Origin: Agarophyton chilense
Taxonomy: Eukaryota; Rhodophyta; Florideophyceae; Gracilariales; Gracilariaceae
Direction of reading: 5' to 3'
NCBI GenBank assembly: GCA_030374765.1
Contig: JARGXX010000037.1
Coordinates: forward strand, 457,387 to 521,386
DNA: 64,000 nt
In this document: positions 1-64,000 of the stretch, piece by piece
Position numbering within the stretch: position 1 is the stretch's first letter
How the letters are laid out: every line of letters starts with the position of its first letter
Program-made: the position numbers and the translations under genes
The notes under the pieces: generated by a model
Seen by the model: the letters and a program-made list of their open reading frames with translations, nothing else
Told to the model about the DNA's origin: nothing
Databases searched by the model: none

Positions 1-285
1 TTTGTGCTTCTCCTCTTTTCTCATTTTATTGATCAACGACAGCTGCTTGCTCTCCCTGCGTCCCCCCTACCTCGTCTGAACACTCATTTTTAACGTCAAA
101 TACCATTTCCAAACAACATAAGGCAGCTTCTTAATGAAGCTGCCACTGATGACGATGAAGCAATGAAAATCGCTTTTTCGATTCAAATGGCAGCTCTGAC
201 AACATTAACAAGGACCAAAAACTCGCATGGAGGCTCCGAAAAATGCAAAGTTCACAATATGACACATGAATATGCATAAGCCCCT

Positions 286-1011
286 ATGCCTTACAAGGAG
301 AAGTATATTTGGCCAAGAACCCTTGCCCATCCGGGCACTAATCAAAGTGCACAAGAGGAGCCGGACGCATCATTTGAGCGCCTTTTTAGGATGTCTAGGA
401 CCATGTTTAACCGTATTTTTGCAGGTGTTGTAAATGGTTTTACATATTTGCGCCAAGGCTTTAGTGCAGGCGCGACCGATAAAATAGGGTTGTTTAATCT
501 GATCAAAGTAAGTCAGGTTTTTCGCCAACTAAACTATGGTATACCTGCCGATCTTGATGATGATTTTTTGATGTACCCAAAACTACTGCCTCACTCAGTC
601 TGGAAGACTTATCTTAGGCTGTTGTGTTTCGAAACCAATTATCTACGACTGCCCACAGCAAACGACGTAGAGCGCGTCGAGAGAGAGTTTTATAAGGTTG
701 GGTTTCCAGGTTGTACAGGATGTCTGAATTGTGCGGGGTGGGATCGGAAAAACTGTCCCAAAGCTCTACAGGGGATCATGGCTGAGAAGGATGGAATGCA
801 TACAGTCAAAACGGAAGTTATATGTTGTTTGGATTTGTGGATATTGGTCTTCGAATTTGGGCTCCTTGGTGCTTTTAAGGACCTCAATATTCTGAAAATG
901 AGCTGTCACTTTCAAGAGATACTGTGTGGTGCATTTCCACCCATCCACCGGAGCTACACAATTGCCGGAAAGAACTTTAACTGGTTCTTTTATCTGACCG
1001 ACTGGATTTAA
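286..1011 (+). pseudogene. PIF/Harbinger transposase fragment (plant transposon protein type)
   Basis: The 241-residue frame matches the transposase core of the Harbinger 'plant transposon protein' family. I see a GFPGC block, the NCPKALQG block around residues 155-163, a DLWI block (about 184) and a DLNIL block (about 198), in the family order. The first catalytic aspartate, normally just before the W-K-NCP block, is replaced by asparagine (LNC). The frame stops early at TAA 1009-1011; beyond the stop the same frame still reads family-like residues (PSWKVLVKSSL), so this is a nonsense-truncated copy. The N-terminal helix-turn-helix part is short. No accessory ORF or terminal inverted repeat was recognised nearby. 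The family match is seen in the sequence; loss of activity is inferred. Confidence 0.72.
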
Positions 1012-3518
1012 CCTTCCTGGAAGGTATTGGTTAAATCTTCACTTGAACCTGATGGAGGTAGATGGAAGGTTGAGGGTTGAAGTGGAAGGTCGCCAGCTCT
1101 GGTTAGAATTTACTTGGAGGTTGTCGATCTTCGACTTATATACTACTCAACTCTGACAGCCATCTAACCTCCAGCTCACGTAAACCCTAGACTACAATCC
1201 GGGGACATTCAATACTACCAATCATATTCAAACATGACATTAAACCCTAACCCAAATCCACGTCAACATACTACAGAAAGGTACAACAGTGCACAACACA
1301 CCATTACACTGACGTGTGTACAAATTCAATGTACCAGCACATATTAAGTGTAATCCGCCTCCATGCACGATCCTGTTCCAACAAAGCACTGCATGCCTTC
1401 TGTAATACACAAGACAGCATGTCTGTTCTTCCAGATCATTCCATAAAGCCTGTACTATGTGTTCAACATAAGATCTCGACAGCGTGGACACTTTGCATAG
1501 TAGTACAACTAGTGCATGTGGACACATGTATAAGGCAGACTCTTACTAGCTTTCCACCAATTACAGTGACAGCACTAATCACTCATCCGATATCCAACAG
1601 AACCGTGGGACAAAAAGACAAAGCTCTTCTGTCAGTCACACGAAGGAGTGCGGAAATGTGTGGAACCGGATTTTGGTGTGTTTTTTTGGCGTTGAAAACT
1701 TTTTTATATTGCTAATGAATGCTGAACGTTGCCGAAAATGAAGTGGGTCGCAGCTGCGTGCGTGTGTATGCTCAACTTGATGGTGGAAAATCGAAGAGAT
1801 TTCTGTTCTAGTGACGGGTCTGACGGAATGGGTACAGTTTATACACCCAATGAGGATCTTACTGATATCATACTTACACACTGCGAATCTGGTTCTACCC
1901 CATTAAAGATGTCTACGAATCCTATGATAGTGATGAAATCCCAGTGAAGGGGCTGCAGAGGGCTCTAACTTCAGTTATTGTAGAGCAAATATGAGGAGCA
2001 CACCGTAACGAACTGTGAGTAAAACTTTATATTATGAAAACATGTATCACTTGAGGTATTTGCTGTAGACTTGCACTTCTAATTCTTTACTAGTTAAGGA
2101 TTGAGGAAAGGGTCCCAAAAAGCACAGTGCTTGTGGTAGATACAGTTCTGGACGCATTGATGCTCACTAATTCATTTTGATTACAGGTAGAACGTCAATC
2201 TCTATTGGACGAAACCTCATTCTCTAAATCTGCTAGTGCCTTGAGGAGCTGTGATAACTTCAGGAAACGTTGTTGAACAGCAGGGTGGGTTACTGGCATT
2301 GAGAATAAAAATACAGTTAACTGTTGATTCTCAATTAGTAGCATATTTTCAGGGACCTTCGCATATTTTTATGAAATGTCTGCTAATATATCAATTCCAA
2401 CAATTCCAACTACTTCTCTGTGCAGCGCCGCGACTTGCTTTGAAATTTCCAGTGCTCCATTCGCCCGAAAACGTCGTTCTTTCATAGGCCAGGTATAGGA
2501 TGGAATGAAAGAAGAACTTTCTGCTGCTACTGAATCATTTAGACTAGATCCATTCGTGGGAGAATCGCGATTTGCTGCATCCGGCAAATCAGAATTTCCT
2601 TCAAAATGTTCCTCAAAACTGTCCATATTTTCTTCTTAGCCCTCTATTCTGCTTTGAAAGAACCAAGAGAGTCCAGATATTTGTGTTTCGGAGATACAAA
2701 AGTGCATCCTGCAATGGAAAATCCATCCCTGGGTCAACAGATTCACTTTCAAGATAAGTTTACATTTCTCCAATTCTTGCATCACCATTGAGAACGGCAA
2801 AGGCAGCCCTCCATTTGTTCTTTATAGAGAGATCATCGGTTTATTTCTTTTCATTTATGAATGAAATACTTCCTTCTATCTTTAAGAAGTCAAATTGCGC
2901 TTTCTGGTACCGTTGAAATGCTGCATCACCATTACGCTCGCTGCGACAAGCCTTTGAATTTTCCCGTTTGAGTTCGTGCATGTATCGCTTGTAAGAGGTG
3001 AAAAATTGGCCTTGAAAATCTCCTTTTCATTTCCATTACCGCTTCGGGGATCCTTAGATGCTGATACAAATCCTTGCGGGGAGTTACAGTCTCTTCCGAA
3101 CTCCATCCTCTGCTGCTTCTTCTGCGGCATTTTAATTGGGGTTTCAGAAGATGAAAGAATAGGACTCTCCAACAGTGATATCGAAAGAGAAAGAGTGTCT
3201 TGATCTTCTGTTGGTCTGTTACATCATCCGCAGTGTAGTAGTATGCTACATGGCGAAAAGAAAAGTGAAAGCACGCATCAAATTTGATGCACAGATATTT
3301 CGGTAGCATTATGAAAGTGCTGTTTTGGGAGCCGTTTTCCCGCTAAGCTGTAAAAGCTTTTGTGGCTATTTTGATGCAGATAAAGGATTTTCCCAAGTTG
3401 GTTTTAAATTGAATCGCAATAAAGCCTTTCCATTTTGAGCTGATTTGGAACGATTTTACCAAATTTACAATCCATGATCAATACAGGTTTTTGAAATGTC
3501 GATTTTGAAATGTATTCC
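1012..3518. other. Intergenic / decayed transposon sequence
   Basis: No gene is recognised. Small open frames here lack family motifs and codon-like constraint. On the minus strand, 2882-3203 reads a Ser/Lys/Gln-rich stretch (SSSETPIKMPQKKQQ) that resembles the low-complexity C-terminal half of Harbinger accessory proteins, so part of this stretch may be an old accessory gene. The 1015-1180 segment is rich in AGGT/ACCT words but I cannot assign it. Confidence 0.4.
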
Positions 3519-3851
3519 TTAGCGGAGGGCCGTTTTTAACAGAGGTATATTTAAGGCATTTTTCTGAAAAAATGGCTCAACCATTTCATGTAGCACGTCA
3601 AAGCCTTCCTTTGATAACCGAAAAGTGCGTTTGGACGATATTATGTTCATCCTATAGTCTATTCTTCCAAGGTGAAATTTAGTTTGACTAAAGAAAGGCA
3701 TCCAGCTTTGACCAGTTTGCAAATATCTGGTGCTTTCAGAATAGATACTAAACAGCGTAAAAGATCCACTAAAACAGATGCGTGAAGCTGTCAAAGAGTT
3801 TTGGAAGCTACGGAAGTGACTATTAGAACAACTGCTGTTCGTTATTAGCAA
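3519..3851 (-). pseudogene. Unrecognised ORF remnant, related to 9180-9434
   Basis: A 110-residue frame ends with a segment reading NIPLLKTALR. The plus-strand frame at 9180-9434 begins with the closely similar NLPLLRTALS, and the DNA around both is alike, so the two are pieces of one repeated coding sequence. I do not recognise the family; a transposon origin is inferred from repetition and from the surrounding Harbinger debris. It has no partner gene and no clear start. Confidence 0.3.
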
Positions 3852-4711
3852 TCGGGATGTTGCGGATAACGTACAATGTTGTAATCCAAGACTTAAGCAA
3901 GCAATAGCTGATGGGAGAGCTACAAATTATGGGCGAATCAAGGACCAAAAGTCGAAGGAGTAGCACGGAGTAGGGGGTGATAGAGTCCATGCAAAATCTG
4001 TACATTAGAGGTCTTACGGATGGTGTTGTGCGCAAAATTTTTGACTGAAGTGTGAGCATTGGCCAATGGCCACAACCATGGCGCACAAGCTAATGAAAAG
4101 TACTGGAAAGACCTTACAGCCAAGTTTGAAAACGGCAATTAGAAATGAGCAATGAGAATTACAACTTCAGCCCTCCTACTCAAGTTCCATGCACGCCTTC
4201 CGCCTTCCACCCTGTCCTGCTTCAGGCATCCACCATCGCCTATCACAGCAGTGGTATCCATCATCTATACTTCATTTCCATCCACTACAACCATGCCGTT
4301 GTATAGACAGAAGGACCATGCCGCGCATTTACAAATTCGCCGCATTGCATGATGGCGAATTGCTATGCAAACCATTGCCCGCAGGGGACCACATCGAAGA
4401 GGACGTCGAGCAGTCAATTCAACTCTACTCTACAACGCCACATTGAACTTTCATTCTTTTACCATGGACTACATGCTGCGATAGTCTTTACATAACCGCA
4501 TTTTGGCTACTGAATTCTCTTTCAACTTCAACTCATTGATAGATGAGCAATGCCTTTTTTATTGTCGTTTCTGCAAGAGTGACATTCCTAAAGTCGCTAG
4601 TAGCGTGGCCATCTGAGTACAGAAGTACTAAGCGAAACAACTACCAAACTAACCAACTACTGTCTACATTTGTAATTCTTCAACGGTTTGCCTCTCCCTG
4701 CAGGTGAAAAG
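3852..4711. other. Intergenic, possible 5' part of the Harbinger element
   Basis: Short frames such as 4189-4446 show no recognised domain. Because the downstream transposase frame lacks its N-terminal third, part of this stretch could contain upstream exons, but I could not join them convincingly. Confidence 0.3.
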
Positions 4712-5529
4712 ACATTGAAATTCTTTTCGGGAGACAATATTCCCATATGTCAGAGATATTCTGGGAGACAGTTGAGCATTTTAACAAAGGTCGCGGACAT
4801 TTACTTACTGCGGACATTATTCCACAATTTATACAGCAGCAAGGCTCTAGATATGCTGAATCATTGCTGGATAAAGGCGCTGGTTTAGAAAACTACATCG
4901 GTTTCATAGAAGGGACAGTAATTGGTGTTGCACGCTCAGGGGGCAGTGCTATTCAAAACGCTGTTTATACTGGGCATAAGAAAAAGCATGCACTAAAGTT
5001 TCAGGTAGTGATGTCACCAGATGGTCTCGTACTGCATGCTCATGGTCCGGTCGAAGGACGACGACATGACTGGACGCTGTACATACAAAGCGAAATGGAT
5101 CGGCAACTAGAAGAAGTCCTTGATGTTAACGGGAAGCAGTTTTGTATCTATGGGGACAGTGGATATAATTATAGGGTGTACTTAGAGGTTCCCTTTCAAG
5201 TATCTGTGTTATCGGATGAAGCAAAAGCCTATAACAAGGCATTGAGCAAAGTGCGGGTATGCGTTGATTGGATTTTTATGGAGGTCAAACTGCACTGGAG
5301 TGCCGTTGATTTCAAACGAAAGATGCGTATCAAAGAGTCTCCTGTAGGGCTATTGTATCGCATGGAAATGATTATAACCAATATTCGAAACTGCATATAT
5401 CCAAACACGGTTGCAAAATACTTCGACTGTGCCCCGCCTCTTCTTGAACAGTACTTTTCCCATAGGGACGAGCAGGTTAATGTGACGCAACGCCGTAAAT
5501 GTGGCTATATACACACGTTTACTTATTGA
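4712..5529 (+). pseudogene. PIF/Harbinger DDE transposase, element 1
   Basis: The open frame from ATG 4747 gives 260 residues, and homologous residues extend upstream to about 4712 (IEILFG before the MSEIFWE block), where a splice acceptor could lie. The order of motifs is that of DDE_Tnp_4: MSEIFWE, FIEGTV at about 52-57, GRRHDWTL at 104-111, GDSGY at 136-140, VDWIF at 173-177. Glutamate occupies the first catalytic position (E55), where the family has Asp; D137 is intact; Asp (D174) sits where the family has Glu. The N-terminal region is missing or in unidentified exons. The gene runs tail-to-tail with the accessory gene 5522-6861; their stop codons lie within about 8 bp. A second, more decayed copy is at 59220-60317. 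Called a pseudogene because of the catalytic substitutions and missing 5' part, but the frame itself is uninterrupted. Confidence 0.7.
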
Positions 5530-6861
5530 ACTTGTCACTGAACTCTTCCATCATCAACTTCAACTTGTCTAGTTCTAACTTATTTTGCAACTCTCGGTCC
5601 TCTTTGCGCATCAACCTTTTCTTTTCCAGTTCTTGACGTCACTCAGCGCGCTCTATCTCCCTTTCATCTAATTTGAAAGTGAGCCCGTCACGTTCCAAGG
5701 ACAGCTTTTGCTCTTCAAAGTTCATTTGAACTCGGTCTGATGCATGAATTGACTCACCAAAAGATGCTAAATCCATGGCCATGTTCGCGATATGGGCTAT
5801 TGTGCGACTTTTATTCTTTGTGCGCGCAAAAATTTCACCATGAGTGGGACCACAATTACAATTGTCATCATCTTCGAGTACTAACGCCCTTGTTTTTGAC
5901 TCTTCTTGGCTTTCTGAAGACCTATGTTCGTCTTTGTTTGATTCCAAGATCTGGATATCACCATCATTCGCTGCATCCAGCGTACGCACCTTCCGTCTGG
6001 AAGCCATAGCCACAAAACGACGGCCTGCGGCCAGCTTTCTCTCTTCAATGACCTTTACCTTGCCCTTCTCCTCTTCTTTTTGTTTATACAAGTCATCGCT
6101 AGTCTCTCGCACTGCCGAAGGGAGCTCTTCCGCTTCTGTTACCTTGCTCCCCACACCAGACATCTTAGATAGCTTTATGTCGTTCAGGTTAAAGTCTTTC
6201 TGTAAACGATTATATCGGTCTTGATTATTTTCCCCCTCTATTTCTTCATGAAACTTTCCTGTTGTCCCCAAAGCGTCTTTGACGGATTCAAGGGCCATGC
6301 GCTTTTTACCGTATGCAGCTTTTTGTGCACTATTAGCTTCTACTTCCCTTAATATCATAATATACTGCTCAGCAGTGAACAGAGACTTTCATCCACGCTT
6401 TTACTTCTTTTTAGCATCTGCCGTGGCGACCTTTGTCACTACGGCGGCTGCGTTGGACGTACTAGTTTCCAAAGCAGCAATAGTGGTGGCAGAAGGAGGG
6501 GCTGGAGTAAAAGAGGTGGTGATTAAGGAAGATGCAGGGGTAATTGTAGAAAGATGGAGTAGTGGAATGGTATTGCTCTTTATTGGGGCGGACAATGAAC
6601 TGGATGTGTTTAGTACGGTGTGAGGGGTGCGTAAAGTTGTTTGTAGGGGTTCGGAAGGAGTTGATGGAACGAGGTAGACAGCTCTGGCAGGGAGGGGGGA
6701 AAGAGAAGGTGGATCGTGTGCTTTGAGTTGCTGATGGAAGGGTTTTGGGTTTCTGGCAGGTTGTTGGACCGCATGGTCTTTGGGAATGCTGATTCCTTAC
6801 CCTTCATAGATTGGTGCGTTGAGGCAGACTGACGGGGCGGACTTCTTGGTGTTGTCGCCAT
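5522..6861 (-). pseudogene. Harbinger accessory (SANT/Myb-like plus coiled coil) gene, element 1
   Basis: The main frame, 6358-5639, gives 239 residues with a charged, probably coiled-coil tail (LSLERDGLTFKLDEREIE). Reading on through TGA 5639-5641 adds 36 in-frame, highly charged residues to a TAA at 5522-5524. Upstream the frame continues through stops into a segment with SLFTAEQYIMILREV, a SANT-like N-terminus, and a Ser/Thr/Pro-rich leader starting with ATG 6861. The same features recur in the accessory gene at 60463-61260 (FTEARDVLFI; LAIERDRFSLE). In Harbinger elements this second protein binds element ends and brings the transposase to the nucleus; that role is family knowledge. Several in-frame stops show this copy is broken. 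Confidence 0.6.
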
Positions 6862-7263
6862 GTGACAAGCTCTGGTTTAGTGCCTCTGTTTCATACAGCG
6901 AAACTTACTGAATATTTTTGCGGGAACTCGGTATCGTTGCTCAAAGAAATTGCAGTAACGTTGTGGGCAAACAGTCACAATTGAGCAATGTTTGCCACAG
7001 CCTTATACAGTATTTCTGCAAAGATCTATACTGCTGTAATTTCAATGTACATCTCTTCAATTCTAGTTGCTGAAAACTGCAGCCGCAAACTTGCTATTAG
7101 GCGAGGATCAAGCAAGGTGTGGGTCCCGTACTGCGTACAGTGTTCCGAAATTGCTAGAACACACCTTTATGAAGTGAAAGCAGGATCTGCACTCTGTATT
7201 TAACCGCCGGTGTCGAAAACCATAATGGCGCATTAGGGAAAATAGTATAGTTGTTATACTTTT
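6862..7263. other. Intergenic, nothing recognised
   Basis: No coding, RNA or repeat signal was recognised between the Harbinger accessory gene and the solo LTR. Confidence 0.4.
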
Positions 7264-8138
7264 TGTAGGACAATGCCCCCAAGAAGGAAAACCTACGAAG
7301 ACGTCCGGATCTTCCTCTCACGAGGTAACCGGCGCGGTAGAGCCCTCCCAGGGATCGGCGCGCAATGCCGGGTGTAAGCCGGAGCCGAACCGTCGCGATG
7401 GGCGCAGGGAGGCTGAAAGAAGCCGAGAATATCCGCCGAAGCGGTGCTTGCGTATCTTCTGAGGAGGCAAAACCCACGAGAGTGGCAAGCACGACAGGTG
7501 TCAGTGCGAGCCGCAAGAGCGGGAATTGCCCAATGAAGGGGAGGAAAAGGGAAGTAAAAGGGAAGGAAAATGTGAACGGAGGCAAGAGGGCGAGGTTGAC
7601 CACGAGTCGCAAGAGAGGACTCGGGAATAGCCGGCACTGCCGGGTGTAGCAAACCGTATACACTGGCGGAACCACGAAAGTGGTAATAGATACCCAACAC
7701 ACGAAGGCTGCTTGAACGTCAAAGGGGGTTGGGAAGCCGTGCACCACGGGAAATCCCTCCGTAAGGAGTTGTAAATCCGCGCAGGCGGTTCGACCCAGAG
7801 CCAAGATCTGGAAGACCAAGATCACCCTTGTTGGGGAGACTTTACTGGACCGGCAGCCGCGAGGCCGGCGGCCTAAGTACTGTAGTCACCGTAGAATAGA
7901 ATAAATAAAGTCTATCCTAAATAGCTAAATGTCCGTCTAACAAAGCGGCCAATCTGGCGGCCACGTGTCGCGCGGGCGCTTCGGCCACTTGTATGGCACC
8001 CGATCCCGCCGGTGCATCACCGGCGTTCCGGCCATTGCCGTGAAAACGGATTACTCCTACTCATAACGAGGTTGCACGCCAAAGGCTCCGGAAAAAACTT
8101 AAGTCCCCAAAAACCTCCCTGGAGGACGTTGCTCTTCA
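7264..8138 (+). mobile_element. Solo-LTR-like element A
   Basis: This 875-bp unit starts TGTAGGAC and ends GCTCTTCA, a TG...CA structure with partly inverted ends. It is flanked by CTTTT (7259-7263) and CTGTT (8139-8143), a 4/5-matching and presumably aged 5-bp target duplication. It aligns by eye with the element at 19725-20654: the start, a GTGTAAG block, a GTTGGGGAG-TTTACTG block, and overlapping AATAAA signals (7900-7909) recur in the same order. It has no protein-coding capacity of its own. Short palindromes of the form CCRC-N4-GYGG recur at 7433, 7474, 7511, 7671 and 7777. I read it as a solo LTR of an element whose internal part is absent from this window; a non-autonomous structured element is the alternative. 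Confidence 0.65.
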
Positions 8139-9179
8139 CTGTTATTGGTAGGTTTGCTGCTTTAAACGTTGCTAGCAGCTATTATAGTAACTTGGAAGCA
8201 CATAGTAGTAACTATCGAGTATTAATGCGTTTCAGCTCCTATTTGGAGGTTCTAGATCTCTTTAAAAGGACTCTGTTGTCTCCAGGGTTTGTCTTAGACC
8301 CCGTAAACCAATAATTGACACCCTAAAACATTTTTTGTCTTTAGCTTCGAGCCCTTGAACTTTATCAAAAGGTGAGGCGTTTGCCGCCTGGGTTCCAGTG
8401 AGGAGACTAACGCTGAAAGAGCCACTTCATACATCATAGAAATCTGTTAGGTGTATGCTGCAGTAATGGGGTCCAATGAGGCGTTAGCGGCTGGGCAGAG
8501 CACCCTCTGCCAGCCCGCTGTAACCGTTGAAGGGCCACTGGTGTGGAGGGGAGACGTTCTATGTGTACTAACTGTACCGGGCCAATCGAGAAAGGTCTTA
8601 GATAGTAAAAGACTGCGACAGTTGTAAAGACTTGGTGGTGGTCTGGGATATAGTAATGAACGGGAAGCTGCCGGAAGTTGTACCGCGTAACCTTTCTGGA
8701 AAAAGGCGGGCTTCTTGTATAGAGTGAAAACATATCCTGTTGTTATTAACTTTTCTCGAGAAGCTTTGTAGGGATTATAAATGCGAGTTTTTTGTTAACG
8801 CAGAAGTTTGAAGGCTGAAAAAACGTTACACATCTAAAGTTTCTTACTGGAGGCCAGGGTGTCTGACTCTCAGTGAGTATTGACATAAGTGTTTGGTTGC
8901 GTTGGTTAAGAAGATCAAGAAGAAGTTCATATTGGAATATTTATATCTCATTTCATCTATCTGGGCCATTCAGTAACGGAAAAGGCTTACTTTTGCCGAA
9001 GTTTATTGTTACGTCTAGCCCACAGCGTCACATCCAAAGATGGCGCCGACACAAGCAATAGAGAAAGAGCGGTTGTAGTTTTTGTAATTATCGAACGCAT
9101 TTGCGTCTTACAGAAGTTAATTTTCTGTGCCTAATTTTTGAAAATTTCAAAGAATGAATCACGTTACGGTTGATCGAGC
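8139..9179. other. Intergenic, nothing recognised
   Basis: Frames here are short and without motifs. No RNA gene or clear repeat was recognised. Confidence 0.4.
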
Positions 9180-9434
9180 TTGAATCTACCTCTGTTAAGA
9201 ACGGCCCTGAGCAAGCCGATGTGGAATTCCAAATTTTGGGTTAGAAATGTATTTGGAAACCCTGGTGGAGATGCTCTAAAGAAGTCTTCACTTCAGGTCA
9301 TAGAATTAACTACCCTCGTAATGTACCATGCCATTACAATGATCGCTGGCCCTCGGAGAAGACGAGAGAAAAGCGAAGTGCTTGGTCAAAATAAACGGAT
9401 GTCCGCCGTTTCAACTGCCGTTGAGGAAGACTAA
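9180..9434 (+). pseudogene. Unrecognised ORF remnant, related to 3519-3851
   Basis: This 84-residue frame opens with NLPLLRTALS and matches the C-terminal end of the minus-strand frame at 3519-3851 at DNA and protein level. It has no ATG at a sensible position and no recognised domain. It lies 423 bp before the first host gene of the island. Repetition suggests a transposon fragment. Confidence 0.3.
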
Positions 9435-9856
9435 GTAGCAAAGTTCGAAAAAGAGAAATTTCTTCGGCATTTTTTTGTTTTCGAGTTCAATTTGGCACGT
9501 GATGGGCGTGCGAAATGGTCCCGTACTGCACATGTATGGTAGTGACGCTGAACGAAGTCACGCCATTACTTTCTCAATCCATCATAGCTTCACCTAGCTA
9601 GGCGTGAACATATATTGCGAATCTTCGCGAAGGGAAGGAATACCTCGGGGAAAGACGGGTGATTCTTGTGGTACAGTATAAATCCAGGTTTCTTTCAAAG
9701 CCATTATTCTGTATGTTTGATATGTTAAGGGTTCGTGGCAATCCTCATGCCTTATCAGAGAAAGCGAACGAGATGCACTGTTTCGATTACTAACACGTTC
9801 CATCAAGGCGGGAATATTTTCAAGGGCCTTTCTTGACTCCCTTGGTTTTTGAAGCT
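9435..9856. promoter_or_regulatory. Upstream region of the GUCD1-like gene
   Basis: There is no coding signal in these 422 bases. By position it must hold the promoter of the gene starting at 9857, but I see no well-placed TATA box, so this is positional inference only. Confidence 0.3.
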
Positions 9857-10933
9857 ATGCGGTGGATTTCTTTTCAAAAACAAATGTGCAAAGAGGACGA
9901 TGGCGCAACAGCACTCTCTCATGGAAAGGCTCTCCACCGTTTTATTCAGTATCAAAAAGATGCAGTGCCGTACATACACCAAATGCGCAGTTGGGACTGC
10001 GGGCTGGCATGTGTAGCGATGACGCTGAAGACGCTGGGCTTTAAGCAGGTGAGTGGGGGCGATTTCTTTTTGTTCACCTTTTCTGTATTATGAGCCTCTG
10101 ACAAGATTATCTACAACCGGCCATGCATCACGTAGGTGTTTTTGGAAGACTTGATCAAGAACTGTCGAGCTGCGGCAACTTGGACTATAGATCTTGCATA
10201 CCTTTTACATGAATTTGGGGTGCGTGTTTCGTACTATACCACAATTAGAGGAGTACGTCCGGAATACTTGACGCAATCCTTCTACAAAAAAATGCATGAC
10301 CCCAGTGATACAAATCGCATATTGCAGAGATTCAACGATGCCAAGAGCAATGGAGTGAATGTCACGGAAGAAAAGCTAAAGATGTCCGATATTCAGAGAG
10401 CAATTGTGGAGAAACGCCAGTTAGCACTAGTTCTTGTCGACGTACGTTTGCTGAGATGTATATTTTGCACCCAGAACCATGGTACTCAGGAAAGCATTCG
10501 ATCTTATCACAGAAACCCAGATGGTTTTCTAGGCCACTATGTTTTATTGTATGCTTACCATGAAGAGAGCAACTATTTTCTGATGAAAGACCCGGCTTCT
10601 GGCCGAGAATTTTGCATGGTTTCTGCCCCGAATTTGGAACTATCTAGATTAGCTTTTGGAACTGACGAGGATATCATTCTAATTGGGAAAGCAAGAGTTA
10701 TGCGAGAATCACACGCGAATTCTGTCTCAAATTCTTCTCATAAGACAGGGATTATCCACCAAGAACTGACTGGGAGCGAAATGATTCAAAGGCCTCAGCC
10801 GTCAGTTCGTGAAGCAGTTGGTGTCGTTGTAACATCAATTTCTTCCCATTCCAACACTATTGGAAGAGATGCTTTGAACTTTATACTTCGCAAGGTATTC
10901 GGTGTTTCCATTCCCAGGACAAAATTGCCTTGA
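9857..10933 (+). CDS. GUCD1: GUCD1 / plant GC1-like protein (guanylyl cyclase domain-containing protein 1 family)
   Basis: The model is 9857-10048 joined to 10136-10933, 329 residues. Exon 1 ends with the diagnostic block IHQMRSWDCGLACVAMTL; exon 2 continues in phase with CRAAATWTIDLAYLLHEFG, SYYTTIRG and a later GFLGHYVLLYAY block. This order is that of the GUCD1 / Arabidopsis GC1 family (peptidase C39-like fold). The plant member was described as a guanylyl cyclase, while the animal protein's role is unsettled, so the reaction is not assigned here. The DCG cysteine and the GHY histidine, the pair expected of a C39-like fold, are both present. The ATG at 9857 is the first in frame; upstream TTG 9833 is not a likely start. 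The last 139 bases overlap a possible antisense gene. Confidence 0.85.
10049..10135 (+). other. Intron of the GUCD1-like gene (87 bp)
   Basis: A GTGAGT donor follows codon CAG, and a CGTAG acceptor precedes GTG TTT TTG. Splicing joins phase 0 to phase 0 and restores the family block between LGFKQ and VFLEDL. The unspliced frame runs into TGA soon after 10080. Confidence 0.85.
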
Positions 10934-11375
10934 TCTAACGGCTCGTTCTCTCCTTCTGGCTCTAGTTCTGCTTCTGATAACTCTATGTCCTCTTCATCCA
11001 AATTCAGTAACCCAAGTTTTCCTTCTTGTGGCAATGCGGGGCTGTAGGTGGAGTGGTTCAGAATGCGGTTCACTTTCTGTTTTTTTTTCCAGTCGATCCA
11101 GGCGATACTGATCGGGTTAGCCACACATTTTCTTTGTGAATTGCTGCTTCCAGGGAAGTCACGCTATCCTTATCAAGCCCGGACCAAAGCGTTTGAAATT
11201 CTGTACTGAGGTTCGTCGAAGAGCTCTTCACGTCCGCTTGTGTGGTTGAGAACATATCCAAGGCTTTAGGAGAAAACGAAGTCGACGTAAACCCTATTTT
11301 TGTCTGCTCAACTTTTTTCATTCTTGATAGGAAGGTCTTCCTATTCACCAGCTTGGTTGCCGACTCCCTTCCCAA
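10795..11375 (-). CDS. Hypothetical protein, frame-shifted or with a 32-bp intron
   Basis: Two minus-strand frames abut: 11375-11070 (101 residues, ending in SPGSTGKKNRK) and 11124-10795 (109 residues, with an acidic stretch NLDEEDIELSEAELEPEGE). They meet at a run of nine A (minus strand, about 11084-11092); one extra base there would fuse them through GKKKQKVNRIL. Alternatively a GTATCG...ACAG segment of 32 nt could be removed in phase. Neither piece starts with ATG: both first codons are alternatives (TTG and GTG), so the start is unknown. No domain is recognised. The 3' end overlaps the last 139 bases of the GUCD1-like gene tail-to-tail. It could be a real overlapping gene or chance frames. 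Confidence 0.33.
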
Positions 11376-12360
11376 AGCTTACTGGCTCATTAGATCTAGT
11401 AGCACTGCAATCATGCTCTCTTCGCGACGTATTCTTCGATAAAGTGACACACCTCTCGAGTAGATGTCAGAAGGACAAGTCTTTTGGGTGTTGTGGATGG
11501 GTTCAAGGGTAGGGGTACAAGAAATTTGGAGGTGAGCAATGTGACACGCGTATTATGGACTATCTATGCACGGTCAAGTTAACTATAAAGATGAGTTCAG
11601 AGAGATAAAGATGTAACAATTCTGTTTTGCACTATGTGGTGTGGTTTCTTCACCTAACTTGGTCTGATGGCGACCACTCGGCCATGAGCCTGCTCTCTTT
11701 CCCCAAAGAAATGCAGTCTTCATATTACTAATGTTCCCCAAAACGGTACTACGCGCGCCGTACAGCAAGGAAGATATATTGTCCTGATACCCGGATTAGG
11801 GGCAGAGATAATCAGATTCTGATTGAAGTGAGTCACCAGTGTGAAGTCGGAAACGGAAGCTCATTGTTCTTGCTTCTGAACAATAAACTCCTCGGAAAGT
11901 GGTAAGAGTTCCCCATTTAACTACACAACAATTCCACTGTAACGGCTGGATTGCTTGGTTTGAATATCTAGTTAGACGCCATGTTCAAAGTTGAAGTGCC
12001 TCCACGACTCAAGATGGTCACAACCCAGGCCTACCACAAGTTGGCGGGAATCTCCCTTGCGGGATGTACTCCCTGAGCCTGAGGTATGAAACTAGGCTAA
12101 AAGGTTTCACGGAAGTGTTCCCAGCGATATGTCATGCAATGGGCATGTAGTTCCATTTCGACTCTATGGTAGCGGGCGTCTCGTGATTGGGATACTCGAA
12201 CGGTGAATTGATGGCAGTGAAGCCGGGAAACGCTAAGGATCGTTCTACGAGTTGTAGTAGGTAGGACTTTATTTTTGCAACAGATTCAATGTTTCTCTAA
12301 CAGTGCATGTAGCCATAAAGTAAACATGCGAAAACAAGGTTGCAAGTTGAGTTAATGTGC
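11376..12360. other. Intergenic, nothing recognised
   Basis: No frame here carries a motif. On the minus strand near 11410-11450 a few plausible codons exist but are quickly stopped. By position it holds the 3' region of the WW-BAG gene. Confidence 0.4.
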
Positions 12361-13590
12361 TCACAAATTCTTTAACTTTGTTCTGAGCTGCTCAATCTCA
12401 TCGGTCAGTCCTAGTATAGTATTGACAGTTTCTTTTCTCTTCACTCGAACCAACTGATTGCCTTCGCTTTCGACGGCATCAACTTTGAGCATTTGCTGTG
12501 TGAGATATTCTTCTAACTCAAGGAGACGTCGAGATCCATCTTGAACTTCATCTTCCTTCCCCCGCATCGTAGCCAGGCAGCGCAATTGATTGATATCATA
12601 TCTACCAGAGGCAGTGATCTTGTTCACGTTGTCAATAATGGATCCTAAGGCACTGAGCTTTTCCGTTGCCGGGTTCTCATTTTTTTCAAGATGAGGTGAG
12701 ACACCTCTTCTCGCACCGGGCTTCCCTGAAGAGGTTGGGAGATTTGATTGACTCGCGAATTTTTTGTCAGGATTTGGGCTCGACGATGCCGTGCTGGGCG
12801 TATTAGCAGTTCGAAAGTGCTGAGGCGTAGGGGAGGCTTTGGTTGATTGCTGGTTTGTAGGGATATTAGTGGAGTTATTGTCAACGGCGCGGGGTACGGG
12901 GATGCGATGGGCCGTGGATGCGGGAGACGCGTTATGGTCGTGAATCGGGGGGGCTTCAGGGTCAAAAAACGGAGCTTTTGTCATTTCTCGTAGGTCCGGG
13001 TGAATATCGTTGTCAATGCTGGCGGATGACTTAGATTTGGCGCGCCCCAGGAATGTTCGTTGCGCCAGAGCGCTTGGAATGGTGTCCGGCGGTCTGTCGG
13101 GCAGCCATCGTGAACTGTTGGTCTTCTTGTTGAAAATGTATCGTCGGCCGGTTTCGGGAACAAGCATGAGCACCTCGTCAGCGGTGAGGCCGAGTGATTT
13201 GGGCGCGGCTATCTCGCGGTATTTGGCACTTTCGCCAAAGTGTTGTGGCTTGCCTGGGTTTGCAGGTTTCTTCGGCTGCGCACGCTTTTCTGCTGCAAAG
13301 GGATTGGTGGAGCCGTTGGCAGCAGCGGCATTCTTGGTGTGCTCTTGATTGGTAGATTTGTCGGACGAAACGGGACAGAGATGTTGATTGTTCTCAGTCA
13401 CCCATTGTCGCTCGCCGGAGATGGTATTGACGAGGTAGTCATTGGAGGTCTTCGGATCAGTGTGGCGGGACCATAGCCATTTTACTTCGCTGGTAACTGG
13501 GTGCGAGAGGTAGATGAGCCCGTTTTCGGCCCGGTGTTGAGACCACTTGGAGTATGGGAGGTGAGCGTTAGCTGCAGGATGTCTTTGCAT
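12361..13590 (-). CDS. WW-repeat protein with C-terminal BAG-like domain
   Basis: A single 409-residue frame starts at ATG 13590. The N-terminus has WW-like repeats: W16...W37 (YSKWSQHRAENGLIYLSH, then W), a second ending near ERQW (about residue 62), and a third around 145-172 with YIFNKKTNSSRW and a PDRPPD tail. The middle (about 175-300) is Ser/Pro/Asn-rich and probably disordered. The last 100 residues form predicted helices with LLELEEYLTQQMLKVDAVES, then a basic RVKRK and a final LTDEIEQL helix, which is the layout of a BAG domain (Hsp70 nucleotide-exchange). Binding Hsp70 is family knowledge; which proline-rich ligands the WW repeats bind is unknown. It is transcribed divergently from the PP4-subunit-like gene 1.9 kb away. 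The BAG call is by pattern only. Confidence 0.6.
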   Translation of the reverse strand: MQRHPAANAHLPYSKWSQHRAENGLIYLSHPVTSEVKWLWSRHTDPKTSNDYLVNTISGERQWVTENNQHLCPVSSDKSTNQEHTKNAAAANGSTNPFAAEKRAQPKKPANPGKPQHFGESAKYREIAAPKSLGLTADEVLMLVPETGRRYIFNKKTNSSRWLPDRPPDTIPSALAQRTFLGRAKSKSSASIDNDIHPDLREMTKAPFFDPEAPPIHDHNASPASTAHRIPVPRAVDNNSTNIPTNQQSTKASPTPQHFRTANTPSTASSSPNPDKKFASQSNLPTSSGKPGARRGVSPHLEKNENPATEKLSALGSIIDNVNKITASGRYDINQLRCLATMRGKEDEVQDGSRRLLELEEYLTQQMLKVDAVESEGNQLVRVKRKETVNTILGLTDEIEQLRTKLKNL

Positions 13591-15505
13591 GGCCTACTCA
13601 AGCGCTGAATTGGAACTGCAAACTGAGGGCGGGCAGCGAAAAATTATACAGGCGAAGCGCCGCGGGGAAGTGAGTCGCTGAAGAGCTCTGGGACGAGGAC
13701 GAGAGGCGGGAAGCAACTAGAACGCGAGGGAGGAAGGAGTTGTGGGGGGTGCGGCCTGGTGCGCGCCGCAAGCGGTCGAGCCGTTGTTGTTGATTGCGGA
13801 CGCAATGTTGCGCGCGAGGAGCGGCACAAGGCAGGAGCTTGCGCCCCGCCACTGAAAGCAGTGTGCCCACACGTGGCGACTGTAAGCCGCGCGGTTTTCC
13901 CCTTTTTTTCCGCAGAATCAGACAAAAACTGCTGAAAAAAATTACACACCCTGACCGTTTGGATGTTCATTCGGGTTGACAGTTTTGCGCAGATAAGGGA
14001 TCTGTATGAAATGACTGTAAACAGCACGACCGGACACGGCGAACCGAGCGTTCCGGTGGCGTTCTCTGGGGAAAGTCCTCCCCCCACCTCAGCCTCGGCG
14101 GCTCAACGCTAGTTTGTGCTTGGTCATCATGATTGTAATACTGCCAAGTAGATTCAGTGGCTGTTTCGAGTGGCCTTGGGACTCAGCTATCAGTTCCTAC
14201 AAGCGGAGCATCATGGCCTGTTGACGTCGATCTGAGTTGAGTAGTCGGTCTCTCAGTTTCCAATGGCATGGTGCACCAAGCAATGCGTGTTGTCCCAAAG
14301 TCAGCCAGCCAGCTGTTGCTCTGCTCGGTGTGTGAGACGTGACACGCTTGCCCGACCACGTTGCCAATTAGATCGCATCTCCCGGGAGATGGCGCCACTC
14401 ACATCATATGAGGTACACATCGGTTTTCGCCAGTCGACCGACACGTTCTTCATGTCCGTGCGGTCACTCGTTCGCTTCTGATACTAGCTAGTAGTATCGA
14501 GCTTAACCTCCGCAACGAGCCGTGGTAGCGAAACAGCAACGGCGTATAGCACTTTTCACGAAACAGTTCGTACACAGCGAATTGTTAAACTCGAGACGCC
14601 TATTTGAAACGACCGAGAGCTGCAGCCGTAGGCGCGCGTCGCGCTACACAAAAGGGTTGGAGATACGGCGCTGATACGCGTATGGAGCTATCTAAACTTA
14701 TGTAGTTACTGAATTGGATGCGGCGCCCCAGCTGTCCGTTACGAGAGCAACTGCGGCTAGCTAGGGATCGCTATCTCCCAAACAGCAACGAAAAAGGCGA
14801 GCGAACGCACCCAGCGTGTACGCGCTGTACCGCGCGCTACCGTTCAACTGCCTTGACACGTGGCCATACAGGGCAGCAAACGGCGCGCAAATCATGCGCG
14901 CCGCCTTTTCCGGCGCCACCGCAGCCCCAAAGCGCCCCTGCGCGCACTCCGTGTTGTGTGCCCCTCTTGGTCGTCAACCCGTGGCGGACTGTGTGCAACC
15001 CCCATGCGCAACGAGCATCCCCCTGCCTCGCTGCTCGCCCTTTCTCACCACCCTTTCTTTCTTCCCCACCACCCTGCCGCCCCCCACCCCATCCCCCATC
15101 CCTCTACCCCCTCGTTCCCCTTCCTTCCCCCCTTCCTTCCCCCTCTTATCCTTCCCCTGTTCCTATACCGGCCCGTAGTGATTCCGCGTGCTCCTCTTCT
15201 TCCCCTTGGTCTTCACGTCTACCCCGAGTATCTACTATTTCTCTCGGTTTTCATTTTCCGTTCAACCCGCCCACCCTCCACACGTTCCTCTGTCCTTGCC
15301 AGATTTTCAACCCCTCCCAAATTATCTTTCACTATCATCCGCGTGTCCGCTTCGACTATTTTCTATTGCATTCCTCGACTCGCCGCCATTCCCCACCATT
15401 CCCGCCCTGTGTCCTTCTCTCATAGGCCCGATTACGTTCGTGCGCTCTCCTTTGCAGCTTACCGGATTTTGAGCCGACTCTTCGTCCCGACGCCACTCTT
15501 CTCTT
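13591..15505. promoter_or_regulatory. Divergent intergenic region with a pyrimidine-rich core
   Basis: These 1.9 kb separate the starts of the WW-BAG gene (minus) and the PP4-subunit-like gene (plus). From about 15030 to 15420 the plus strand is strongly pyrimidine-rich (runs of CCTT, CCCC, TTCC) up to about 85 bp before the ATG, typical of a 5' leader or core promoter without TATA. Long frames at 14718-15561 are low-complexity Pro/Ser translations of this tract and are not believed. Nothing else is recognised. Confidence 0.45.
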
Positions 15506-18205
15506 ATGGCTGCCGAAGCAGCTACCCCGGACGCGCCGCAAGCATCTCAATCTGCATCTGAGCCGTCGTCTTCTCCGCCAAGTGCAAACGGCACAACACC
15601 TTCTGCAACCCCAACCAACCCTACTGCCCGAACACCCCAAACCCATGCCTATTCCACAATCCAGCCTCCAAACGGAATCAATGCTGATCCAGAGGCCGCG
15701 GCGCTGCACTCCTCGGATTCGCAAGTCGACGACCAGGATTCAAAAGCGTATGATCCCGATACCTCCGGTGTTGAATTTGTTGTTCTCAACGACGAAGTTC
15801 TTACCAGCGTCGCTAATGCCACCTTAGTTCTTCTTGATGGCTCTGACCTTGAGAGGTTGGCTGTTATGTTCCAGTTTCCCCAGTTTCTGGAGCACTGTCC
15901 GGATGACACGCTCCAGATTATGGTTCCGGAAATATGTCGCGATGCAGTGCGATGGAAAGACGAAGTTCAAATGGCTGCCGCAGAAGCGTTGTACTTTGTG
16001 GTTAACATGCATGTTCCCGAAACTGTTGCAAAGCGCATTGTTGTGGCTGCGTTGCGAATTATTCAAATGAGTGAGAGTGGCGATGTGTTTGATGCGTGGG
16101 GCGAGATTCTTTCAATGATGCTTCCCCAGGTCAAGCGTGAGGATGTCAAGTCACTTGTAGTACCTGCTACCGTAGACCGCGCATCAAGTCCAACAGTTGA
16201 ATCTCGACGTCTGGCAGCTAGAATCATAGGTTCCCTGAATGACGCTTTGACACCAAACGAATTGGAGGAGCAGTTTTTGGGCCAAGCGATGCGTCTTTGT
16301 GATGACCAAGATCCCTCAGTTCGCGCTATGATAGCACAGTCTCTTGCATCGGTCGGAGCCAAATTACCTTTGCGCATCTCGGAAAGACAACTATGGCCGA
16401 AATTGGATTCTCTTATGACGGACGACAATGCGCGTGTTCGTGCCGCCGCTATGCGGGCCGTCGCTCGATCTGCTGAAGCACACAAAGCGGAGTGCTTGAA
16501 TTCTCTAAGCTTCAAGAATATGTTACTTCCCACATTTTTGCGAGAGTGTGCAACAGCCAGCACCGTCGCTTCTTCTGACCTCCGAAATGTTGATGACGAC
16601 ACTTATCTCATGCTTGAGATATTTTCAGAGGTCTATGGGTATCTCTTGTGCGCTGTGCATCCATTATTTGCAAACGAGGAGACATGGAACACTGCTTTGA
16701 ATTCACTGCGACGGATGGTCACGTGCAATGGTCCTACTGTTCGACATTGGTGCGCTTTCAATGTACCCGCGGTCGCCGTGGTGTGTGGTTCCAAACGACC
16801 GGAAAAGATTCGTGGGGTGGTTCATGCACTGTCCGCGGATACAGATGTCGAAACAAGAGCCACCCTTGCCGCCGGTATTCACGAGACTGCCCGCGTGCTT
16901 GGGAAGGGCGAGCTAAGAGAGGAGATTCTAAATGCTATTTCTAATCTGATGACAGACCAGAATCCACAAGTCCGAATGAACTCATTGTCCCACTTTGCAG
17001 AACTTCTCATCCTGCTTTCGACTGGACCCGAGGAAGGTCAATCTGAAAGTCCAAATGAGAAGAACTCCCCTGCAAAGGAGCTATCTCCAGTGTTCCGGTC
17101 TCTTGAAACTATGTCACATGATTCATGGAGAACTCAGGAGCTGTTGGCGAGGCAGATCGACCAATGCGCCAATCGTATTCCACAAGATATGCTCTGTGAG
17201 CATGTCGCCCCTTTGTTGTTCCAAATGGCAAGAGAGTCTACGTATTTGGTGCGTAGGGCTTCTATATCTGCTCTCGTGTCGGTTGTGAGGTACATTCCCG
17301 ACGTGAGGCGAAGAGACCATATTCTCAAACATTTTCGCTCAGAATGGGCGAGAGGGAAGGTGTACTGGACACGATTAGCATATATAGATGGAAGCACAGC
17401 TGCACTCAAGCTCCTTAGCCACCGGTTATTTACTCATTTATTTGCTTCTGAGTTGCTTTCTTTGTCCAGAGATTCTGTCGCAAATGTCAGACTTCGTCTG
17501 ACGAGGCTCATGCCGGAAATTGCCACAGCGTGCGGGTCAAAAACGGCCTTCAAAAATGCAATGGAATCTCTTCTGAATGATCCGGACGATGAGATTAGGA
17601 GAGAGGCGGAGCTGGTACAAGAGAAGATCAGGAATGCTGTGCCTCCCACCCCAGAAATGGAAGCAGATAATGCTGCAAAGGAAGCCGCAGAGCGCAAGTT
17701 CTTTATACAAAGACAGAAAAGAAAGAATAACAATTCTAACAAAGACGGTGCCTCTGATGGAGGTAGAAATCCCGATTTCAAGGGTCCTATGCGTCGTAAT
17801 GCATCATTCACAAACAACACCGATGGTGCTTCCGGAGCGAAGCAAACAGTGGTCACCCACAGTGTTCTTGGGGCACCGGGCTACCCGTCAACTGATAATC
17901 TCTCTCCAGGCCATCTGGCTGCAGGACCTGGTAGACAGGCTAATGGTCGAAAAGAAAATGAAGCTGGGGATGGAAAACCAAACGGCCGAACTGGTCAAAG
18001 ACCTCGGCCAAACGGGAAGGCTGCAGACCGGGCGCAGAGTGGAAGAAGAAAAGGTAAGTTTTGTATTTCATTGCGCATGACATCTATTATTGTTTCCTTT
18101 TCCTGGAGTTGAATCCCCCGCTTCTGACCGACGTTTTTCTCAATGTGTTAATTGATGATCCTCATCCATTTTATAGGTTCTGTTTTCCGACGTTGCTTTG
18201 CATGA
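15506..18205 (+). CDS. Protein phosphatase 4 regulatory-subunit-like HEAT-repeat protein
   Basis: The model is 15506-18053 joined to 18177-18205, 858 residues. After a Ser/Pro/Thr-rich leader of about 90 residues, HEAT repeats fill the rest to about residue 710: repeated paired helices with D-P-V-R style turns such as DQDPSVRAMIAQSLA, DDNARVRAAAMRAVA, DQNPQVRMNSLSHFA and DSVANVRLRLTRLM. This resembles the PP4R4/PP4R1 type of scaffold that holds PP4 or PP2A-like catalytic subunits. A plain PP2A A subunit is about 590 residues and lacks these tails, so I prefer the PP4R4-like call. The C-terminal 140 residues are charged, Asn/Gly-rich and probably disordered. The short last exon codes for GSVFRRCFA. 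Confidence 0.68.
18054..18176 (+). other. Intron of the PP4-subunit-like gene (123 bp)
   Basis: A perfect GTAAGT donor follows AAAG. The acceptor is TTTTATAG at 18169-18176, preceded by a TTAATTGATG branch-like region. Splicing is phase 1 and ends the protein nine residues later at TGA 18203-18205. Unspliced, the frame would add 19 intron-coded residues instead. Confidence 0.7.
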
Positions 18206-19724
18206 GGACCCAAGCCGACAAGCTCAAGAACGGTTGCGATACAGGCTCAATTGATAAGCTAAGGTTGATGAGGGTTGCGAAGGCTATCTGCTCCCGGGTA
18301 AGAGGTTTCACATGTGCTGATACACGGAGTTGAATCCTCGTAAATGCGAATCGCTCCGCTGAACGGAGTCTCATTCTGCAGTGGGTTCAAGTGCTGTTCC
18401 ACTGCATTGCATGTATATGAATCGTCTGTAGCTTTGTTTTCGCAAGGTGTTGTCGCGTTTGTAAGGAACCATGTTGCCAGTTGTATGACGTCAATATGTT
18501 GCGCTCTGTAGGACCTCGCAAGTGGGGTTGCCCTACCACACAGAGAGACGTCTTGTACAAGTGAAGTTGGAAAGGATGGAAGAACGATGTGTATTCGTTC
18601 TGAAGCCCACGGAGAGAGCGGGGAAGTAGGGCTGGACTGTGAAGCAGACAGGGAATGTTTGATGTCTTGTGAGGATGTGAAGTGTATAAAGTGATTGGAA
18701 TTTCGATTATTGTTTTGTCTTACGTCATTGAGAGCAGTGCCTTCATGGGGTAAAAGATGCATGTTTTGCTCATGTGGCCGTTTCAACAAACGCCTGGCTT
18801 CTCACTTCATAGATGATATACCGTCACCAGCGTAACGATATCTTCTTTTTCATTCCCATTCACGAAGTCAAAAGAAAACAATTGCACCCTGCCCCAGTAA
18901 ACCGCGCACGAAATGATCAAAGCAACATCTGCTAATCTGTGCATGTAGTCGGTTTACCAGCTAGGGGTTTTAATGGGAAGTACGGCATTTTGCCCTTGGG
19001 AACCCACCAGAACGAGATCGCTTTCTCGTGGATATCACCATCTTTTTATGCGTTTGTTAGGGTCATTCCAACAAAAATTAGTTTGGTATGGAGATAAAAT
19101 ATGGTATTGATGGCGGCCTGTGATTGGCCATACATAATGCACGTCAACCATATTTTATCTTTGCCATCTCATATTTGTGGGACTCGCAGCACCCACCTCT
19201 GCAAGTCCCGAATGATATGAGACGTGAAAAAAATTATGGAATCGGGATTCAAAAGCTTCCGATTTCGACTCCATACGTACAAACTTCACAACAAGGACAA
19301 GTTCCGGATTGAAAACGATTTTCGTTTTCCTCTTCTAGCAGATCCCTCGCCTACTCCTCACGTTCACTCTCACCTTGTTCCCTTTTCTCACACTCACCAT
19401 AATTGCAACTATCACCACATCTTTAGAGCCATTCCATCAAATCCTCAGTGTCGCTCTCACCCTCTGCCACCTCTCATCACCGGGTTCACCATAACTATCT
19501 CCTCACTTCCGCCCGCAGCGCCATCGTCACCTTCATTCTTAGCCAACTTTACCTTCAACGTCACCCTTTCTTCAGCATCACTTTCCCTCTTCTCAACTAT
19601 TTCATCACCCCATTCTTAGTTCCACATCCTCGACACATTCTCATCCCGTCCTATGCGTCGCAGTCACTGTTACTCTCACCGTCACCCACTTCTAAGCGTC
19701 ATTGTATCTTCTCAGCTTTAGTGT
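18206..19724. other. Intergenic with an inverted repeat and a pyrimidine-rich tract
   Basis: No gene is recognised. At 19088-19161 there is a near-palindrome: AGATAAAATATGG on the left pairs with CCATATTTTATCT on the right across about 45 bases, with ATGG/CCAT outside, which looks like a small hairpin or MITE remnant. From about 19330 to 19724 the plus strand is rich in TCAC/CATC words with few G, a degenerate low-complexity tract that continues beyond the inserted LTR. Confidence 0.5.
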
Positions 19725-20654
19725 TGTAGTGCAACGCCAAGAGCGGCGGAAACACACGAAGATGTCCGAGTCTTCCTCCAAGGAGGGTAGCACGGCGACG
19801 GAGCCTCTCCGGAGTGAACACGACTAAGTCGGGGTGTAAGGCCGAGGTTCACCGGCACGCCAAGCGGGAAGAGTGTGGGATGCTAGAAGGGAGCAGACCA
19901 GGTATGAGCTGTATTCCACGGGAGTGGGTAAGTCTCGAGATCGAGTGATGCACCCACAGGAGTGGCGGTAAACCCGGTAAGCCGGCGCGCGGCACACGCG
20001 CGAGCGGCACGAATAACCAACCACAAAGCAAAAGGGGGGAGCTACCACAAGAGTGGGTTAGCGATAAAGGGGGGACCACCCATTGGGGGCGATCGGGGGC
20101 ATGGGCCACGAGAGCCAAAAGAAATATGTAGCAAACCCAATACTGGGGCGAGAACACGGCAGTGGTATGAAAGATATACACGCTAACAGCGGTCAGCGGT
20201 GAGTCTCCTGTTGACGCAGGGTGGGTAAGTCTACCGTTAGTAACGCGGCTTCACCTCCGTAGAGTGTGAAAGACTCGCGAAAGCGGAAAAAGACTTGGAG
20301 CCAAGAACCCTGGTTGGGGAGCTTTACTGAGTGTCAGGGCGAGATCGCCCTGGCACTATATAGTGTAGAATACTGTAAAGAGCTCCCTAACCTAGTGTAA
20401 TAAAGCTTAATAAATAGAGAAATATCCAGCTATGCTGTCCCAACCTGTCCTGGGCCACCCGTGGTACACGTGGGTAAGTCACACCCGAATCGGGGCCACG
20501 GCGCACGGCCGCAGGGGCACTTCGCGTACAACCCGTTTACACCTGGCTACGCCAGCCCGCTAGAAGCGGTATTACTCATAGATCTCACAAGTATCGCCCG
20601 AGGCGGAAAAACAACCAAGTCCTGGAAAAAGGCCCTCACGAGGGTTGCACTTTA
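19725..20654 (+). mobile_element. Solo-LTR-like element B
   Basis: About 930 bp, homologous along its length to 7264-8138. It starts TGTAGTGCAACGCC; by homology the end is near GCACTTTA, with AGTGT/AGTTT flanks (4/5 match), so the right edge is approximate. A two-part hairpin is clear: GGGGAGCTTTAC at 20316-20327 pairs with GTAAAGAGCTCCC at 20375-20387, and inside it GTGTCAGGGCGA (20331) pairs with TCGCCCTGGCAC (20345-20356). AATAAA signals follow at 20399 and 20409, consistent with R-region RNA 3'-end formation in an LTR. CCAC-N4-GTGG palindromes occur at 19916, 19954 and 20045. It lies inside a pyrimidine-rich tract. No coding capacity. Confidence 0.62.
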
Positions 20655-21316
20655 AGTTTCAACAAATCCTCAATGTCCCAATCAGCTTCACCCTGTTCAT
20701 ATCCTCAGAATGACGCTCTTTTTTCTCAGCTTACCTTCAAGAACTTCTCTGCATCACCCCATCTTTACCGTCATCTTACCATCACCGTCATTCTAAGCGC
20801 CACCCTTACCTCAACTTCATCCGAGTAGCATCTCTCACCTCTATCTCTCTGTCTCTTTTTGCGTCAATTAATGGTGACATGCACACGTTCGGGTCATTCA
20901 AGGGGTATATCCTCTCCCCCTTGGGTGTACAAAAACGCTAAGAACAACACACCATCTAGGCCAATCAGCGATGCCAAAAACCATCGTATTGAAAACTGCT
21001 ATGATCGTCGCCCTTCTGATGACCATCATCTTAACGACGGTGATCACCCACAAGACAGGCAAGAACCTCATGATATCCATCACCATCATGACGAATATCA
21101 CACTGAGAGCAACTAACGAAGTCAGGATGACATTTTCACAGACAGCAGACCATCCGCAAGTTGGATAAACGCAAAAAACATGCCAACATCACCGCCTACA
21201 CGGATTATAACCGGTTTTTCTCGAGCACATGTTGTCGCCCCGCCGTTCCCACCTCGTCGAAAAAGCGCAAATGTCGCTGTTAGAACGGAGGTTCTGCAGA
21301 ATTCTCACAGCAACTC
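20655..21316. other. Pyrimidine-rich tract, then non-coding flank of Harbinger element 3
   Basis: 20655-20860 continues the same TCAC/CTTC-rich composition seen left of element B, so B split one tract. From 20870 the composition becomes mixed; short frames carry no motif. The left end of the Harbinger element probably lies in here, but I could not identify a terminal inverted repeat. Confidence 0.4.
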
Positions 21317-21648
21317 TTGTCACGGGGGGCAAAAAACGCGATCTATTACGCGCCGGGTGTGACTAAGAGCCACGACGCCAACGATTTGTGCTTCCCAGAA
21401 ACTGGAGCGACATTTGATGTCGATGAAGAGCTATATCTTTCCCTCAACGCCGCTCCCGCTCACTTGTACAGCCGAAAAATTTCCCCAAACTGTACTTTAT
21501 TCTGCATTAAGACGACGAAAATCGTCAGGATCTGTCACAATGGCAATTTAGCATCTCGGCTGTTACGAGCAGGTGTGTCGGAATGTGGGCATATCGAAAC
21601 TCTAGCATTGGAATGGGAAGATCAACGATGCATTGATACTGCGGCTGC
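21317..21648 (+). pseudogene. 5' part of Harbinger accessory gene, interrupted by retrotransposon
   Basis: The open frame reads into ...CIDTA and is then cut by the LTR at 21649. Removing 21649-32840 plus one copy of the GCTGC duplication joins this frame in phase to ATDAARVGGG at 32846, so it is the N-terminal half of the SANT-like accessory protein of the Harbinger element whose transposase is at 33812-35049. No ATG is seen at the frame start (the first codon is TTG), so the true start may be upstream or in another exon. No domain is recognised in this half. Confidence 0.6.
21644..21648. repeat. Target-site duplication GCTGC, left copy
   Basis: Identical to 32841-32845. Five bases is the usual Ty3/gypsy integrase stagger. 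An exact duplication marks both edges of one insertion. Confidence 0.9.
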
Positions 21649-22281
21649 TGTCGTACAATCACCTCTGGGGTATGCTATTGTCTTGTCTACGGAGCGTAGT
21701 GACGCTCAACCGTAGGGAGCCTGGTGACGCTCAACCTTAGAAGGTAGACGTAATAAACCTCGATTGTAACAGGGCACCGTGAAAACCTGCAGGTGCAAAC
21801 GGTGGGGCAACTAGTCTATACCGAGTAGGTGAAAGATGGTAGGCGTCGACGAGCGGGAAAGCCTTTGTGGTAGTTGAGAAACGATGAACCAAAAGGTATA
21901 GTCGTGACCCAAGTGGTGCCTGTCTTTATCAGATTAGGATGTGGGAGGTGCAGTTCCCTATATGCAGTGGACTGCACTCTCCAGATCACCCGGGAGGTGC
22001 CAGCAAGGCACGGTCCCTGACCTAGTGTCAGAGACCTGGCTGCACTGGCTACAGTGCCAGGTGGCCACTCCACTACTGTACTAAAATGAATATAATTACA
22101 ATTACAATTACTAACAATTACTCAACCAGAAGGTACATGTCAACACTACACGTGGTTGACAACACCTAGATGGTAGCTCGCCCGGAGCTGCCTGGCCGAT
22201 GATCCCTCGCACCCATCACCTACAAGGTCAGTGTAGTATATTGACAACCTCAAAGGTCAGACCTTCTGCCAATATACGACA
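21649..22281 (-). repeat. G1 3' LTR (left), 633 bp
   Basis: It begins TGTCGTA and ends TACGACA, a perfect 7-bp terminal inversion, and matches 32207-32840 at about 93.5 percent by hand alignment. It contains eleven ACC-N4-6-GGT sites (21661, 21734, 21785, 21820, 21888, 21907, 21988, 22125, 22164, 22218, 22247) where about 0.5 would be expected. Confidence 0.92.
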
Positions 22282-22283
22282 GA

Positions 22284-22293
22284 CCCCCTTCCT
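22284..22293 (-). other. G1 polypurine tract
   Basis: On the minus strand AGGAAGGGGG lies two bases from the 3' LTR start, the expected place of the plus-strand primer. Confidence 0.7.
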
Positions 22294-22815
22294 ACCCGTG
22301 AGGCACGCTCCGTGTGTCCTTCCATCGACCCATAGAGGTGTAGCGGGCGACAGCGGCGCGGGCATCGGAGTGGTGTCTGCACACGGCACGCGATCCCTTG
22401 AGGTGCAGAACTCGGCGCCAGTATCGCTTTGGGGGGGGGCGCGCGGCGATGTCGGCGCACGAATTGAGCGACAACCATTCGGGTAGGGACTGTTATGAGG
22501 ACGATGCAGTGGAACTAGCGCACTCGCGGACACCGTTTCGGTAGTGGCCCTGCTTGCTTGCGATTCTGCTTCCGCATAGCCCCCCTGTCTAACCAAGTTG
22601 GTGTCAGACCTTTTCCCCATTACTCAAACTTCAGTTCCCTCCTAGGTCCCTGCGCAGCGACGACCCGCCTGGTCGTTCCCACGGCTCGACAACCCTTCAG
22701 GTAGTGCTGCCCTTAATTGGCGGCGTCGCGACTGTAACCGTTTGTCCGGCTTTTCCCTGAAGGTTTCCGGGCTTCTCAACCTTTCAGGTTTCGTCTACCT
22801 TGTAAGGATTGACAC

Positions 22816-23124
22816 GTGGCGCCGGTGGGGCCTGAGCCTGCGTCGATACAACCATTGAGGTGTTGGCCTGGGTCCGTGGTGGAAGCTTCCGGGTGTGAGA
22901 CCTTATTCGTGTTGAGCGGCCCCGTCAGTAATTACTCGACCTTTTTCCGGTTTTGCATTCCGGTTTACCCTCAATGCAATGACAGGATCGCGCCGCCTCT
23001 GCGCACGCGTTCGAACCCATTCGGTACCACGTCGGTGCCCCTCGCGCCGCATCGTGGATTCGTCACCGATACCATGAAGGGGTGGGTCGTCCCCACAAGC
23101 AGCACCAGCGCTCGGGAGACGTGA
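22816..23124 (+). CDS. G1 antisense ORF 1 (hypothetical)
   Basis: A 102-residue plus-strand frame lying between the LTR and the next antisense ORF; its TGA (23122-23124) is one base before the ATG at 23126. No domain is recognised. It contains two ACC-N5-GGT sites within 11 bases (23015, 23026). It may be the start of a longer antisense transcript unit or simply chance. Confidence 0.25.
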   Translation: MAPVGPEPASIQPLRCWPGSVVEASGCETLFVLSGPVSNYSTFFRFCIPVYPQCNDRIAPPLRTRSNPFGTTSVPLAPHRGFVTDTMKGWVVPTSSTSARET

Positions 23125-23125
23125 G

Positions 23126-24211
23126 ATGCCGGTTACCATTGAGGTTGAAGAAGTTGGAGATTCGGAGGGGATTGATACCCCTGCAGTTATGTCTTTCAGG
23201 TCGGATTGGTCCCGTTCCACAATACCTCAAAGGTCTGGACCCGCTCGCGACCGCACGCCGGCCACTGTTGTACCCGGAAGGTCAGTGTCGGTACTACCGG
23301 AAAGGTTGGATCCGTTGGCCATCTGCTCAGAACGGACCGAGGAGGCTCTACTTCAGAAGGATGAATACCCGCTGGTGTTCACCGCGGCGGTGGGGGTCCA
23401 GTCATCACCTCGTTCGTCGGGTCGAGCTACGGCCTTCCCAACCATTTCAGGTAGCGGCCCATCTCGTGGCCGTGGACGCGGTGGTATTACCAAGAGGGTG
23501 ACTTGCTCGACTTCGCGAACGCCTACCAACATTGGGTTTCGCAGGGTGCCTGTCCTTGCGACTCAGTTCTCCCCTGGGACTCCGGCTGACCCGTACCAAC
23601 GCAGCGGTGGACTTCCTTCGACGATTCAAACCAATTGGGCTCACAATCTCGCGTTTGTTGCGGCGAATCGGAAGACGAGTCAGTATGGACTTTTTGCTAT
23701 TACCTTCGACCAGGTGACGAACAATGACCTGTTGAAGCATGATTGGCCTGTGGCGGTGGGGAATTCGTCACTGCGTTGGGACTGCGAGCGCCTTCGCTCC
23801 GTTCCATTGCTTTTGAAGAAACGGGACCAAGAGTCTCAACCTTGTCAGGGTCGACTGGCATGTTACCAGAGTCCGCAGCGACATATACCTTTGAGGTATT
23901 TCATCCCGCCGACATACCCGAGCGACTTGCCGTATGTGCGCATCGAACCGGAGCTGGATTATTACCGTCGATTGGTGGTGCAAGTGTGCCAGTACCCGTC
24001 TATTCCGGAGACTTACCTTCCGGTTTCACCTCACTTGGTTTCCCTGAATCGGCCTTTCACCACTATCAACTGGGCTGAGCGTAGTAGGTGGGGCGAGGAT
24101 GCAGCGACGGAGAGTCGCGTTCGCACTCGCAACTCGTACACTCGCGTTATGCATATGTTTCAAAACGTCGAGTACTTCTCACAACCTACGAAGGATAGAG
24201 GCGATTGGTAA
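23126..24211 (+). CDS. G1 antisense ORF 2 (361 residues, unrecognised)
   Basis: An uninterrupted frame with ATG on the strand opposite gag-pol, in the 3-kb gap between the chromodomain and the 3' LTR. The protein is Pro/Arg-rich in its first half; its second half has more globular composition (TNWAHNLAFVAANRK; FIPPTYPSDLPYVRIEPELD). I do not recognise it. The sense strand has no comparable frame here, so the ORF is not a shadow of pol. Some plant gypsy elements (Grande, RIRE2-like) carry an antisense ORF in the same position, which is the precedent. After TAA 24209 the same frame resumes with a second long ORF. Eleven ACC-N4-6-GGT sites of the element fall in it in mixed codon phases. Confidence 0.5.
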   Translation: MPVTIEVEEVGDSEGIDTPAVMSFRSDWSRSTIPQRSGPARDRTPATVVPGRSVSVLPERLDPLAICSERTEEALLQKDEYPLVFTAAVGVQSSPRSSGRATAFPTISGSGPSRGRGRGGITKRVTCSTSRTPTNIGFRRVPVLATQFSPGTPADPYQRSGGLPSTIQTNWAHNLAFVAANRKTSQYGLFAITFDQVTNNDLLKHDWPVAVGNSSLRWDCERLRSVPLLLKKRDQESQPCQGRLACYQSPQRHIPLRYFIPPTYPSDLPYVRIEPELDYYRRLVVQVCQYPSIPETYLPVSPHLVSLNRPFTTINWAERSRWGEDAATESRVRTRNSYTRVMHMFQNVEYFSQPTKDRGDW

Positions 24212-24250
24212 GTGCTTCTACCAGAGTGATGGCAGTCCTATGAGGTTCCG

Positions 24251-25012
24251 TTGTCACTGAGCGTGCCCACTCCGCCGGTCTTCGCGTACTTCGGGAGTCA
24301 TATTTCCCGCAACCTAGAGAGGTATTACCTCATTTGGTCGATTGCCCTCACGGAATGGACCTTATTGGTTGCCATCCTGGCTCTAGAGGCCGCTCGTTAC
24401 GGTATCGATTGGGATTGTCGCAATCCCGACTCTGACCCATACCGAGATGGTGTTCAACCTGTAGGTCGCATCTTCTTCATACCTCCGAGGGTTGCCCAGG
24501 ATATTTCCCGATTTGGTTACGAGAACATCGTGGAGGGGAGCGATTATACCGTGAAGGATTTGGACTCGTATCTCGAGCAGAGCAAGAATTACCATTGGGA
24601 TTCCCATCAAGGTTGGGAGCCTTTCGATCCCGCTGCTTGGGAGATAGTGCCTCGCCACGCAAAATACTATCCCGGGGAGCTTCCTGTTTATGGAGCTCCC
24701 GCGAGCCCCGAACCTTATCATGGTACTCTGGAGACACCAGTTGGTCGTTATGCTGGTCCCTTCCCGTCGGAGCCGTTACCTCAAGGTCGTAAGTCGCCTA
24801 TCCTTACGGGTGTGACTCCTACTCAACCGAGCTCCTTGCGGGGTTGCTGGTCCGTTTCGACCTCTGTTGGCGAGTATTGCTCGTCGTTCACCTCAACCTA
24901 TGATGGATTTTCCGGCCGTGGTCGGTTTGCTGGCTCAACTTCGCCAGTCTTGCGTCACCAACTTTCAGAGGGCTGGTCCTACCTCCGTGGTTGCTGTATT
25001 AACGCTCCTTGA
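24251..25012 (+). CDS. G1 antisense ORF 3 (253 residues, unrecognised)
   Basis: Same reading frame as antisense ORF 2, separated by two stops (24209, 24227) in 40 bases, so the two may once have been one protein of over 600 residues. It is rich in Tyr, Trp and acidic residues (SKNYHWDSHQGWEPFDPAAW), with a hydrophobic stretch ERYYLIWSIALTEWTLLVAI at about residues 23-42 that could be a membrane segment or a buried helix. The first codon is TTG, so no independent start is claimed. No family is recognised. Confidence 0.42.
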   Translation: MSLSVPTPPVFAYFGSHISRNLERYYLIWSIALTEWTLLVAILALEAARYGIDWDCRNPDSDPYRDGVQPVGRIFFIPPRVAQDISRFGYENIVEGSDYTVKDLDSYLEQSKNYHWDSHQGWEPFDPAAWEIVPRHAKYYPGELPVYGAPASPEPYHGTLETPVGRYAGPFPSEPLPQGRKSPILTGVTPTQPSSLRGCWSVSTSVGEYCSSFTSTYDGFSGRGRFAGSTSPVLRHQLSEGWSYLRGCCINAP

Positions 25013-25040
25013 AGGTTTGCTGCCGCGCCATGCGCAATAA

Positions 25041-25397
25041 ATGAAGGCGCTGAACCATCTTGGTGAGTTACGGAATCAGTTCCAGTTGGACATGTACCAA
25101 CTGGCCACCCGTCAGGTTGCCAATCTGGCAAGCGTCTCTGCTGCTGCGCCATCTGATCCTTTGTTGGATCCCGTTCTACGTTCAAACTTGAACCCTGCGG
25201 TTTTGCAATCTCCTCCGGCGGTTCCTTTCGTTCATCCTCTCTTGGTTTCGACTCCTCTCTCCAGTGGCTGGGCTACCGTTCCTTCGCTACCTCTTAGGTC
25301 GATGGCTACTAGCATTTCCGCAGGTTTTCCTCCGCGGGTAGTCAATAACACGGGTCCTCCTGTTTCCATTGCTCCTAAACCGACAGGTCCTTCTTAA
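25041..25397 (+). CDS. G1 antisense ORF 4 (118 residues, unrecognised)
   Basis: Starts with ATG and reads an amphipathic helix (LGELRNQFQLDMYQLATRQV) followed by a Pro/Ser/Val-rich tail. It is in a different frame from ORFs 2-3, 28 bases downstream. It may be the C-terminal part of the same antisense protein after a frameshift. No family is recognised. It ends 202 bases from the chromodomain segment on the other strand. Confidence 0.35.
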   Translation: MKALNHLGELRNQFQLDMYQLATRQVANLASVSAAAPSDPLLDPVLRSNLNPAVLQSPPAVPFVHPLLVSTPLSSGWATVPSLPLRSMATSISAGFPPRVVNNTGPPVSIAPKPTGPS

Positions 25398-25599
25398 TGT
25401 AAAATGTTGTCTCTTCTTGTCTCCTCTACTGTTACATTTGGTTGTTCTTTCGTATCCTCCCTTGTAGGTAATCTGACACGCATACGCGTCCACCTTCTGC
25501 GGAAAATGACATCTTTTCTCCCCCTTCCTTAGGCCTGAGTACCACGAAGGTCTAAGGTTAGCTTTCTGCAGCCATCAGCTCCTTGCGACGGCGCCAATA

Positions 25600-25741
25600 C
25601 CTGATACGAAAGTTTGGGGGTACTGCGGCTGGGGGGTTGGAGGGTGTCCCCTTCTGGGCCCCAGCCGTACCACCTGACGGTGTACTTCAGACCAATGTAG
25701 GTTCGCGTGTGGCTTACCAGACGGTCAACGGGAAATTCTTC
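25600..25741 (-). other. G1 chromodomain segment of pol
   Basis: Read in the pol frame after the TGA at 25778, the minus strand gives EEFPVDRLVSH, then KYTVRWYGWGPEGDTLQPP, the order and spacing of a chromodomain (the VRW-x-G and D-T-x-x-P-P blocks). The usual Trp-Glu of the DTWEP block is Leu-Gln here, and the first aromatic of the cage is Phe. Chromodomains target integration to marked chromatin in chromoviruses; whether this altered cage still bound methyl-lysine is unknown. Confidence 0.7.
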
Positions 25742-25777
25742 TGAGGTTTGGTTCTGATCTTTCGAGTGAACGCTACC

Positions 25778-28700
25778 TCAAGGGTTCATATGTTCCGAGT
25801 TGGGAGCTTCGTGTGTGAGAGCCGGGTCAGGAGCTCCCGCTGTTACCGTTTGGGGTTCCATTTCCGTCCCTGTTAGAGGGTTGTAATCCGGATCATCACG
25901 TTGACGGTCATCGTTCACCTCAATTGGGGTGGGGTCCTCCGAGGGTCGAGTGCGCAGAGCTACCGCTCTGGGCTCTCGGGCTGTGGTGTCCGCCTCCATG
26001 CCGTGTTGAACCGTTTCAGGTGCTACCGTAATACGGTCAATTGATATCGTATTCGGTATTCCGTCCTGTTCAACCGTAACGGTGTGGTTGGATGCGTTCA
26101 GTACCTTATAGGGTCCCACTGATCTGGGTAGAAGCTTCGAATTCATATTTCTGTCAATAGCTTCGTCGTCTGCTTCATCACCCGGTCGTGGTCTTTTACC
26201 TGAAGGTGGGTTATCTATGTAGACATATTGTCCCGAGGATACAGACACCACTTTGGTTATCCTACGGTCGTAGTCGGCCTTGTACCGCTTCTGGGCTGCA
26301 GTGAGGCGGCTCTCTGCATGTTTGAGAGCCCTCCTCAACCTCACAAGGGTATTCCGCTTGACCTGGGCAGGGGTCAGTGCGCCAGCTGCAGTGCTCGTGG
26401 TATGATCTCCCTGCACTACAATACCTAGGGGGTGTCGCGACAGATCCAAATCAAAGGGAGTGGTCTGCGTTGAACGGTGTACCTGCAGGTTATAGGAGTA
26501 GGTGAGCGGTTGCACCAGCTCATCCTACCCAGTTTGGTGCTCTTCCGTATAGTGCCGTATCCTTGATACCAAAGTGTAGTTAAAGCGCTCGACCTGTCCG
26601 TTCGTCTGCTGGTGGTAGGCAGTAGTGAAATAGTGCTTGATACCGAAGAGGTTACAGTCTGCTTCGAAGAACTTCAATGCCAAGTTTGAACCATTATCGG
26701 CAAAAAGGTACAGTGGTGCATCGTACAGGTATACCCAATTGTTGAGGAACGCGATCGCCAGCGTGGTTGACTTCGTCTCCTTTAAAGGTATCGCTCTTGT
26801 GAGCTTCGAGAACCTGTCGGTGATCACTAGAATGTGCTGATATCCATTCTTGGTTTTGGGAAGTGGTCCTAGAAGGTATATCGCAACAAACTCCAGTAGA
26901 CCCGCTGCTGGGAACAGCTTGAGGTATTTTCGATGCTTTCGAATACCACCGCGGTTACGAACACAAAACTCGCATTGACCTACAAAAGTATAGACATCAT
27001 GGGCCATATGAAGCCAATAGAACTGTTGCCTCAAGGTGTAATACATCCTGGTGGCACCGGGGTGTCCCGATAGTCGCGGGTAGTGCGCGAGATACAAGAC
27101 TCTCGGGCGCAGTGCCTTCGGAACCACATTTTGAAGGCTACCATCCAAGGTTGACCTTCTCACGATGTACCGATTGTGGTCCACATCGAACGGTGATACT
27201 TTGAAACCAATTTGGTCAGCCATGGTTCTGCAGTACGCATCCTGGGCCTGTTCACGTAGAAATTTCTCTCGGGTTACGGGCATGACGTTCGTTTCCTCGA
27301 GGGTCAGTATCTGAGTTGCCGTGTCGGTGTTCCGCAAAGCACGTTCTTCAGGTGAGTCCCAACATCCTCCTAGGTGGTCGCCGGTACCATTTTGGTTTGA
27401 TGACACCAAAAAGCAAGGGATATCATCGTCCACCGGTTCTGTCTCTAACATTGAGGTGTTTAAGCGTGACATAGCGTCAGGTATGTTGTGCTTGATACCT
27501 GGACGGTACTGTACGTCGTATTCAAACTCGGACAGTCTCAACCTCCAACGGGCAAGTCCACCAGACGCATCTGCGGGTCCGAGGATCCTCCTTAACGCGT
27601 CGTGGTCCGTGCGCAACGTAAAGCGCTCACCATACAGGTGTAGAAAAAGCATCAACATGCTCCAAACTACTGCTAGACATTCCTTCTCGGTTACCATGTA
27701 GTTTTGCTCCGCCTCATTCATAGCGCGGCTCCAGTATTTTATAGGTAATTTGTATGCGTTGTGCTGCTCCTGCATGAGACAACAACCAATTTGGGCATGG
27801 GATGCATCTGTATCCAGAGTGTATGGTAGACCTGTTTTCTGTATCGCTAGGATTGGCGGCGACAACAGCGCTCGTTTCAATGCCTCAAAGATGTCCATTT
27901 ATTCGTCCGATAGATTCTCAAACCGTTCAGGTTCACCTTTCTGGAGCTTCTTGTTGAGGGGAGCCGCCATTTTCGCGAATCCCTTCACGAAGCGACGATA
28001 GACGTTAGATAAACCTATAAAGGATCGTACGTCTGTCTGGGATCGTGGCAACTTGACCTTCTGTACGGCTCTAATGTTTCTTGGCGCAACCTCTAGGGTA
28101 CCAGGGCCTATGAAGGAGCCCAGGTACTCAACCGTTCTGGTAAAGAAGACGCATTTTCACAGCTTCAGCGTCACTTCCGCCTCAGTTTGGAGGGTTAGTA
28201 CGATGCGTATGTGTGCAAAGTGCTCTTGTACCGATCTGGAATAGATGATTACATCATCGATGTATACCAAGGCGGTTGTCCATTTAACCTTCGAAAGGAT
28301 GATGTCCAGCACCCTTTGAAAGGTGGCTGGAGCATTGCGTAACCCTAACTGCATCCGCATGAAGCGAAACAAACCTGCATGGCACATGAAGGTCGTTTTG
28401 TCTCGATCTTCCTCACCTACGGGTACCTGCCAATAACCACAATTGGCATCCAACGTGGAAAATATCTGCGTATCTCCCAAAGAGTCGATGCACTCATCCA
28501 TTCTAGGTATCTGGTACGAATCCCTGATGGACACGCTATTTAGTCTGCTGTAGTCCACACAAAACCTTATACGGTTATCCCCTTTCTTCTGAACCAGAAC
28601 CACGGGACCAGCCCAATCTGAGTTGGCTGGTTCAATTACCCCTTCTTGGAGCATTCGCTCCACTTCTTTGAGTTCTATCTCTCTCGCGTTCAGACCTGCT

Positions 28701-29296
28701 CGGTATGGTTGCTGATAAATCGGCTTCGAGTCAGGGAGGAGCTCGATGCGATGCTGTGTGGCCTTAATTTGGCCCAGATGGCCTGACCACATGGTTTCGA
28801 ACTCCTCCAGAAGGTCGATATTACGGCCCCGCTGTCGGCCGTTTTCTTTACCAATCTGGACTGTATCTTGCCATTGTCTCTCAAGGTCCGGTTTCTCTTC
28901 TTTGTCTACCGATGCCTTATCGGTTAGCTTCGCTTCCATGTTGGTATTTATCGATACCTTTGTGGTTGTGGACGCATTTGCACACCCCCCCTCCTTATCG
29001 AAGGCGACCTCGCCGAGATCAGTGTGAGCTACGGTGAAGACCCCTTGTGGTGCCGGTAGTGCGATGCCAACATTGGTATTTTCCGCCAACCTCACGTCAT
29101 GACTGCTGGAGTTGCTGAGACACACCTTAAAGGGTTGATTTGGGATGTTGTCGACAATCCCGTTGGCCATCAAGGTGAGGTGTCGATGTGCTAATCTCGG
29201 ATGGTTTTGTAGAATGACCAGCCCGGTGGTCGCACACGACACCGGTACCAATATTTGGTGCATTGGCGGGATAACAACCTGTTTGGTAATGTGCAC
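25778..29296 (-). pseudogene. G1 pol: reverse transcriptase, RNase H, integrase, C-terminal linker
   Basis: One reading frame with TGA at 28154, TAA at 27899 and TAG at 26522. RT: FCVDYSRLNSV, the LDANCGYWQV block, and intact YIDD near 28257. RNase H: TLDTDASHAQIGC near 27845 and TLRTDHDALRRI. Integrase: HYPRLSGHPG...CEFCVRN zinc-binding region (HHCC), then the core; the first catalytic Asp is Tyr (TAC near 26877), the second is present in FADNGSN, and Glu in QVERFN. A GPY-like linker (LLPRSVGPYKVL) precedes the chromodomain. The first residue loss alone should abolish integration. Several stops are single-base changes from common codons (for example TGG to TAG). Confidence 0.88.
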
Positions 29297-29383
29297 TTTG
29301 TTGGAGACCGTTTCGGTGGAGATCGTCTTCTTCGGTTTGACGAACCATCCCCGTTTGGTTTCCGTATTACCTGAAATGGCAAT

Positions 29384-29860
29384 TCATCCCCCCTGACGTA
29401 GGGCGACGGTATGGGAACCAGGAAGGATTGCTTTGACATGTCTGTCAATGAAGTTCGTACCAAGTAGGCAGTCTGTTGGCAAACGGTCGACAACAAAGAA
29501 TTGTGGTCTTAACTTGAGGTGTCCGAGCTGCCCCACAGTGGTGAGCATACCTCGAAGGTTTAATGGGCGCTCATTTGCATCCACCAGCGGGTTGTTGTCG
29601 GGAGGTCGGCTCAAGTTCCGAAGTACCGCCTCAGGTATGACGTGGGAGTTCAGGACCTTTGGGCCGGCCCCCGTATCCAACATGCAGGTGACCGGAACCG
29701 CAAGGCGATCGGAGAAACACATTGAAGCACGTACTTTATAGTTGTTGTACTTCATATGACAAACCGGAATTGGTTGTGACGTGTTCTCTTCCACTTTCAA
29801 GGTTCTGGGTATCGATTGGCCTTCCAATTGCTGGTTGGGTTCGGCCATTACGCCAACCAT
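29384..29860 (-). pseudogene. G1 retropepsin-like protease
   Basis: 158 residues in the gag-pol frame with the active-site motif MLDTGAGPKVLNS and a later DRLPTDCLLGTNFIDRH block typical of Ty3 retropepsins (the ILGxxFL position). It ends at TGA 29382-29384, after which the same frame continues into RT. The active-site Asp is intact. Confidence 0.82.
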
Positions 29861-30315
29861 TCGGTTTTTTCCTCCTGTACGGGAGGGGTTGAGTCCAAGT
29901 TTGGTGTTTCCTCGATGGTATTGACCTGTACCTGTGTACGGGGTTGGAACCTATTTGGTGCTTGCGTTGAATACCAATAGAGGCGTTGGTGATTCTGCCT
30001 GCGAGCCTGAATCAACTGGTCTCTCATCCCTGGAGGTAAGTTAGGGCAATTGTTTGCCAAATGGTCTGTCGCGAGACAAAACCAGCAAACGAGGCCTCCA
30101 GTTTGAGGGTCTCGCGTTACCATTGAGGGGGGTTTCGAAACCTGGTTGGTAGGAGCAGTGGCGTAGGATGTGGGTGGCGAGTTATGGAAGCTCGCTCCTG
30201 GCATCCTATGCGAGCTCACCGAACTTGGCGGCGATTGTACCGAGTTTGGTGTATGCGTTGACGACCAATTTCCTCCCGTCAACGGTTTCGGGAACCGCCC
30301 ATGGGTCACTACCAA
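29848..30315 (-). pseudogene. G1 gag C-terminus with CCHC zinc knuckle
   Basis: A 155-residue frame containing CWFCLATDHLANNC, which is C-x2-C-x4-H-x4-C, the nucleocapsid knuckle for RNA binding. This piece is in a different frame from the gag and protease pieces on either side, which share one frame, so two compensating indels flank it. The region before the knuckle is Ser/Pro/Thr-rich. Confidence 0.78.
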
Positions 30316-30451
30316 GTGGATAGCGGTTCCTCTAGGTACTATGATTTGCGAGCTACCCTCTGAGGTTGTTGTGTCTTCAATTTACAAGACTGGCCTTTTC
30401 GGTTTATCCTTCGAGGTTGGCGGCATGGCTGGTCTCTTTCCCAGCAGAAGG

Positions 30452-32059
30452 TTATCTCCAATGCCCTGGGAGTATCGATCCAGCCCATTGTAGTCTACCT
30501 TTTTGGTTAGTGGCTAGGTAATTGTGTACCAGATAATTGATCGCTTTGTCGACATTGTCGGCAAATAGCGACTTTAACCTCGAGGTAGTGAACACATTAT
30601 CACAACAGGTTTCCAGATTCCAAAGCGCGAGCGAAAACTCCGATTCGGTTTGCCCAGACCTTTGATGGTCAGCGAGGACTTCCGAGTAAGCCTCGTGGAT
30701 AACCTCATCTGTGGCGTATGTTTCCAAAAGAAAATTAACCACTTCTAGCTATGACTCCAACATCTCTGTGCCATCCTCATCCATCGCTAATGTGTTGCCG
30801 CGGAGCCTACCCTGCAGCAAGTAGTATGCTTGTCCTTTAAGGTAAAACTGAAATAGCCACATCGCAGCGACCTCGAAAAAACCATTTTGGTCACATGCAA
30901 GCTTGAACTTCTGTAAAAACTCAATTATCGCAATAAGATCCGTACCTGTGAAGGTTGTGTCACCCATTTGGAAGCTGAGCTTCTTGTGGTGCTTAATAAT
31001 CTTCTGAGCCACCCCTTGGGTGTATTCAGAAGACTTGTTGATCAACCGATAATTCCTGTAGTCAACCGCTTTGGTGAACAGATCTTTCAAGGGTTGGTGC
31101 ACCTCCAGGTCTATTTCGGTGTCCGACTCAGAGTCGGGCGACTCATTGTATCGCTTTTTACCCTTTCGGTTCTTTTTCGACGACTTCTTCGTCGACCTGT
31201 TCGTTTTCTTCTTCTTATTATCTTTACGGTCATCATCCGACGATGAACTCGTATCGGAACTGGAGTCTGACGAGTCGGGATCTGAATCATCCTCTCGATT
31301 CTTTCCCCTCTTCGTCCTCCGCTTCTTCCCTTTTCGGTTTCTTCGTCGCTCATCCAACGAGTCAGACGAATCGTCCGTGGGACCACCTCCATGGGTATCC
31401 TTTTGAACGAGACGTGTAATTGGTTGCAGGCAAATGTCTTGAGAATCTACCTTCCCCGGGACCTCTTGACTCTGCCTTGGACCTTGTAGGTACTCACTAT
31501 CAGTAGGTAAGTGTTTAGAATGAGTGGAATGACCCATTTGGAACCCTTGTGGTATGCGCTTTGCGATGTTCACCTGTGTAGGTCGGGATTTTGTGAATCC
31601 CTCGGAAACCCAAAGGTCCTGCACAGCGCTGTAAACATGCCCCCTAGCATCTGCAAAGAGATACTGTTTCACCATTTCAGTTAACCTTTCCGATAGCTCT
31701 TGAGCTGCTCGGTCAATCACAATACGGGTAAATGCATCGACGTCCATTGATGGCGGAACCATCCGGGTATCCGACTTCTCCTTTATGGTTAATGCATCCT
31801 CGACCGCGAGGGTGACGAGCGCTTTCGCTTGCTCTTCGACGTGAGGCCATAGCTCCTCCGCTGCAACCTCAATTGGTAATTCCCTTTGAGGTTCCGTTTC
31901 CATAGGCGGCGGACCATGTACCTTTACGGTTTTGTCCCGAGGGTACCGGAGCAGCTCCTCGGGGTTTTCCAGAATCGGTTGAGCCGATGGGGCTCCTTTA
32001 GAACCTTTATGGCTTGGCGGGGCGCTCGCACCACGCGTATTCCTTTTAGGTCGTTCCAT
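30452..32059 (-). pseudogene. G1 gag (matrix/capsid part)
   Basis: From ATG 32059 the frame has an acidic and mixed N-terminus, then a strongly basic/acidic Lys-Ser-Asp block near 31390-31110, then a capsid-like helical region (DYRNYRLINKSSEYTQG; FTGTDLIAIIEFLQKF). TAG at 30749 splits it, after which VNFLLETYATDEVI continues in frame to 30452. The same sub-blocks occur in the gag of the second chromovirus (LDYRYYRLKRGG; VEYLLRGYATTDAI), showing the two belong to one clade. The long Ser-Asp/Lys tract is unusual for gag and probably disordered. Confidence 0.8.
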
Positions 32060-32191
32060 TTGTGACCAATAGTGGTATCCTGTATTGCTTTGCTGGATTT
32101 CCTGAAACCAAATAGGTCTACGAGCGTCCAATCCTTCTCGGAATCTCGTGTGAACCGTTAAGGTACGACGAAACCTAAAAATACTTTCTAA

Positions 32192-32203
32192 GTCGGGAGA
32201 CCA
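32192..32203 (-). other. G1 candidate primer-binding site
   Basis: Read on the minus strand just inside the 5' LTR: TGGTCTCCCGAC, three bases from the LTR edge. TGG is the complement of the tRNA CCA end, so the primer would end GTCGGGAGACCA. I cannot match this to a named tRNA by eye. Confidence 0.5.
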
Positions 32204-32206
32204 AAA

Positions 32207-32840
32207 TGTCGTACAATCACCTCTGGGGTATGCTACTGTCTTGTCTCGGGAGCGTGGTGACGCTCAACCGTAGGGAGAGAGGTGACGCTAAACCTTAGAA
32301 GGTAGACGTAGTAAACCTCGATGGTAACAGGGCACTGTGAAAACCCGCAGGGGAAAACGGCGGGGCAACTAGCCTATACCGTGTAGGTGAACGATGGTAG
32401 GCGTTGACGCGCGGGAAAGCCTGTGTGGTAGTTGAGAAACGATGAACCAAAAGATAAATTGGTGACCCAAGTGGTGTCTGTCTTTATCAGATTAGGATGG
32501 GGGAGGTGCAGTTCCCTATATGCAGTGGACTGCACTCTCCAGATCACCCGGGAGGTGCCAGCAATGCACGGTCTCTGACCTAGTGTCAGAGACCTGGCCA
32601 GCACTGGCTACAGTGCCAGGTGGCCACTCCACTACTGTACTAAAATGAATATAATTACAATTACAAGTACTAATAATTACTCAACCAGAAGGTACATTTC
32701 AACACTACACGTGGCTGACAACACCTAGATGGTAGCCCGCCCGGAGCTGCCTGGCCGATGATCCCTCGCACCCATCACCTACGGTGTCAGTGCAGTATAT
32801 TGACAACCTCAAAGGTCAGACCTTCTGCCACTATACGACA
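32207..32840 (-). repeat. G1 5' LTR (right), 634 bp
   Basis: TGTCGTA...TACGACA ends and near-identity to 21649-22281. Transcription of gag would start in this copy and run leftward. Most ACC-N4-6-GGT sites are shared with the other LTR, though some are lost by point changes (for example the site at 21785 corresponds to a mutated one here). Confidence 0.92.
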
Positions 32841-32845
32841 GCTGC
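32841..32845. repeat. Target-site duplication GCTGC, right copy
   Basis: Exact copy of 21644-21648, directly abutting the LTR end. Confidence 0.9.
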
Positions 32846-33768
32846 GACTGATGCCGCTCGAGTTGGTGGAGGGCGTGGTAGAGCACCGAATTGGACGAAG
32901 CACGAAACGGCGAGTCTGTGCCACGTTATTTCAGGCTCTCGGCATCACACTACCGTGCAGCGGATGTACCATTACATCGAAACAAGGGCCAAATTAGACG
33001 CCGGTAGGCACGACCCTTTTGCAAATGAGTTTCTGGAACTTTTGAACTCTACTGATTTCGTAGCCTGGTCTCCGGAGCCAGTTAATGGAGTCACAGAAGA
33101 CCTCCTGGTTCAGTTTGACCCATCTCTCCACCCACACGTTTGGAGTGGCACAACGTTTAAAAAACGCTGGGCGAAACTGCGTTCTTTATACACCACCGCA
33201 AGCGATAACTACCAAAAGTCAGGACAAGGTGACCCGGACGCCTTCCCGTCATTCACTATTGGGGACGATAGCGTTTCGAATATGCACTGTGTGTTTTACA
33301 ATCATCCTAGCCTCGATTCTCTTACCAGAGCCATTCTGGAAAATGCAGATCGAGGCTGGACTAGCCAGCATTGATGAAAACAGAAAGTCGTTGCCACCGA
33401 ACATGTCGTCTGCACACAAACGGCGTCGAGATGAAGGAATATCCTCGGTACCCGCAGCCATTTCTAAAATGGCGGAGACAAGCAGCACCCCACAGCCTAT
33501 TGTCATAACAAATGCTAGCTCCGTGAGTGCATCTCTTCCGAGTATATTGGAGCTTGAGCGAGCAACTAAAGTTGCATCAACAGTTAGCAGTATAATGGAG
33601 CATGAAGCCAAGCATATGGATCAAATTGGGAGGTTGTCCAGTAGCAGGTCAGAGCAAAATATGGATGCCACCAGTGTGGTGCTACCCAAACGGCTTCGTA
33701 GAGCAAGAAATATGATCGACAGTGCCATGTCAACAACGGGTGAGGATGAACGTACATTTCGATTGTAA
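32846..33768 (+). pseudogene. 3' part of Harbinger accessory (SANT/Myb-like) gene, element 3
   Basis: In phase with 21317-21648 once the retrotransposon is removed. The segment reads a GRGRAPNWTKHETASLCHVI start of a SANT/Myb-like domain, then KRWAKLRSLYTTASDNYQKS and a MHCVFYNHPSLDS block characteristic of the second protein of Harbinger elements. At about 33340-33374 the frame stops, but a shifted frame continues with NMSSAHKRRRDEG, a Ser/Thr-rich stretch and a basic KRLRRARN end (possible nuclear signal) to TAA at 33768, so one frameshift separates the two parts. It lies tail-to-tail with the transposase, 43 bp between stops. Role by family: DNA binding to element ends and nuclear import of the transposase. 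Confidence 0.68.
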
Positions 33769-33811
33769 TAATCTTTCAGGCATTGCTTCCTTCAGAGTGT
33801 AGAAATATGTA

Positions 33812-35049
33812 TTAGGGACGGCGACGACAACTTGCTTCTATCTCTTCAGTACATTCTTCGCACAACTGCGAGGAATCCAAATCTCGTCTCCGTCTATGTA
33901 ATGATTCATCCAAATCACAGTCATGCTGTAAATAAACGTGTCCATCAGCTTCTTCAGTATGATGATTTGTATCCATGTCTGATATTGGAGGGACTTGTAC
34001 ACCACCATTCCGGTCAATAATGGAATTGTGAAGCTTGCAGCAGACAACAACTGCCTTGGCATTTTGCTGCAATGTGCAGCTTAACGGTCTCCATAGTATG
34101 CCCCATCTGGAAACAAGAATTCCGAACGCTTGCTCAATAAAGATCCGGGCAAAGGATTTCCACCAGTTGAAAAAATCTTTCGAAATGGAAACATTCCGTC
34201 CTGGCCAAGGAGTTAAGAGCCTGTTTATGCATTTGTAAGCATTATCGGCAGCAATCCAAAATCCTGCGAGCAGGCCTTCGTCTTGCTTTGTAAGAAGATG
34301 AGCCAAACCAGTAATTGAATACGCCGTACTATCATACGTAGAACAACAGAAAGACAGGAAACATAATTGAACCTGTGGAGAGAATCATACATTTCTTGAG
34401 TATTTAAAGCGGACCAACCTTTTTTGTTAAAGTAAGTCGATGAGATTGGTACCTCCCATGCGTGCGGCTCCTTTATCTTTATAGAAATTCCATCCAAAGC
34501 CCCACAGCACATTTTCAAGGCACTCCGACCTCCGCGAGAAAAGCCTTCAGAATTATCTTTCAACCAAGTCTCGTTCCCATATGGGAATGTTATAAGGAGA
34601 AATTGATCCAAAAGATCTCTTGTGTCTTCCACGTAATTGCATAACGTCGAGGTTGATATACCATGAGCCAACGAAATGTCTAAGTGGGAACCTCGTGCCA
34701 GCCAACGGATTGTGACTGAGAGCCTCAGAAGAGGACAGCTCCGCCGAAACGTTTTCTTGTCTTCCAGATCCAACTTGTCAGATAGTGCCATAAAAACAGG
34801 ATGAGGAATTCCATAGAGCCGTGTGAAGAACAAGGGTGGTGTTCCTCCTAGAAGTGAAGAAAACGAAAAAAGTCCGCGAGGAATAGTACTATGATAGCGG
34901 CCATTTGTGCCAAGTTGCAATACAAAGAACGAGACTAAGGAAGCCAGAAATTGTCGTTTCTGTTTGCGGCATCTGTGACATATAGCAGCATATATTGCTT
35001 CTGAAGATGGAGTTTCTGTCGAACGATCGTTAGCTCCGGATTCCGGCAT
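33812..35049 (-). pseudogene. PIF/Harbinger DDE transposase, element 3 (single frameshift)
   Basis: Two overlapping frames (35049-34225 and 34306-33812) make one transposase of roughly 410 residues if one base is restored near 34337, where ...NYVSCLSVV passes to STYDSTAYSITG. The N-terminal half has the RLSVTIRWLARGSHLDISLAHGIS helix-turn-helix-like block. Catalytic residues are all present: Asp in CGALDGISIKI, Asp in IAADNAYKC, Glu in FIEQAFGILVSRWGILWRPL. This is the best preserved Harbinger transposase in the window; its defects are this frameshift and the retrotransposon and frameshift in its partner gene. The C-terminus is Asp/Glu/Arg-rich. Confidence 0.8.
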
Positions 35050-35842
35050 TGATGGACTGGGATCTGCAGAGAAGATTGACGCGATTTAATATAGACGACG
35101 GTTCTGGGACATGTCGCATGCTCTATTCTGTTCCAACTGTTGGAATTGCAGCATTCTCCAAATAACGCAAAAAATGCAAAAACACTGCCATACCATACTA
35201 TATTTTAATATCTTGGAATGAACCGTAGGAACCTCGAAACTGCTTGAGCACCTCGTCCAAATTGGTTTTTCGATTTTTTCATCGAGTAACCTTCTCGGCG
35301 GCGCAATTATAAACACCTACAGTGCCCAATATAATTACAAGACCACGTACCTTTTGTGTTCCAAATCCAAACAGATCGAGTAGAGTACAGGAGCCGAAAA
35401 CAGATATAAATAAATCAATAAGAAGAACCCCTCCAGTTAAAACACCCCCTGAGTTCTTGAAATATGCTTAACCCTTTTGACACGGGAAGCTTGTGTCTAG
35501 TGAAATAAACATTTGCTGCGAATTGAATTGGTGCACGAAAGAAACTTGTAATCGTCATATCCATTAAATTTTAGTTAGGGGACACAACGCGGGTGGCTAC
35601 AACCCAAGGGGGCACAATTAGTAGATATGCTCTCGAGAGTACCAGCCCAGTATAATGCGAAGAGAAGAAGTCAAAGAAAGACGACAGAAAGAAGGAATGT
35701 ACTGGGTAGAGAGTGCGAATGATAACATGACCAATATATATGTGGCAAGCAGAGGCGAAGGTATAAAGATGTGATGTAATAAATGAAATGTGTAAAGGCC
35801 TATACCACGATGTAAAACCTGGATGTATATATCGCAAATGTT
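35050..35842. other. Intergenic; left part of the duplicated zinc-finger segment
   Basis: No gene is recognised. The GGACACAACGCGGGTGGCTA stretch near 35579 recurs as a close variant at 56287, suggesting the duplicated block begins here and that the distal copy lost about 300 bp between this point and the zinc-finger gene. Confidence 0.45.
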
Positions 35843-36860
35843 CTAGAAAATAGTATGGTTCTTCTTTCTGACGACGGCACGATGACGACGACTTCTATAA
35901 TGAACTCGGAGGTCGTGGGCTTCGGGGACCTTGATATCGCATACACGGCACCAGACGTCAGTGTCTTTGTAATAAGCGCGTCGTAGTGCGTTTTGGTGCT
36001 CACGACCGCCTTGGTACCCAAGACCGCCTTGGTGCACCTCTAATTGGCGTTGGCTCTGTACATTGATGCTGCAATTGTCACAGCGCTTCAAAGAGAGTTT
36101 ACGAGATGGAGGACTGCGGCGACGCTTCTCACGCTGAGTAACGACTCGAAGGAGGTGGCGGGTGCGCAAGTCACTAAGGTGTTCGGTGGAGGATGAAGAG
36201 TCGGTGAGGGATGTGGCTTCCTTGGTGACGCTGACGGCTTCCACTTCCGAATCGGAACCTTGCACAGTTAAATATTCGCCCGAAGAAACTGCAGACTTTG
36301 GAACTATATTCAAGACAGACAAAAGTCAGTACTTGCACACCATACCAAAAGAGCAGGGAAAGTCACTTACTCTTGAACGAATGCCAAAAGGTCGTTTAGT
36401 GTGAGCCCTACGACGTATCACGCGGTTCTGTGAACAACAGAAGGTGCTAAACAGTCCCACGCGAGTGACTTGTTCGCAGAAAAGATCGGCGCAGTCGCGG
36501 TAGAAAGCACACCCAACCCCCAAGTAAAGAAAGAAAGGGAAGAGAGTTGATGGCAGGAGAGGCATGGAGTCGGCCTTATATAGACAATTTGGAGGAAGTC
36601 CGGCGCCAGAATTTGTGAGGCTTCCTGTCCGGTACCGGCCAGCCTGTCCTAATTGCGCGCCTTACTCGACGCAGGACGCTTTTGCGCTTCGTAATGAAAT
36701 TGTGGATCTAAATAAACACTCTTTCTACAGCATTACGTCCAAATAATAGCTTAGTTACTATAAGAGTTAAGTGAAACGGTAGGACCGATGCGCGTCGCTT
36801 ACGTTCATATACACGAAGCAGCATGCGTTTCGCTGGTGCGTTTTACACGTTTCTTAAAAC
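35577..36860. repeat. Segmental duplication, proximal copy
   Basis: Matches 56285-58270 in the same orientation, apart from the LTR inserted in the distal copy and a deletion at its left. Best preserved around 36563-36740, which holds CTTATATAGACAATTTGGAG and an AATAAA about 130 bp further; the pair looks like a plus-strand promoter followed by a polyadenylation signal, an LTR-like layout. Edges are approximate. Confidence 0.6.
35843..36565 (-). CDS. Two-finger C2H2 (U1/JAZ-like) zinc-finger protein
   Basis: The coding frame 36322-35843 has no ATG. A phase-1 intron at 36345-36304 (GTATGG donor, TACTGAC branch-like site, ATATAG acceptor, 42 bp) joins it to an ATG exon at 36565-36346, giving 226 residues. 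Finger 2 is intact: C-x2-C-x12-H-x5-H. Finger 1 is C-x2-C-x12-H-x11-H; it carries an 18-base insertion (GGLGYQ) compared with the distal copy, lengthening the H-H spacing. The H-x5-H spacing is that of double-stranded-RNA or U1-type fingers, so RNA binding is possible. The middle is Ser/Glu/Thr-rich. A TATATAAG on the minus strand sits only about 10 bp before the ATG, too close for normal initiation, so the start is uncertain. Confidence 0.5.
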
Positions 36861-37399
36861 TGTTGGTGTTCGGCGTTCCAAGTTTTGAGTTTGTCTTTGT
36901 CTATCCCACTAGACATAAGCGAAGAAGTGTCATTGCTTGTAGCCCGATTCCAGGCTCTTCTAGGCCAATAATGTAGACTTTCATGGCATTGTCTTCCATG
37001 GATTTTTAGCATGAAACGCATTACAATATGTAGTTGGCAATCTCTGTTTTTGATTGAGTTTCGAGCACCCTGTTGTTTGCAGCAAGCTAGCGCATACTAA
37101 AGGCTCGTGCAGAATTGACACGACGCCGCGGGAGTTAGACCCCTGGCAAATCAGAAGCAGGGGTTCAACATTCAGTACCTTGCTAAACGGCACCGTAGAT
37201 GTAGTTAGCTCCTACTCGAATGATAGATTGGGGTTTAACATCGACCCAATTGTCGGAAGCTAAGTCAACAGAGAAGAAAGAGCGCGCTTTTCAAACCGAG
37301 AAGGGGTGGAGTCATGCCGATTCACATCGTCAGCGCGTCGCTCACGACATCATCGACGACGTCAATTGGGAAGATCAGTTTCGGTCTTCGATAGTCATT
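36861..37399. other. Intergenic, nothing recognised
   Basis: Short frames only. No repeat or RNA gene is recognised. Confidence 0.4.
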
Positions 37400-38056
37400 C
37401 ACGACCATACGACTGCTTTGAAAAGCGATGGAGCTATTTTGTGCTGAAGCATGGGCGATAACGGTTAGTCAGGCACTAGATCGGCCCGCACGCATTATGA
37501 ACCGGCAGTAGTGGCTCCTCATCTGCGTGCAACGTCCGTATCGGCTGGCGAAAGACACTCTCCTGCGCTTACCACTGACGGAGACCTGTACCTTTGGGGT
37601 GGATGAACTCAGGGCCATATTGGCGACGGAGTCCTTAACGACAAATATGCGCCCGTTGCTTTACCTTCTCCAAGACAGCCTCGTAATGAAATGGAAGTTG
37701 ATGAAAATCCATATCGCTATATATCGGTGTGGTGGGGTGGATATCACACTTCGGCACTTGCTGCTGATAAATGCACTTCGGTGCGTGTCGCTCACGCACA
37801 ATATGAAGCCATAATTCCGAGATGCGTCTTTGACAACATGGTACAGCCGCGTGCCGGGCATTCCCGATTTTGCACTGCAACCGTCTTGCTTCGCACTTTT
37901 TTCAAACGTAATTTCCGACCATTGGAGAACGGAAAGGTTGACTACCTTGCAGCGGAAAATATCTACTTCAGATCTGCGAAAATGTTCGGAAAGGAAGGGC
38001 GAGTCGTTCTGGAACATGCACGTCTGTGTTCTCAGAATGCTAGTTTAGTGTGCTAG
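37400..38056 (+). pseudogene. RCC1-repeat protein pseudogene
   Basis: A plus-strand frame reads two RCC1/BLIP-II-like repeats: TSVSAGERHSPALTTDGDLYLWG, an in-frame TGA at 37604-37606, GHIGDGVLNDKYAPVALPSP, then ISVWWGGYHTSALAAD. Just upstream in another frame, LKSDGAILC and MGDNG look like the preceding repeat. RCC1 repeats form seven-bladed propellers; here at most three blades are left. After about 37770 the frame stays open to 38056 without RCC1 features, probably after a frameshift. Parent gene and function are unknown. Repeat features are seen directly; pseudogene status is inferred from stop and frame changes. Confidence 0.6.
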
Positions 38057-38787
38057 ATAGATTTGTTGGAGCTCAAACTTTTGAAAATTTAGTGGAATTG
38101 CAATTCGCGCCAGTTCACACCAGTTGCACTGTAGAAAACTTAATTTCTTTGAAATGTCGTTTGCACTCCCCTTAGAACCAACAGAGCTAGTCGCAGTTCG
38201 ATGATAGTTTAGTACTTCATTCCTTTTCTCTCTAGTTTCACATTCACGAAGGTCACCAGCACCACCGGTCAGAAACCAAGTTTTTGTGAAAACAAATTTA
38301 TTTAATCAACTGCCTTCCGCCACGTGGGAACCCAGAACTCATCTGGCATCCGGCCATTGCTTCACCGGAAACAGCATCGCATAAAGCTCCCGGGGTATAA
38401 TCTCTATCTCTTCCCCTCATTCCCCTCATCCCACTTCGGCCCTTCGACCGCTCGTAAACAAGACTCCATCCCAATCTTATCTTCCTGTTTTCTCCCCGTT
38501 TCACCCCCCCTGTCCCTCTGCAGTTCCTTCAAAGCCCTCCCCAGCTGTGAAAAACGACCCTCCAACTGTCGCTAATTCTCCCTCACCTCCTGAACACATT
38601 GCGATGGCTAGCTCCTCGTCCATTCGGCGCCGGTTCCAATCGCTCGTTTTTGATATCGCGCTTGCCGAGCTTCGCCGATGACCCCTCGCGAGAGAGTTCT
38701 ATGAGGTTCTTTTAGAACTCCAAGAGGCGTTGGTTGAAGACCTCTTTGTTCATGGGCATAATTTAACCCCAAACATGGACGACGGTC
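38057..38787. other. Intergenic / 5' flank of second chromovirus
   Basis: Where a 5' LTR would be expected I found no copy of any sequence from the 3' side (45060-46300). 38400-38560 is pyrimidine-rich. No gene is recognised. Confidence 0.4.
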
Positions 38788-40101
38788 ATGTGTAGTGCTG
38801 ACGAGTATGACTCGTCGGATACGTCCACTGACGACGCCAGTGATGATGATCATCGCAGTTCTCGTTCTAGGAAGAGAAACAATTCTCCTTGGCTATTGAG
38901 AAAGAAAGGTCCTAAGTACAAGCGTCTCAGGCCACTTCCTTGTACGAATCCGTTGTATCGGAAAGTCCTGGACTACCGGTATTATCGCCTGAAGAGAGGA
39001 GGAAAGAATCGATCGGGTCGCGAAACCGCAAAGGTTAAAGACCACATTAGGCGGTTGAAGATTGGACTGAATGATTTAGTCTTTGATGGCAAAACGCCCA
39101 TTATCGTTATCGAGTACCTTACTCGTTTCGCTGCCGAAGCGGACACCTTAGAAATAATTGAACCTCAAGCTTGGGTTTCATTACCACATTTCTTGACGGG
39201 CGTTACGTCCGAGCAATAACGTTCCGTTTGCCGATCCCTGACCGCTGACGAAAGAGGTGTGACATCCTGGCCGGAAGCAGTAGAGTACTTACTGCGCGGC
39301 TATGCGACAACGGACGCAATCCGACAGGCTATCCAGGATCTTCGTGATGTGACCCAGACACCTGGTGAGGGAGAAGCAGAGTACAGATCGAGACTTAACA
39401 GAATGGCCACGGGCTGTGGAAACGTTTACTCAATGGAGGACAAGATTACGTTGTTCATGGATGGACTCGATCCCAACATCAATTCTCTAGTGGCTTGATT
39501 TCGAGAAAAGCATGAAAGAACCCCATTTCTCGAGTTGGTTCAGTTAGCGCAAGCTGAAGGTGACGCGGTAAGAGCTCGCGGAGTTACGCGGAACACCATA
39601 ACGCTTGGTGCATTCAAAGCAGAGGAAAGACGCAAACAATCCGCGAAAACCACTCGAAAGGTTTTCTACCTGGAATCTCCAATGGACTCTCGAGAGTTGT
39701 CGTTCGCTAGACACGATAACCAATCGCAACACGATGCTATTCACCTTATGGATCATCGGCACTCATCAGTGCCCACAGATGATCTACCTAACTCAGAATC
39801 TCAAGAGGAAGAAGCTCTAATGGCTATGGAATAGAGCCGCCCAGAATCCCGTGCATACATGAAACCCCCGAAAGGAGGATTGAAGAATGGAAAAGCTGGA
39901 TGGGTGGACACGCAATTAGCGTCTCGATCACAACCGAGGTCGGCAGCCCGCCGTGAAGCGTCAATTTTCTATCTGTGCTATGGCTTTCATCATCTGTCTT
40001 CAGAATGTACCCTTCCTGCAAAGGATTTAGTTCGCGTCCTCACGAATTACGAGACTCTCTCAGAAGAGGAAAGAATCCGAGTGCTGGCTGGTACCTACTG
40101 A
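38788..40101 (+). pseudogene. G2 gag remnant
   Basis: Pieces at 38788-39219, 39259-39498, 39535-39834 and 39859-40101. The first has an acidic Asp-Ser N-terminus and the LDYRYYRLKRGG block; the second VEYLLRGYATTDAI. The last contains LCYGFHHLSSEC, a zinc knuckle in which the first Cys of C-x2-C-x4-H-x4-C is Phe, so the finger is broken. Stops lie between the pieces (for example TAA at 39217 and TGA at 39496). Confidence 0.7.
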
Positions 40102-40262
40102 AAGTTCAAAGCATGGCTTAGCTACCATCCTGGACGTCAATCTGGAGCTCCAGTAATAGAGAACACTGAAGCACCACAGGCTACTCTGCAAGTTGGAAAC
40201 AACGCCCCAAGGGCGAACGACACGCCTCAGTCGGGAAACTAAGTAAGGGAACCACTAGGGAG

Positions 40263-41189
40263 TTGGCCCTATTCCATCGCGTAGAGACGACCAGGGAGTA
40301 CTCGCCTTCCTGTTCCTGCGCTTGGAGACCCAAGGTCCTGATGAGGACTCATCATACTTTGTCGTGCGGATTAAATCCGTCCGTTGGAAAGCGAGTACAG
40401 TTTGACTGTGAACTCAAATGTCCTTGGAGACATTATAGTTGTCCGTTGAAACGGGAAAACTTTATTATGACAATGCAGAAGAGAAACAATAAAGCTTATG
40501 CCGTCATCGGCTGGAACAAGGATTTATTGACCCGCCGCCTGACAGTTCTTGACACAAGCGCCGGACCGAACTTTATTCGAATATCCAAACTAGGACCCAC
40601 CGATCAGGAACAAATTCGTAACAATCCATTGATTTATATCCGAGATGCTAATAGGAATGCAGTGAGAATACTTGGAACAGTGAAGTTGCTCGTTCGACTC
40701 GGACACTTTTTATTGAAGGTGACGTTTATTGTCTGCGAGTCACTGGCCGCACCAGTTGTTCTGGGGTGCGATTATTGTGACAGATTTGTCGAAGCAATCC
40801 GCCTTCGGAGTCGACTAATTACGTTGGACGATGGCCCGACAGTGCCAATACTGAGAAGACCACTACGAAGAGTCCCTATAGCTGCTCCACTTCCACCCTC
40901 AATGGAATACGAGTTGGCTCGTGGTCGTGCATCACCAAAGATTCGTATGTCGAAACCTACAGTGTTAAAGGCTCAATCCCGAACCTGGGTACAAGTGATA
41001 ACACAACGACACGGTCTCGTGTTAATCCAGCCTAATGCTGCGATTTACGAACATCGAGGACTTCTCGCAGCGAATGGAATTGCCCAAGTTGAACCGGACA
41101 ACCCCCTCCGAATACTCATTAGTAACTTTACCGATAATGATTATCATTTACCGAAGAATCTCTACCGCAAAAGTGCTGGGGTTTTCTGA
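40263..41189 (+). pseudogene. G2 protease region
   Basis: A 308-residue frame with LTVLDTSAGPNFIR, the retropepsin active site (D-T-S/G), followed by a LGCDYCDRFVEAIRL block typical of Ty3 proteases. The C-terminal half is the spacer before RT and overlaps the next piece in another frame. Confidence 0.72.
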
Positions 41190-42422
41190 TGTGTCAGAAG
41201 AATCAACTGGCGCATATGAAGGTCCCAGAGAGCAGTCGCAACCGACAGAAGAACGGAAGGACCCAGACAAGCTGGTAGAAGAACAAGCTCTCGAGAATGT
41301 TCCCAAAGGATATAAGGAAAGAATCAAACAAATGTTGAAAAAGTATGCCTCTCTGTGGACTGGAAACTTAGGAGAGATCTCCGCTACAGAACATCATATT
41401 GATGTTATTTCGGGATCTCACCCCATTTCTCAGCCACGTTACAGAGCACGACCGCAAACTCCTCAGATCGAGGAGGACAATATTGCCAAGATGCTCGAAG
41501 CAGGAGAAATAGAAGCAGCACAATCTGCTTGGGCTTCACCTGTGGTGTAAGTACCAAAACCTGATGGTTCTCTTCTTTACGATTCTGTGTCGACTACCGG
41601 AAACTCAACGCAGTTACGATACGGGATACCTATGCAATGCCTCGCATGGACGAGTGTATAGACAGCTTAGCACGTACGAACGTGTTCACCACGCTTGACC
41701 CAAACACCGGCTATTGGCAGGTTCTTGTAGCCGAAAAAGATCAGGATAAGACTGCATTTGTGCCACATGCTCGACTATACCGTTTCAAGCGGATTCTCTT
41801 TGGACTTACCAACGCTCCGGTAACTTTCCAGCACGACCTGGACATATTACTCTCGAATTATAAATGGAAAACATGTTTAGTCTATTTGGACAATGTCATT
41901 ATCTTCTCCCAAGATATGGAAAGTCATATGCGACATGTAGAAGACATCGTCAAAGCGTTGCAGACAGCAGTTATAACTTTGAAATTCAAGAAATGCGAAT
42001 GGTTTGCGAATAATGTGAAGTATTTGGGCCAAATAATTGGGACTGGTCAGCTTGCAATTCATGAAGCTCAGACAGCGGCAGTCCGCGAATCGCAACCACC
42101 GTCCACACAGACTCAATTGAGATCCTTCCTTGTATTATTTAACGTCTACAGACGATTCATACCGCGCTACTCGCACATTGCAGCTCCGTTGAACGCAATA
42201 TTGCGTAAAGGACAGCCTGTTAAGCTCGACGAATTCGGACCCGCCGAACACGAAGCCTTCAACACTTTGAAGACAAAACTCGTCACAGCACCAATCTTTG
42301 CCTTGCCCGAACCTAACCTAATCTATTCTTTGGATACCTACTCAAGTGAGTATCAGGTAGGGTGTGCCCTTTTTCAGACCCATCCGGACGGTCAGAGGAA
42401 ACCAATCGGTTTCTGGTCATGA
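41190..42422 (+). pseudogene. G2 reverse transcriptase and start of RNase H
   Basis: Pieces up to 41550 carry the RT N-terminus (ATEHHIDVISGSHPISQ; SAWASPVV) and those from 41637 the palm (MPRMDECIDSLARTNVFTTL; LDPNTGYWQV). The catalytic YxDD box is YLDN (GAC AAT near 41890), so the second metal-binding Asp is lost. RNase H begins near 42325 (LDTYSSEYQVGCALF), where the usual D-A-S is altered to Y-S-S. A stop at 41548 and a frameshift between 41550 and 41637 interrupt it. Confidence 0.8.
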
Positions 42423-42479
42423 ACGCTAAACGCTGCAGAGAAGAATTAATCCGTACCAGAAAAGGAATGCCTTGCAGTA

Positions 42480-43964
42480 GTGTCGACGCTTACTACTTTA
42501 CGACCCAATCTCCAGGGGGAAACGTTTACCATCCATACGGATCATTCGTCCCTACGATGGTTTTTATCAATAACAGACCCCTCCGGGAGATTAACACGCT
42601 GGCGCTTACGACTATCTGAATTCGATTTCGAAGTTAAATATAAGAAGGGACTGGTTAACATAGAGGCCGACGCTTTATCGCGATTCGAAACTTTAGGGGA
42701 AACCCAAGGAGAAATCGATGACGATTTATCATGTTTCTCAGTGGAGATGGACAACGATGAAACGAAACTTGAAGATCAAGAAGATGAAGGGGATTACTCC
42801 CAATTGGGCCCTCTAATGGCAACCCATGGAACTGAATCTCCTGTTCAACTCGAGCGTATCTCGATCACTGAGCTCCTCAATGAGCAACTCACAGATAACT
42901 TCTGTACAGCAATACGCTCTTGTCTTACTGGGGAGGAGGAGTTGCCGTTTTCGCTCGATTCACGAGGTATATTGCTCAGACATGTCGAGAAGCATGATCA
43001 GATAGTGGTTCGGCACGCTTTGAAGAGTCGTGTAATCTACTTGGCCCATTAGGCCAAGCTATCTGGACACTCAGGAGGAAAAAAGTTGTTTATGACCCTA
43101 AGAAGGGACTTCTATCGGCCAACGTTGGAAATGGACTGCCATGCTACGGTAAAGCTATGCCGAAAGTCTGCGATGAATCGCGTGAAACTATATAAGAAGT
43201 GGAAAACAAATACTCTACTCCCGGCGAAGCCGCCTCTACAATTCGTCAGCATCGACATACTTGGAGAGCTAATTCGTTCTAACCGAGTATATCGCTACCT
43301 ACTGGTAATTATGGATCGATTCTCGAAGCTTGTACGGACTGTACAGTTGAAGAAGATAATCGCCTTGGTAATGGCCCAGGCTGTCATCAAACAATGGGTG
43401 TACGTGTACGGACAGCCGTATGTGCTGCTATGAGATAATGGAAAACAGTTTGTCGCTAAGTTCTTTCAGAACGTATGCCGAATATTAGGCATCAGGAACG
43501 TGTTTACCACGACCTACCATCCACAGTGTAATGGTCAGGTGGAACGCTACAACCGTAAGTTATTAGCCGCTCTTCGGCATTACATCGCGGATAATCCTAT
43601 GGAGTGGGACATGTACACAGACACACTCTGTTATGCGTACAACACGCAAGTGCATACGTCTACCAAGGCGGCTCCTTTTGATCTCGTGATATCACGTAGC
43701 CCACCGTCACTGCCTATGAGGTTGGATGAAGTCGAGGAAGACAAACCGACACCGGCGAAGAACCATCTAAGATGGAGAAACGACCTGATGTTAAGGACAG
43801 AGCAGGCGGCTCGAGAATTTTCAAAAACGCAAGCGAGTTACAAACGTAATTCGGACGCCCGACGTCGAAGATATTTGTCAGATCTCAGAGGAGAAGGATA
43901 CGCGTTTGTCCGCGTGGAACTACTGAGAAGCAGGATCGACCACGTCACAAATTGCTACCGTTAG
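42480..43964 (+). pseudogene. G2 RNase H end and integrase
   Basis: 42480-43052 reads FTIHTDHSSLRWFL (RNase H) through the connection to the integrase zinc region near 43030-43180, where a stop (TAG 43051) and altered Cys/His residues are seen. The core has the first Asp (FVSIDILGE), a TGA at 43431-43433 directly before the second (DNGKQF), and Glu in GQVERYN. The region past 43560 is the integrase C-terminal domain with STKAAPFDLVIS. Confidence 0.78.
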
Positions 43965-45040
43965 CATCCGGACCTTTAAAGGTATTGGAGCTCACTGATG
44001 ACACGGTCGTCCTGAAAACAGGAGAGGACGTTGAACAATTTTCGCGCGATCGTGTTGAAACCGCACCAGACAACCCTGAAACCCAGGAAACTGAGAAAGA
44101 AAGCACTGTCTATCCGCAGGAAGAGGAACTACCCGTCGAATCAGACGATCCGCCTCCCGTGGCACACGGCGTTGACGCGGCTCGCGATCTCCCGCTGTGC
44201 GGCAGTACAGTGGCATTTCACGACAAATCTCGGCCGTAGAAAGAGCCAGCACTCTGGTACGACCACAGTACCTGAAGGCAGAAAAGATATTTTCAAATTT
44301 GGTCCAATTAGATCCGGTCCTAAAGCGGCTGCACAGACATCATCACCCGTTCAAGTTAAACCGTCAAATGAAACGCCACTCGCTGAGCGATTGCGCTTGG
44401 CAGCCGACCGAAGTGAAGAAGGCGAATATGAAGCTAAAACTCCATTGGTGATGGATGAAACCGCGGCCGAACCCTCGGTGAAGAAGCCCAGTTTGGCTCA
44501 GAACCCTCAGAAGGACAGACAGAACAAGAAACTTGAAGAAAAACGGATAACCGTAGACCCAACGACTGTGCAGTCAGAAGCTGAGAATGACGCTACGGTG
44601 GCACAAGAAGGCTCTCAGCTGTCCGAACAGCCTACGCAGGTTCAATCTGAAGATAAAGGGAGTTCCCAAGCGCCCTCTTGAAAGGTTCAAGGAAATGACA
44701 ACGTTGTCATATCCCGTCAGGATTGAAAGCGTTCGTTTGTCAGACGGTATAAGCTGGAGAACCGAAACCTCGCGCCATGCGCCGAAACGTTGGGAAATGC
44801 CCAGGAATACGTCATGGATCGCATCATCGATAACGGCGAATACAAAGACACCCACAGACTGCTGTATTGTATCCGTTGGAACGGTATTTCTCTGAAAGCG
44901 TATACGTGGAAGCCTATAACTCATATCCCGCGCTCAAAGATTGTGCGTCATCATCTTGGCATTCGACTACCCCTCCCTGCGGAGATCGACGCTGCGATGA
45001 TGGGATTTATAGAAGCGATTCCGCAGAACGACTATTAATT
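43965..45040 (+). pseudogene. G2 pol C-terminus with chromodomain
   Basis: After charged linker sequence in mixed frames, 44803-44960 reads EYVMDRIIDNGEYKDTHRLL then IRWNGISLKAYTWKP, a chromodomain (E-Y-V start, VKW-x-G and TWEP-like blocks with Trp kept). It ends at TAA about 45036. A Glu/Lys-rich linker of this length is unusual but may be frameshifted. Confidence 0.68.
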
Positions 45041-47136
45041 CCCTTTCTCCTCAGAAGAAAGACTTGAGACGAGAAGAATCGAGATGAAGACGAGAAGACT
45101 CAAGAAGAAGAAGAAAAAGTACTTAGGAACACGTCAAGTCACGGAAACAGAAGAATTTGGTTTATCTTACCGCCTTAAGGGTGTTGACGAAATCAAAAGT
45201 CGGTCAAAAAAATTACGCGCTGGTACGATGATTCAGCGTGGCGGCAAGCGCAGCAGGATCGCCTTGCAGCTGTGCTTAGGGAAAACCCGCATCTAAGAGA
45301 AATTGCCTCAGCGGTGCCAAAAACGGACCCTCCGCATCGCTCGGTAGTTCGGCAAACCTATGATAGTATTCCATCGACGGGTTAACACCCGATTTCGCAG
45401 CCGTTTGGTGGCGAAGCAGCCGTCACAGGCTGCGCAGCGTGCAAATCGAAGCCACTTCTGGAGTGAGGACTCTCGGAGGGGAAGTCTCCATTGTTGGAGT
45501 TGTGTGGCTCGTATGGGTTCATCGTTGAGCAATTCGAAACAGATGGTACTTTCGTGGAGACGAGGAAATTTCGGAAGGCCAATGCATGCTCCGGTATTTA
45601 AGAACGTCTTTCGTCGCCAGTGCTTTGCGTTTAACGGGGAGATGTGTAGTATTCTGCACTATCGGAATGCCGATGGAAGATTTTTTTGGCTAAGTATAAT
45701 AATACTCATAAGTGAGTGCAACGGCTAGGATAAAGCTATAAAGCGGTACCCCGCAGAAAGTCCGTGAGGTGGGATGTATTAAGTGGGACCTCTGTTTGCC
45801 AGGGCGCATCCGATTCGACCCTTTGTAGGGAAATACCGGATTGGCAACGGCGCATATACTGTAGTGAGTAGCCACGTGGCAACCATTATCTCGTACTGTA
45901 GAGGGGTTAATCTGCTTACCAAGTTTATATCTAGATATTATTATGTGCGGCGCTTATTCCTGTGCATCGTACTTAAGTCACAGAGGGAAGCATCGAATCC
46001 AAAGTGAAGGAGACAACAAACGGGTCCACAACTCAATTGTTTTTTGTTCAGGAATCCTTAACAGGAGATCCGGGCAAGCTACAACAAGTAGTTGTCCGTT
46101 CCATAGTACCAACCACCCTCATTGGCGAGTGGGGCTTTACAACCCCCATTCTAGCTCACTAGTGTTTTGCTCTACCAAACCTTCCCCTTAATCACAAGCA
46201 CCCATTCGGCAGTTTTGAACACTGTCGCAGGTGTCTGCTCTCTCCGTAGAGCGGATGCAACATATATCAATAAAGTAGAATAACGCAGATTTAATTTGTA
46301 GGGGTCTAAGATAATTTGAACTTTTTCTTTATACTTTCAAAAAAATGTCTCTAAAAGGCCTTAAAACGCATGTTGACACATGAACATCAATGTTGTTGAT
46401 TAATGTTGGTCGAATTGTGATTAATGTCACGCATACTATCTAAAACACAACCAGGACGGGTTTCACTGCGACATATATAAATATCCATATTATCGTAAAT
46501 TTTGCATTCTGTACAATAAATCTTTATTAGTAAGTTGTTATGCTGACTTTGCATCGTCCTTGGTACGCTTGAGATGTTAAGGAACCACCTAATTTCCTAC
46601 GATGCAGAGCTTGTAGATTGCATTTATTGCTTAAATACAAAGAAACAAAAAATGGCCTCACATGAGACCGTCGGTCCTGTAGACTAGGCCACCGTGCTTT
46701 TGCAACACTTCCACCTCCTTAAGCTCCGCTTCTCAGAGAGAGAAGGCTCTCACTTTCTTTCTGGAGTCCGCTTCTGGGGCTATTGCTTGCACCCCGAACA
46801 CAATAAAGAACAGAGCTTCGAAGTGGACCCGATAAAAGCTCAAACAACGGCCCTAAGCTTCACCGTGTTTAGCCTAATCCCAGCTCGAGATCGGGGCCAG
46901 GTTAGGACCCGCAGAACATATGGTTCTCCTCTCTAGGAGACGACTGTTTCTTCAAGCAAACAAACAAACGAAACAGCCCTCCCCAAGCGTCTGCGCCAAG
47001 CATTCGTTTACTTTCCGTTGTGCTATCGCGCCCATGGCCGCCTCGCTTACGCCTCGCAGTTCCTCTGTGTTTGCACCTGACTTGGAGCTCATCCACCCCA
47101 GTCCACCCCACTTCAGCGGCCGCTCCGCTCCACTCC
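45041..47136. other. Intergenic between G2 and exportin-T
   Basis: No gene is recognised in 2.1 kb. 46602-46687 is a dispersed repeat shared with 58732-58810. A 3' LTR for G2 would be expected near 45100-46200, but I could not find its partner. The last 300 bp, pyrimidine-rich, hold the exportin-T 3' region. Confidence 0.4.
46602..46687 (+). repeat. Dispersed repeat, copy 1
   Basis: An 86-bp segment starting ATGCAGAGCTTGTAGATTGC and containing ATGGCCTCA recurs at 58732-58810 with a few changes and small gaps, in the same orientation. Nature unknown; perhaps the edge of a transposon. Confidence 0.6.
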
Positions 47137-50100
47137 TCACATCGACCTCATCATTTTAGCCACAGCCACATACCCCCGTACAAGAACACCTGTTGGTGTG
47201 CCAAAGTCGTAGACAGCCGATAGGTACTTCTCCGAGACCTCCTGCGAAACCGACCCAAGCGCTTCCTTCAGCATAAACTCCGCAAAGGCGTCCTGCAGCT
47301 CACGCGCGCACGTTCTCTGCAGAGTCACAATTTCACTCACAACCGCCACAGACTGCCCACTGTCGTAATCCCCATACCTGAATATGCTTCCCCTTATTCC
47401 AGCCAACACAGATGCGCTCGATATCTTCTGCACCGCAAACTCGTTGAACCCGCTCGGAACACCCGACCTGTTTCCCTGCGTGCCGGATGCGCTCCACTTC
47501 TCAACCATTTGGCCGAGCATGTGCAACGACATTTTCATTACCGATGCCGCCACTCGAACATCCAGACGTTCCCCGATCGCACTCGCCAGAAGAGATTCCA
47601 TCACCGTCTTTATAACACCTTGGTTTGTCTTATGAACAACAATCTCAATCAGACTCGTTCCCACAATCGCATGCAGAAAGTAGGTGTACGCTCTATGCAT
47701 TTCCACTGCCTCGCGCCCCTCCTCCGATATCGCCATCAGAGTATTTCCGTCTATGGAGAACGAATGCCGATGAACCTTTTGCACAATGGGAATGTAAATT
47801 CTCATTGCTACAGCTTCAAAACTCTTTCCAAACTTTGTTATAGCTTGCGATGCCAGGATTATCACATCCCGCAGCTCTAGCGGAGACTGTGCACCGTTCA
47901 AAAGCTCTGGCATGACTTGCTCAAGGTAAGGAAGAATGTTGCTTCCAATTGCGTCAACCATGCGGTGCAAAAAGAAAAGCACCTTCATCCTCAGCTCCAC
48001 CAAAGCTGCATCTTTGGTTGGTGCAAAGCACATAGCCGAGGCCTTGATGATGGCTTCCAGACACGTAGTCCACACGCTTTGCATCTCAGCGCTCAGCGGC
48101 AATACCCTTTGAACCTTCACATCTTTCGCTGGAACTTCCTCGCTTGACGATGCGCGCTTTTCCAACCCCACCTTCTTTGGCTGTTCAGAATCGTCAACAA
48201 TGAGCAGCAACGGTTTCGAGTCTCCTCCAAACCCCTTGGAAAGATGACCCGACGCAGATATGTACGATGCACAAGCAGGGCCCGGGTGTTTTTGCACTGC
48301 CTCCATCAATGGCTTCAGAATAGAAGTAAGGTATTGTAGCGTGTCCTGGCGTTTATGGTCGGTTCCCAACAGATAGCCAACAGTTTCATATATGAGCATC
48401 TGGTTTTTGAATTCTTGAGATAGCGTATTTAGCTTCACAGGGAAAAGATGTACATGTGCCGCGTTAAGTACAGCATCCAGATGGGTTGTGGTCACCACAG
48501 TTCGCAATGGCCTTGCAAGTTTAAGTAGAGAGTAAGCCGCTTGAGAACGAATTGATTCGGAAGATCCATGACTAAGCCCTCTTCCATCGAAAAATACAGG
48601 AAGAACGGAGGACAAGAGTTTTGTGTCGCTGCGAGTAAGAAACAGGCGATAAGATCTTGCAACGAGGTCAAAGTAAGTGATTGCAATGACTTCCAGCTGG
48701 TTGTGGCGCGCCCTTTGTTGCTGGTCCATACCGGAAATCGGGATATCTGAAGAAAATGACATGCAGGCCGGCGGGTTCGAGATGACGGTGCGTCGAAGCT
48801 CGGTAATTAAAGGTACATCCGGCGCAGTTGATGTCAACACTATCAGAGTGCTTAGTGAAAGTTCCGTCAAAGAGATATCCCCATTCTGAACAGCTCGAGA
48901 AAATAACTTTCCCACAAACTCTGCACACAGCCCTGGAGCAGCCCGCACAATGCTGCGAAAAACGCTTTTGACGAGGACCTCTCTCTGTTCCGCAAACGAG
49001 TTATTTCCATCCGATCCATCGTCATGAGGATCAAAGTTGCTCGGCATCAAAGACCGTTGTTCCACGATTTCTAGAATCCCAGAGATTGCATTCATTCCTC
49101 CGGCGTTTAGGCTGTTAACCGAGGACTTTGCAGCCCGAATGAAGACATTGACGTACGCAGCGACGCACTGCAGAGTTTGAGAGGAACTCCCCTCTTCCGC
49201 ATTTGCATCTGTTAGCCTTAGAGCTTGCTCTATTGCCGTTTGAGCAATTCTAGTTGCAAATTCATGGACAGAACCATCAAACATATTGGCATTCTTCTCC
49301 TTCAAAGCCTCTTTCAGTACATCAAGAACAGTCATGCATAAAGTGTTCACTAACGAAGCAATCTCAACTTGGCTGCTTTGTATAGGAAGGTCCGGGTTCG
49401 AGTCGTGCTCAGGACTACTACGGATGAATTCGGTTGGAATGGCCTCTAACAGCGCTTCGATTCGAAGAGTCCGCAACAGATTAATCTTCAGTTCAGGGCT
49501 CATTCGCTTCAAAATGATGCTACGCAATGCATAGGCGGCTGATCCACGCGCTACACATTCCTGTTGTGCACGAAGTGCGGCATACATGGGGGATATAATC
49601 GCATCTTGAAGCACAAGACCAATGTCAATCCACTCGACGTAGCGGGCAACAATGTCAAATGCAGCTGATGTATACATAGGCTGCGTGATCAGTTCCCCGC
49701 ACTTTTGCATAATGGTAGGCACGCAGTCGTCTCTCATGGTATCTTTCACACGGACTGACGTCGCGTGGTGATGCTCACTAAGCTGCGAAGCTCGAATGCT
49801 CGTCACATCTTCATCGAGCGCCCGTAGCAAACGCAAGAACATTCCGATTGATACATTCGTCGTGGTCTGTTCGCTGCTGATGAGTGGCATAATTGTTCCT
49901 CGAAAAGCATCGGTCCAATCATGCGGATAGTCAGCAGCAACCAGCGCCGCTACAACTTGAGACACCTTATTCAGCAAAAAGCGAGGATGCTCGTTCGCGG
50001 CAGCGGCACCACTGCTGCCCGGCTTTCTAGAATGCACGAGTTGTGCCATATACCCCAGAAACTGCGTTCTGAGCGAAGCCCGCTGCTCTGCAGAGAACTG

Positions 50101-50319
50101 CGCCGCATATTTCGCAGGGTTTCTGATAACCTCATACAAAACCTGGCAGCACCAGAAGGCCACTTCTGGTCGCAATGAAACGGAAAGGTTTTGCAGGATG
50201 AACGCCCATCCATCCGGAGACTGACGAACTCTCTGACAGTATTGCAGCGCTTGTTCAGTGAGGTTCTTGTTTGCATTTGGATTCAGACATACAAGAACCG
50301 CCGCACTTAAGTCTTCCAT
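47137..50319 (-). CDS. XPOT: Exportin-T (tRNA nuclear export receptor)
   Basis: A single-exon gene of 1060 residues. The N-terminus after ATG 50319 reads VLVCLNPNANKNLTEQALQYCQ, the start typical of exportin-T/Los1/PAUSED, followed by the Exportin-1-like segment (VAFWCCQVLYEVIRN; FLGYMAQL; FLLNKVSQVVAALVAADYP) and HEAT repeats to the end (YLEQVMPELLNG; VHKTNQGVIKTVMESLLAS). The frame is open 57 bases further, but only GTG precedes, so ATG 50319 is chosen. Length fits the family (about 960-1100). It exports mature tRNA from the nucleus with RanGTP. It diverges from TFB2 with 685 bp between starts. No truncation or shift is seen. Confidence 0.9.
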   Translation of the reverse strand: MEDLSAAVLVCLNPNANKNLTEQALQYCQRVRQSPDGWAFILQNLSVSLRPEVAFWCCQVLYEVIRNPAKYAAQFSAEQRASLRTQFLGYMAQLVHSRKPGSSGAAAANEHPRFLLNKVSQVVAALVAADYPHDWTDAFRGTIMPLISSEQTTTNVSIGMFLRLLRALDEDVTSIRASQLSEHHHATSVRVKDTMRDDCVPTIMQKCGELITQPMYTSAAFDIVARYVEWIDIGLVLQDAIISPMYAALRAQQECVARGSAAYALRSIILKRMSPELKINLLRTLRIEALLEAIPTEFIRSSPEHDSNPDLPIQSSQVEIASLVNTLCMTVLDVLKEALKEKNANMFDGSVHEFATRIAQTAIEQALRLTDANAEEGSSSQTLQCVAAYVNVFIRAAKSSVNSLNAGGMNAISGILEIVEQRSLMPSNFDPHDDGSDGNNSFAEQREVLVKSVFRSIVRAAPGLCAEFVGKLFSRAVQNGDISLTELSLSTLIVLTSTAPDVPLITELRRTVISNPPACMSFSSDIPISGMDQQQRARHNQLEVIAITYFDLVARSYRLFLTRSDTKLLSSVLPVFFDGRGLSHGSSESIRSQAAYSLLKLARPLRTVVTTTHLDAVLNAAHVHLFPVKLNTLSQEFKNQMLIYETVGYLLGTDHKRQDTLQYLTSILKPLMEAVQKHPGPACASYISASGHLSKGFGGDSKPLLLIVDDSEQPKKVGLEKRASSSEEVPAKDVKVQRVLPLSAEMQSVWTTCLEAIIKASAMCFAPTKDAALVELRMKVLFFLHRMVDAIGSNILPYLEQVMPELLNGAQSPLELRDVIILASQAITKFGKSFEAVAMRIYIPIVQKVHRHSFSIDGNTLMAISEEGREAVEMHRAYTYFLHAIVGTSLIEIVVHKTNQGVIKTVMESLLASAIGERLDVRVAASVMKMSLHMLGQMVEKWSASGTQGNRSGVPSGFNEFAVQKISSASVLAGIRGSIFRYGDYDSGQSVAVVSEIVTLQRTCARELQDAFAEFMLKEALGSVSQEVSEKYLSAVYDFGTPTGVLVRGYVAVAKMMRSM

Positions 50320-51004
50320 TCGTCTCAAACCTCTGTTGAGAGCTTCTTGTAGCAATCGATCTGAATGCACTCGCACTCGAGGTCAGCCCGACTGCTATGT
50401 TTTTCGAGTGCGAACGAAATGAACTTCGGCGGCGTTAAGGCCGTCGGAAGTCATTCAGTTGCTAAGAATTGCAGCGCGAATAGTAAGTTATGGTGATGTT
50501 TAAATCGCAAAGTATGAATCGAAAAGGGAGCCGCCCATGCGCGTCAAGTGAAATCTTGAGTCCCTCGCGATGAGAATGAAGAACAAAAAGAAAGATCAAA
50601 GCTTGATAGACCAAAAGTGAAGCGCAGCGATTGAATCGCTGTTCAGTTCGCGTAGCTGTTGAACCGAAAGTCAAAGGGTAAATCGTTAATGGAGTAGCCG
50701 CCGTTTTGTTTGAGAGTGAGAGGACGGCGGCATATCAAAATAGGTTTGTAGACAGAAAAACCGGCGAATAATTTGTCAAAACACACATGGGTCCAGAAAG
50801 GAATTGTGCACAGCTGTCGGAAATTGGCAAGTGTAGTGAGTATTTGCGAAATAGCCTTTCCCCCTCTTCCACAGTGAAAGTGTTTCGATAGTAGATCGAA
50901 GGAGACAGAATCAATGCAAAACCACGAGAACGAAATAAGCTAGTCGGAAGTTGGACCTGTCTTGATAGAAGGCGGAAATCCATCGCTTTCCAAAGCCTTC
51001 TAAA
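50320..51004. promoter_or_regulatory. Bidirectional promoter region, exportin-T / TFB2
   Basis: 685 bp between two divergent housekeeping genes with no coding signal. No clear TATA box is seen at the expected distance from either ATG. By position it must serve both genes. Confidence 0.5.
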
Positions 51005-52387
51005 ATGCCCAGCTGTCTTCATTCGCAGGCTGTTTCCCTATCAGCCACGCTCTTCACCGATATAGTGCAATGGTCAAAACAGAATCCAAACTTGTTAGAT
51101 ACACTATATACTTCACCATATGCAGTTCAATGTGTTTTCCGTTCACTTCCTCCGCTTGCACGGCTTTATGTAACGCGCCTCATGTATCTACCCGACGAAG
51201 AGTCACCGCCAACACTTGAGACATTTCGCAAAAGTCTCCGACGTCGCCAACGGGCAGTGGATAGACACGAAGCAGCTCTCATGGCTCTAACTGCATTGCA
51301 CGTATTCACCGAAACTTCAGATGGTCATGCAGGGCATATAACCCACCTTTCTCTCCATCCAACGTTTGCCGGACAGCTTCGAAGATCAGTAACAAATGAG
51401 ATTCATCCTGTGTTGGGGGGTGGGAAAGGTGACTCCGATCCTCAGGAGCTTGACAATTTTGCCGCAGATCGTCTTGAATCAATTCTTAACTTCCTCGTAG
51501 AATCAACAAATGATAGAGCAGTCCCTTCTAGCATAATAGACGCCCTTGTGCATATTGGAGTGCTTGAGCAACGTCGAGAGGGCTTAAATATTACCAGTGC
51601 CGGTTTTCGACTACTATTGAAGGATACATCAGCTCAGCTGTGGATTCTTTTGCGAAGCGTTTTATCTTCAATGTTTCCTGCCAACGTTGAAGCACTCTCA
51701 CTAGTATTTGAGATGGCTTTCGCTTGTGCGGGACGCTCATATGACGTAGAGAGACTAACAATGACGCAGCAAACCCTATTGAGAGAGCTACACAACTTGG
51801 GTATAGTAATCATGGACCGGTTGTCATTCCGTGTAACTCTTGTCGGAATTCGACTGCTTGCGAATGCAAGTCGATCTTCGGCTGGCCCGAGTGACACTAT
51901 GACTCTAACAAAAACGGCCGGAGAGATACAAATATTTGTGGAAACTAACTTCCGCGTCTACGCCTATACGACATCTGCGTTTCAGATTAACTTGCTTGCC
52001 TTATTCACCCACATGCGATACACACTTCCGAGCATGGTTGTCGGTCATTTGACTCGTGACGCAGTACGAAAAGCATTAATGAATGGAATCACTGCTGATC
52101 AGATAATAGGATATCTCAATGCTCATGCTCACCCCAGAATGAAAAAAGGAACCATACCGACAAATGTCAGCGACGAAATTCGACTTTGGGAAGCAGAACA
52201 GGACAGAGTTCAAAGCAGACTTGGAGTTCTGCTCAGCGACTTTGAACATGGTTTCGAAAGCACCTTGTCTTACTCTCAAGACCTTGGAGCAGTCCTTTGG
52301 AGTTCTCCAGAACGAGGAATGCTTGTCGTTGCCAAAGAATACTTTGACCAAGTCAAGAGCTTCATTAAGAGTAATGACATACAATAA
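51005..52387 (+). CDS. GTF2H4: TFIIH subunit TFB2 / p52
   Basis: A single exon of 460 residues, the usual length for Tfb2/p52. N-terminal blocks match (LYTSPYAVQCVFRSLPPLARLY; RLMYLPDEESP), then FLVESTNDRAVPSSIIDALVHIGVLEQ and a winged-helix-like central part; the C-terminus has VVGHLTRDAVRKALMNGITADQIIGYLNAHAHPRM, the conserved region that contacts Tfb5/p8 and XPB, ending in a YFDQVKSFIKSN helix. It anchors and stimulates the XPB translocase in transcription initiation and nucleotide-excision repair, in the nucleus. The stop codon is 88 bp from the converging stop of the lactone dehydrogenase. Confidence 0.92.
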   Translation: MPSCLHSQAVSLSATLFTDIVQWSKQNPNLLDTLYTSPYAVQCVFRSLPPLARLYVTRLMYLPDEESPPTLETFRKSLRRRQRAVDRHEAALMALTALHVFTETSDGHAGHITHLSLHPTFAGQLRRSVTNEIHPVLGGGKGDSDPQELDNFAADRLESILNFLVESTNDRAVPSSIIDALVHIGVLEQRREGLNITSAGFRLLLKDTSAQLWILLRSVLSSMFPANVEALSLVFEMAFACAGRSYDVERLTMTQQTLLRELHNLGIVIMDRLSFRVTLVGIRLLANASRSSAGPSDTMTLTKTAGEIQIFVETNFRVYAYTTSAFQINLLALFTHMRYTLPSMVVGHLTRDAVRKALMNGITADQIIGYLNAHAHPRMKKGTIPTNVSDEIRLWEAEQDRVQSRLGVLLSDFEHGFESTLSYSQDLGAVLWSSPERGMLVVAKEYFDQVKSFIKSNDIQ

Positions 52388-52475
52388 GATGTACCACCTT
52401 AAGCTACCTTACGCTGATATTTAAACATTCTTCACTTCCCCCGGACACCCCTCGCTAATGAAACCAGACTTTCCA

Positions 52476-54248
52476 TCACATGGCGTTCTCACCAAGAATG
52501 GAATCCATGAGTTCATTTCTTAGTATGCCATAAGGATCCATGATATCGCAAATCGCTACGAATGCCTGCACCGGGAACTTTTGATGAGTTCGCGCCCTCA
52601 GCATTTCCTTTTCTTCAATTGCCTGGGGCATTTCAATCTTGGCCCAATGTTCAACTGCTCCTACATCCGGCCAGAGATTCTCTGCACATAGGGCTTTATA
52701 CTTGCTGAACGAATCCGTTATTTCTTTCCATGATTTCGGATCGACATCAGCGTCTGGTAGGTACATGATTATTCCTACCCATGAGTAAATATCACCAAGC
52801 GCTTTCCCAGGTTTTTCAGCCGCAGGTGACATTGGAGACTGACTTGGAGCTGTCCAGCGCTGTTCAATTGGGGACGGAGCAGGTACGTTTTCCTTTTCAA
52901 TGAGGTCGAGCAGGTTGTAGACGTATTTGACATCGATAGGATCTCCGGAATCTTTCGGCACTGGAAAGGCAACCTCCGACACCCACTGTTGTCCACCGCA
53001 ATCAAATTGAAGAATCCTATCAGACCAGTCAATCCGAACACCTTGGGACTTCCGCCAGAATGAAGCCTCAGCTGCATTTACTTTTCGAATCCAATCTACA
53101 TTGAGAGGGTCGAGATTAAGCAGCTCATCACGAATTGTCGTGAAAGAAAGTCCATCTACTTGTTCACCAGTGAGTGAGCACCGAGGGTGTGACTTGAGCA
53201 ACTGTCTCGCTTCAACAGTGCGTTCGAACTGGCTTTGAATGGGGCCTTGCGTACTCGTCTCACGCGTGAATGGGTTGCAGGTTACGACCACAACGGCATC
53301 AGTGTACGGAATCCACATATATCGCAAATGTCGGTTCGTCTCCAAAAGCTCCGTATGATGCTCCATGATCTCCTTGGGTGACAAAACAAAAGTATGCTCA
53401 ACTAGTCGATGCACGGGTACACATTGGAGCGTGACCTCAGATACGATCCCAAACATACCCATCGCTGTTCGAGCAACTTGGAATAAGCTGGGATCATCAT
53501 CATCCGCGGACAAACTCAAAATCCCAGCTCCTGGGGTGACAATCCGAAGACCGACCACCTGTTCATCGACTGGAGGAATACGGGCACCAGTCCCATGAGC
53601 TCCAACTTGAATAAAGCCACCTATTTGTTGTTCGGTGATGGAAGCAAAATTTTGAAGAGTGAGTCCGTATCTTCGCAATTCTTCTACGACTTTGTTCACG
53701 GAAGCTCCCGCTTGCACTGTAACACGCATCGTTTCGGTGTCCACCTTTAAAATTTTATCCATGTGAACTAGGTTGACCATTCCGCCACTTTCAAATCCCA
53801 GTCCATTTGGAGAAAGAGCCGACCCTACAGGCCTCAATTTTTGCTTGCTATCGTGAGATTGTTTCACTATTTGAGCCAGTTCCATTTCTGTCTCAGGCGT
53901 GAAGTACCGCTTTGTGGAAACAGAGTGGGTTCCAGACCAGTTCACCAGGTCTTGAGGTTCGAACTGAATTCCTGGTTGTTCCGAATCGTCCTCAACACCT
54001 GATTGCATCTTCCTTTCTTGATATTCCGAAAACGAAAAAATGGAAGCTGACAGAGTTAGAAAAGCGGTCAAAGCTCGAATATAGTCAACAGATTGAGTTG
54101 GAGACCGTAAGCTCGAATGTGCTCCCCGAATGATACGATTTGCTGCCGAAAAAGTCCGTGAGTTTGTACTCCAAGATGTAGAGTTATATATGCAACGCGA
54201 CAGTAGTCTTGGCATATGATGCCCTGAACGATAGTACAAAAACGGCAT
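52476..54248 (-). CDS. GLDH: L-galactono-1,4-lactone dehydrogenase, mitochondrial
   Basis: 590 residues from ATG 54248 (an alternative ATG lies 11 codons in). The N-terminus is Arg/Ser-rich with no acidic residues, a plausible mitochondrial presequence, followed by a hydrophobic segment (ALTAFLTLSASIFSF, about 59-73). The VAO-type FAD domain has RPVGSALSPNG with Leu where the aldonolactone oxidases have the FAD-linking His, so FAD should be non-covalent. Fifty-seven residues on, NFASI keeps the Ala (Ala113 of plant enzymes) that blocks oxygen, so this is a dehydrogenase passing electrons to cytochrome c. IEQRW keeps the Glu-Arg pair of the active site. It makes ascorbate in the inner mitochondrial membrane (plant Smirnoff-Wheeler route). 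Confidence 0.92.
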   Translation of the reverse strand: MPFLYYRSGHHMPRLLSRCIYNSTSWSTNSRTFSAANRIIRGAHSSLRSPTQSVDYIRALTAFLTLSASIFSFSEYQERKMQSGVEDDSEQPGIQFEPQDLVNWSGTHSVSTKRYFTPETEMELAQIVKQSHDSKQKLRPVGSALSPNGLGFESGGMVNLVHMDKILKVDTETMRVTVQAGASVNKVVEELRRYGLTLQNFASITEQQIGGFIQVGAHGTGARIPPVDEQVVGLRIVTPGAGILSLSADDDDPSLFQVARTAMGMFGIVSEVTLQCVPVHRLVEHTFVLSPKEIMEHHTELLETNRHLRYMWIPYTDAVVVVTCNPFTRETSTQGPIQSQFERTVEARQLLKSHPRCSLTGEQVDGLSFTTIRDELLNLDPLNVDWIRKVNAAEASFWRKSQGVRIDWSDRILQFDCGGQQWVSEVAFPVPKDSGDPIDVKYVYNLLDLIEKENVPAPSPIEQRWTAPSQSPMSPAAEKPGKALGDIYSWVGIIMYLPDADVDPKSWKEITDSFSKYKALCAENLWPDVGAVEHWAKIEMPQAIEEKEMLRARTHQKFPVQAFVAICDIMDPYGILRNELMDSILGENAM

Positions 54249-54731
54249 TCTGACAAAAATGGTTTGGTAAATGGCTTCTCTTTCGCGTTATACCCACCCG
54301 ATTTATCACGATATTCGTTAAACAAACGTTCGAAGGCAAAATATTGAGCGGCTTCCCACAAAAACGGGAGTTAAATAATCTTTGAACCTACTACAATTGA
54401 TACTAACATCAACCAGGAAGTCGTGGCCTTACCATCAACGACGCTGACCGTCGCGGCCGAATGCTTCCCCGTAAAGCTATAAAACGAAGAGCTCTTGACG
54501 TGTAACACATGTTTAGGGCCGTTCCAAGCCCAAAAAATACAATATATGGATTTAATGTATGGCAAATGCTCGGGCCATCATATATTGCAATAGAGACCGT
54601 ACGCCTGTAAAATTCTGGAAAGATTTTTGGGACTTCAGGAATAAAAATTGAAGTGAAAGTGGTGCAGAATTCTGCAATGGACTCATGACAAAACGCAGTG
54701 AAATCCGCCTGGTTTGTGAAGCGGTGTGCGG

Positions 54732-54771
54732 AAAGTCCGCGTAAATACTCGTTCCTCGTTTCGCGGACTTT
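54732..54771. repeat. 10-bp perfect inverted repeat, 20-nt loop
   Basis: AAAGTCCGCG at 54732-54741 and CGCGGACTTT at 54762-54771. The word AAGTCCGC recurs at 55272 and 55999. It lies directly before the larger palindrome at 54779. Confidence 0.75.
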
Positions 54772-54778
54772 GACCTCT

Positions 54779-54826
54779 GATCCCCCGCTCGTCTGGACCT
54801 TTAGAGGTCCAGATGAGCGGGGGATC
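54779..54826. repeat. 48-bp near-perfect palindrome
   Basis: The 22-base arms (54779-54800 and 54805-54826) pair at 21 of 22 positions, with a 4-base TTAG loop; the one mismatch (G against A's partner) would be a G-U pair in RNA. It sits 531 bp upstream of the lactone dehydrogenase ATG. It could be a cruciform, a transcript hairpin or the end of a foldback element. Confidence 0.85.
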
Positions 54827-55366
54827 GGATGATAGAAATAGTCAGTTTTCGTGCATGGTCAGATACGCTTCGAGGGTAGGTGACATCCAGTCGAAGTACT
54901 GCGATATCTGGTTAGGATACACTCAATTACGGCAGTTGCTGAGGAACATGCGACATAAGAAAAGCAATCCGGAGGAACTGCCCAGTAGCTTCATCTTCCG
55001 CTTAAAGGTTACGATAGTAAATTGCAGCTTGATTTCTTTGAATATTAATACCACGCTTTTTCAGGTCGATGACATAGTTACGTGGAAGTCTTTTTGTGCT
55101 GCAATTAACTGACTTTTTTGGAAAGTTTTTTCCAAGTACCATTTACGGTTGTAAAGGAAATTGCCGTATATGTAGAAGCGACGTTCATTTATCTCCAATA
55201 TTTCAGAAAGAGCTTCATCCAGATTACGGCGTATTTATAGCGTACATTCGTGTTTTCTTCCTTCAAAAAGTCCGCATGAGTGTAGTATTAAACCGTAAGC
55301 TGGTTTGATGGCTTTTTATTACAATGCGTGCTTGCGTTTGTGCCCTTTGTATAATACCTTCTGTTT

Positions 55367-55645
55367 TCAGTAGCCTTTTGACCTTGATATGTCAATTACA
55401 GTTCCATCTATAAACCCAGCACAATTGGACAGCTCCTTTTTTTTTCGGAATACTTCTCTCGCATATTTGAAGGCCTTAGCTGCATGAATGGCTGCAAAAT
55501 AGAATTCATGACGTTGCGATGGGTCTTTTCCATAGTTTCCAATTCTTCCTAGTATATATCTAATAGATGCAGTCTGCACTTTCCAAACATAACTTCTATA
55601 TCCTCCCACCTTGGGGGAGATGAAATGCGACGCAGAACCAAGCAC
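55367..55645 (-). pseudogene. PIF/Harbinger transposase fragment
   Basis: A 92-residue frame ending CAGFIDGTVIDISRSKGY, the block around the first catalytic Asp of DDE_Tnp_4, preceded by a helical region (AAIHAAKAFKYAREVFRKK). The rest of the transposase is absent on both sides. Asp is kept here, unlike element 1 at 4712-5529. Confidence 0.6.
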
Positions 55646-56263
55646 GTTGCTAGTAATAGAGTAAAGTTTTACCTGTTACGATTAGTGAAGCTTTGGCTTT
55701 CTGGCCAAGCAATTGTTTTTGACCTACTAAATACATCGCTTTTAGTGAAACGGAAGAAAAAAATCATTCTTTTTCTCCAAGGGCGTTGGAGTTAAAAGAA
55801 AAGTTGCGTAGCGAAATACGATTTTACCTTGCAAGGATACGATGTTGTTCGTTTATTTCTCATTGTACTTGTGATTCTGCGTAAAAGATGACGAAAGATC
55901 TTGATAAGGATGATTTCCGGGTAGTCCTGCGTCTCTCGCTTAGCACCTCTGCTTCCACACTCAGACCAGTCGCTCGTTTGCGGCATGCGGACAGGGTGAA
56001 GTCCGCTTGAGTTTGCATGCTTCCGTGGGGTACAGCGTTCAGTCCGTCGTGTTACTAACTACTCTAATAATCAAAACATAGACTCATGCGGTTATGTGTA
56101 CATGTCTTCAGAAATATTCAGAAACAGATTTCTGTTAAAGGTTTTCAGTAAAGAAATGCTGAGTTTTTCGTCATGTTTGTTTCTGAATTTTCCAGGCGTA
56201 CGCTCTGTAATGTGCCCATTCCAAGAAAATCCAAAAATAGCGTAATGTAGGCGTTTTTTAATG
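55646..56263. other. Intergenic, nothing recognised
   Basis: Short frames only. GTGAAGTCCGC near 55996 resembles the inverted-repeat word at 54732-54771, perhaps a transposon edge. Confidence 0.35.
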
Positions 56264-56671
56264 TCATATCCGTTCAAAGTAATAAAAGGATACAACGCGG
56301 TTGGCTAAACGGCGACTTTTATTATGAACTCGGAGATCGTGAGCTTCGGGAAACTTGATATCGCATAAACGGCACCAGACATCGGTATCTTTGTAAGAAG
56401 CGCGTCGTAGTGTGTTTTGGTGCTTACGGTCGCCTTGGTGTACCTCCAATTGACGGTGGATCTGCGCATTGATGCTGTAGACTGCACAGCGCTTCAGGGA
56501 GAATTTACAAGATGGAGAACGGCGGCAGTGCTTCTCACGTTGAGTAACGACTCGAAGAATGTGATGGGCGCGCGGGTTGCTAAGAGGTTCGGTAAGAGCT
56601 GAAGAGTTGGTCAGGGATGTGGTTTCCATGGTGAAGCTGACGGCTTTCACTTTCGAATCGGAACCTTGCAC
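56264..56671 (-). pseudogene. C2H2 zinc-finger protein, degraded distal duplicate
   Basis: Aligns with 35843-36322. The second Cys of finger 1 is Tyr (CAVY), and the last His of finger 2 is Leu followed by an altered tail, so both fingers lack a zinc ligand. Finger 1 keeps the normal H-x5-H spacing that the proximal copy has lost through its 18-base insertion. The intron acceptor seen in the proximal copy is mutated, and the first exon is separated by the LTR at 56776-57688 and carries stops. Confidence 0.7.
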
Positions 56672-56770
56672 AGTTGATTATTTGCTGGAAGATATCGCAG
56701 ACGCTGGCACAAAATGCAAGACAGACTAAAAGCAGTACTTGCACACAATACCAAAAGAGCAGTGAAAGTC

Positions 56771-56775
56771 CCTTA
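56771..56775. repeat. Target-site duplication CCTTA, left copy
   Basis: Identical to 57689-57693 and abutting both LTR ends. The proximal duplicate has one uninterrupted CACTTACTC here. Confidence 0.85.
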
Positions 56776-57688
56776 TGTGGAGCAAAACCCGGCGACGGAA
56801 AGCGCTCTCAAGGTGTTCGAAGCCTTGCTCCCTGGGGGAGGCAGACTCAGAGACAGAGCCCTCCGTTCCACCCGTAGTGTGGGGTGTCTCTCCCACGGGG
56901 GATTCTAGCAGTACCGACGGAGGTGAGGGGTAGAAACCGTTGGGTCGGGAATGGGTATGGGTATCCCAAAGAATGGGGGAAAATCCGGCGAAGAGGAAAA
57001 ACGGGGCGAGGGTCGGGCACTAACAGGCACCGGACCCGAGAACCAGAAAATGGGCAAAACAACAAAAGAAACCCAATACAGGGGCGAAAACCTGTCCTCG
57101 AAAGGAAACACAAAAAGCACGCAACAAGTAAGCAGAACCCCCACGGGGTATCGTGCACGCAGGTCGTCTGAGCGGTCCCAAGGGGGTGGTTGCACGGAAC
57201 CCAAACGTGGGCACTCTCCAAGTGGAGTCGTGTCCCTACGCAGGCGTTGCTAACCAGAGCCCGTTCCGGGTTGTAAGGCCGAAACGATGGCGACGAAGAA
57301 CCTCTAAAGGTATCGAAGACCAACCTTGGTTCCCCTTTAGTTTGAGCTCGGAATGTCAGATCTCGCCTCCCTAAGTAGGGCCCACAAACTAAACTCTACA
57401 GTAGTGCACACCTGCTCAGCGCCATACACGTGGAGATCCCACTGCCAGGGCCCAAAAGTCCAACGTTCTACAAATATCCGAAAATCGGTGCCAAAACTAA
57501 GCCACGTGTGTCACGAGGCCAATCCAACCTTGGGCCATCCGAATTTTCCCTTATAGGCAAAATATAACCAGAAAACAGTGCCACCTCAGCACACCTTAGA
57601 GGGGATCATAACCATAACCCTCGGAGGGTTCAATCCTCATTCTATGAGTTGCATCTTCAAGTATCCCCTGACTGGGCGTTGCTCTACA
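56776..57688. mobile_element. Solo-LTR-like element C
   Basis: 913 bp with TGTGGAGC...GCTCTACA ends (7 of 8 inverted) and a perfect 5-bp duplication CCTTA. The empty site is visible in the undisrupted proximal duplicate near 36361-36372, which proves insertion after duplication. Terminal words resemble elements A and B (TGTAG-GC / GCTCT-CA), so it is probably the same superfamily, but internal similarity is weak and orientation unclear. It is rich in small palindromes (for example CTCC-AAGT-GGAG near 57216 and ACCT-CTAA-AGGT near 57300). Long frames on both strands here are GC-rich shadows without motifs. Confidence 0.8.
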
Positions 57689-57693
57689 CCTTA
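57689..57693. repeat. Target-site duplication CCTTA, right copy
   Basis: Exact copy of 56771-56775. Confidence 0.85.
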
Positions 57694-58270
57694 CTCTGGA
57701 ACTAATGCCGAATGGCCGTAGAGTGTGAGCCCTACATTGTATCACACGGTCCTGTTAACAACAGAAGTTGCTAAACAGTCCCACGTGAGTGACGGGTTCG
57801 AAAAAAGAACTGCGCAGTCCTGGTAGATAGCGAACACCACCCCCGAGTAAAAAAAGAAAAAGGCGGAGAATTGGTGGCAAGAGAGGAACAGACTGTGATA
57901 AGGGGTAATTGTGGTGCCAAAGGAGAGGGGGGGTGAGTCGCTTTAGTTGATCTGAGTTGACCAGTATTCGTCGGAGACGACATATGTCGGCCTTATATAG
58001 ACAATTTGGAGGCAGACTGGCGCGAGAATTCGTGCGCCTTCCCGTCCGGTACCACCCAGCCTGTCCCTAATTGCGCGCCTTACTCGACGCAGAACACATT
58101 TACGTTTCTTACTGAAATTATGGCTCTAAATAAATATTCTTTCTACAGCGCTACGTTCGAATAATAGCTTAATTTATATATTTGTAGAGTGCGACTTTAG
58201 GACCGACGCATTTCGCTTACATTAATATACACGAAGCTGCGCGCGTGTCGCTCGTGCGTTCCACGCGCCT

Positions 58271-59219
58271 CATAGGTTTCATCTGGATCAGAAAACTTCT
58301 CAAGTAGTACCACGGGAACCCTAACTTGGTAAAGTGATAGTGTCTACACGCCCGGAAAATTGACCTCATACGAGGCCGGCTTGGCCTCATTTGAAGCAAA
58401 AAGTTCTCCTAAAAAGTAACTGAAATTCATTCAAGATATGAGTTTTCAAATTTAGAGCAGAACGGAAGAAAACAAAAATAAAACCCATACATCTTTGACG
58501 TTGACCAAAATACTCGGGAATCTATTGCAAAAGAGCTTTATTTTTATTCATTAAAACGATACAATTTTGGTGTAGCACACTTAAGTAGTCGCAAAAAAAA
58601 ACAATTATTCTAGGCCTCAACTGATCAAAAGAAAACGTGTACAAAGGCAATATCTCTTTAAATCATCTAATAGTGCATACTTTAAAGATCAATTCTATCA
58701 CAAGAAGAGTGTTCAGCAATATGGTTCAGTTATGCAGAGCTTGTAGATTGCATTTATTGCTTAATTACAAAAAATAAAAAATGGCCTCATATGAGTCCAT
58801 CGGTCGTATAGACACAAGGAGGTGCACGCAGTTTCCTTTGAACAATATTTACTTTACGATGAATGTGTACAATTGCACGTTAAAGATGTTAATAGATTGG
58901 GAAAGCGGTATTCTCTTCTACCGCGCGGGAGGTGATAGTGCGATTGTAAAGGCTATTATCGAACAACCGCGGTGTATCCGTCAAAAGATGTTTGCCTGCA
59001 TATTTTCTTTACATTTGATGTTACTTGGCAGACCTGGGAAATAAAGAAAATAGTTTTTCAAATTAGAGAGCTTACTCAAAAGGAAAAATTCGTATGAGAA
59101 GAAGCTTTTATGAGTCCCGATTTCAAAGATAAAGAAAAACTTTGAGCGTATGAAATTAAATTACGCAAAACATCCTTACCCGTCGGTGAGTCGAATCATG
59201 AGTACGACTACGGCAAGGG
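58271..59219. other. Intergenic with dispersed repeat copy 2
   Basis: 58732-58810 repeats 46602-46687. The short frame at 58781-59044 has no motif. Nothing else is recognised. Confidence 0.4.
58732..58810 (+). repeat. Dispersed repeat, copy 2
   Basis: Starts ATGCAGAGCTTGTAGATTGC like 46602; it lacks several bases of an A-rich stretch in the middle. Confidence 0.6.
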
Positions 59220-60317
59220 GTGACCGAGATGAAGCATAAGGGCATTTCCATCGGCCATACGCTTGATCGCAAGCTCAAAGCAAGGCGCATGCTTTACGCT
59301 CCCCTTAGGAGCGGCACAAGCCCCTCATTTGCATTGAATGCCTTTTCGCGCATTTATGCTGCGCGTAAAGATATTATGATGCGCAACATCAAATCTTACT
59401 TAGTATCATCCACCTCGTTCAACCTCAATTCCTACAGGGAAGACAAATGTTTCAAGTCCTTTCGTTTCCATCTGCGCGAGCTGCCTCGAATATGTATGAT
59501 GATTTCGTGGAGGGCGGGTGGTACGAATCGCAGTTTCTATCGCTGTCAGTTTCTGACGGCGTGTTGTATCTTGTTTAAGAAGCTGAGCACATCGTATAGC
59601 TGGGTTGACTTGGAGGCGACATTTGGAATGCACTCGTCCGTCATGAGTGAGATATTTTGGGAAGTAGTAGAGATATTCGTCCAGGGAAAAGAGGCACTTA
59701 TAACTTCTTTTTGTTCTGCTCTGATGCGGGAGAGGGTGGAAAATATGCTGCTGTCATCGCACAACAGGGGGCACCGCTTGAGAACTGCGTAGCGTTTATC
59801 GACAGCACAAAGGGTAACATTAGCGGCCCAGGTGGACACGGCTCCTTGCAGAGAAGCTGCTATTCGAGACATAAGTCTTATCAATGTCTAGTATATCAAA
59901 GCTTCACGACCCTCGATGGGCCGATGTTCAAATTTTATGAGCCGGAGACAGAACGAAGGCATGACACGACCTAGCTGCGTAACAGTGAATTGTACGAGCG
60001 CTTGCAAACGGATCTGGCTATGGAAGGGCGGCGATGTTTCGTGTACGGCTATGCCCCATATTTTTCGCGGCCGTCGCTACGAACGGCCTACGCAAGATTA
60101 TGCGCAACCCCGGCGCAAGCCCTGTGCAACAAAAAAGATGAGAGCGGTAAAGAAAGCGATGGAATGGACCTTGAAAGACGTCAAACAAATGTTCTCTTCA
60201 CCAGATTACTGCCACTTACTACGCCTTCGCAAAGTGCCTCTGGTGCTTGTCTATATAAGCTCCTGTTGGCTTTGGAACATAATGATGTGCCTTGGCCATG
60301 GCTGTCAGACCCAATAG
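59220..60317 (+). pseudogene. PIF/Harbinger DDE transposase, element 2
   Basis: Three frames make up one transposase. The first (59220-59792) has the HTH-like region and MSEIFWEVVE, as in element 1. The second (from about 59657) has AFIDSTKGNI with the first Asp, then ETERRHDTT and a TAG at 59972; past it, GDSGY is replaced by GYAPY, so the second Asp is lost. A last frame (ending 60317) has AMEWTLKDVKQMF, the Glu region. It is thus broken by two frameshifts, one stop and one catalytic loss. It is tail-to-tail with the accessory gene at 60463-61260. Confidence 0.75.
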
Positions 60318-60462
60318 TATATTAAATAGCCTCTGCCTTCTTTATAACTTTACCTAAACACGTAAGAATGCTTCGCTACAATGCAGCGCGCGATTAGCAA
60401 AAGACGGTGGGCGTGCGTTGCTGGCCCGCGATACAAGGTGCGCCATATGCATTCTGCCTTCA

Positions 60463-61260
60463 AGAAAGCTTCTTAGCAAGCAGATAAAACACGTTCACCA
60501 TTTTCTTGCAATCCTTCACAGCCACATTCCTCTCCTCAAATTCAACAGCCGCACGATTCTCGTCGAGAGCGACCCTGCGCTTGGAAGTCACATTAGCTTT
60601 TGTTTCTAAGGAGAAGCGGTCACGCTCAATGGCGAGGCGGGCTTCATCTGAAGTTCGTCACACAATGAGATTTTCTCAGATTAGTTTGCGATACCCCTCG
60701 TCGGAGTTAGCGTCCTCAGTGCGGCGTCTCTTCTTCGAGATCCTGGGGCGATCCGCGATTCATGCCGCGTTATCTTTGCCCAAAGTTTCGTTGTCTGCAG
60801 TTTCTGGAGCCACAATCGAGGAGTCCCTTGCGTTTTCAGACAGGCCCCGAAGCGCGCAGTCGGGAATAGTTGCCACGCTGCAAGTAGACGGTTCTCTTGG
60901 GCAGTTCGTTTCTCTTTTTCTTCGCGTTCCCTCTCCACTTTTTCGTCTATCTCCTGCAACACATCGTCCACGAGGATTTCCTTTTCACCTTTGCTCTCCA
61001 ATCTCCCCGAAGAGGCCGCGTTCTCCTTCATCTTTTGTCTTTTATCAGACGTGATGCGCATGAAATGGTCTGCAAACGTCTCACTGCTAGATCGCTGCAT
61101 CTCAGAGAAAGCTTCTTCAGGAGTGGCGTCCATGAAAAGACTAGGAGCATCTTCAAACTTCGCTTGTATCTGCCGCCATGCCGCGATGTGAGCCTGAGAG
61201 ATATTGACTGCCTTCAATAAAAAGGACATCGCGTGCCTCGGTGAATCGGAATCGGTTTTG
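60463..61260 (-). pseudogene. Harbinger accessory gene, element 2
   Basis: Starting near 61260, the minus strand reads RFTEARDVLFI and, after a frame change, AHIAAWRQIQAKFEDAPSLF, a SANT/Myb-like region; then a Lys/Glu-rich coil (EIDEKVEREREEKEKR). After a frameshift or stops near 60850 the C-terminal coil continues as DEARLAIERDRFSLET to TGA about 60464. It is homologous to 5522-6861 and has the same convergent arrangement with its transposase. The coil-rich tail suggests dimerisation. Confidence 0.6.
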
Positions 61261-62422
61261 CCTACATTTTGGTGGTGTGCTCGTTCAGTTTTCGACGCGG
61301 ACGGTAAAAACCTCTAACAGAGTTGCATTGGCATTCGGCCACGCTTCGTTAGAAATGCGGTTAGAAAGATAGGCCTTTTCCTTATCCACTCCGATTTTGT
61401 CGATATCGGCGACAAAAAGGGCGACGAAATCAAGCACCAAAATTGGATCTCCTCTAGAAAAGCTCTAATTTTGCACCGAGAGTTGCGTGTGCTTCATGCA
61501 GTCTTTCACCCTGCCTGTTCTTCGGGGTGTTCGATCCAATTAAATATCTCCTAGACGGTAGTGTCAATACCATAATAATTTCCGAAACATCGGGTTCGTT
61601 GGCTTCAGCTTTTTTAGAACGGAGTACCTCCTCCCCATCGAACGGGATACGGAAACAAAATGGGTGGCTATCGAACGCTTTGAGCAGTCAGAGCAATGTC
61701 TACGTCCGTTCTTCGAAGGTCATCCTACGAGTAGTACTTATTTAAGAGATTTGGAACTAAATCCGAGGATGTCGAGTAGTCAGAATTGTAGTCTTTGTCG
61801 TTAGGTTCCCGCCTATGGCGGTTCTTACTTATGCCAGTGTGTTGATCGTGGTGTGAACTAGCTACCGACTCTGCCAAAGAGGGTTTTTTCATCAATATAG
61901 CTTGTTCCAACGTCGTCAGAAGGGCTCGAACGTTACTAAAGCCGGTACAAACCGCTTCCAAGAAGGTGATGTGTCTTCAGAGGCATTCCAACAACAAGTT
62001 GACGTCTAACCGTAGGAAATGTAGATCCTCTTCGATCCATTTACCAGTGGTTTTCTATTCAAAGTCTCAGACGTGGTTCACTTCCCTTACAAGACAACTA
62101 TGGGCAGCTTGCAAATTGAGCATCTGGTGCTTCAGGGTAGTTCCACGGGATGTGTTGACAACCATTTGTTCTTTCGAAGGGGCCTCAGCTGGTGGCTGGT
62201 CAGGGACGGCCGGAGCAGGCGCCAGCACAATCATTGGTGGCTATTAAAACGAGCAACTGAGGCGTAGGGTTTGAGCGGGTGGGGTTTAATGTTGGAAAGA
62301 GTACCTCTGCGACAAATGTAGAACCAGCTCAAATAGATATCTTTGAAATAAACAGAGTATCGGATACATTCCCACTGTTGTGGGAGCAAAATCGAGTGAT
62401 TGCAGGCTTCCAAAAGAAGGGG
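61261..62422. other. Subtelomeric spacer
   Basis: No gene is recognised between the last transposon and the telomere. The frame at 61961-61725 (minus) has an Asp/Ser/His-rich stretch of unknown nature and could be a gag scrap. No tandem subtelomeric satellite is seen. Confidence 0.4.
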
Positions 62423-64000
62423 TTTTAGGGCGTTTAGGGGTTTTAGGGGTTTAGGGGTTTAGGGGTTTTAGGGGTTTAGGGGTTTAGGGGTTTTAGGGGT
62501 TTTAGGGCGGTTTAGGGGTTTTAGGGGTTTAGGGGTTTAGGGGTTTAGGGGTTTAGGGGTTTAGGGCGTTTAGGGCGTTTTAGGGGTTTAGTGGTTTTAG
62601 GGGTTTTAGGGGTTTAGGGCGTTTAGGGGTTTAGGGGTTTTAGGGGTTTTAGGGGTTTTAGGGGTTTTAGGGGTTTAGGGGTTTTAGGGGTTTAGGGGTT
62701 TAGGGGTTTTAGGGGTTTAGGGGTTTAGGGGTTTTAGGGGTTTAGGGGTTTAGAGGTTTAGGGGTTTTAGGGTTTAGGGCTTTAGGGGTTTAGGGGTTTA
62801 GGGGTTTAGGGGTTTTAGGGGTTTTAGGGGTTTAGGGGTTTAGGGGTTTAGGGGTTTAGGGGTTTAGGGGTTTTAGGGGGTTTTAGGGGTTTTAGGGGTT
62901 TAGGGGTTTAGGGGTTTAGGGGTTTAGGGGTTTTAGGGGTTTTAGGGGTTTAGGGGTTTTAGGGGTTTAGGGGTTTTAGGGTTTTAGGGGTTTAGGGGTT
63001 TTAGGGGTTTAGGGGTTTAGGGGTTTAGGGGTTTAGGGGTTTTAGGGGTTTAGGGGTTTTAGGGGTTTTAGGGGTTTTAGGGGTTTTAGGGGTTTAGGGG
63101 TTTTTAGGGGTTTAGGGGTTTAGGGGTTTAGGGGTTTAGGGGTTTAGGGGTTTTAGGGCGTAGGGGTTTAGGGGTTTAGGGGTTTAGGGGTTTAGGGGTT
63201 TAGGGGTTTTAGGGCGTTTTAGGGGTTTTAGGGTTTAGGGGTTTTAGGGGTTTAGGGGGTTTTAGGGGTTTAGGGGTTTAGGGGTTTAGGGGTTTTTAGG
63301 GGTTTAGGGGTTTTAGGGGTTTTTAGGGGTTTTAGGGGTTTTTAGGGGTTTAGGGGTTTTAGGGGTTTTAGGGGTTTTAGGGGTTTTAGGGGTTTAGGGG
63401 TTTAGGGCGTTTAGGGGTTTAGGGGTTTTAGGGGTTTAGGGGTTTAGGGGGGTTTAGGGGTTTAGGGGTTTAGGGGTTTTAGGGGTTTAGGGGGTTTTAG
63501 GGGTTTAGGGGTTTTAGGGGTTTAGGGGTTTTAGGGCGTTTAGGGGTTTTAGGGGTTTAGGGGTTTTAGGGTTTAGGGGTTTAGGGGTTTTAGGGGTTTA
63601 GGGGTTTTAGGGGTTTAGGGGTTTTAGGGGTTTAGGGGTTTTAGGGGTTTTAGGGGTTTTAGGGGTTTAGGGGTTTAGGGGTTTAGGGGTTTAGGGGTTT
63701 TAGGGGTTTAGGGGTTTAGGGGTTTTAGGGGTTTAGGGGTTTAGGGGTTTAAGGGGTTTTAGGGGTTTAGGGGTTTAGGGGTTTAGGGGTTTAGGGGTTT
63801 TAGGGGTTTTAGGGGTTTAGGGGTTTAGGGGTTTTAGGGGTTTAGGGGTTTTAGGGGTTTAGGGGTTTTAGGGGTTTAGGGGTTTTAGGGGTTTTAGGGG
63901 TTTTAGGGGTTTAGGGGTTTTAGGGGTTTAGGGGTTTAGGGGTTTAGGGCGTTTAGGGCTTTAGGGGTTTAGGGGTTTTAGGGGTTTTAGGGTTTAGGGG
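62423..64000 (+). repeat. Telomere repeat, T3-4AG4
   Basis: About 1.58 kb of TTTAGGGG and TTTTAGGGG units in irregular mixture, with occasional variants: GGGCG instead of GGGG (for example 62429, 62507, 62564, 63157, 63535, 63948), TTTAGGG, TTTTTAGGGG and GGGGG. The G-rich strand is on the plus strand, so the chromosome end lies to the right. The mix of three or four T suggests loose template use by telomerase RNA; variants mark the older proximal part but persist to the window end. Confidence 0.97.

Follow-up and report, generated by a model that had tools for sequence, protein, structure and literature searches.

Structure of the G1 element

The window, the whole stretch of 64,000 nucleotides of the red alga Agarophyton chilense that was analysed, contains a Ty3-type LTR retrotransposon (G1, 21649..32840) whose sense strand is the minus strand. 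The left LTR in the window is the 3' LTR (21649..22281, minus strand, TGTCG...CGACA) and the right is the 5' LTR (32207..32840, minus strand), with the 5-bp target-site duplication GCTGC on either side (21644-21648 and 32841-32845). The TG..CA LTR ends, the duplication and the domain order protease-RT-RNase H-integrase, in which the protease and rve matches lie just under curated cut-offs, are traits of Ty3/Gypsy elements. The minus strand encodes a gag-like ORF (30749..32263, 504 aa stop to stop) with a basic and a Ser/Asp-rich stretch, a gag C-terminal part (29848..30381) with a weak CCHC zinc-knuckle match under its cut-off (PF00098, E 0.22), an aspartic protease ORF (29384..29950; PF13975, E 1e-5, just under the curated cut-off), a reverse transcriptase ORF (28157..29383), an RNase H/integrase ORF (26525..27898; PF17917 and PF17921 over the cut-off, PF00665 (rve) just under it) and an integrase C-terminal ORF (25778..26524). 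In copy L071 the frame of the latter continues to a weak chromodomain-like end (PF00385, 16 bits vs a cut-off of 25.1). An antisense ORF on the plus strand lies in two parts, 23078..24211 (377 aa) and 24230..25012 (260 aa), and is a single unbroken frame of 876 aa (stop to stop) in copy L063. G1 contains one 25-bp duplication per LTR and otherwise no tandem arrays.

Enrichment of ACC-N4-6-GGT in G1

An exact count of positions 21649-32206 revealed 113 sites of the form ACC-N4-6-GGT (22 N4, 64 N5 and 27 N6), with 12 further sites at N7 and N5 as the dominant gap. The excess reported in the earlier note, which had found 95 sites by hand, is therefore confirmed and is stronger than first claimed. 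The hand count of 11 sites (N4-6) for the left LTR was exact, whereas those of 35 for 22282-25777 and 49 for 25778-32206 rise to 39 and 62, respectively, with one site straddling position 25777. The whole of G1 (21649..32840), LTRs and body together, holds 23 N4, 71 N5 and 28 N6 sites. Dinucleotide shuffles of 21649-32206 (n = 200) did not give similar counts, the mean being 3.5-3.6 per spacing and the maxima 9 (N4), 9 (N5) and 11 (N6). The everted control GGT-Nk-ACC occurred 4-10 times for k=0-11 and 0 to 12 times for k=12-20 (21649-32840). When all 3+3 gapped words were scanned without bias over 21649-32841, ACC-5-GGT ranked first (71 vs 7.8, z 22.7) and the runners-up were mostly frame-shifts of it.

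Sites are located in the LTRs, gag, pol and the antisense ORFs, and the N5 sites in the sense ORFs occupy all three codon phases unevenly (15, 13 and 3), a distribution that agrees with the one first described. The mean density is one core site per 84-88 bp in G1 and in the related family G3, the two families measured, and the sites are more evenly spaced than random (CV 0.72 and 0.63, respectively, vs 0.90).

The dependence of the array on protein coding was evaluated with 500 synonymous-codon shuffles for each of nine reading frames, three of which belong to the antisense gene. The observed number of sites was reached by 0-3 of 500 shuffles in eight frames and by 16 in the ninth, that of the protease, where the excess is weak (5 sites vs 2.3). 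The shuffles gave 5.6 sites for the gag-like ORF (19 observed), 3.0 for reverse transcriptase (11 observed), 4.3 for RNase H/integrase (9 observed) and 2.0 for the integrase C-terminal ORF (8 observed). Similarly, N3 and N4 sites in a third retrotransposon family, G4, numbered 62 vs 29.7 and none of 300 synonymous shuffles was as high. The arrays are independent of protein coding in three Ty3 families, bearing out the proposal that protein repeats are not the cause of the excess. Because synonymous shuffling loses at least half of the sites in most frames, the DNA rather than the protein appears to be under selection.

Symmetry of tolerated mismatches

One-letter variants of the G1 motif were counted against shuffles with N4-6 pooled. 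Both members of three mirror-image pairs were raised: AAC-GGT (31 vs 11) and ACC-GTT (38 vs 8.7), CCC-GGT (31 vs 9.8) and ACC-GGG (30 vs 13), and TCC-GGT (16 vs 7.8) and ACC-GGA (40 vs 14). None of the six variants of the innermost C/G was enriched. The symmetry is imperfect, since GCC-GGT (17 vs 7.2) and ACC-GAT (17 vs 9.9) exceed their mirror images ACC-GGC (13 vs 10.4) and ATC-GGT (6 vs 7.0). For the most part mismatches are tolerated symmetrically, which supports the proposal of a two-fold symmetric site as for a DNA-binding dimer.

Family-typical variants in other repeats

The motif was originally considered a property of one retrotransposon, a view that proved too narrow since the four other repeat families examined bear variants of their own. 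The related Ty3 family G3 (L072/L073) has CCG-N2-CGG in place of ACC-N5-GGT (59 vs 5.2 and 18 vs 1.3 in two copies; 0 in G1), and G4, represented by 2 kb of one copy, has CC-N3/4-GG. A G5 repeat-family fragment at 7264..8138 contains CC-N8-GG (19 vs 6.7) and CCG-N6-CGG (6 vs 0.6), the latter at 12 vs 1.2 for G5 in the family matrix. A G6 fragment at 56776..57691 contains CC-N6/7/8-GG (22, 21 and 18 vs about 8). With ACC-N4-6-GGT included, the family-typical motifs number at least five. In the matrix ACC-5-GGT reached 57 vs 3.2 in G1 and 5, 2, 2, 0, 0, 1, 1 and 0 in eight other repeat stretches, where the values 5, 2 and 2 are slightly over the shuffle means and reached by 10-24 of 200 shuffles.

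The gaps are 3-4 in G4, 4-5 in G3, 4-6 (mode 5) in G1, 6-8 in G6 and 8 in G5, with overlap between neighbours. The adjoining base is an outer A in G1 and an inner G in G3 and G5. Each family has a main three-letter form specific to it, whereas two-letter gap ranges are common to neighbouring families: an excess of CC-4-GG occurs in G1 (74 vs 52), G3 and G4, of CC-5-GG in G1 and G3, and of CCT-4-AGG in G1 (11 vs 2.6), G6 and G2. A gap tolerance of 1-3 bp within one family is unusual and counts against a rigid dimer.

The chromovirus G2 (40000..44700, plus strand; pol homology 41571-43949), for which about two sites in 6.3 kb had been claimed, has no ACC-N5-GGT in 40000-44700; weak signals there were CC-N6-GG (23 vs 12.6) and CCT-N4-AGG (6 vs 1.0). 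Everted controls were at most +2.6 SD in nine stretches, and GG-k-CC at most +1.9 SD in seven. Two kb of sequence adjoining G3 showed a broad CC-Nk-GG excess with no single clear gap (+3.6 to +3.8 SD at k=5, 8 and 10). Within homologous pol of G1 and G3, 32 of 39 sites do not coincide within 2 bp and the density is similar; the 7 coincidences compare with 1.65 by chance (P 0.001). The motif may aid the assignment of fragments to families, as two anonymous fragments in the window show their families' spacing.

Other copies of G1

Enrichment is kept in other copies of G1, so the claim survives: of 28 copies aligned to 26000-29300, the 23 without missing bases hold 24-33 sites, compared to 30 in the window copy. 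The expectation that sites are conserved above other bases between copies was not upheld, as both decay alike in the copies compared. Raw mismatch was 5.0% at sites vs 8.1-8.5% elsewhere; this signal vanished because sites had been picked for their presence in the window copy, and after correction the values were 4.2% vs 3.8-4.0%, with 579 mismatches observed and 598 expected of 13767. Shared polymorphism (20%) was slightly lower at motif positions (18/723 vs 293/9159), the sites again having been picked from the window. No selection at the sites after insertion is visible in the copies compared. A genome-wide search for a pattern of two exactly spaced sites gave 0 matches, and the control 4 and 4, the pattern being over-strict.

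Search for a binding protein

No DNA-binding domain was recognised in the scanned element proteins besides the integrase and the weak zinc knuckle. A candidate binder is the antisense ORF, which is 876 aa long in its open form. It has no Pfam match up to E 1, and its only database relative comes from an alga of the same species or one very close to it. Two scans of viral contigs gave no relatives. For a piece of the antisense ORF and for gag, the predicted structures had mean pLDDT values of 32.6 and 38.3, a very low confidence. The suggestion that the antisense ORF product binds the sites is unproven because no homologue is detectable in the part of G3, the CCG-N2-CGG family, that was available. 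The Pfam Zn_clus search of the genome gave no match, and neither did the control genomes.

Proposed role of the arrays

The results suggest that each of these repeat families carries an array of inverted half-sites, (...CC)-Nk-(GG...), which would be bound as double-stranded DNA by a family-matched dimeric protein; we place the probability of this explanation as a whole at roughly 0.5. The half-site core would be CC/GG, with the gap and one adjoining base setting specificity. That the sites are double-stranded DNA sites for a dimeric binder is probable. Since related families within one nucleus differ, the binder may well be encoded by the element family itself, for which the chances are about even. 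The array would serve to cover the entire transcription unit, and the purpose most readily proposed, though tentatively, is to keep the element's own copies transcribable in the manner of VANC anti-silencing; alternatively, it could mark or coat the element's own DNA. The fuller reading, in which a spacing code extends over the whole element, coding sequence included, and co-evolves with a family-specific dimer so that each of several families in one nucleus would identify its own copies alone, covering them and keeping them active, falls somewhat short of even odds.

The strongest alternative, appreciably less probable than the explanation as a whole, is that the binders belong to the host: paralogous dimeric factors with CC/GG half-sites at different spacings, one of which each retroelement family evolved to recruit. 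A constant core with varied, overlapping spacing is what related dimeric factors would be expected to give, and the elements show no recognisable binder. However, about 100 sites over coding sequence would appear to be far above the needs of transcription-factor recruitment, and no motif excess was found in the two host-gene stretches within the window.

RNA mini-hairpins with CC..GG stems and a loop, for example dispersed packaging signals bound by Gag, are very improbable. Every CC/GG gap found is at least 3 and compatible with a loop, the 1-3 variation in gap is similar to what loops of flexible size would allow, G1 and G3 sites occur along the entire stretch examined, and GCC-GGT, raised in G1, is a G-U variant at the outer base. 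Nevertheless, arms whose middle pair is A.G or C.U are enriched 3-4 fold in G1, whereas those with G-U in either inner pair are not (ATC-GGT as above; ACT-GGT 4 vs 7.4), and the remaining 63 complementary arms at N5 total 180 vs 162 in shuffles. Mostly mirror-image tolerance of one-letter changes, together with no enrichment of inner G-U wobble, fits double-stranded DNA and speaks against an RNA hairpin, which is largely refuted for G1. In G3, the other family tested, the third matched pair would leave a loop of just two bases, and variants that preserve pairing show no systematic excess.

More doubtful still is the idea that the palindrome is the target preferred by the integrase, so that new copies could insert safely into the element itself. 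The target consensus of an integrase is palindromic, and the mode of N5 equals the 5-bp target-site duplication. However, 63.9 kb of non-G1 sequence in the G1 loci examined is flat (ACC-k-GGT counts of 9, 14 and 16 at k=4-6, and of 7-16 over k=0-9), and junction tables of 16 left and 19 right entries, in which 3 right entries are really internal and L014 and L018 duplicate each other, lack ACC/GGT where it would be expected. A G1 LTR adjoins another only at L014/L018 and possibly L022 in the BLAST table, and neither flanks nor junctions support an integration target. A compositional, mutational or protein-repeat artefact can be dismissed, for although several repeats have a higher C+G content than the whole window, G3 and G5 especially, it is contradicted by the dinucleotide shuffles, everted controls, synonymous-codon shuffles and family-differing motifs.

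If binding by family-matched dimers is correct, sequence-specific self-recognition by transposons would not be peculiar to Arabidopsis VANDALs and would extend to red-algal LTR retrotransposons, in a form that is palindromic and compatible with coding sequence. Related families with different gaps would be a natural experiment in the joint change of a DNA-binding dimer and about a hundred sites. Among the matches listed from the open-access PMC literature, none described arrays of this kind in retroelements of red algae.

Comparison with known systems

Dimers of the Gal4/Leu3 zinc-cluster type recognise constant CGG/CCG half-sites whose spacing sets specificity, the Leu3 site being CCG-N4-CGG. 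The algal arrays likewise keep a constant half-site core and vary the spacing, but no zinc-cluster domain was found in the scanned element proteins. VANDALs are Mutator-like DNA transposons, unlike G1, which is an LTR retrotransposon.

PMC11481914 describes palindromic motifs of Isw2 close to retrotransposons of fungi, which are a different matter from the algal arrays. The G1 antisense ORF resembles TRP28 of the plant Ty3 element Retand, an antisense ORF between pol and the 3' LTR, in position and orientation; TRP28 is predicted to bind DNA according to PMC11963269. The G1 ORF differs in its lack of a Pfam match.

The VANC system, cited as precedent in the earlier note, agrees in part. According to PMC5735166, VANC21 sites are non-palindromic and mainly non-coding, are all arrayed the same way round and have multiplied through tandem repeats, whereas the G1 motif is an inverted repeat throughout coding sequence, of which mainly the spacer varies among families, and G1 has no tandem arrays except the LTR duplications; the precedent does not hold in these respects. 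The same paper gives YAGTATTAY as the VANC21 motif and AGTTGTCC/AGTTGTAC for VANC6, different motifs in related VANDAL families, and proposes that motif density confers specificity on the self-encoded VANC protein. The likeness that stands is a short, dense motif specific to one transposable element family, with ACC-N5-GGT dense in G1 and rare elsewhere within the sequence examined, and with related families carrying different motifs, their two-letter gaps overlapping.

Structure and genomic copies of G1

The Ty3-type LTR retrotransposon G1 is bounded by LTRs at 21649-22281 and 32207-32840 with the ends TGTCG...CGACA, bordered by a 5-bp target duplication, GCTGC. Since the genes encoding gag, protease, reverse transcriptase, RNase H and integrase are all located on the minus strand, this is the sense strand of the element. 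The gag frame (30749-32263) contains a long Arg/Lys-rich stretch followed by a Ser/Asp-rich stretch, with a PF10500 match below the cut-off. An antisense ORF on the plus strand, between integrase and the 3' LTR, encodes 377 + 260 aa in the window and a single open frame of 876 aa in copy L063. This ORF (23078-25012) stands in public databases as an unnamed 612-aa protein of Agarophyton chilense, P0001, which is the sole database relative of the antisense protein and from about residue 90 onward matches the copy at C128:930039-931958 at 97-99%, which places the host in this red alga or a very close relative.

The genome searched comprised 79.8 Mb in 135 contigs; for G. chilensis, the published assembly (PMC10388701) has 138 contigs totalling 76.07 Mb, 66.2% of it repetitive. 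The copy number of G1 is of the order of a hundred or more. RNase H/integrase was scored at 93 places and the antisense ORF at 110. Of 905 candidate places for the LTR 40 were scored, and of 404 for the antisense ORF 109, leaving several hundred candidates without a score. Copies retrieved were mostly ~89-95% identical to that in the window, with a median identity among themselves of 92.3% in pol (27 copies compared). At L014/L018 (G000:C68:4809619-4810995) a G1 LTR lies directly behind another G1 LTR fragment in opposite orientation, apparently a nested self-insertion.

The ACC-N4-6-GGT array probably acts as DNA

An exact count revealed 113 ACC-N4-6-GGT sites in 21649-32206, including 64 at N5, compared with 3.5-3.6 per spacing in shuffled sequence, which confirms the excess over chance proposed in the earlier note. 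The spacers and flanks hold little information and the only tandem repeat is one 25-bp duplication per LTR, results indicating that the sites look made by point changes rather than duplication. Spacing between sites is more even than random (CV 0.72 versus 0.90, P 0.005).

Shuffling synonymous codons, with the protein and codon usage of each frame kept (500 shuffles per frame), gave fewer sites than observed: 5.6 versus 19 in gag, 3.0 versus 11 in reverse transcriptase, 4.3 versus 9 in RNase H/integrase, 2.0 versus 8 at the integrase end, 1.7 versus 11 and 2.4 versus 9 in the antisense ORF pieces of the window, and 6.1 versus 31 in the 876-aa copy of the antisense gene. Protein repeats, already discounted in the earlier note, are thus excluded as the cause, protease being a weak case (5 sites versus 2.3; 16/500 shuffles reach 5). 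The synonymous test covered three Ty3 families and the hairpin test G1 and G3. Arms with a G-U at either inner pair (ATC-GGT, ACT-GGT) were not enriched in G1, nor were any variants of the innermost C/G. The pattern fits a motif that acts as double-stranded DNA and speaks against one that acts as RNA or protein.

Among one-letter variants, both mirror sides were enriched for AAC-GGT/ACC-GTT, CCC-GGT/ACC-GGG and TCC-GGT/ACC-GGA; GCC-GGT was enriched, its mirror ACC-GGC hardly. ACC-GAT was mildly enriched (17 versus 9.9), its mirror ATC-GGT not at all. Substitution rates among copies were about 1.5% for C to A and G to T, and about 2.8% for G to A, from which the small ACC-GAT excess may derive. 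Decay was rejected as the source of the AAC/GTT variants, as ~2 of each are expected from 113 sites versus excesses of 20 and 29.

A test of between-copy conservation had also been proposed; in the copies compared, after allowing for window-based site choice, motif and other positions decay alike. The common allele was present at all six positions in 115 of 134 N4-7 sites. Because of the equal decay the sites are mostly older than the spread of the copies, and we infer that they built up in the active lineage.

Other families bear other forms

The proposal that the motif is confined to one retrotransposon did not hold, as families G3 to G6 bear their own CC/GG variants. P0003, a related protein used as query, led to locus L072 and with it to the Ty3 family G3, whose pol pieces are 36-55% identical to G1 in protein and 53.5% at DNA. 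L072 contains five ACC-N5-GGT sites, 59 CCG-N2-CGG sites versus 5.4 in shuffles, and 20 of the N3 form. The N2 sites are distributed along positions 1-6907, with every codon phase of the pol frame represented. The next 2 kb contain no N2 site; another copy, L073, carries 18 within 2 kb. Synonymous shuffles gave 10 N2+N3 sites versus 48 observed. Sites are again more evenly spaced than random (CV 0.63; 0/2000 random sets reach it), and the mean gap is nearly equal in G1 (84 bp) and G3 (88 bp). In homologous pol, 7 of 39 G1 sites have a G3 site no more than 2 bp away versus 1.65 expected (P 0.001), with 9 versus 4.8 at 6 bp and 14 versus 9.5 at 12 bp. Most site positions have turned over; the few that coincide may date from a common ancestor or reflect conserved residues.

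The Ty3 family G4, represented by 2 kb of one copy (L074, found with P0027), showed CC-N4-GG 35 versus 11 and CC-N3-GG 28 versus 11 in dinucleotide shuffles, and 62 N3+N4 sites versus 29.7 in synonymous shuffles (0/300 reach it).

Of 47 flank pieces outside G1, each 600 bases or longer, 7 showed a CC-Nk-GG peak above 4.5 SD and one a peak of the everted control (GG-k-CC). All seven belong to two repeat families, G5 and G6, and copies of one family do not count as independent evidence. G5 (42 matches among the 40 scored of 491 candidate places) has a CC-N8-GG peak, with CCG-N6-CGG 12 versus 1.3; G6 has 25, 29 and 27 CC-N6/7/8-GG sites versus about 9.5. Compared with the set of database pol proteins used, G5 gave no match and G6 one 16-residue match, and by sequence both are classed as repeats and nothing narrower. 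The window fragments 7264-8138 (G5) and 56776-57691 (G6) show the spacings of their families; of the 34 window blocks outside G1, the only one to exceed 4.5 SD belongs to G6. No CC/GG motif excess was seen in the host genes at 12361-18112 and 47137-54248. In the chromovirus region G2 (40000-44700), CC-N6-GG is weakly raised at most (23 versus 12.6), with CCT-N4-AGG 6 versus 1.0. This CCT-N4-AGG/CC-N6-GG signature is common to G6 and, weakly, G2; our guess is that G6 may represent the end, or a non-coding section, of a G2-like family. Two-letter gaps overlap, CC-4-GG being raised in G1, G3 and G4 and CC-5-GG in G1 and G3, and CCT-4-AGG is raised in G1, G6 and G2; the families are told apart by their main three-letter forms and profile peak. 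Separately, telomere-like units of 8-9 bp, dominated by TTAGGG-containing words, are repeated in tandem over 62393-64000 and extend to the contig end, also the window end (C37:521386).

Proposed function and known systems

The sequence examined was from one genome and comprised 298 kb of loci, a total that counts overlapping stretches and 16 kb from the copy in the window itself. Viral contigs scanned contained no relatives, and the open-access literature matches listed gave no account of such arrays in red algal retroelements.

The two-fold symmetry, mostly symmetric tolerance and family-typical gap lead us to propose that a dimeric DNA-binding protein reads the double-stranded site. The even coverage suggests that the predicted protein would cover the element, the promoter and beyond. 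Plant Retand elements have antisense ORFs at a G1-like position that are predicted to bind DNA (PMC11963269), which makes the G1 antisense ORF a candidate binder by position. Integrase or gag would be as good, since Ty3 families share them and the G3 stretch available, without the gag start and 5' part, has no detectable homologue of the antisense ORF. Structure predictions for a piece of the antisense ORF and for gag had very low confidence. Since related families in one nucleus differ in form, the results suggest co-evolution of the sites with a family-specific, probably self-encoded protein. This would resemble VANC, the anti-silencing proteins of Arabidopsis VANDAL transposons, which are self-encoded and family-specific (PMC5735166).
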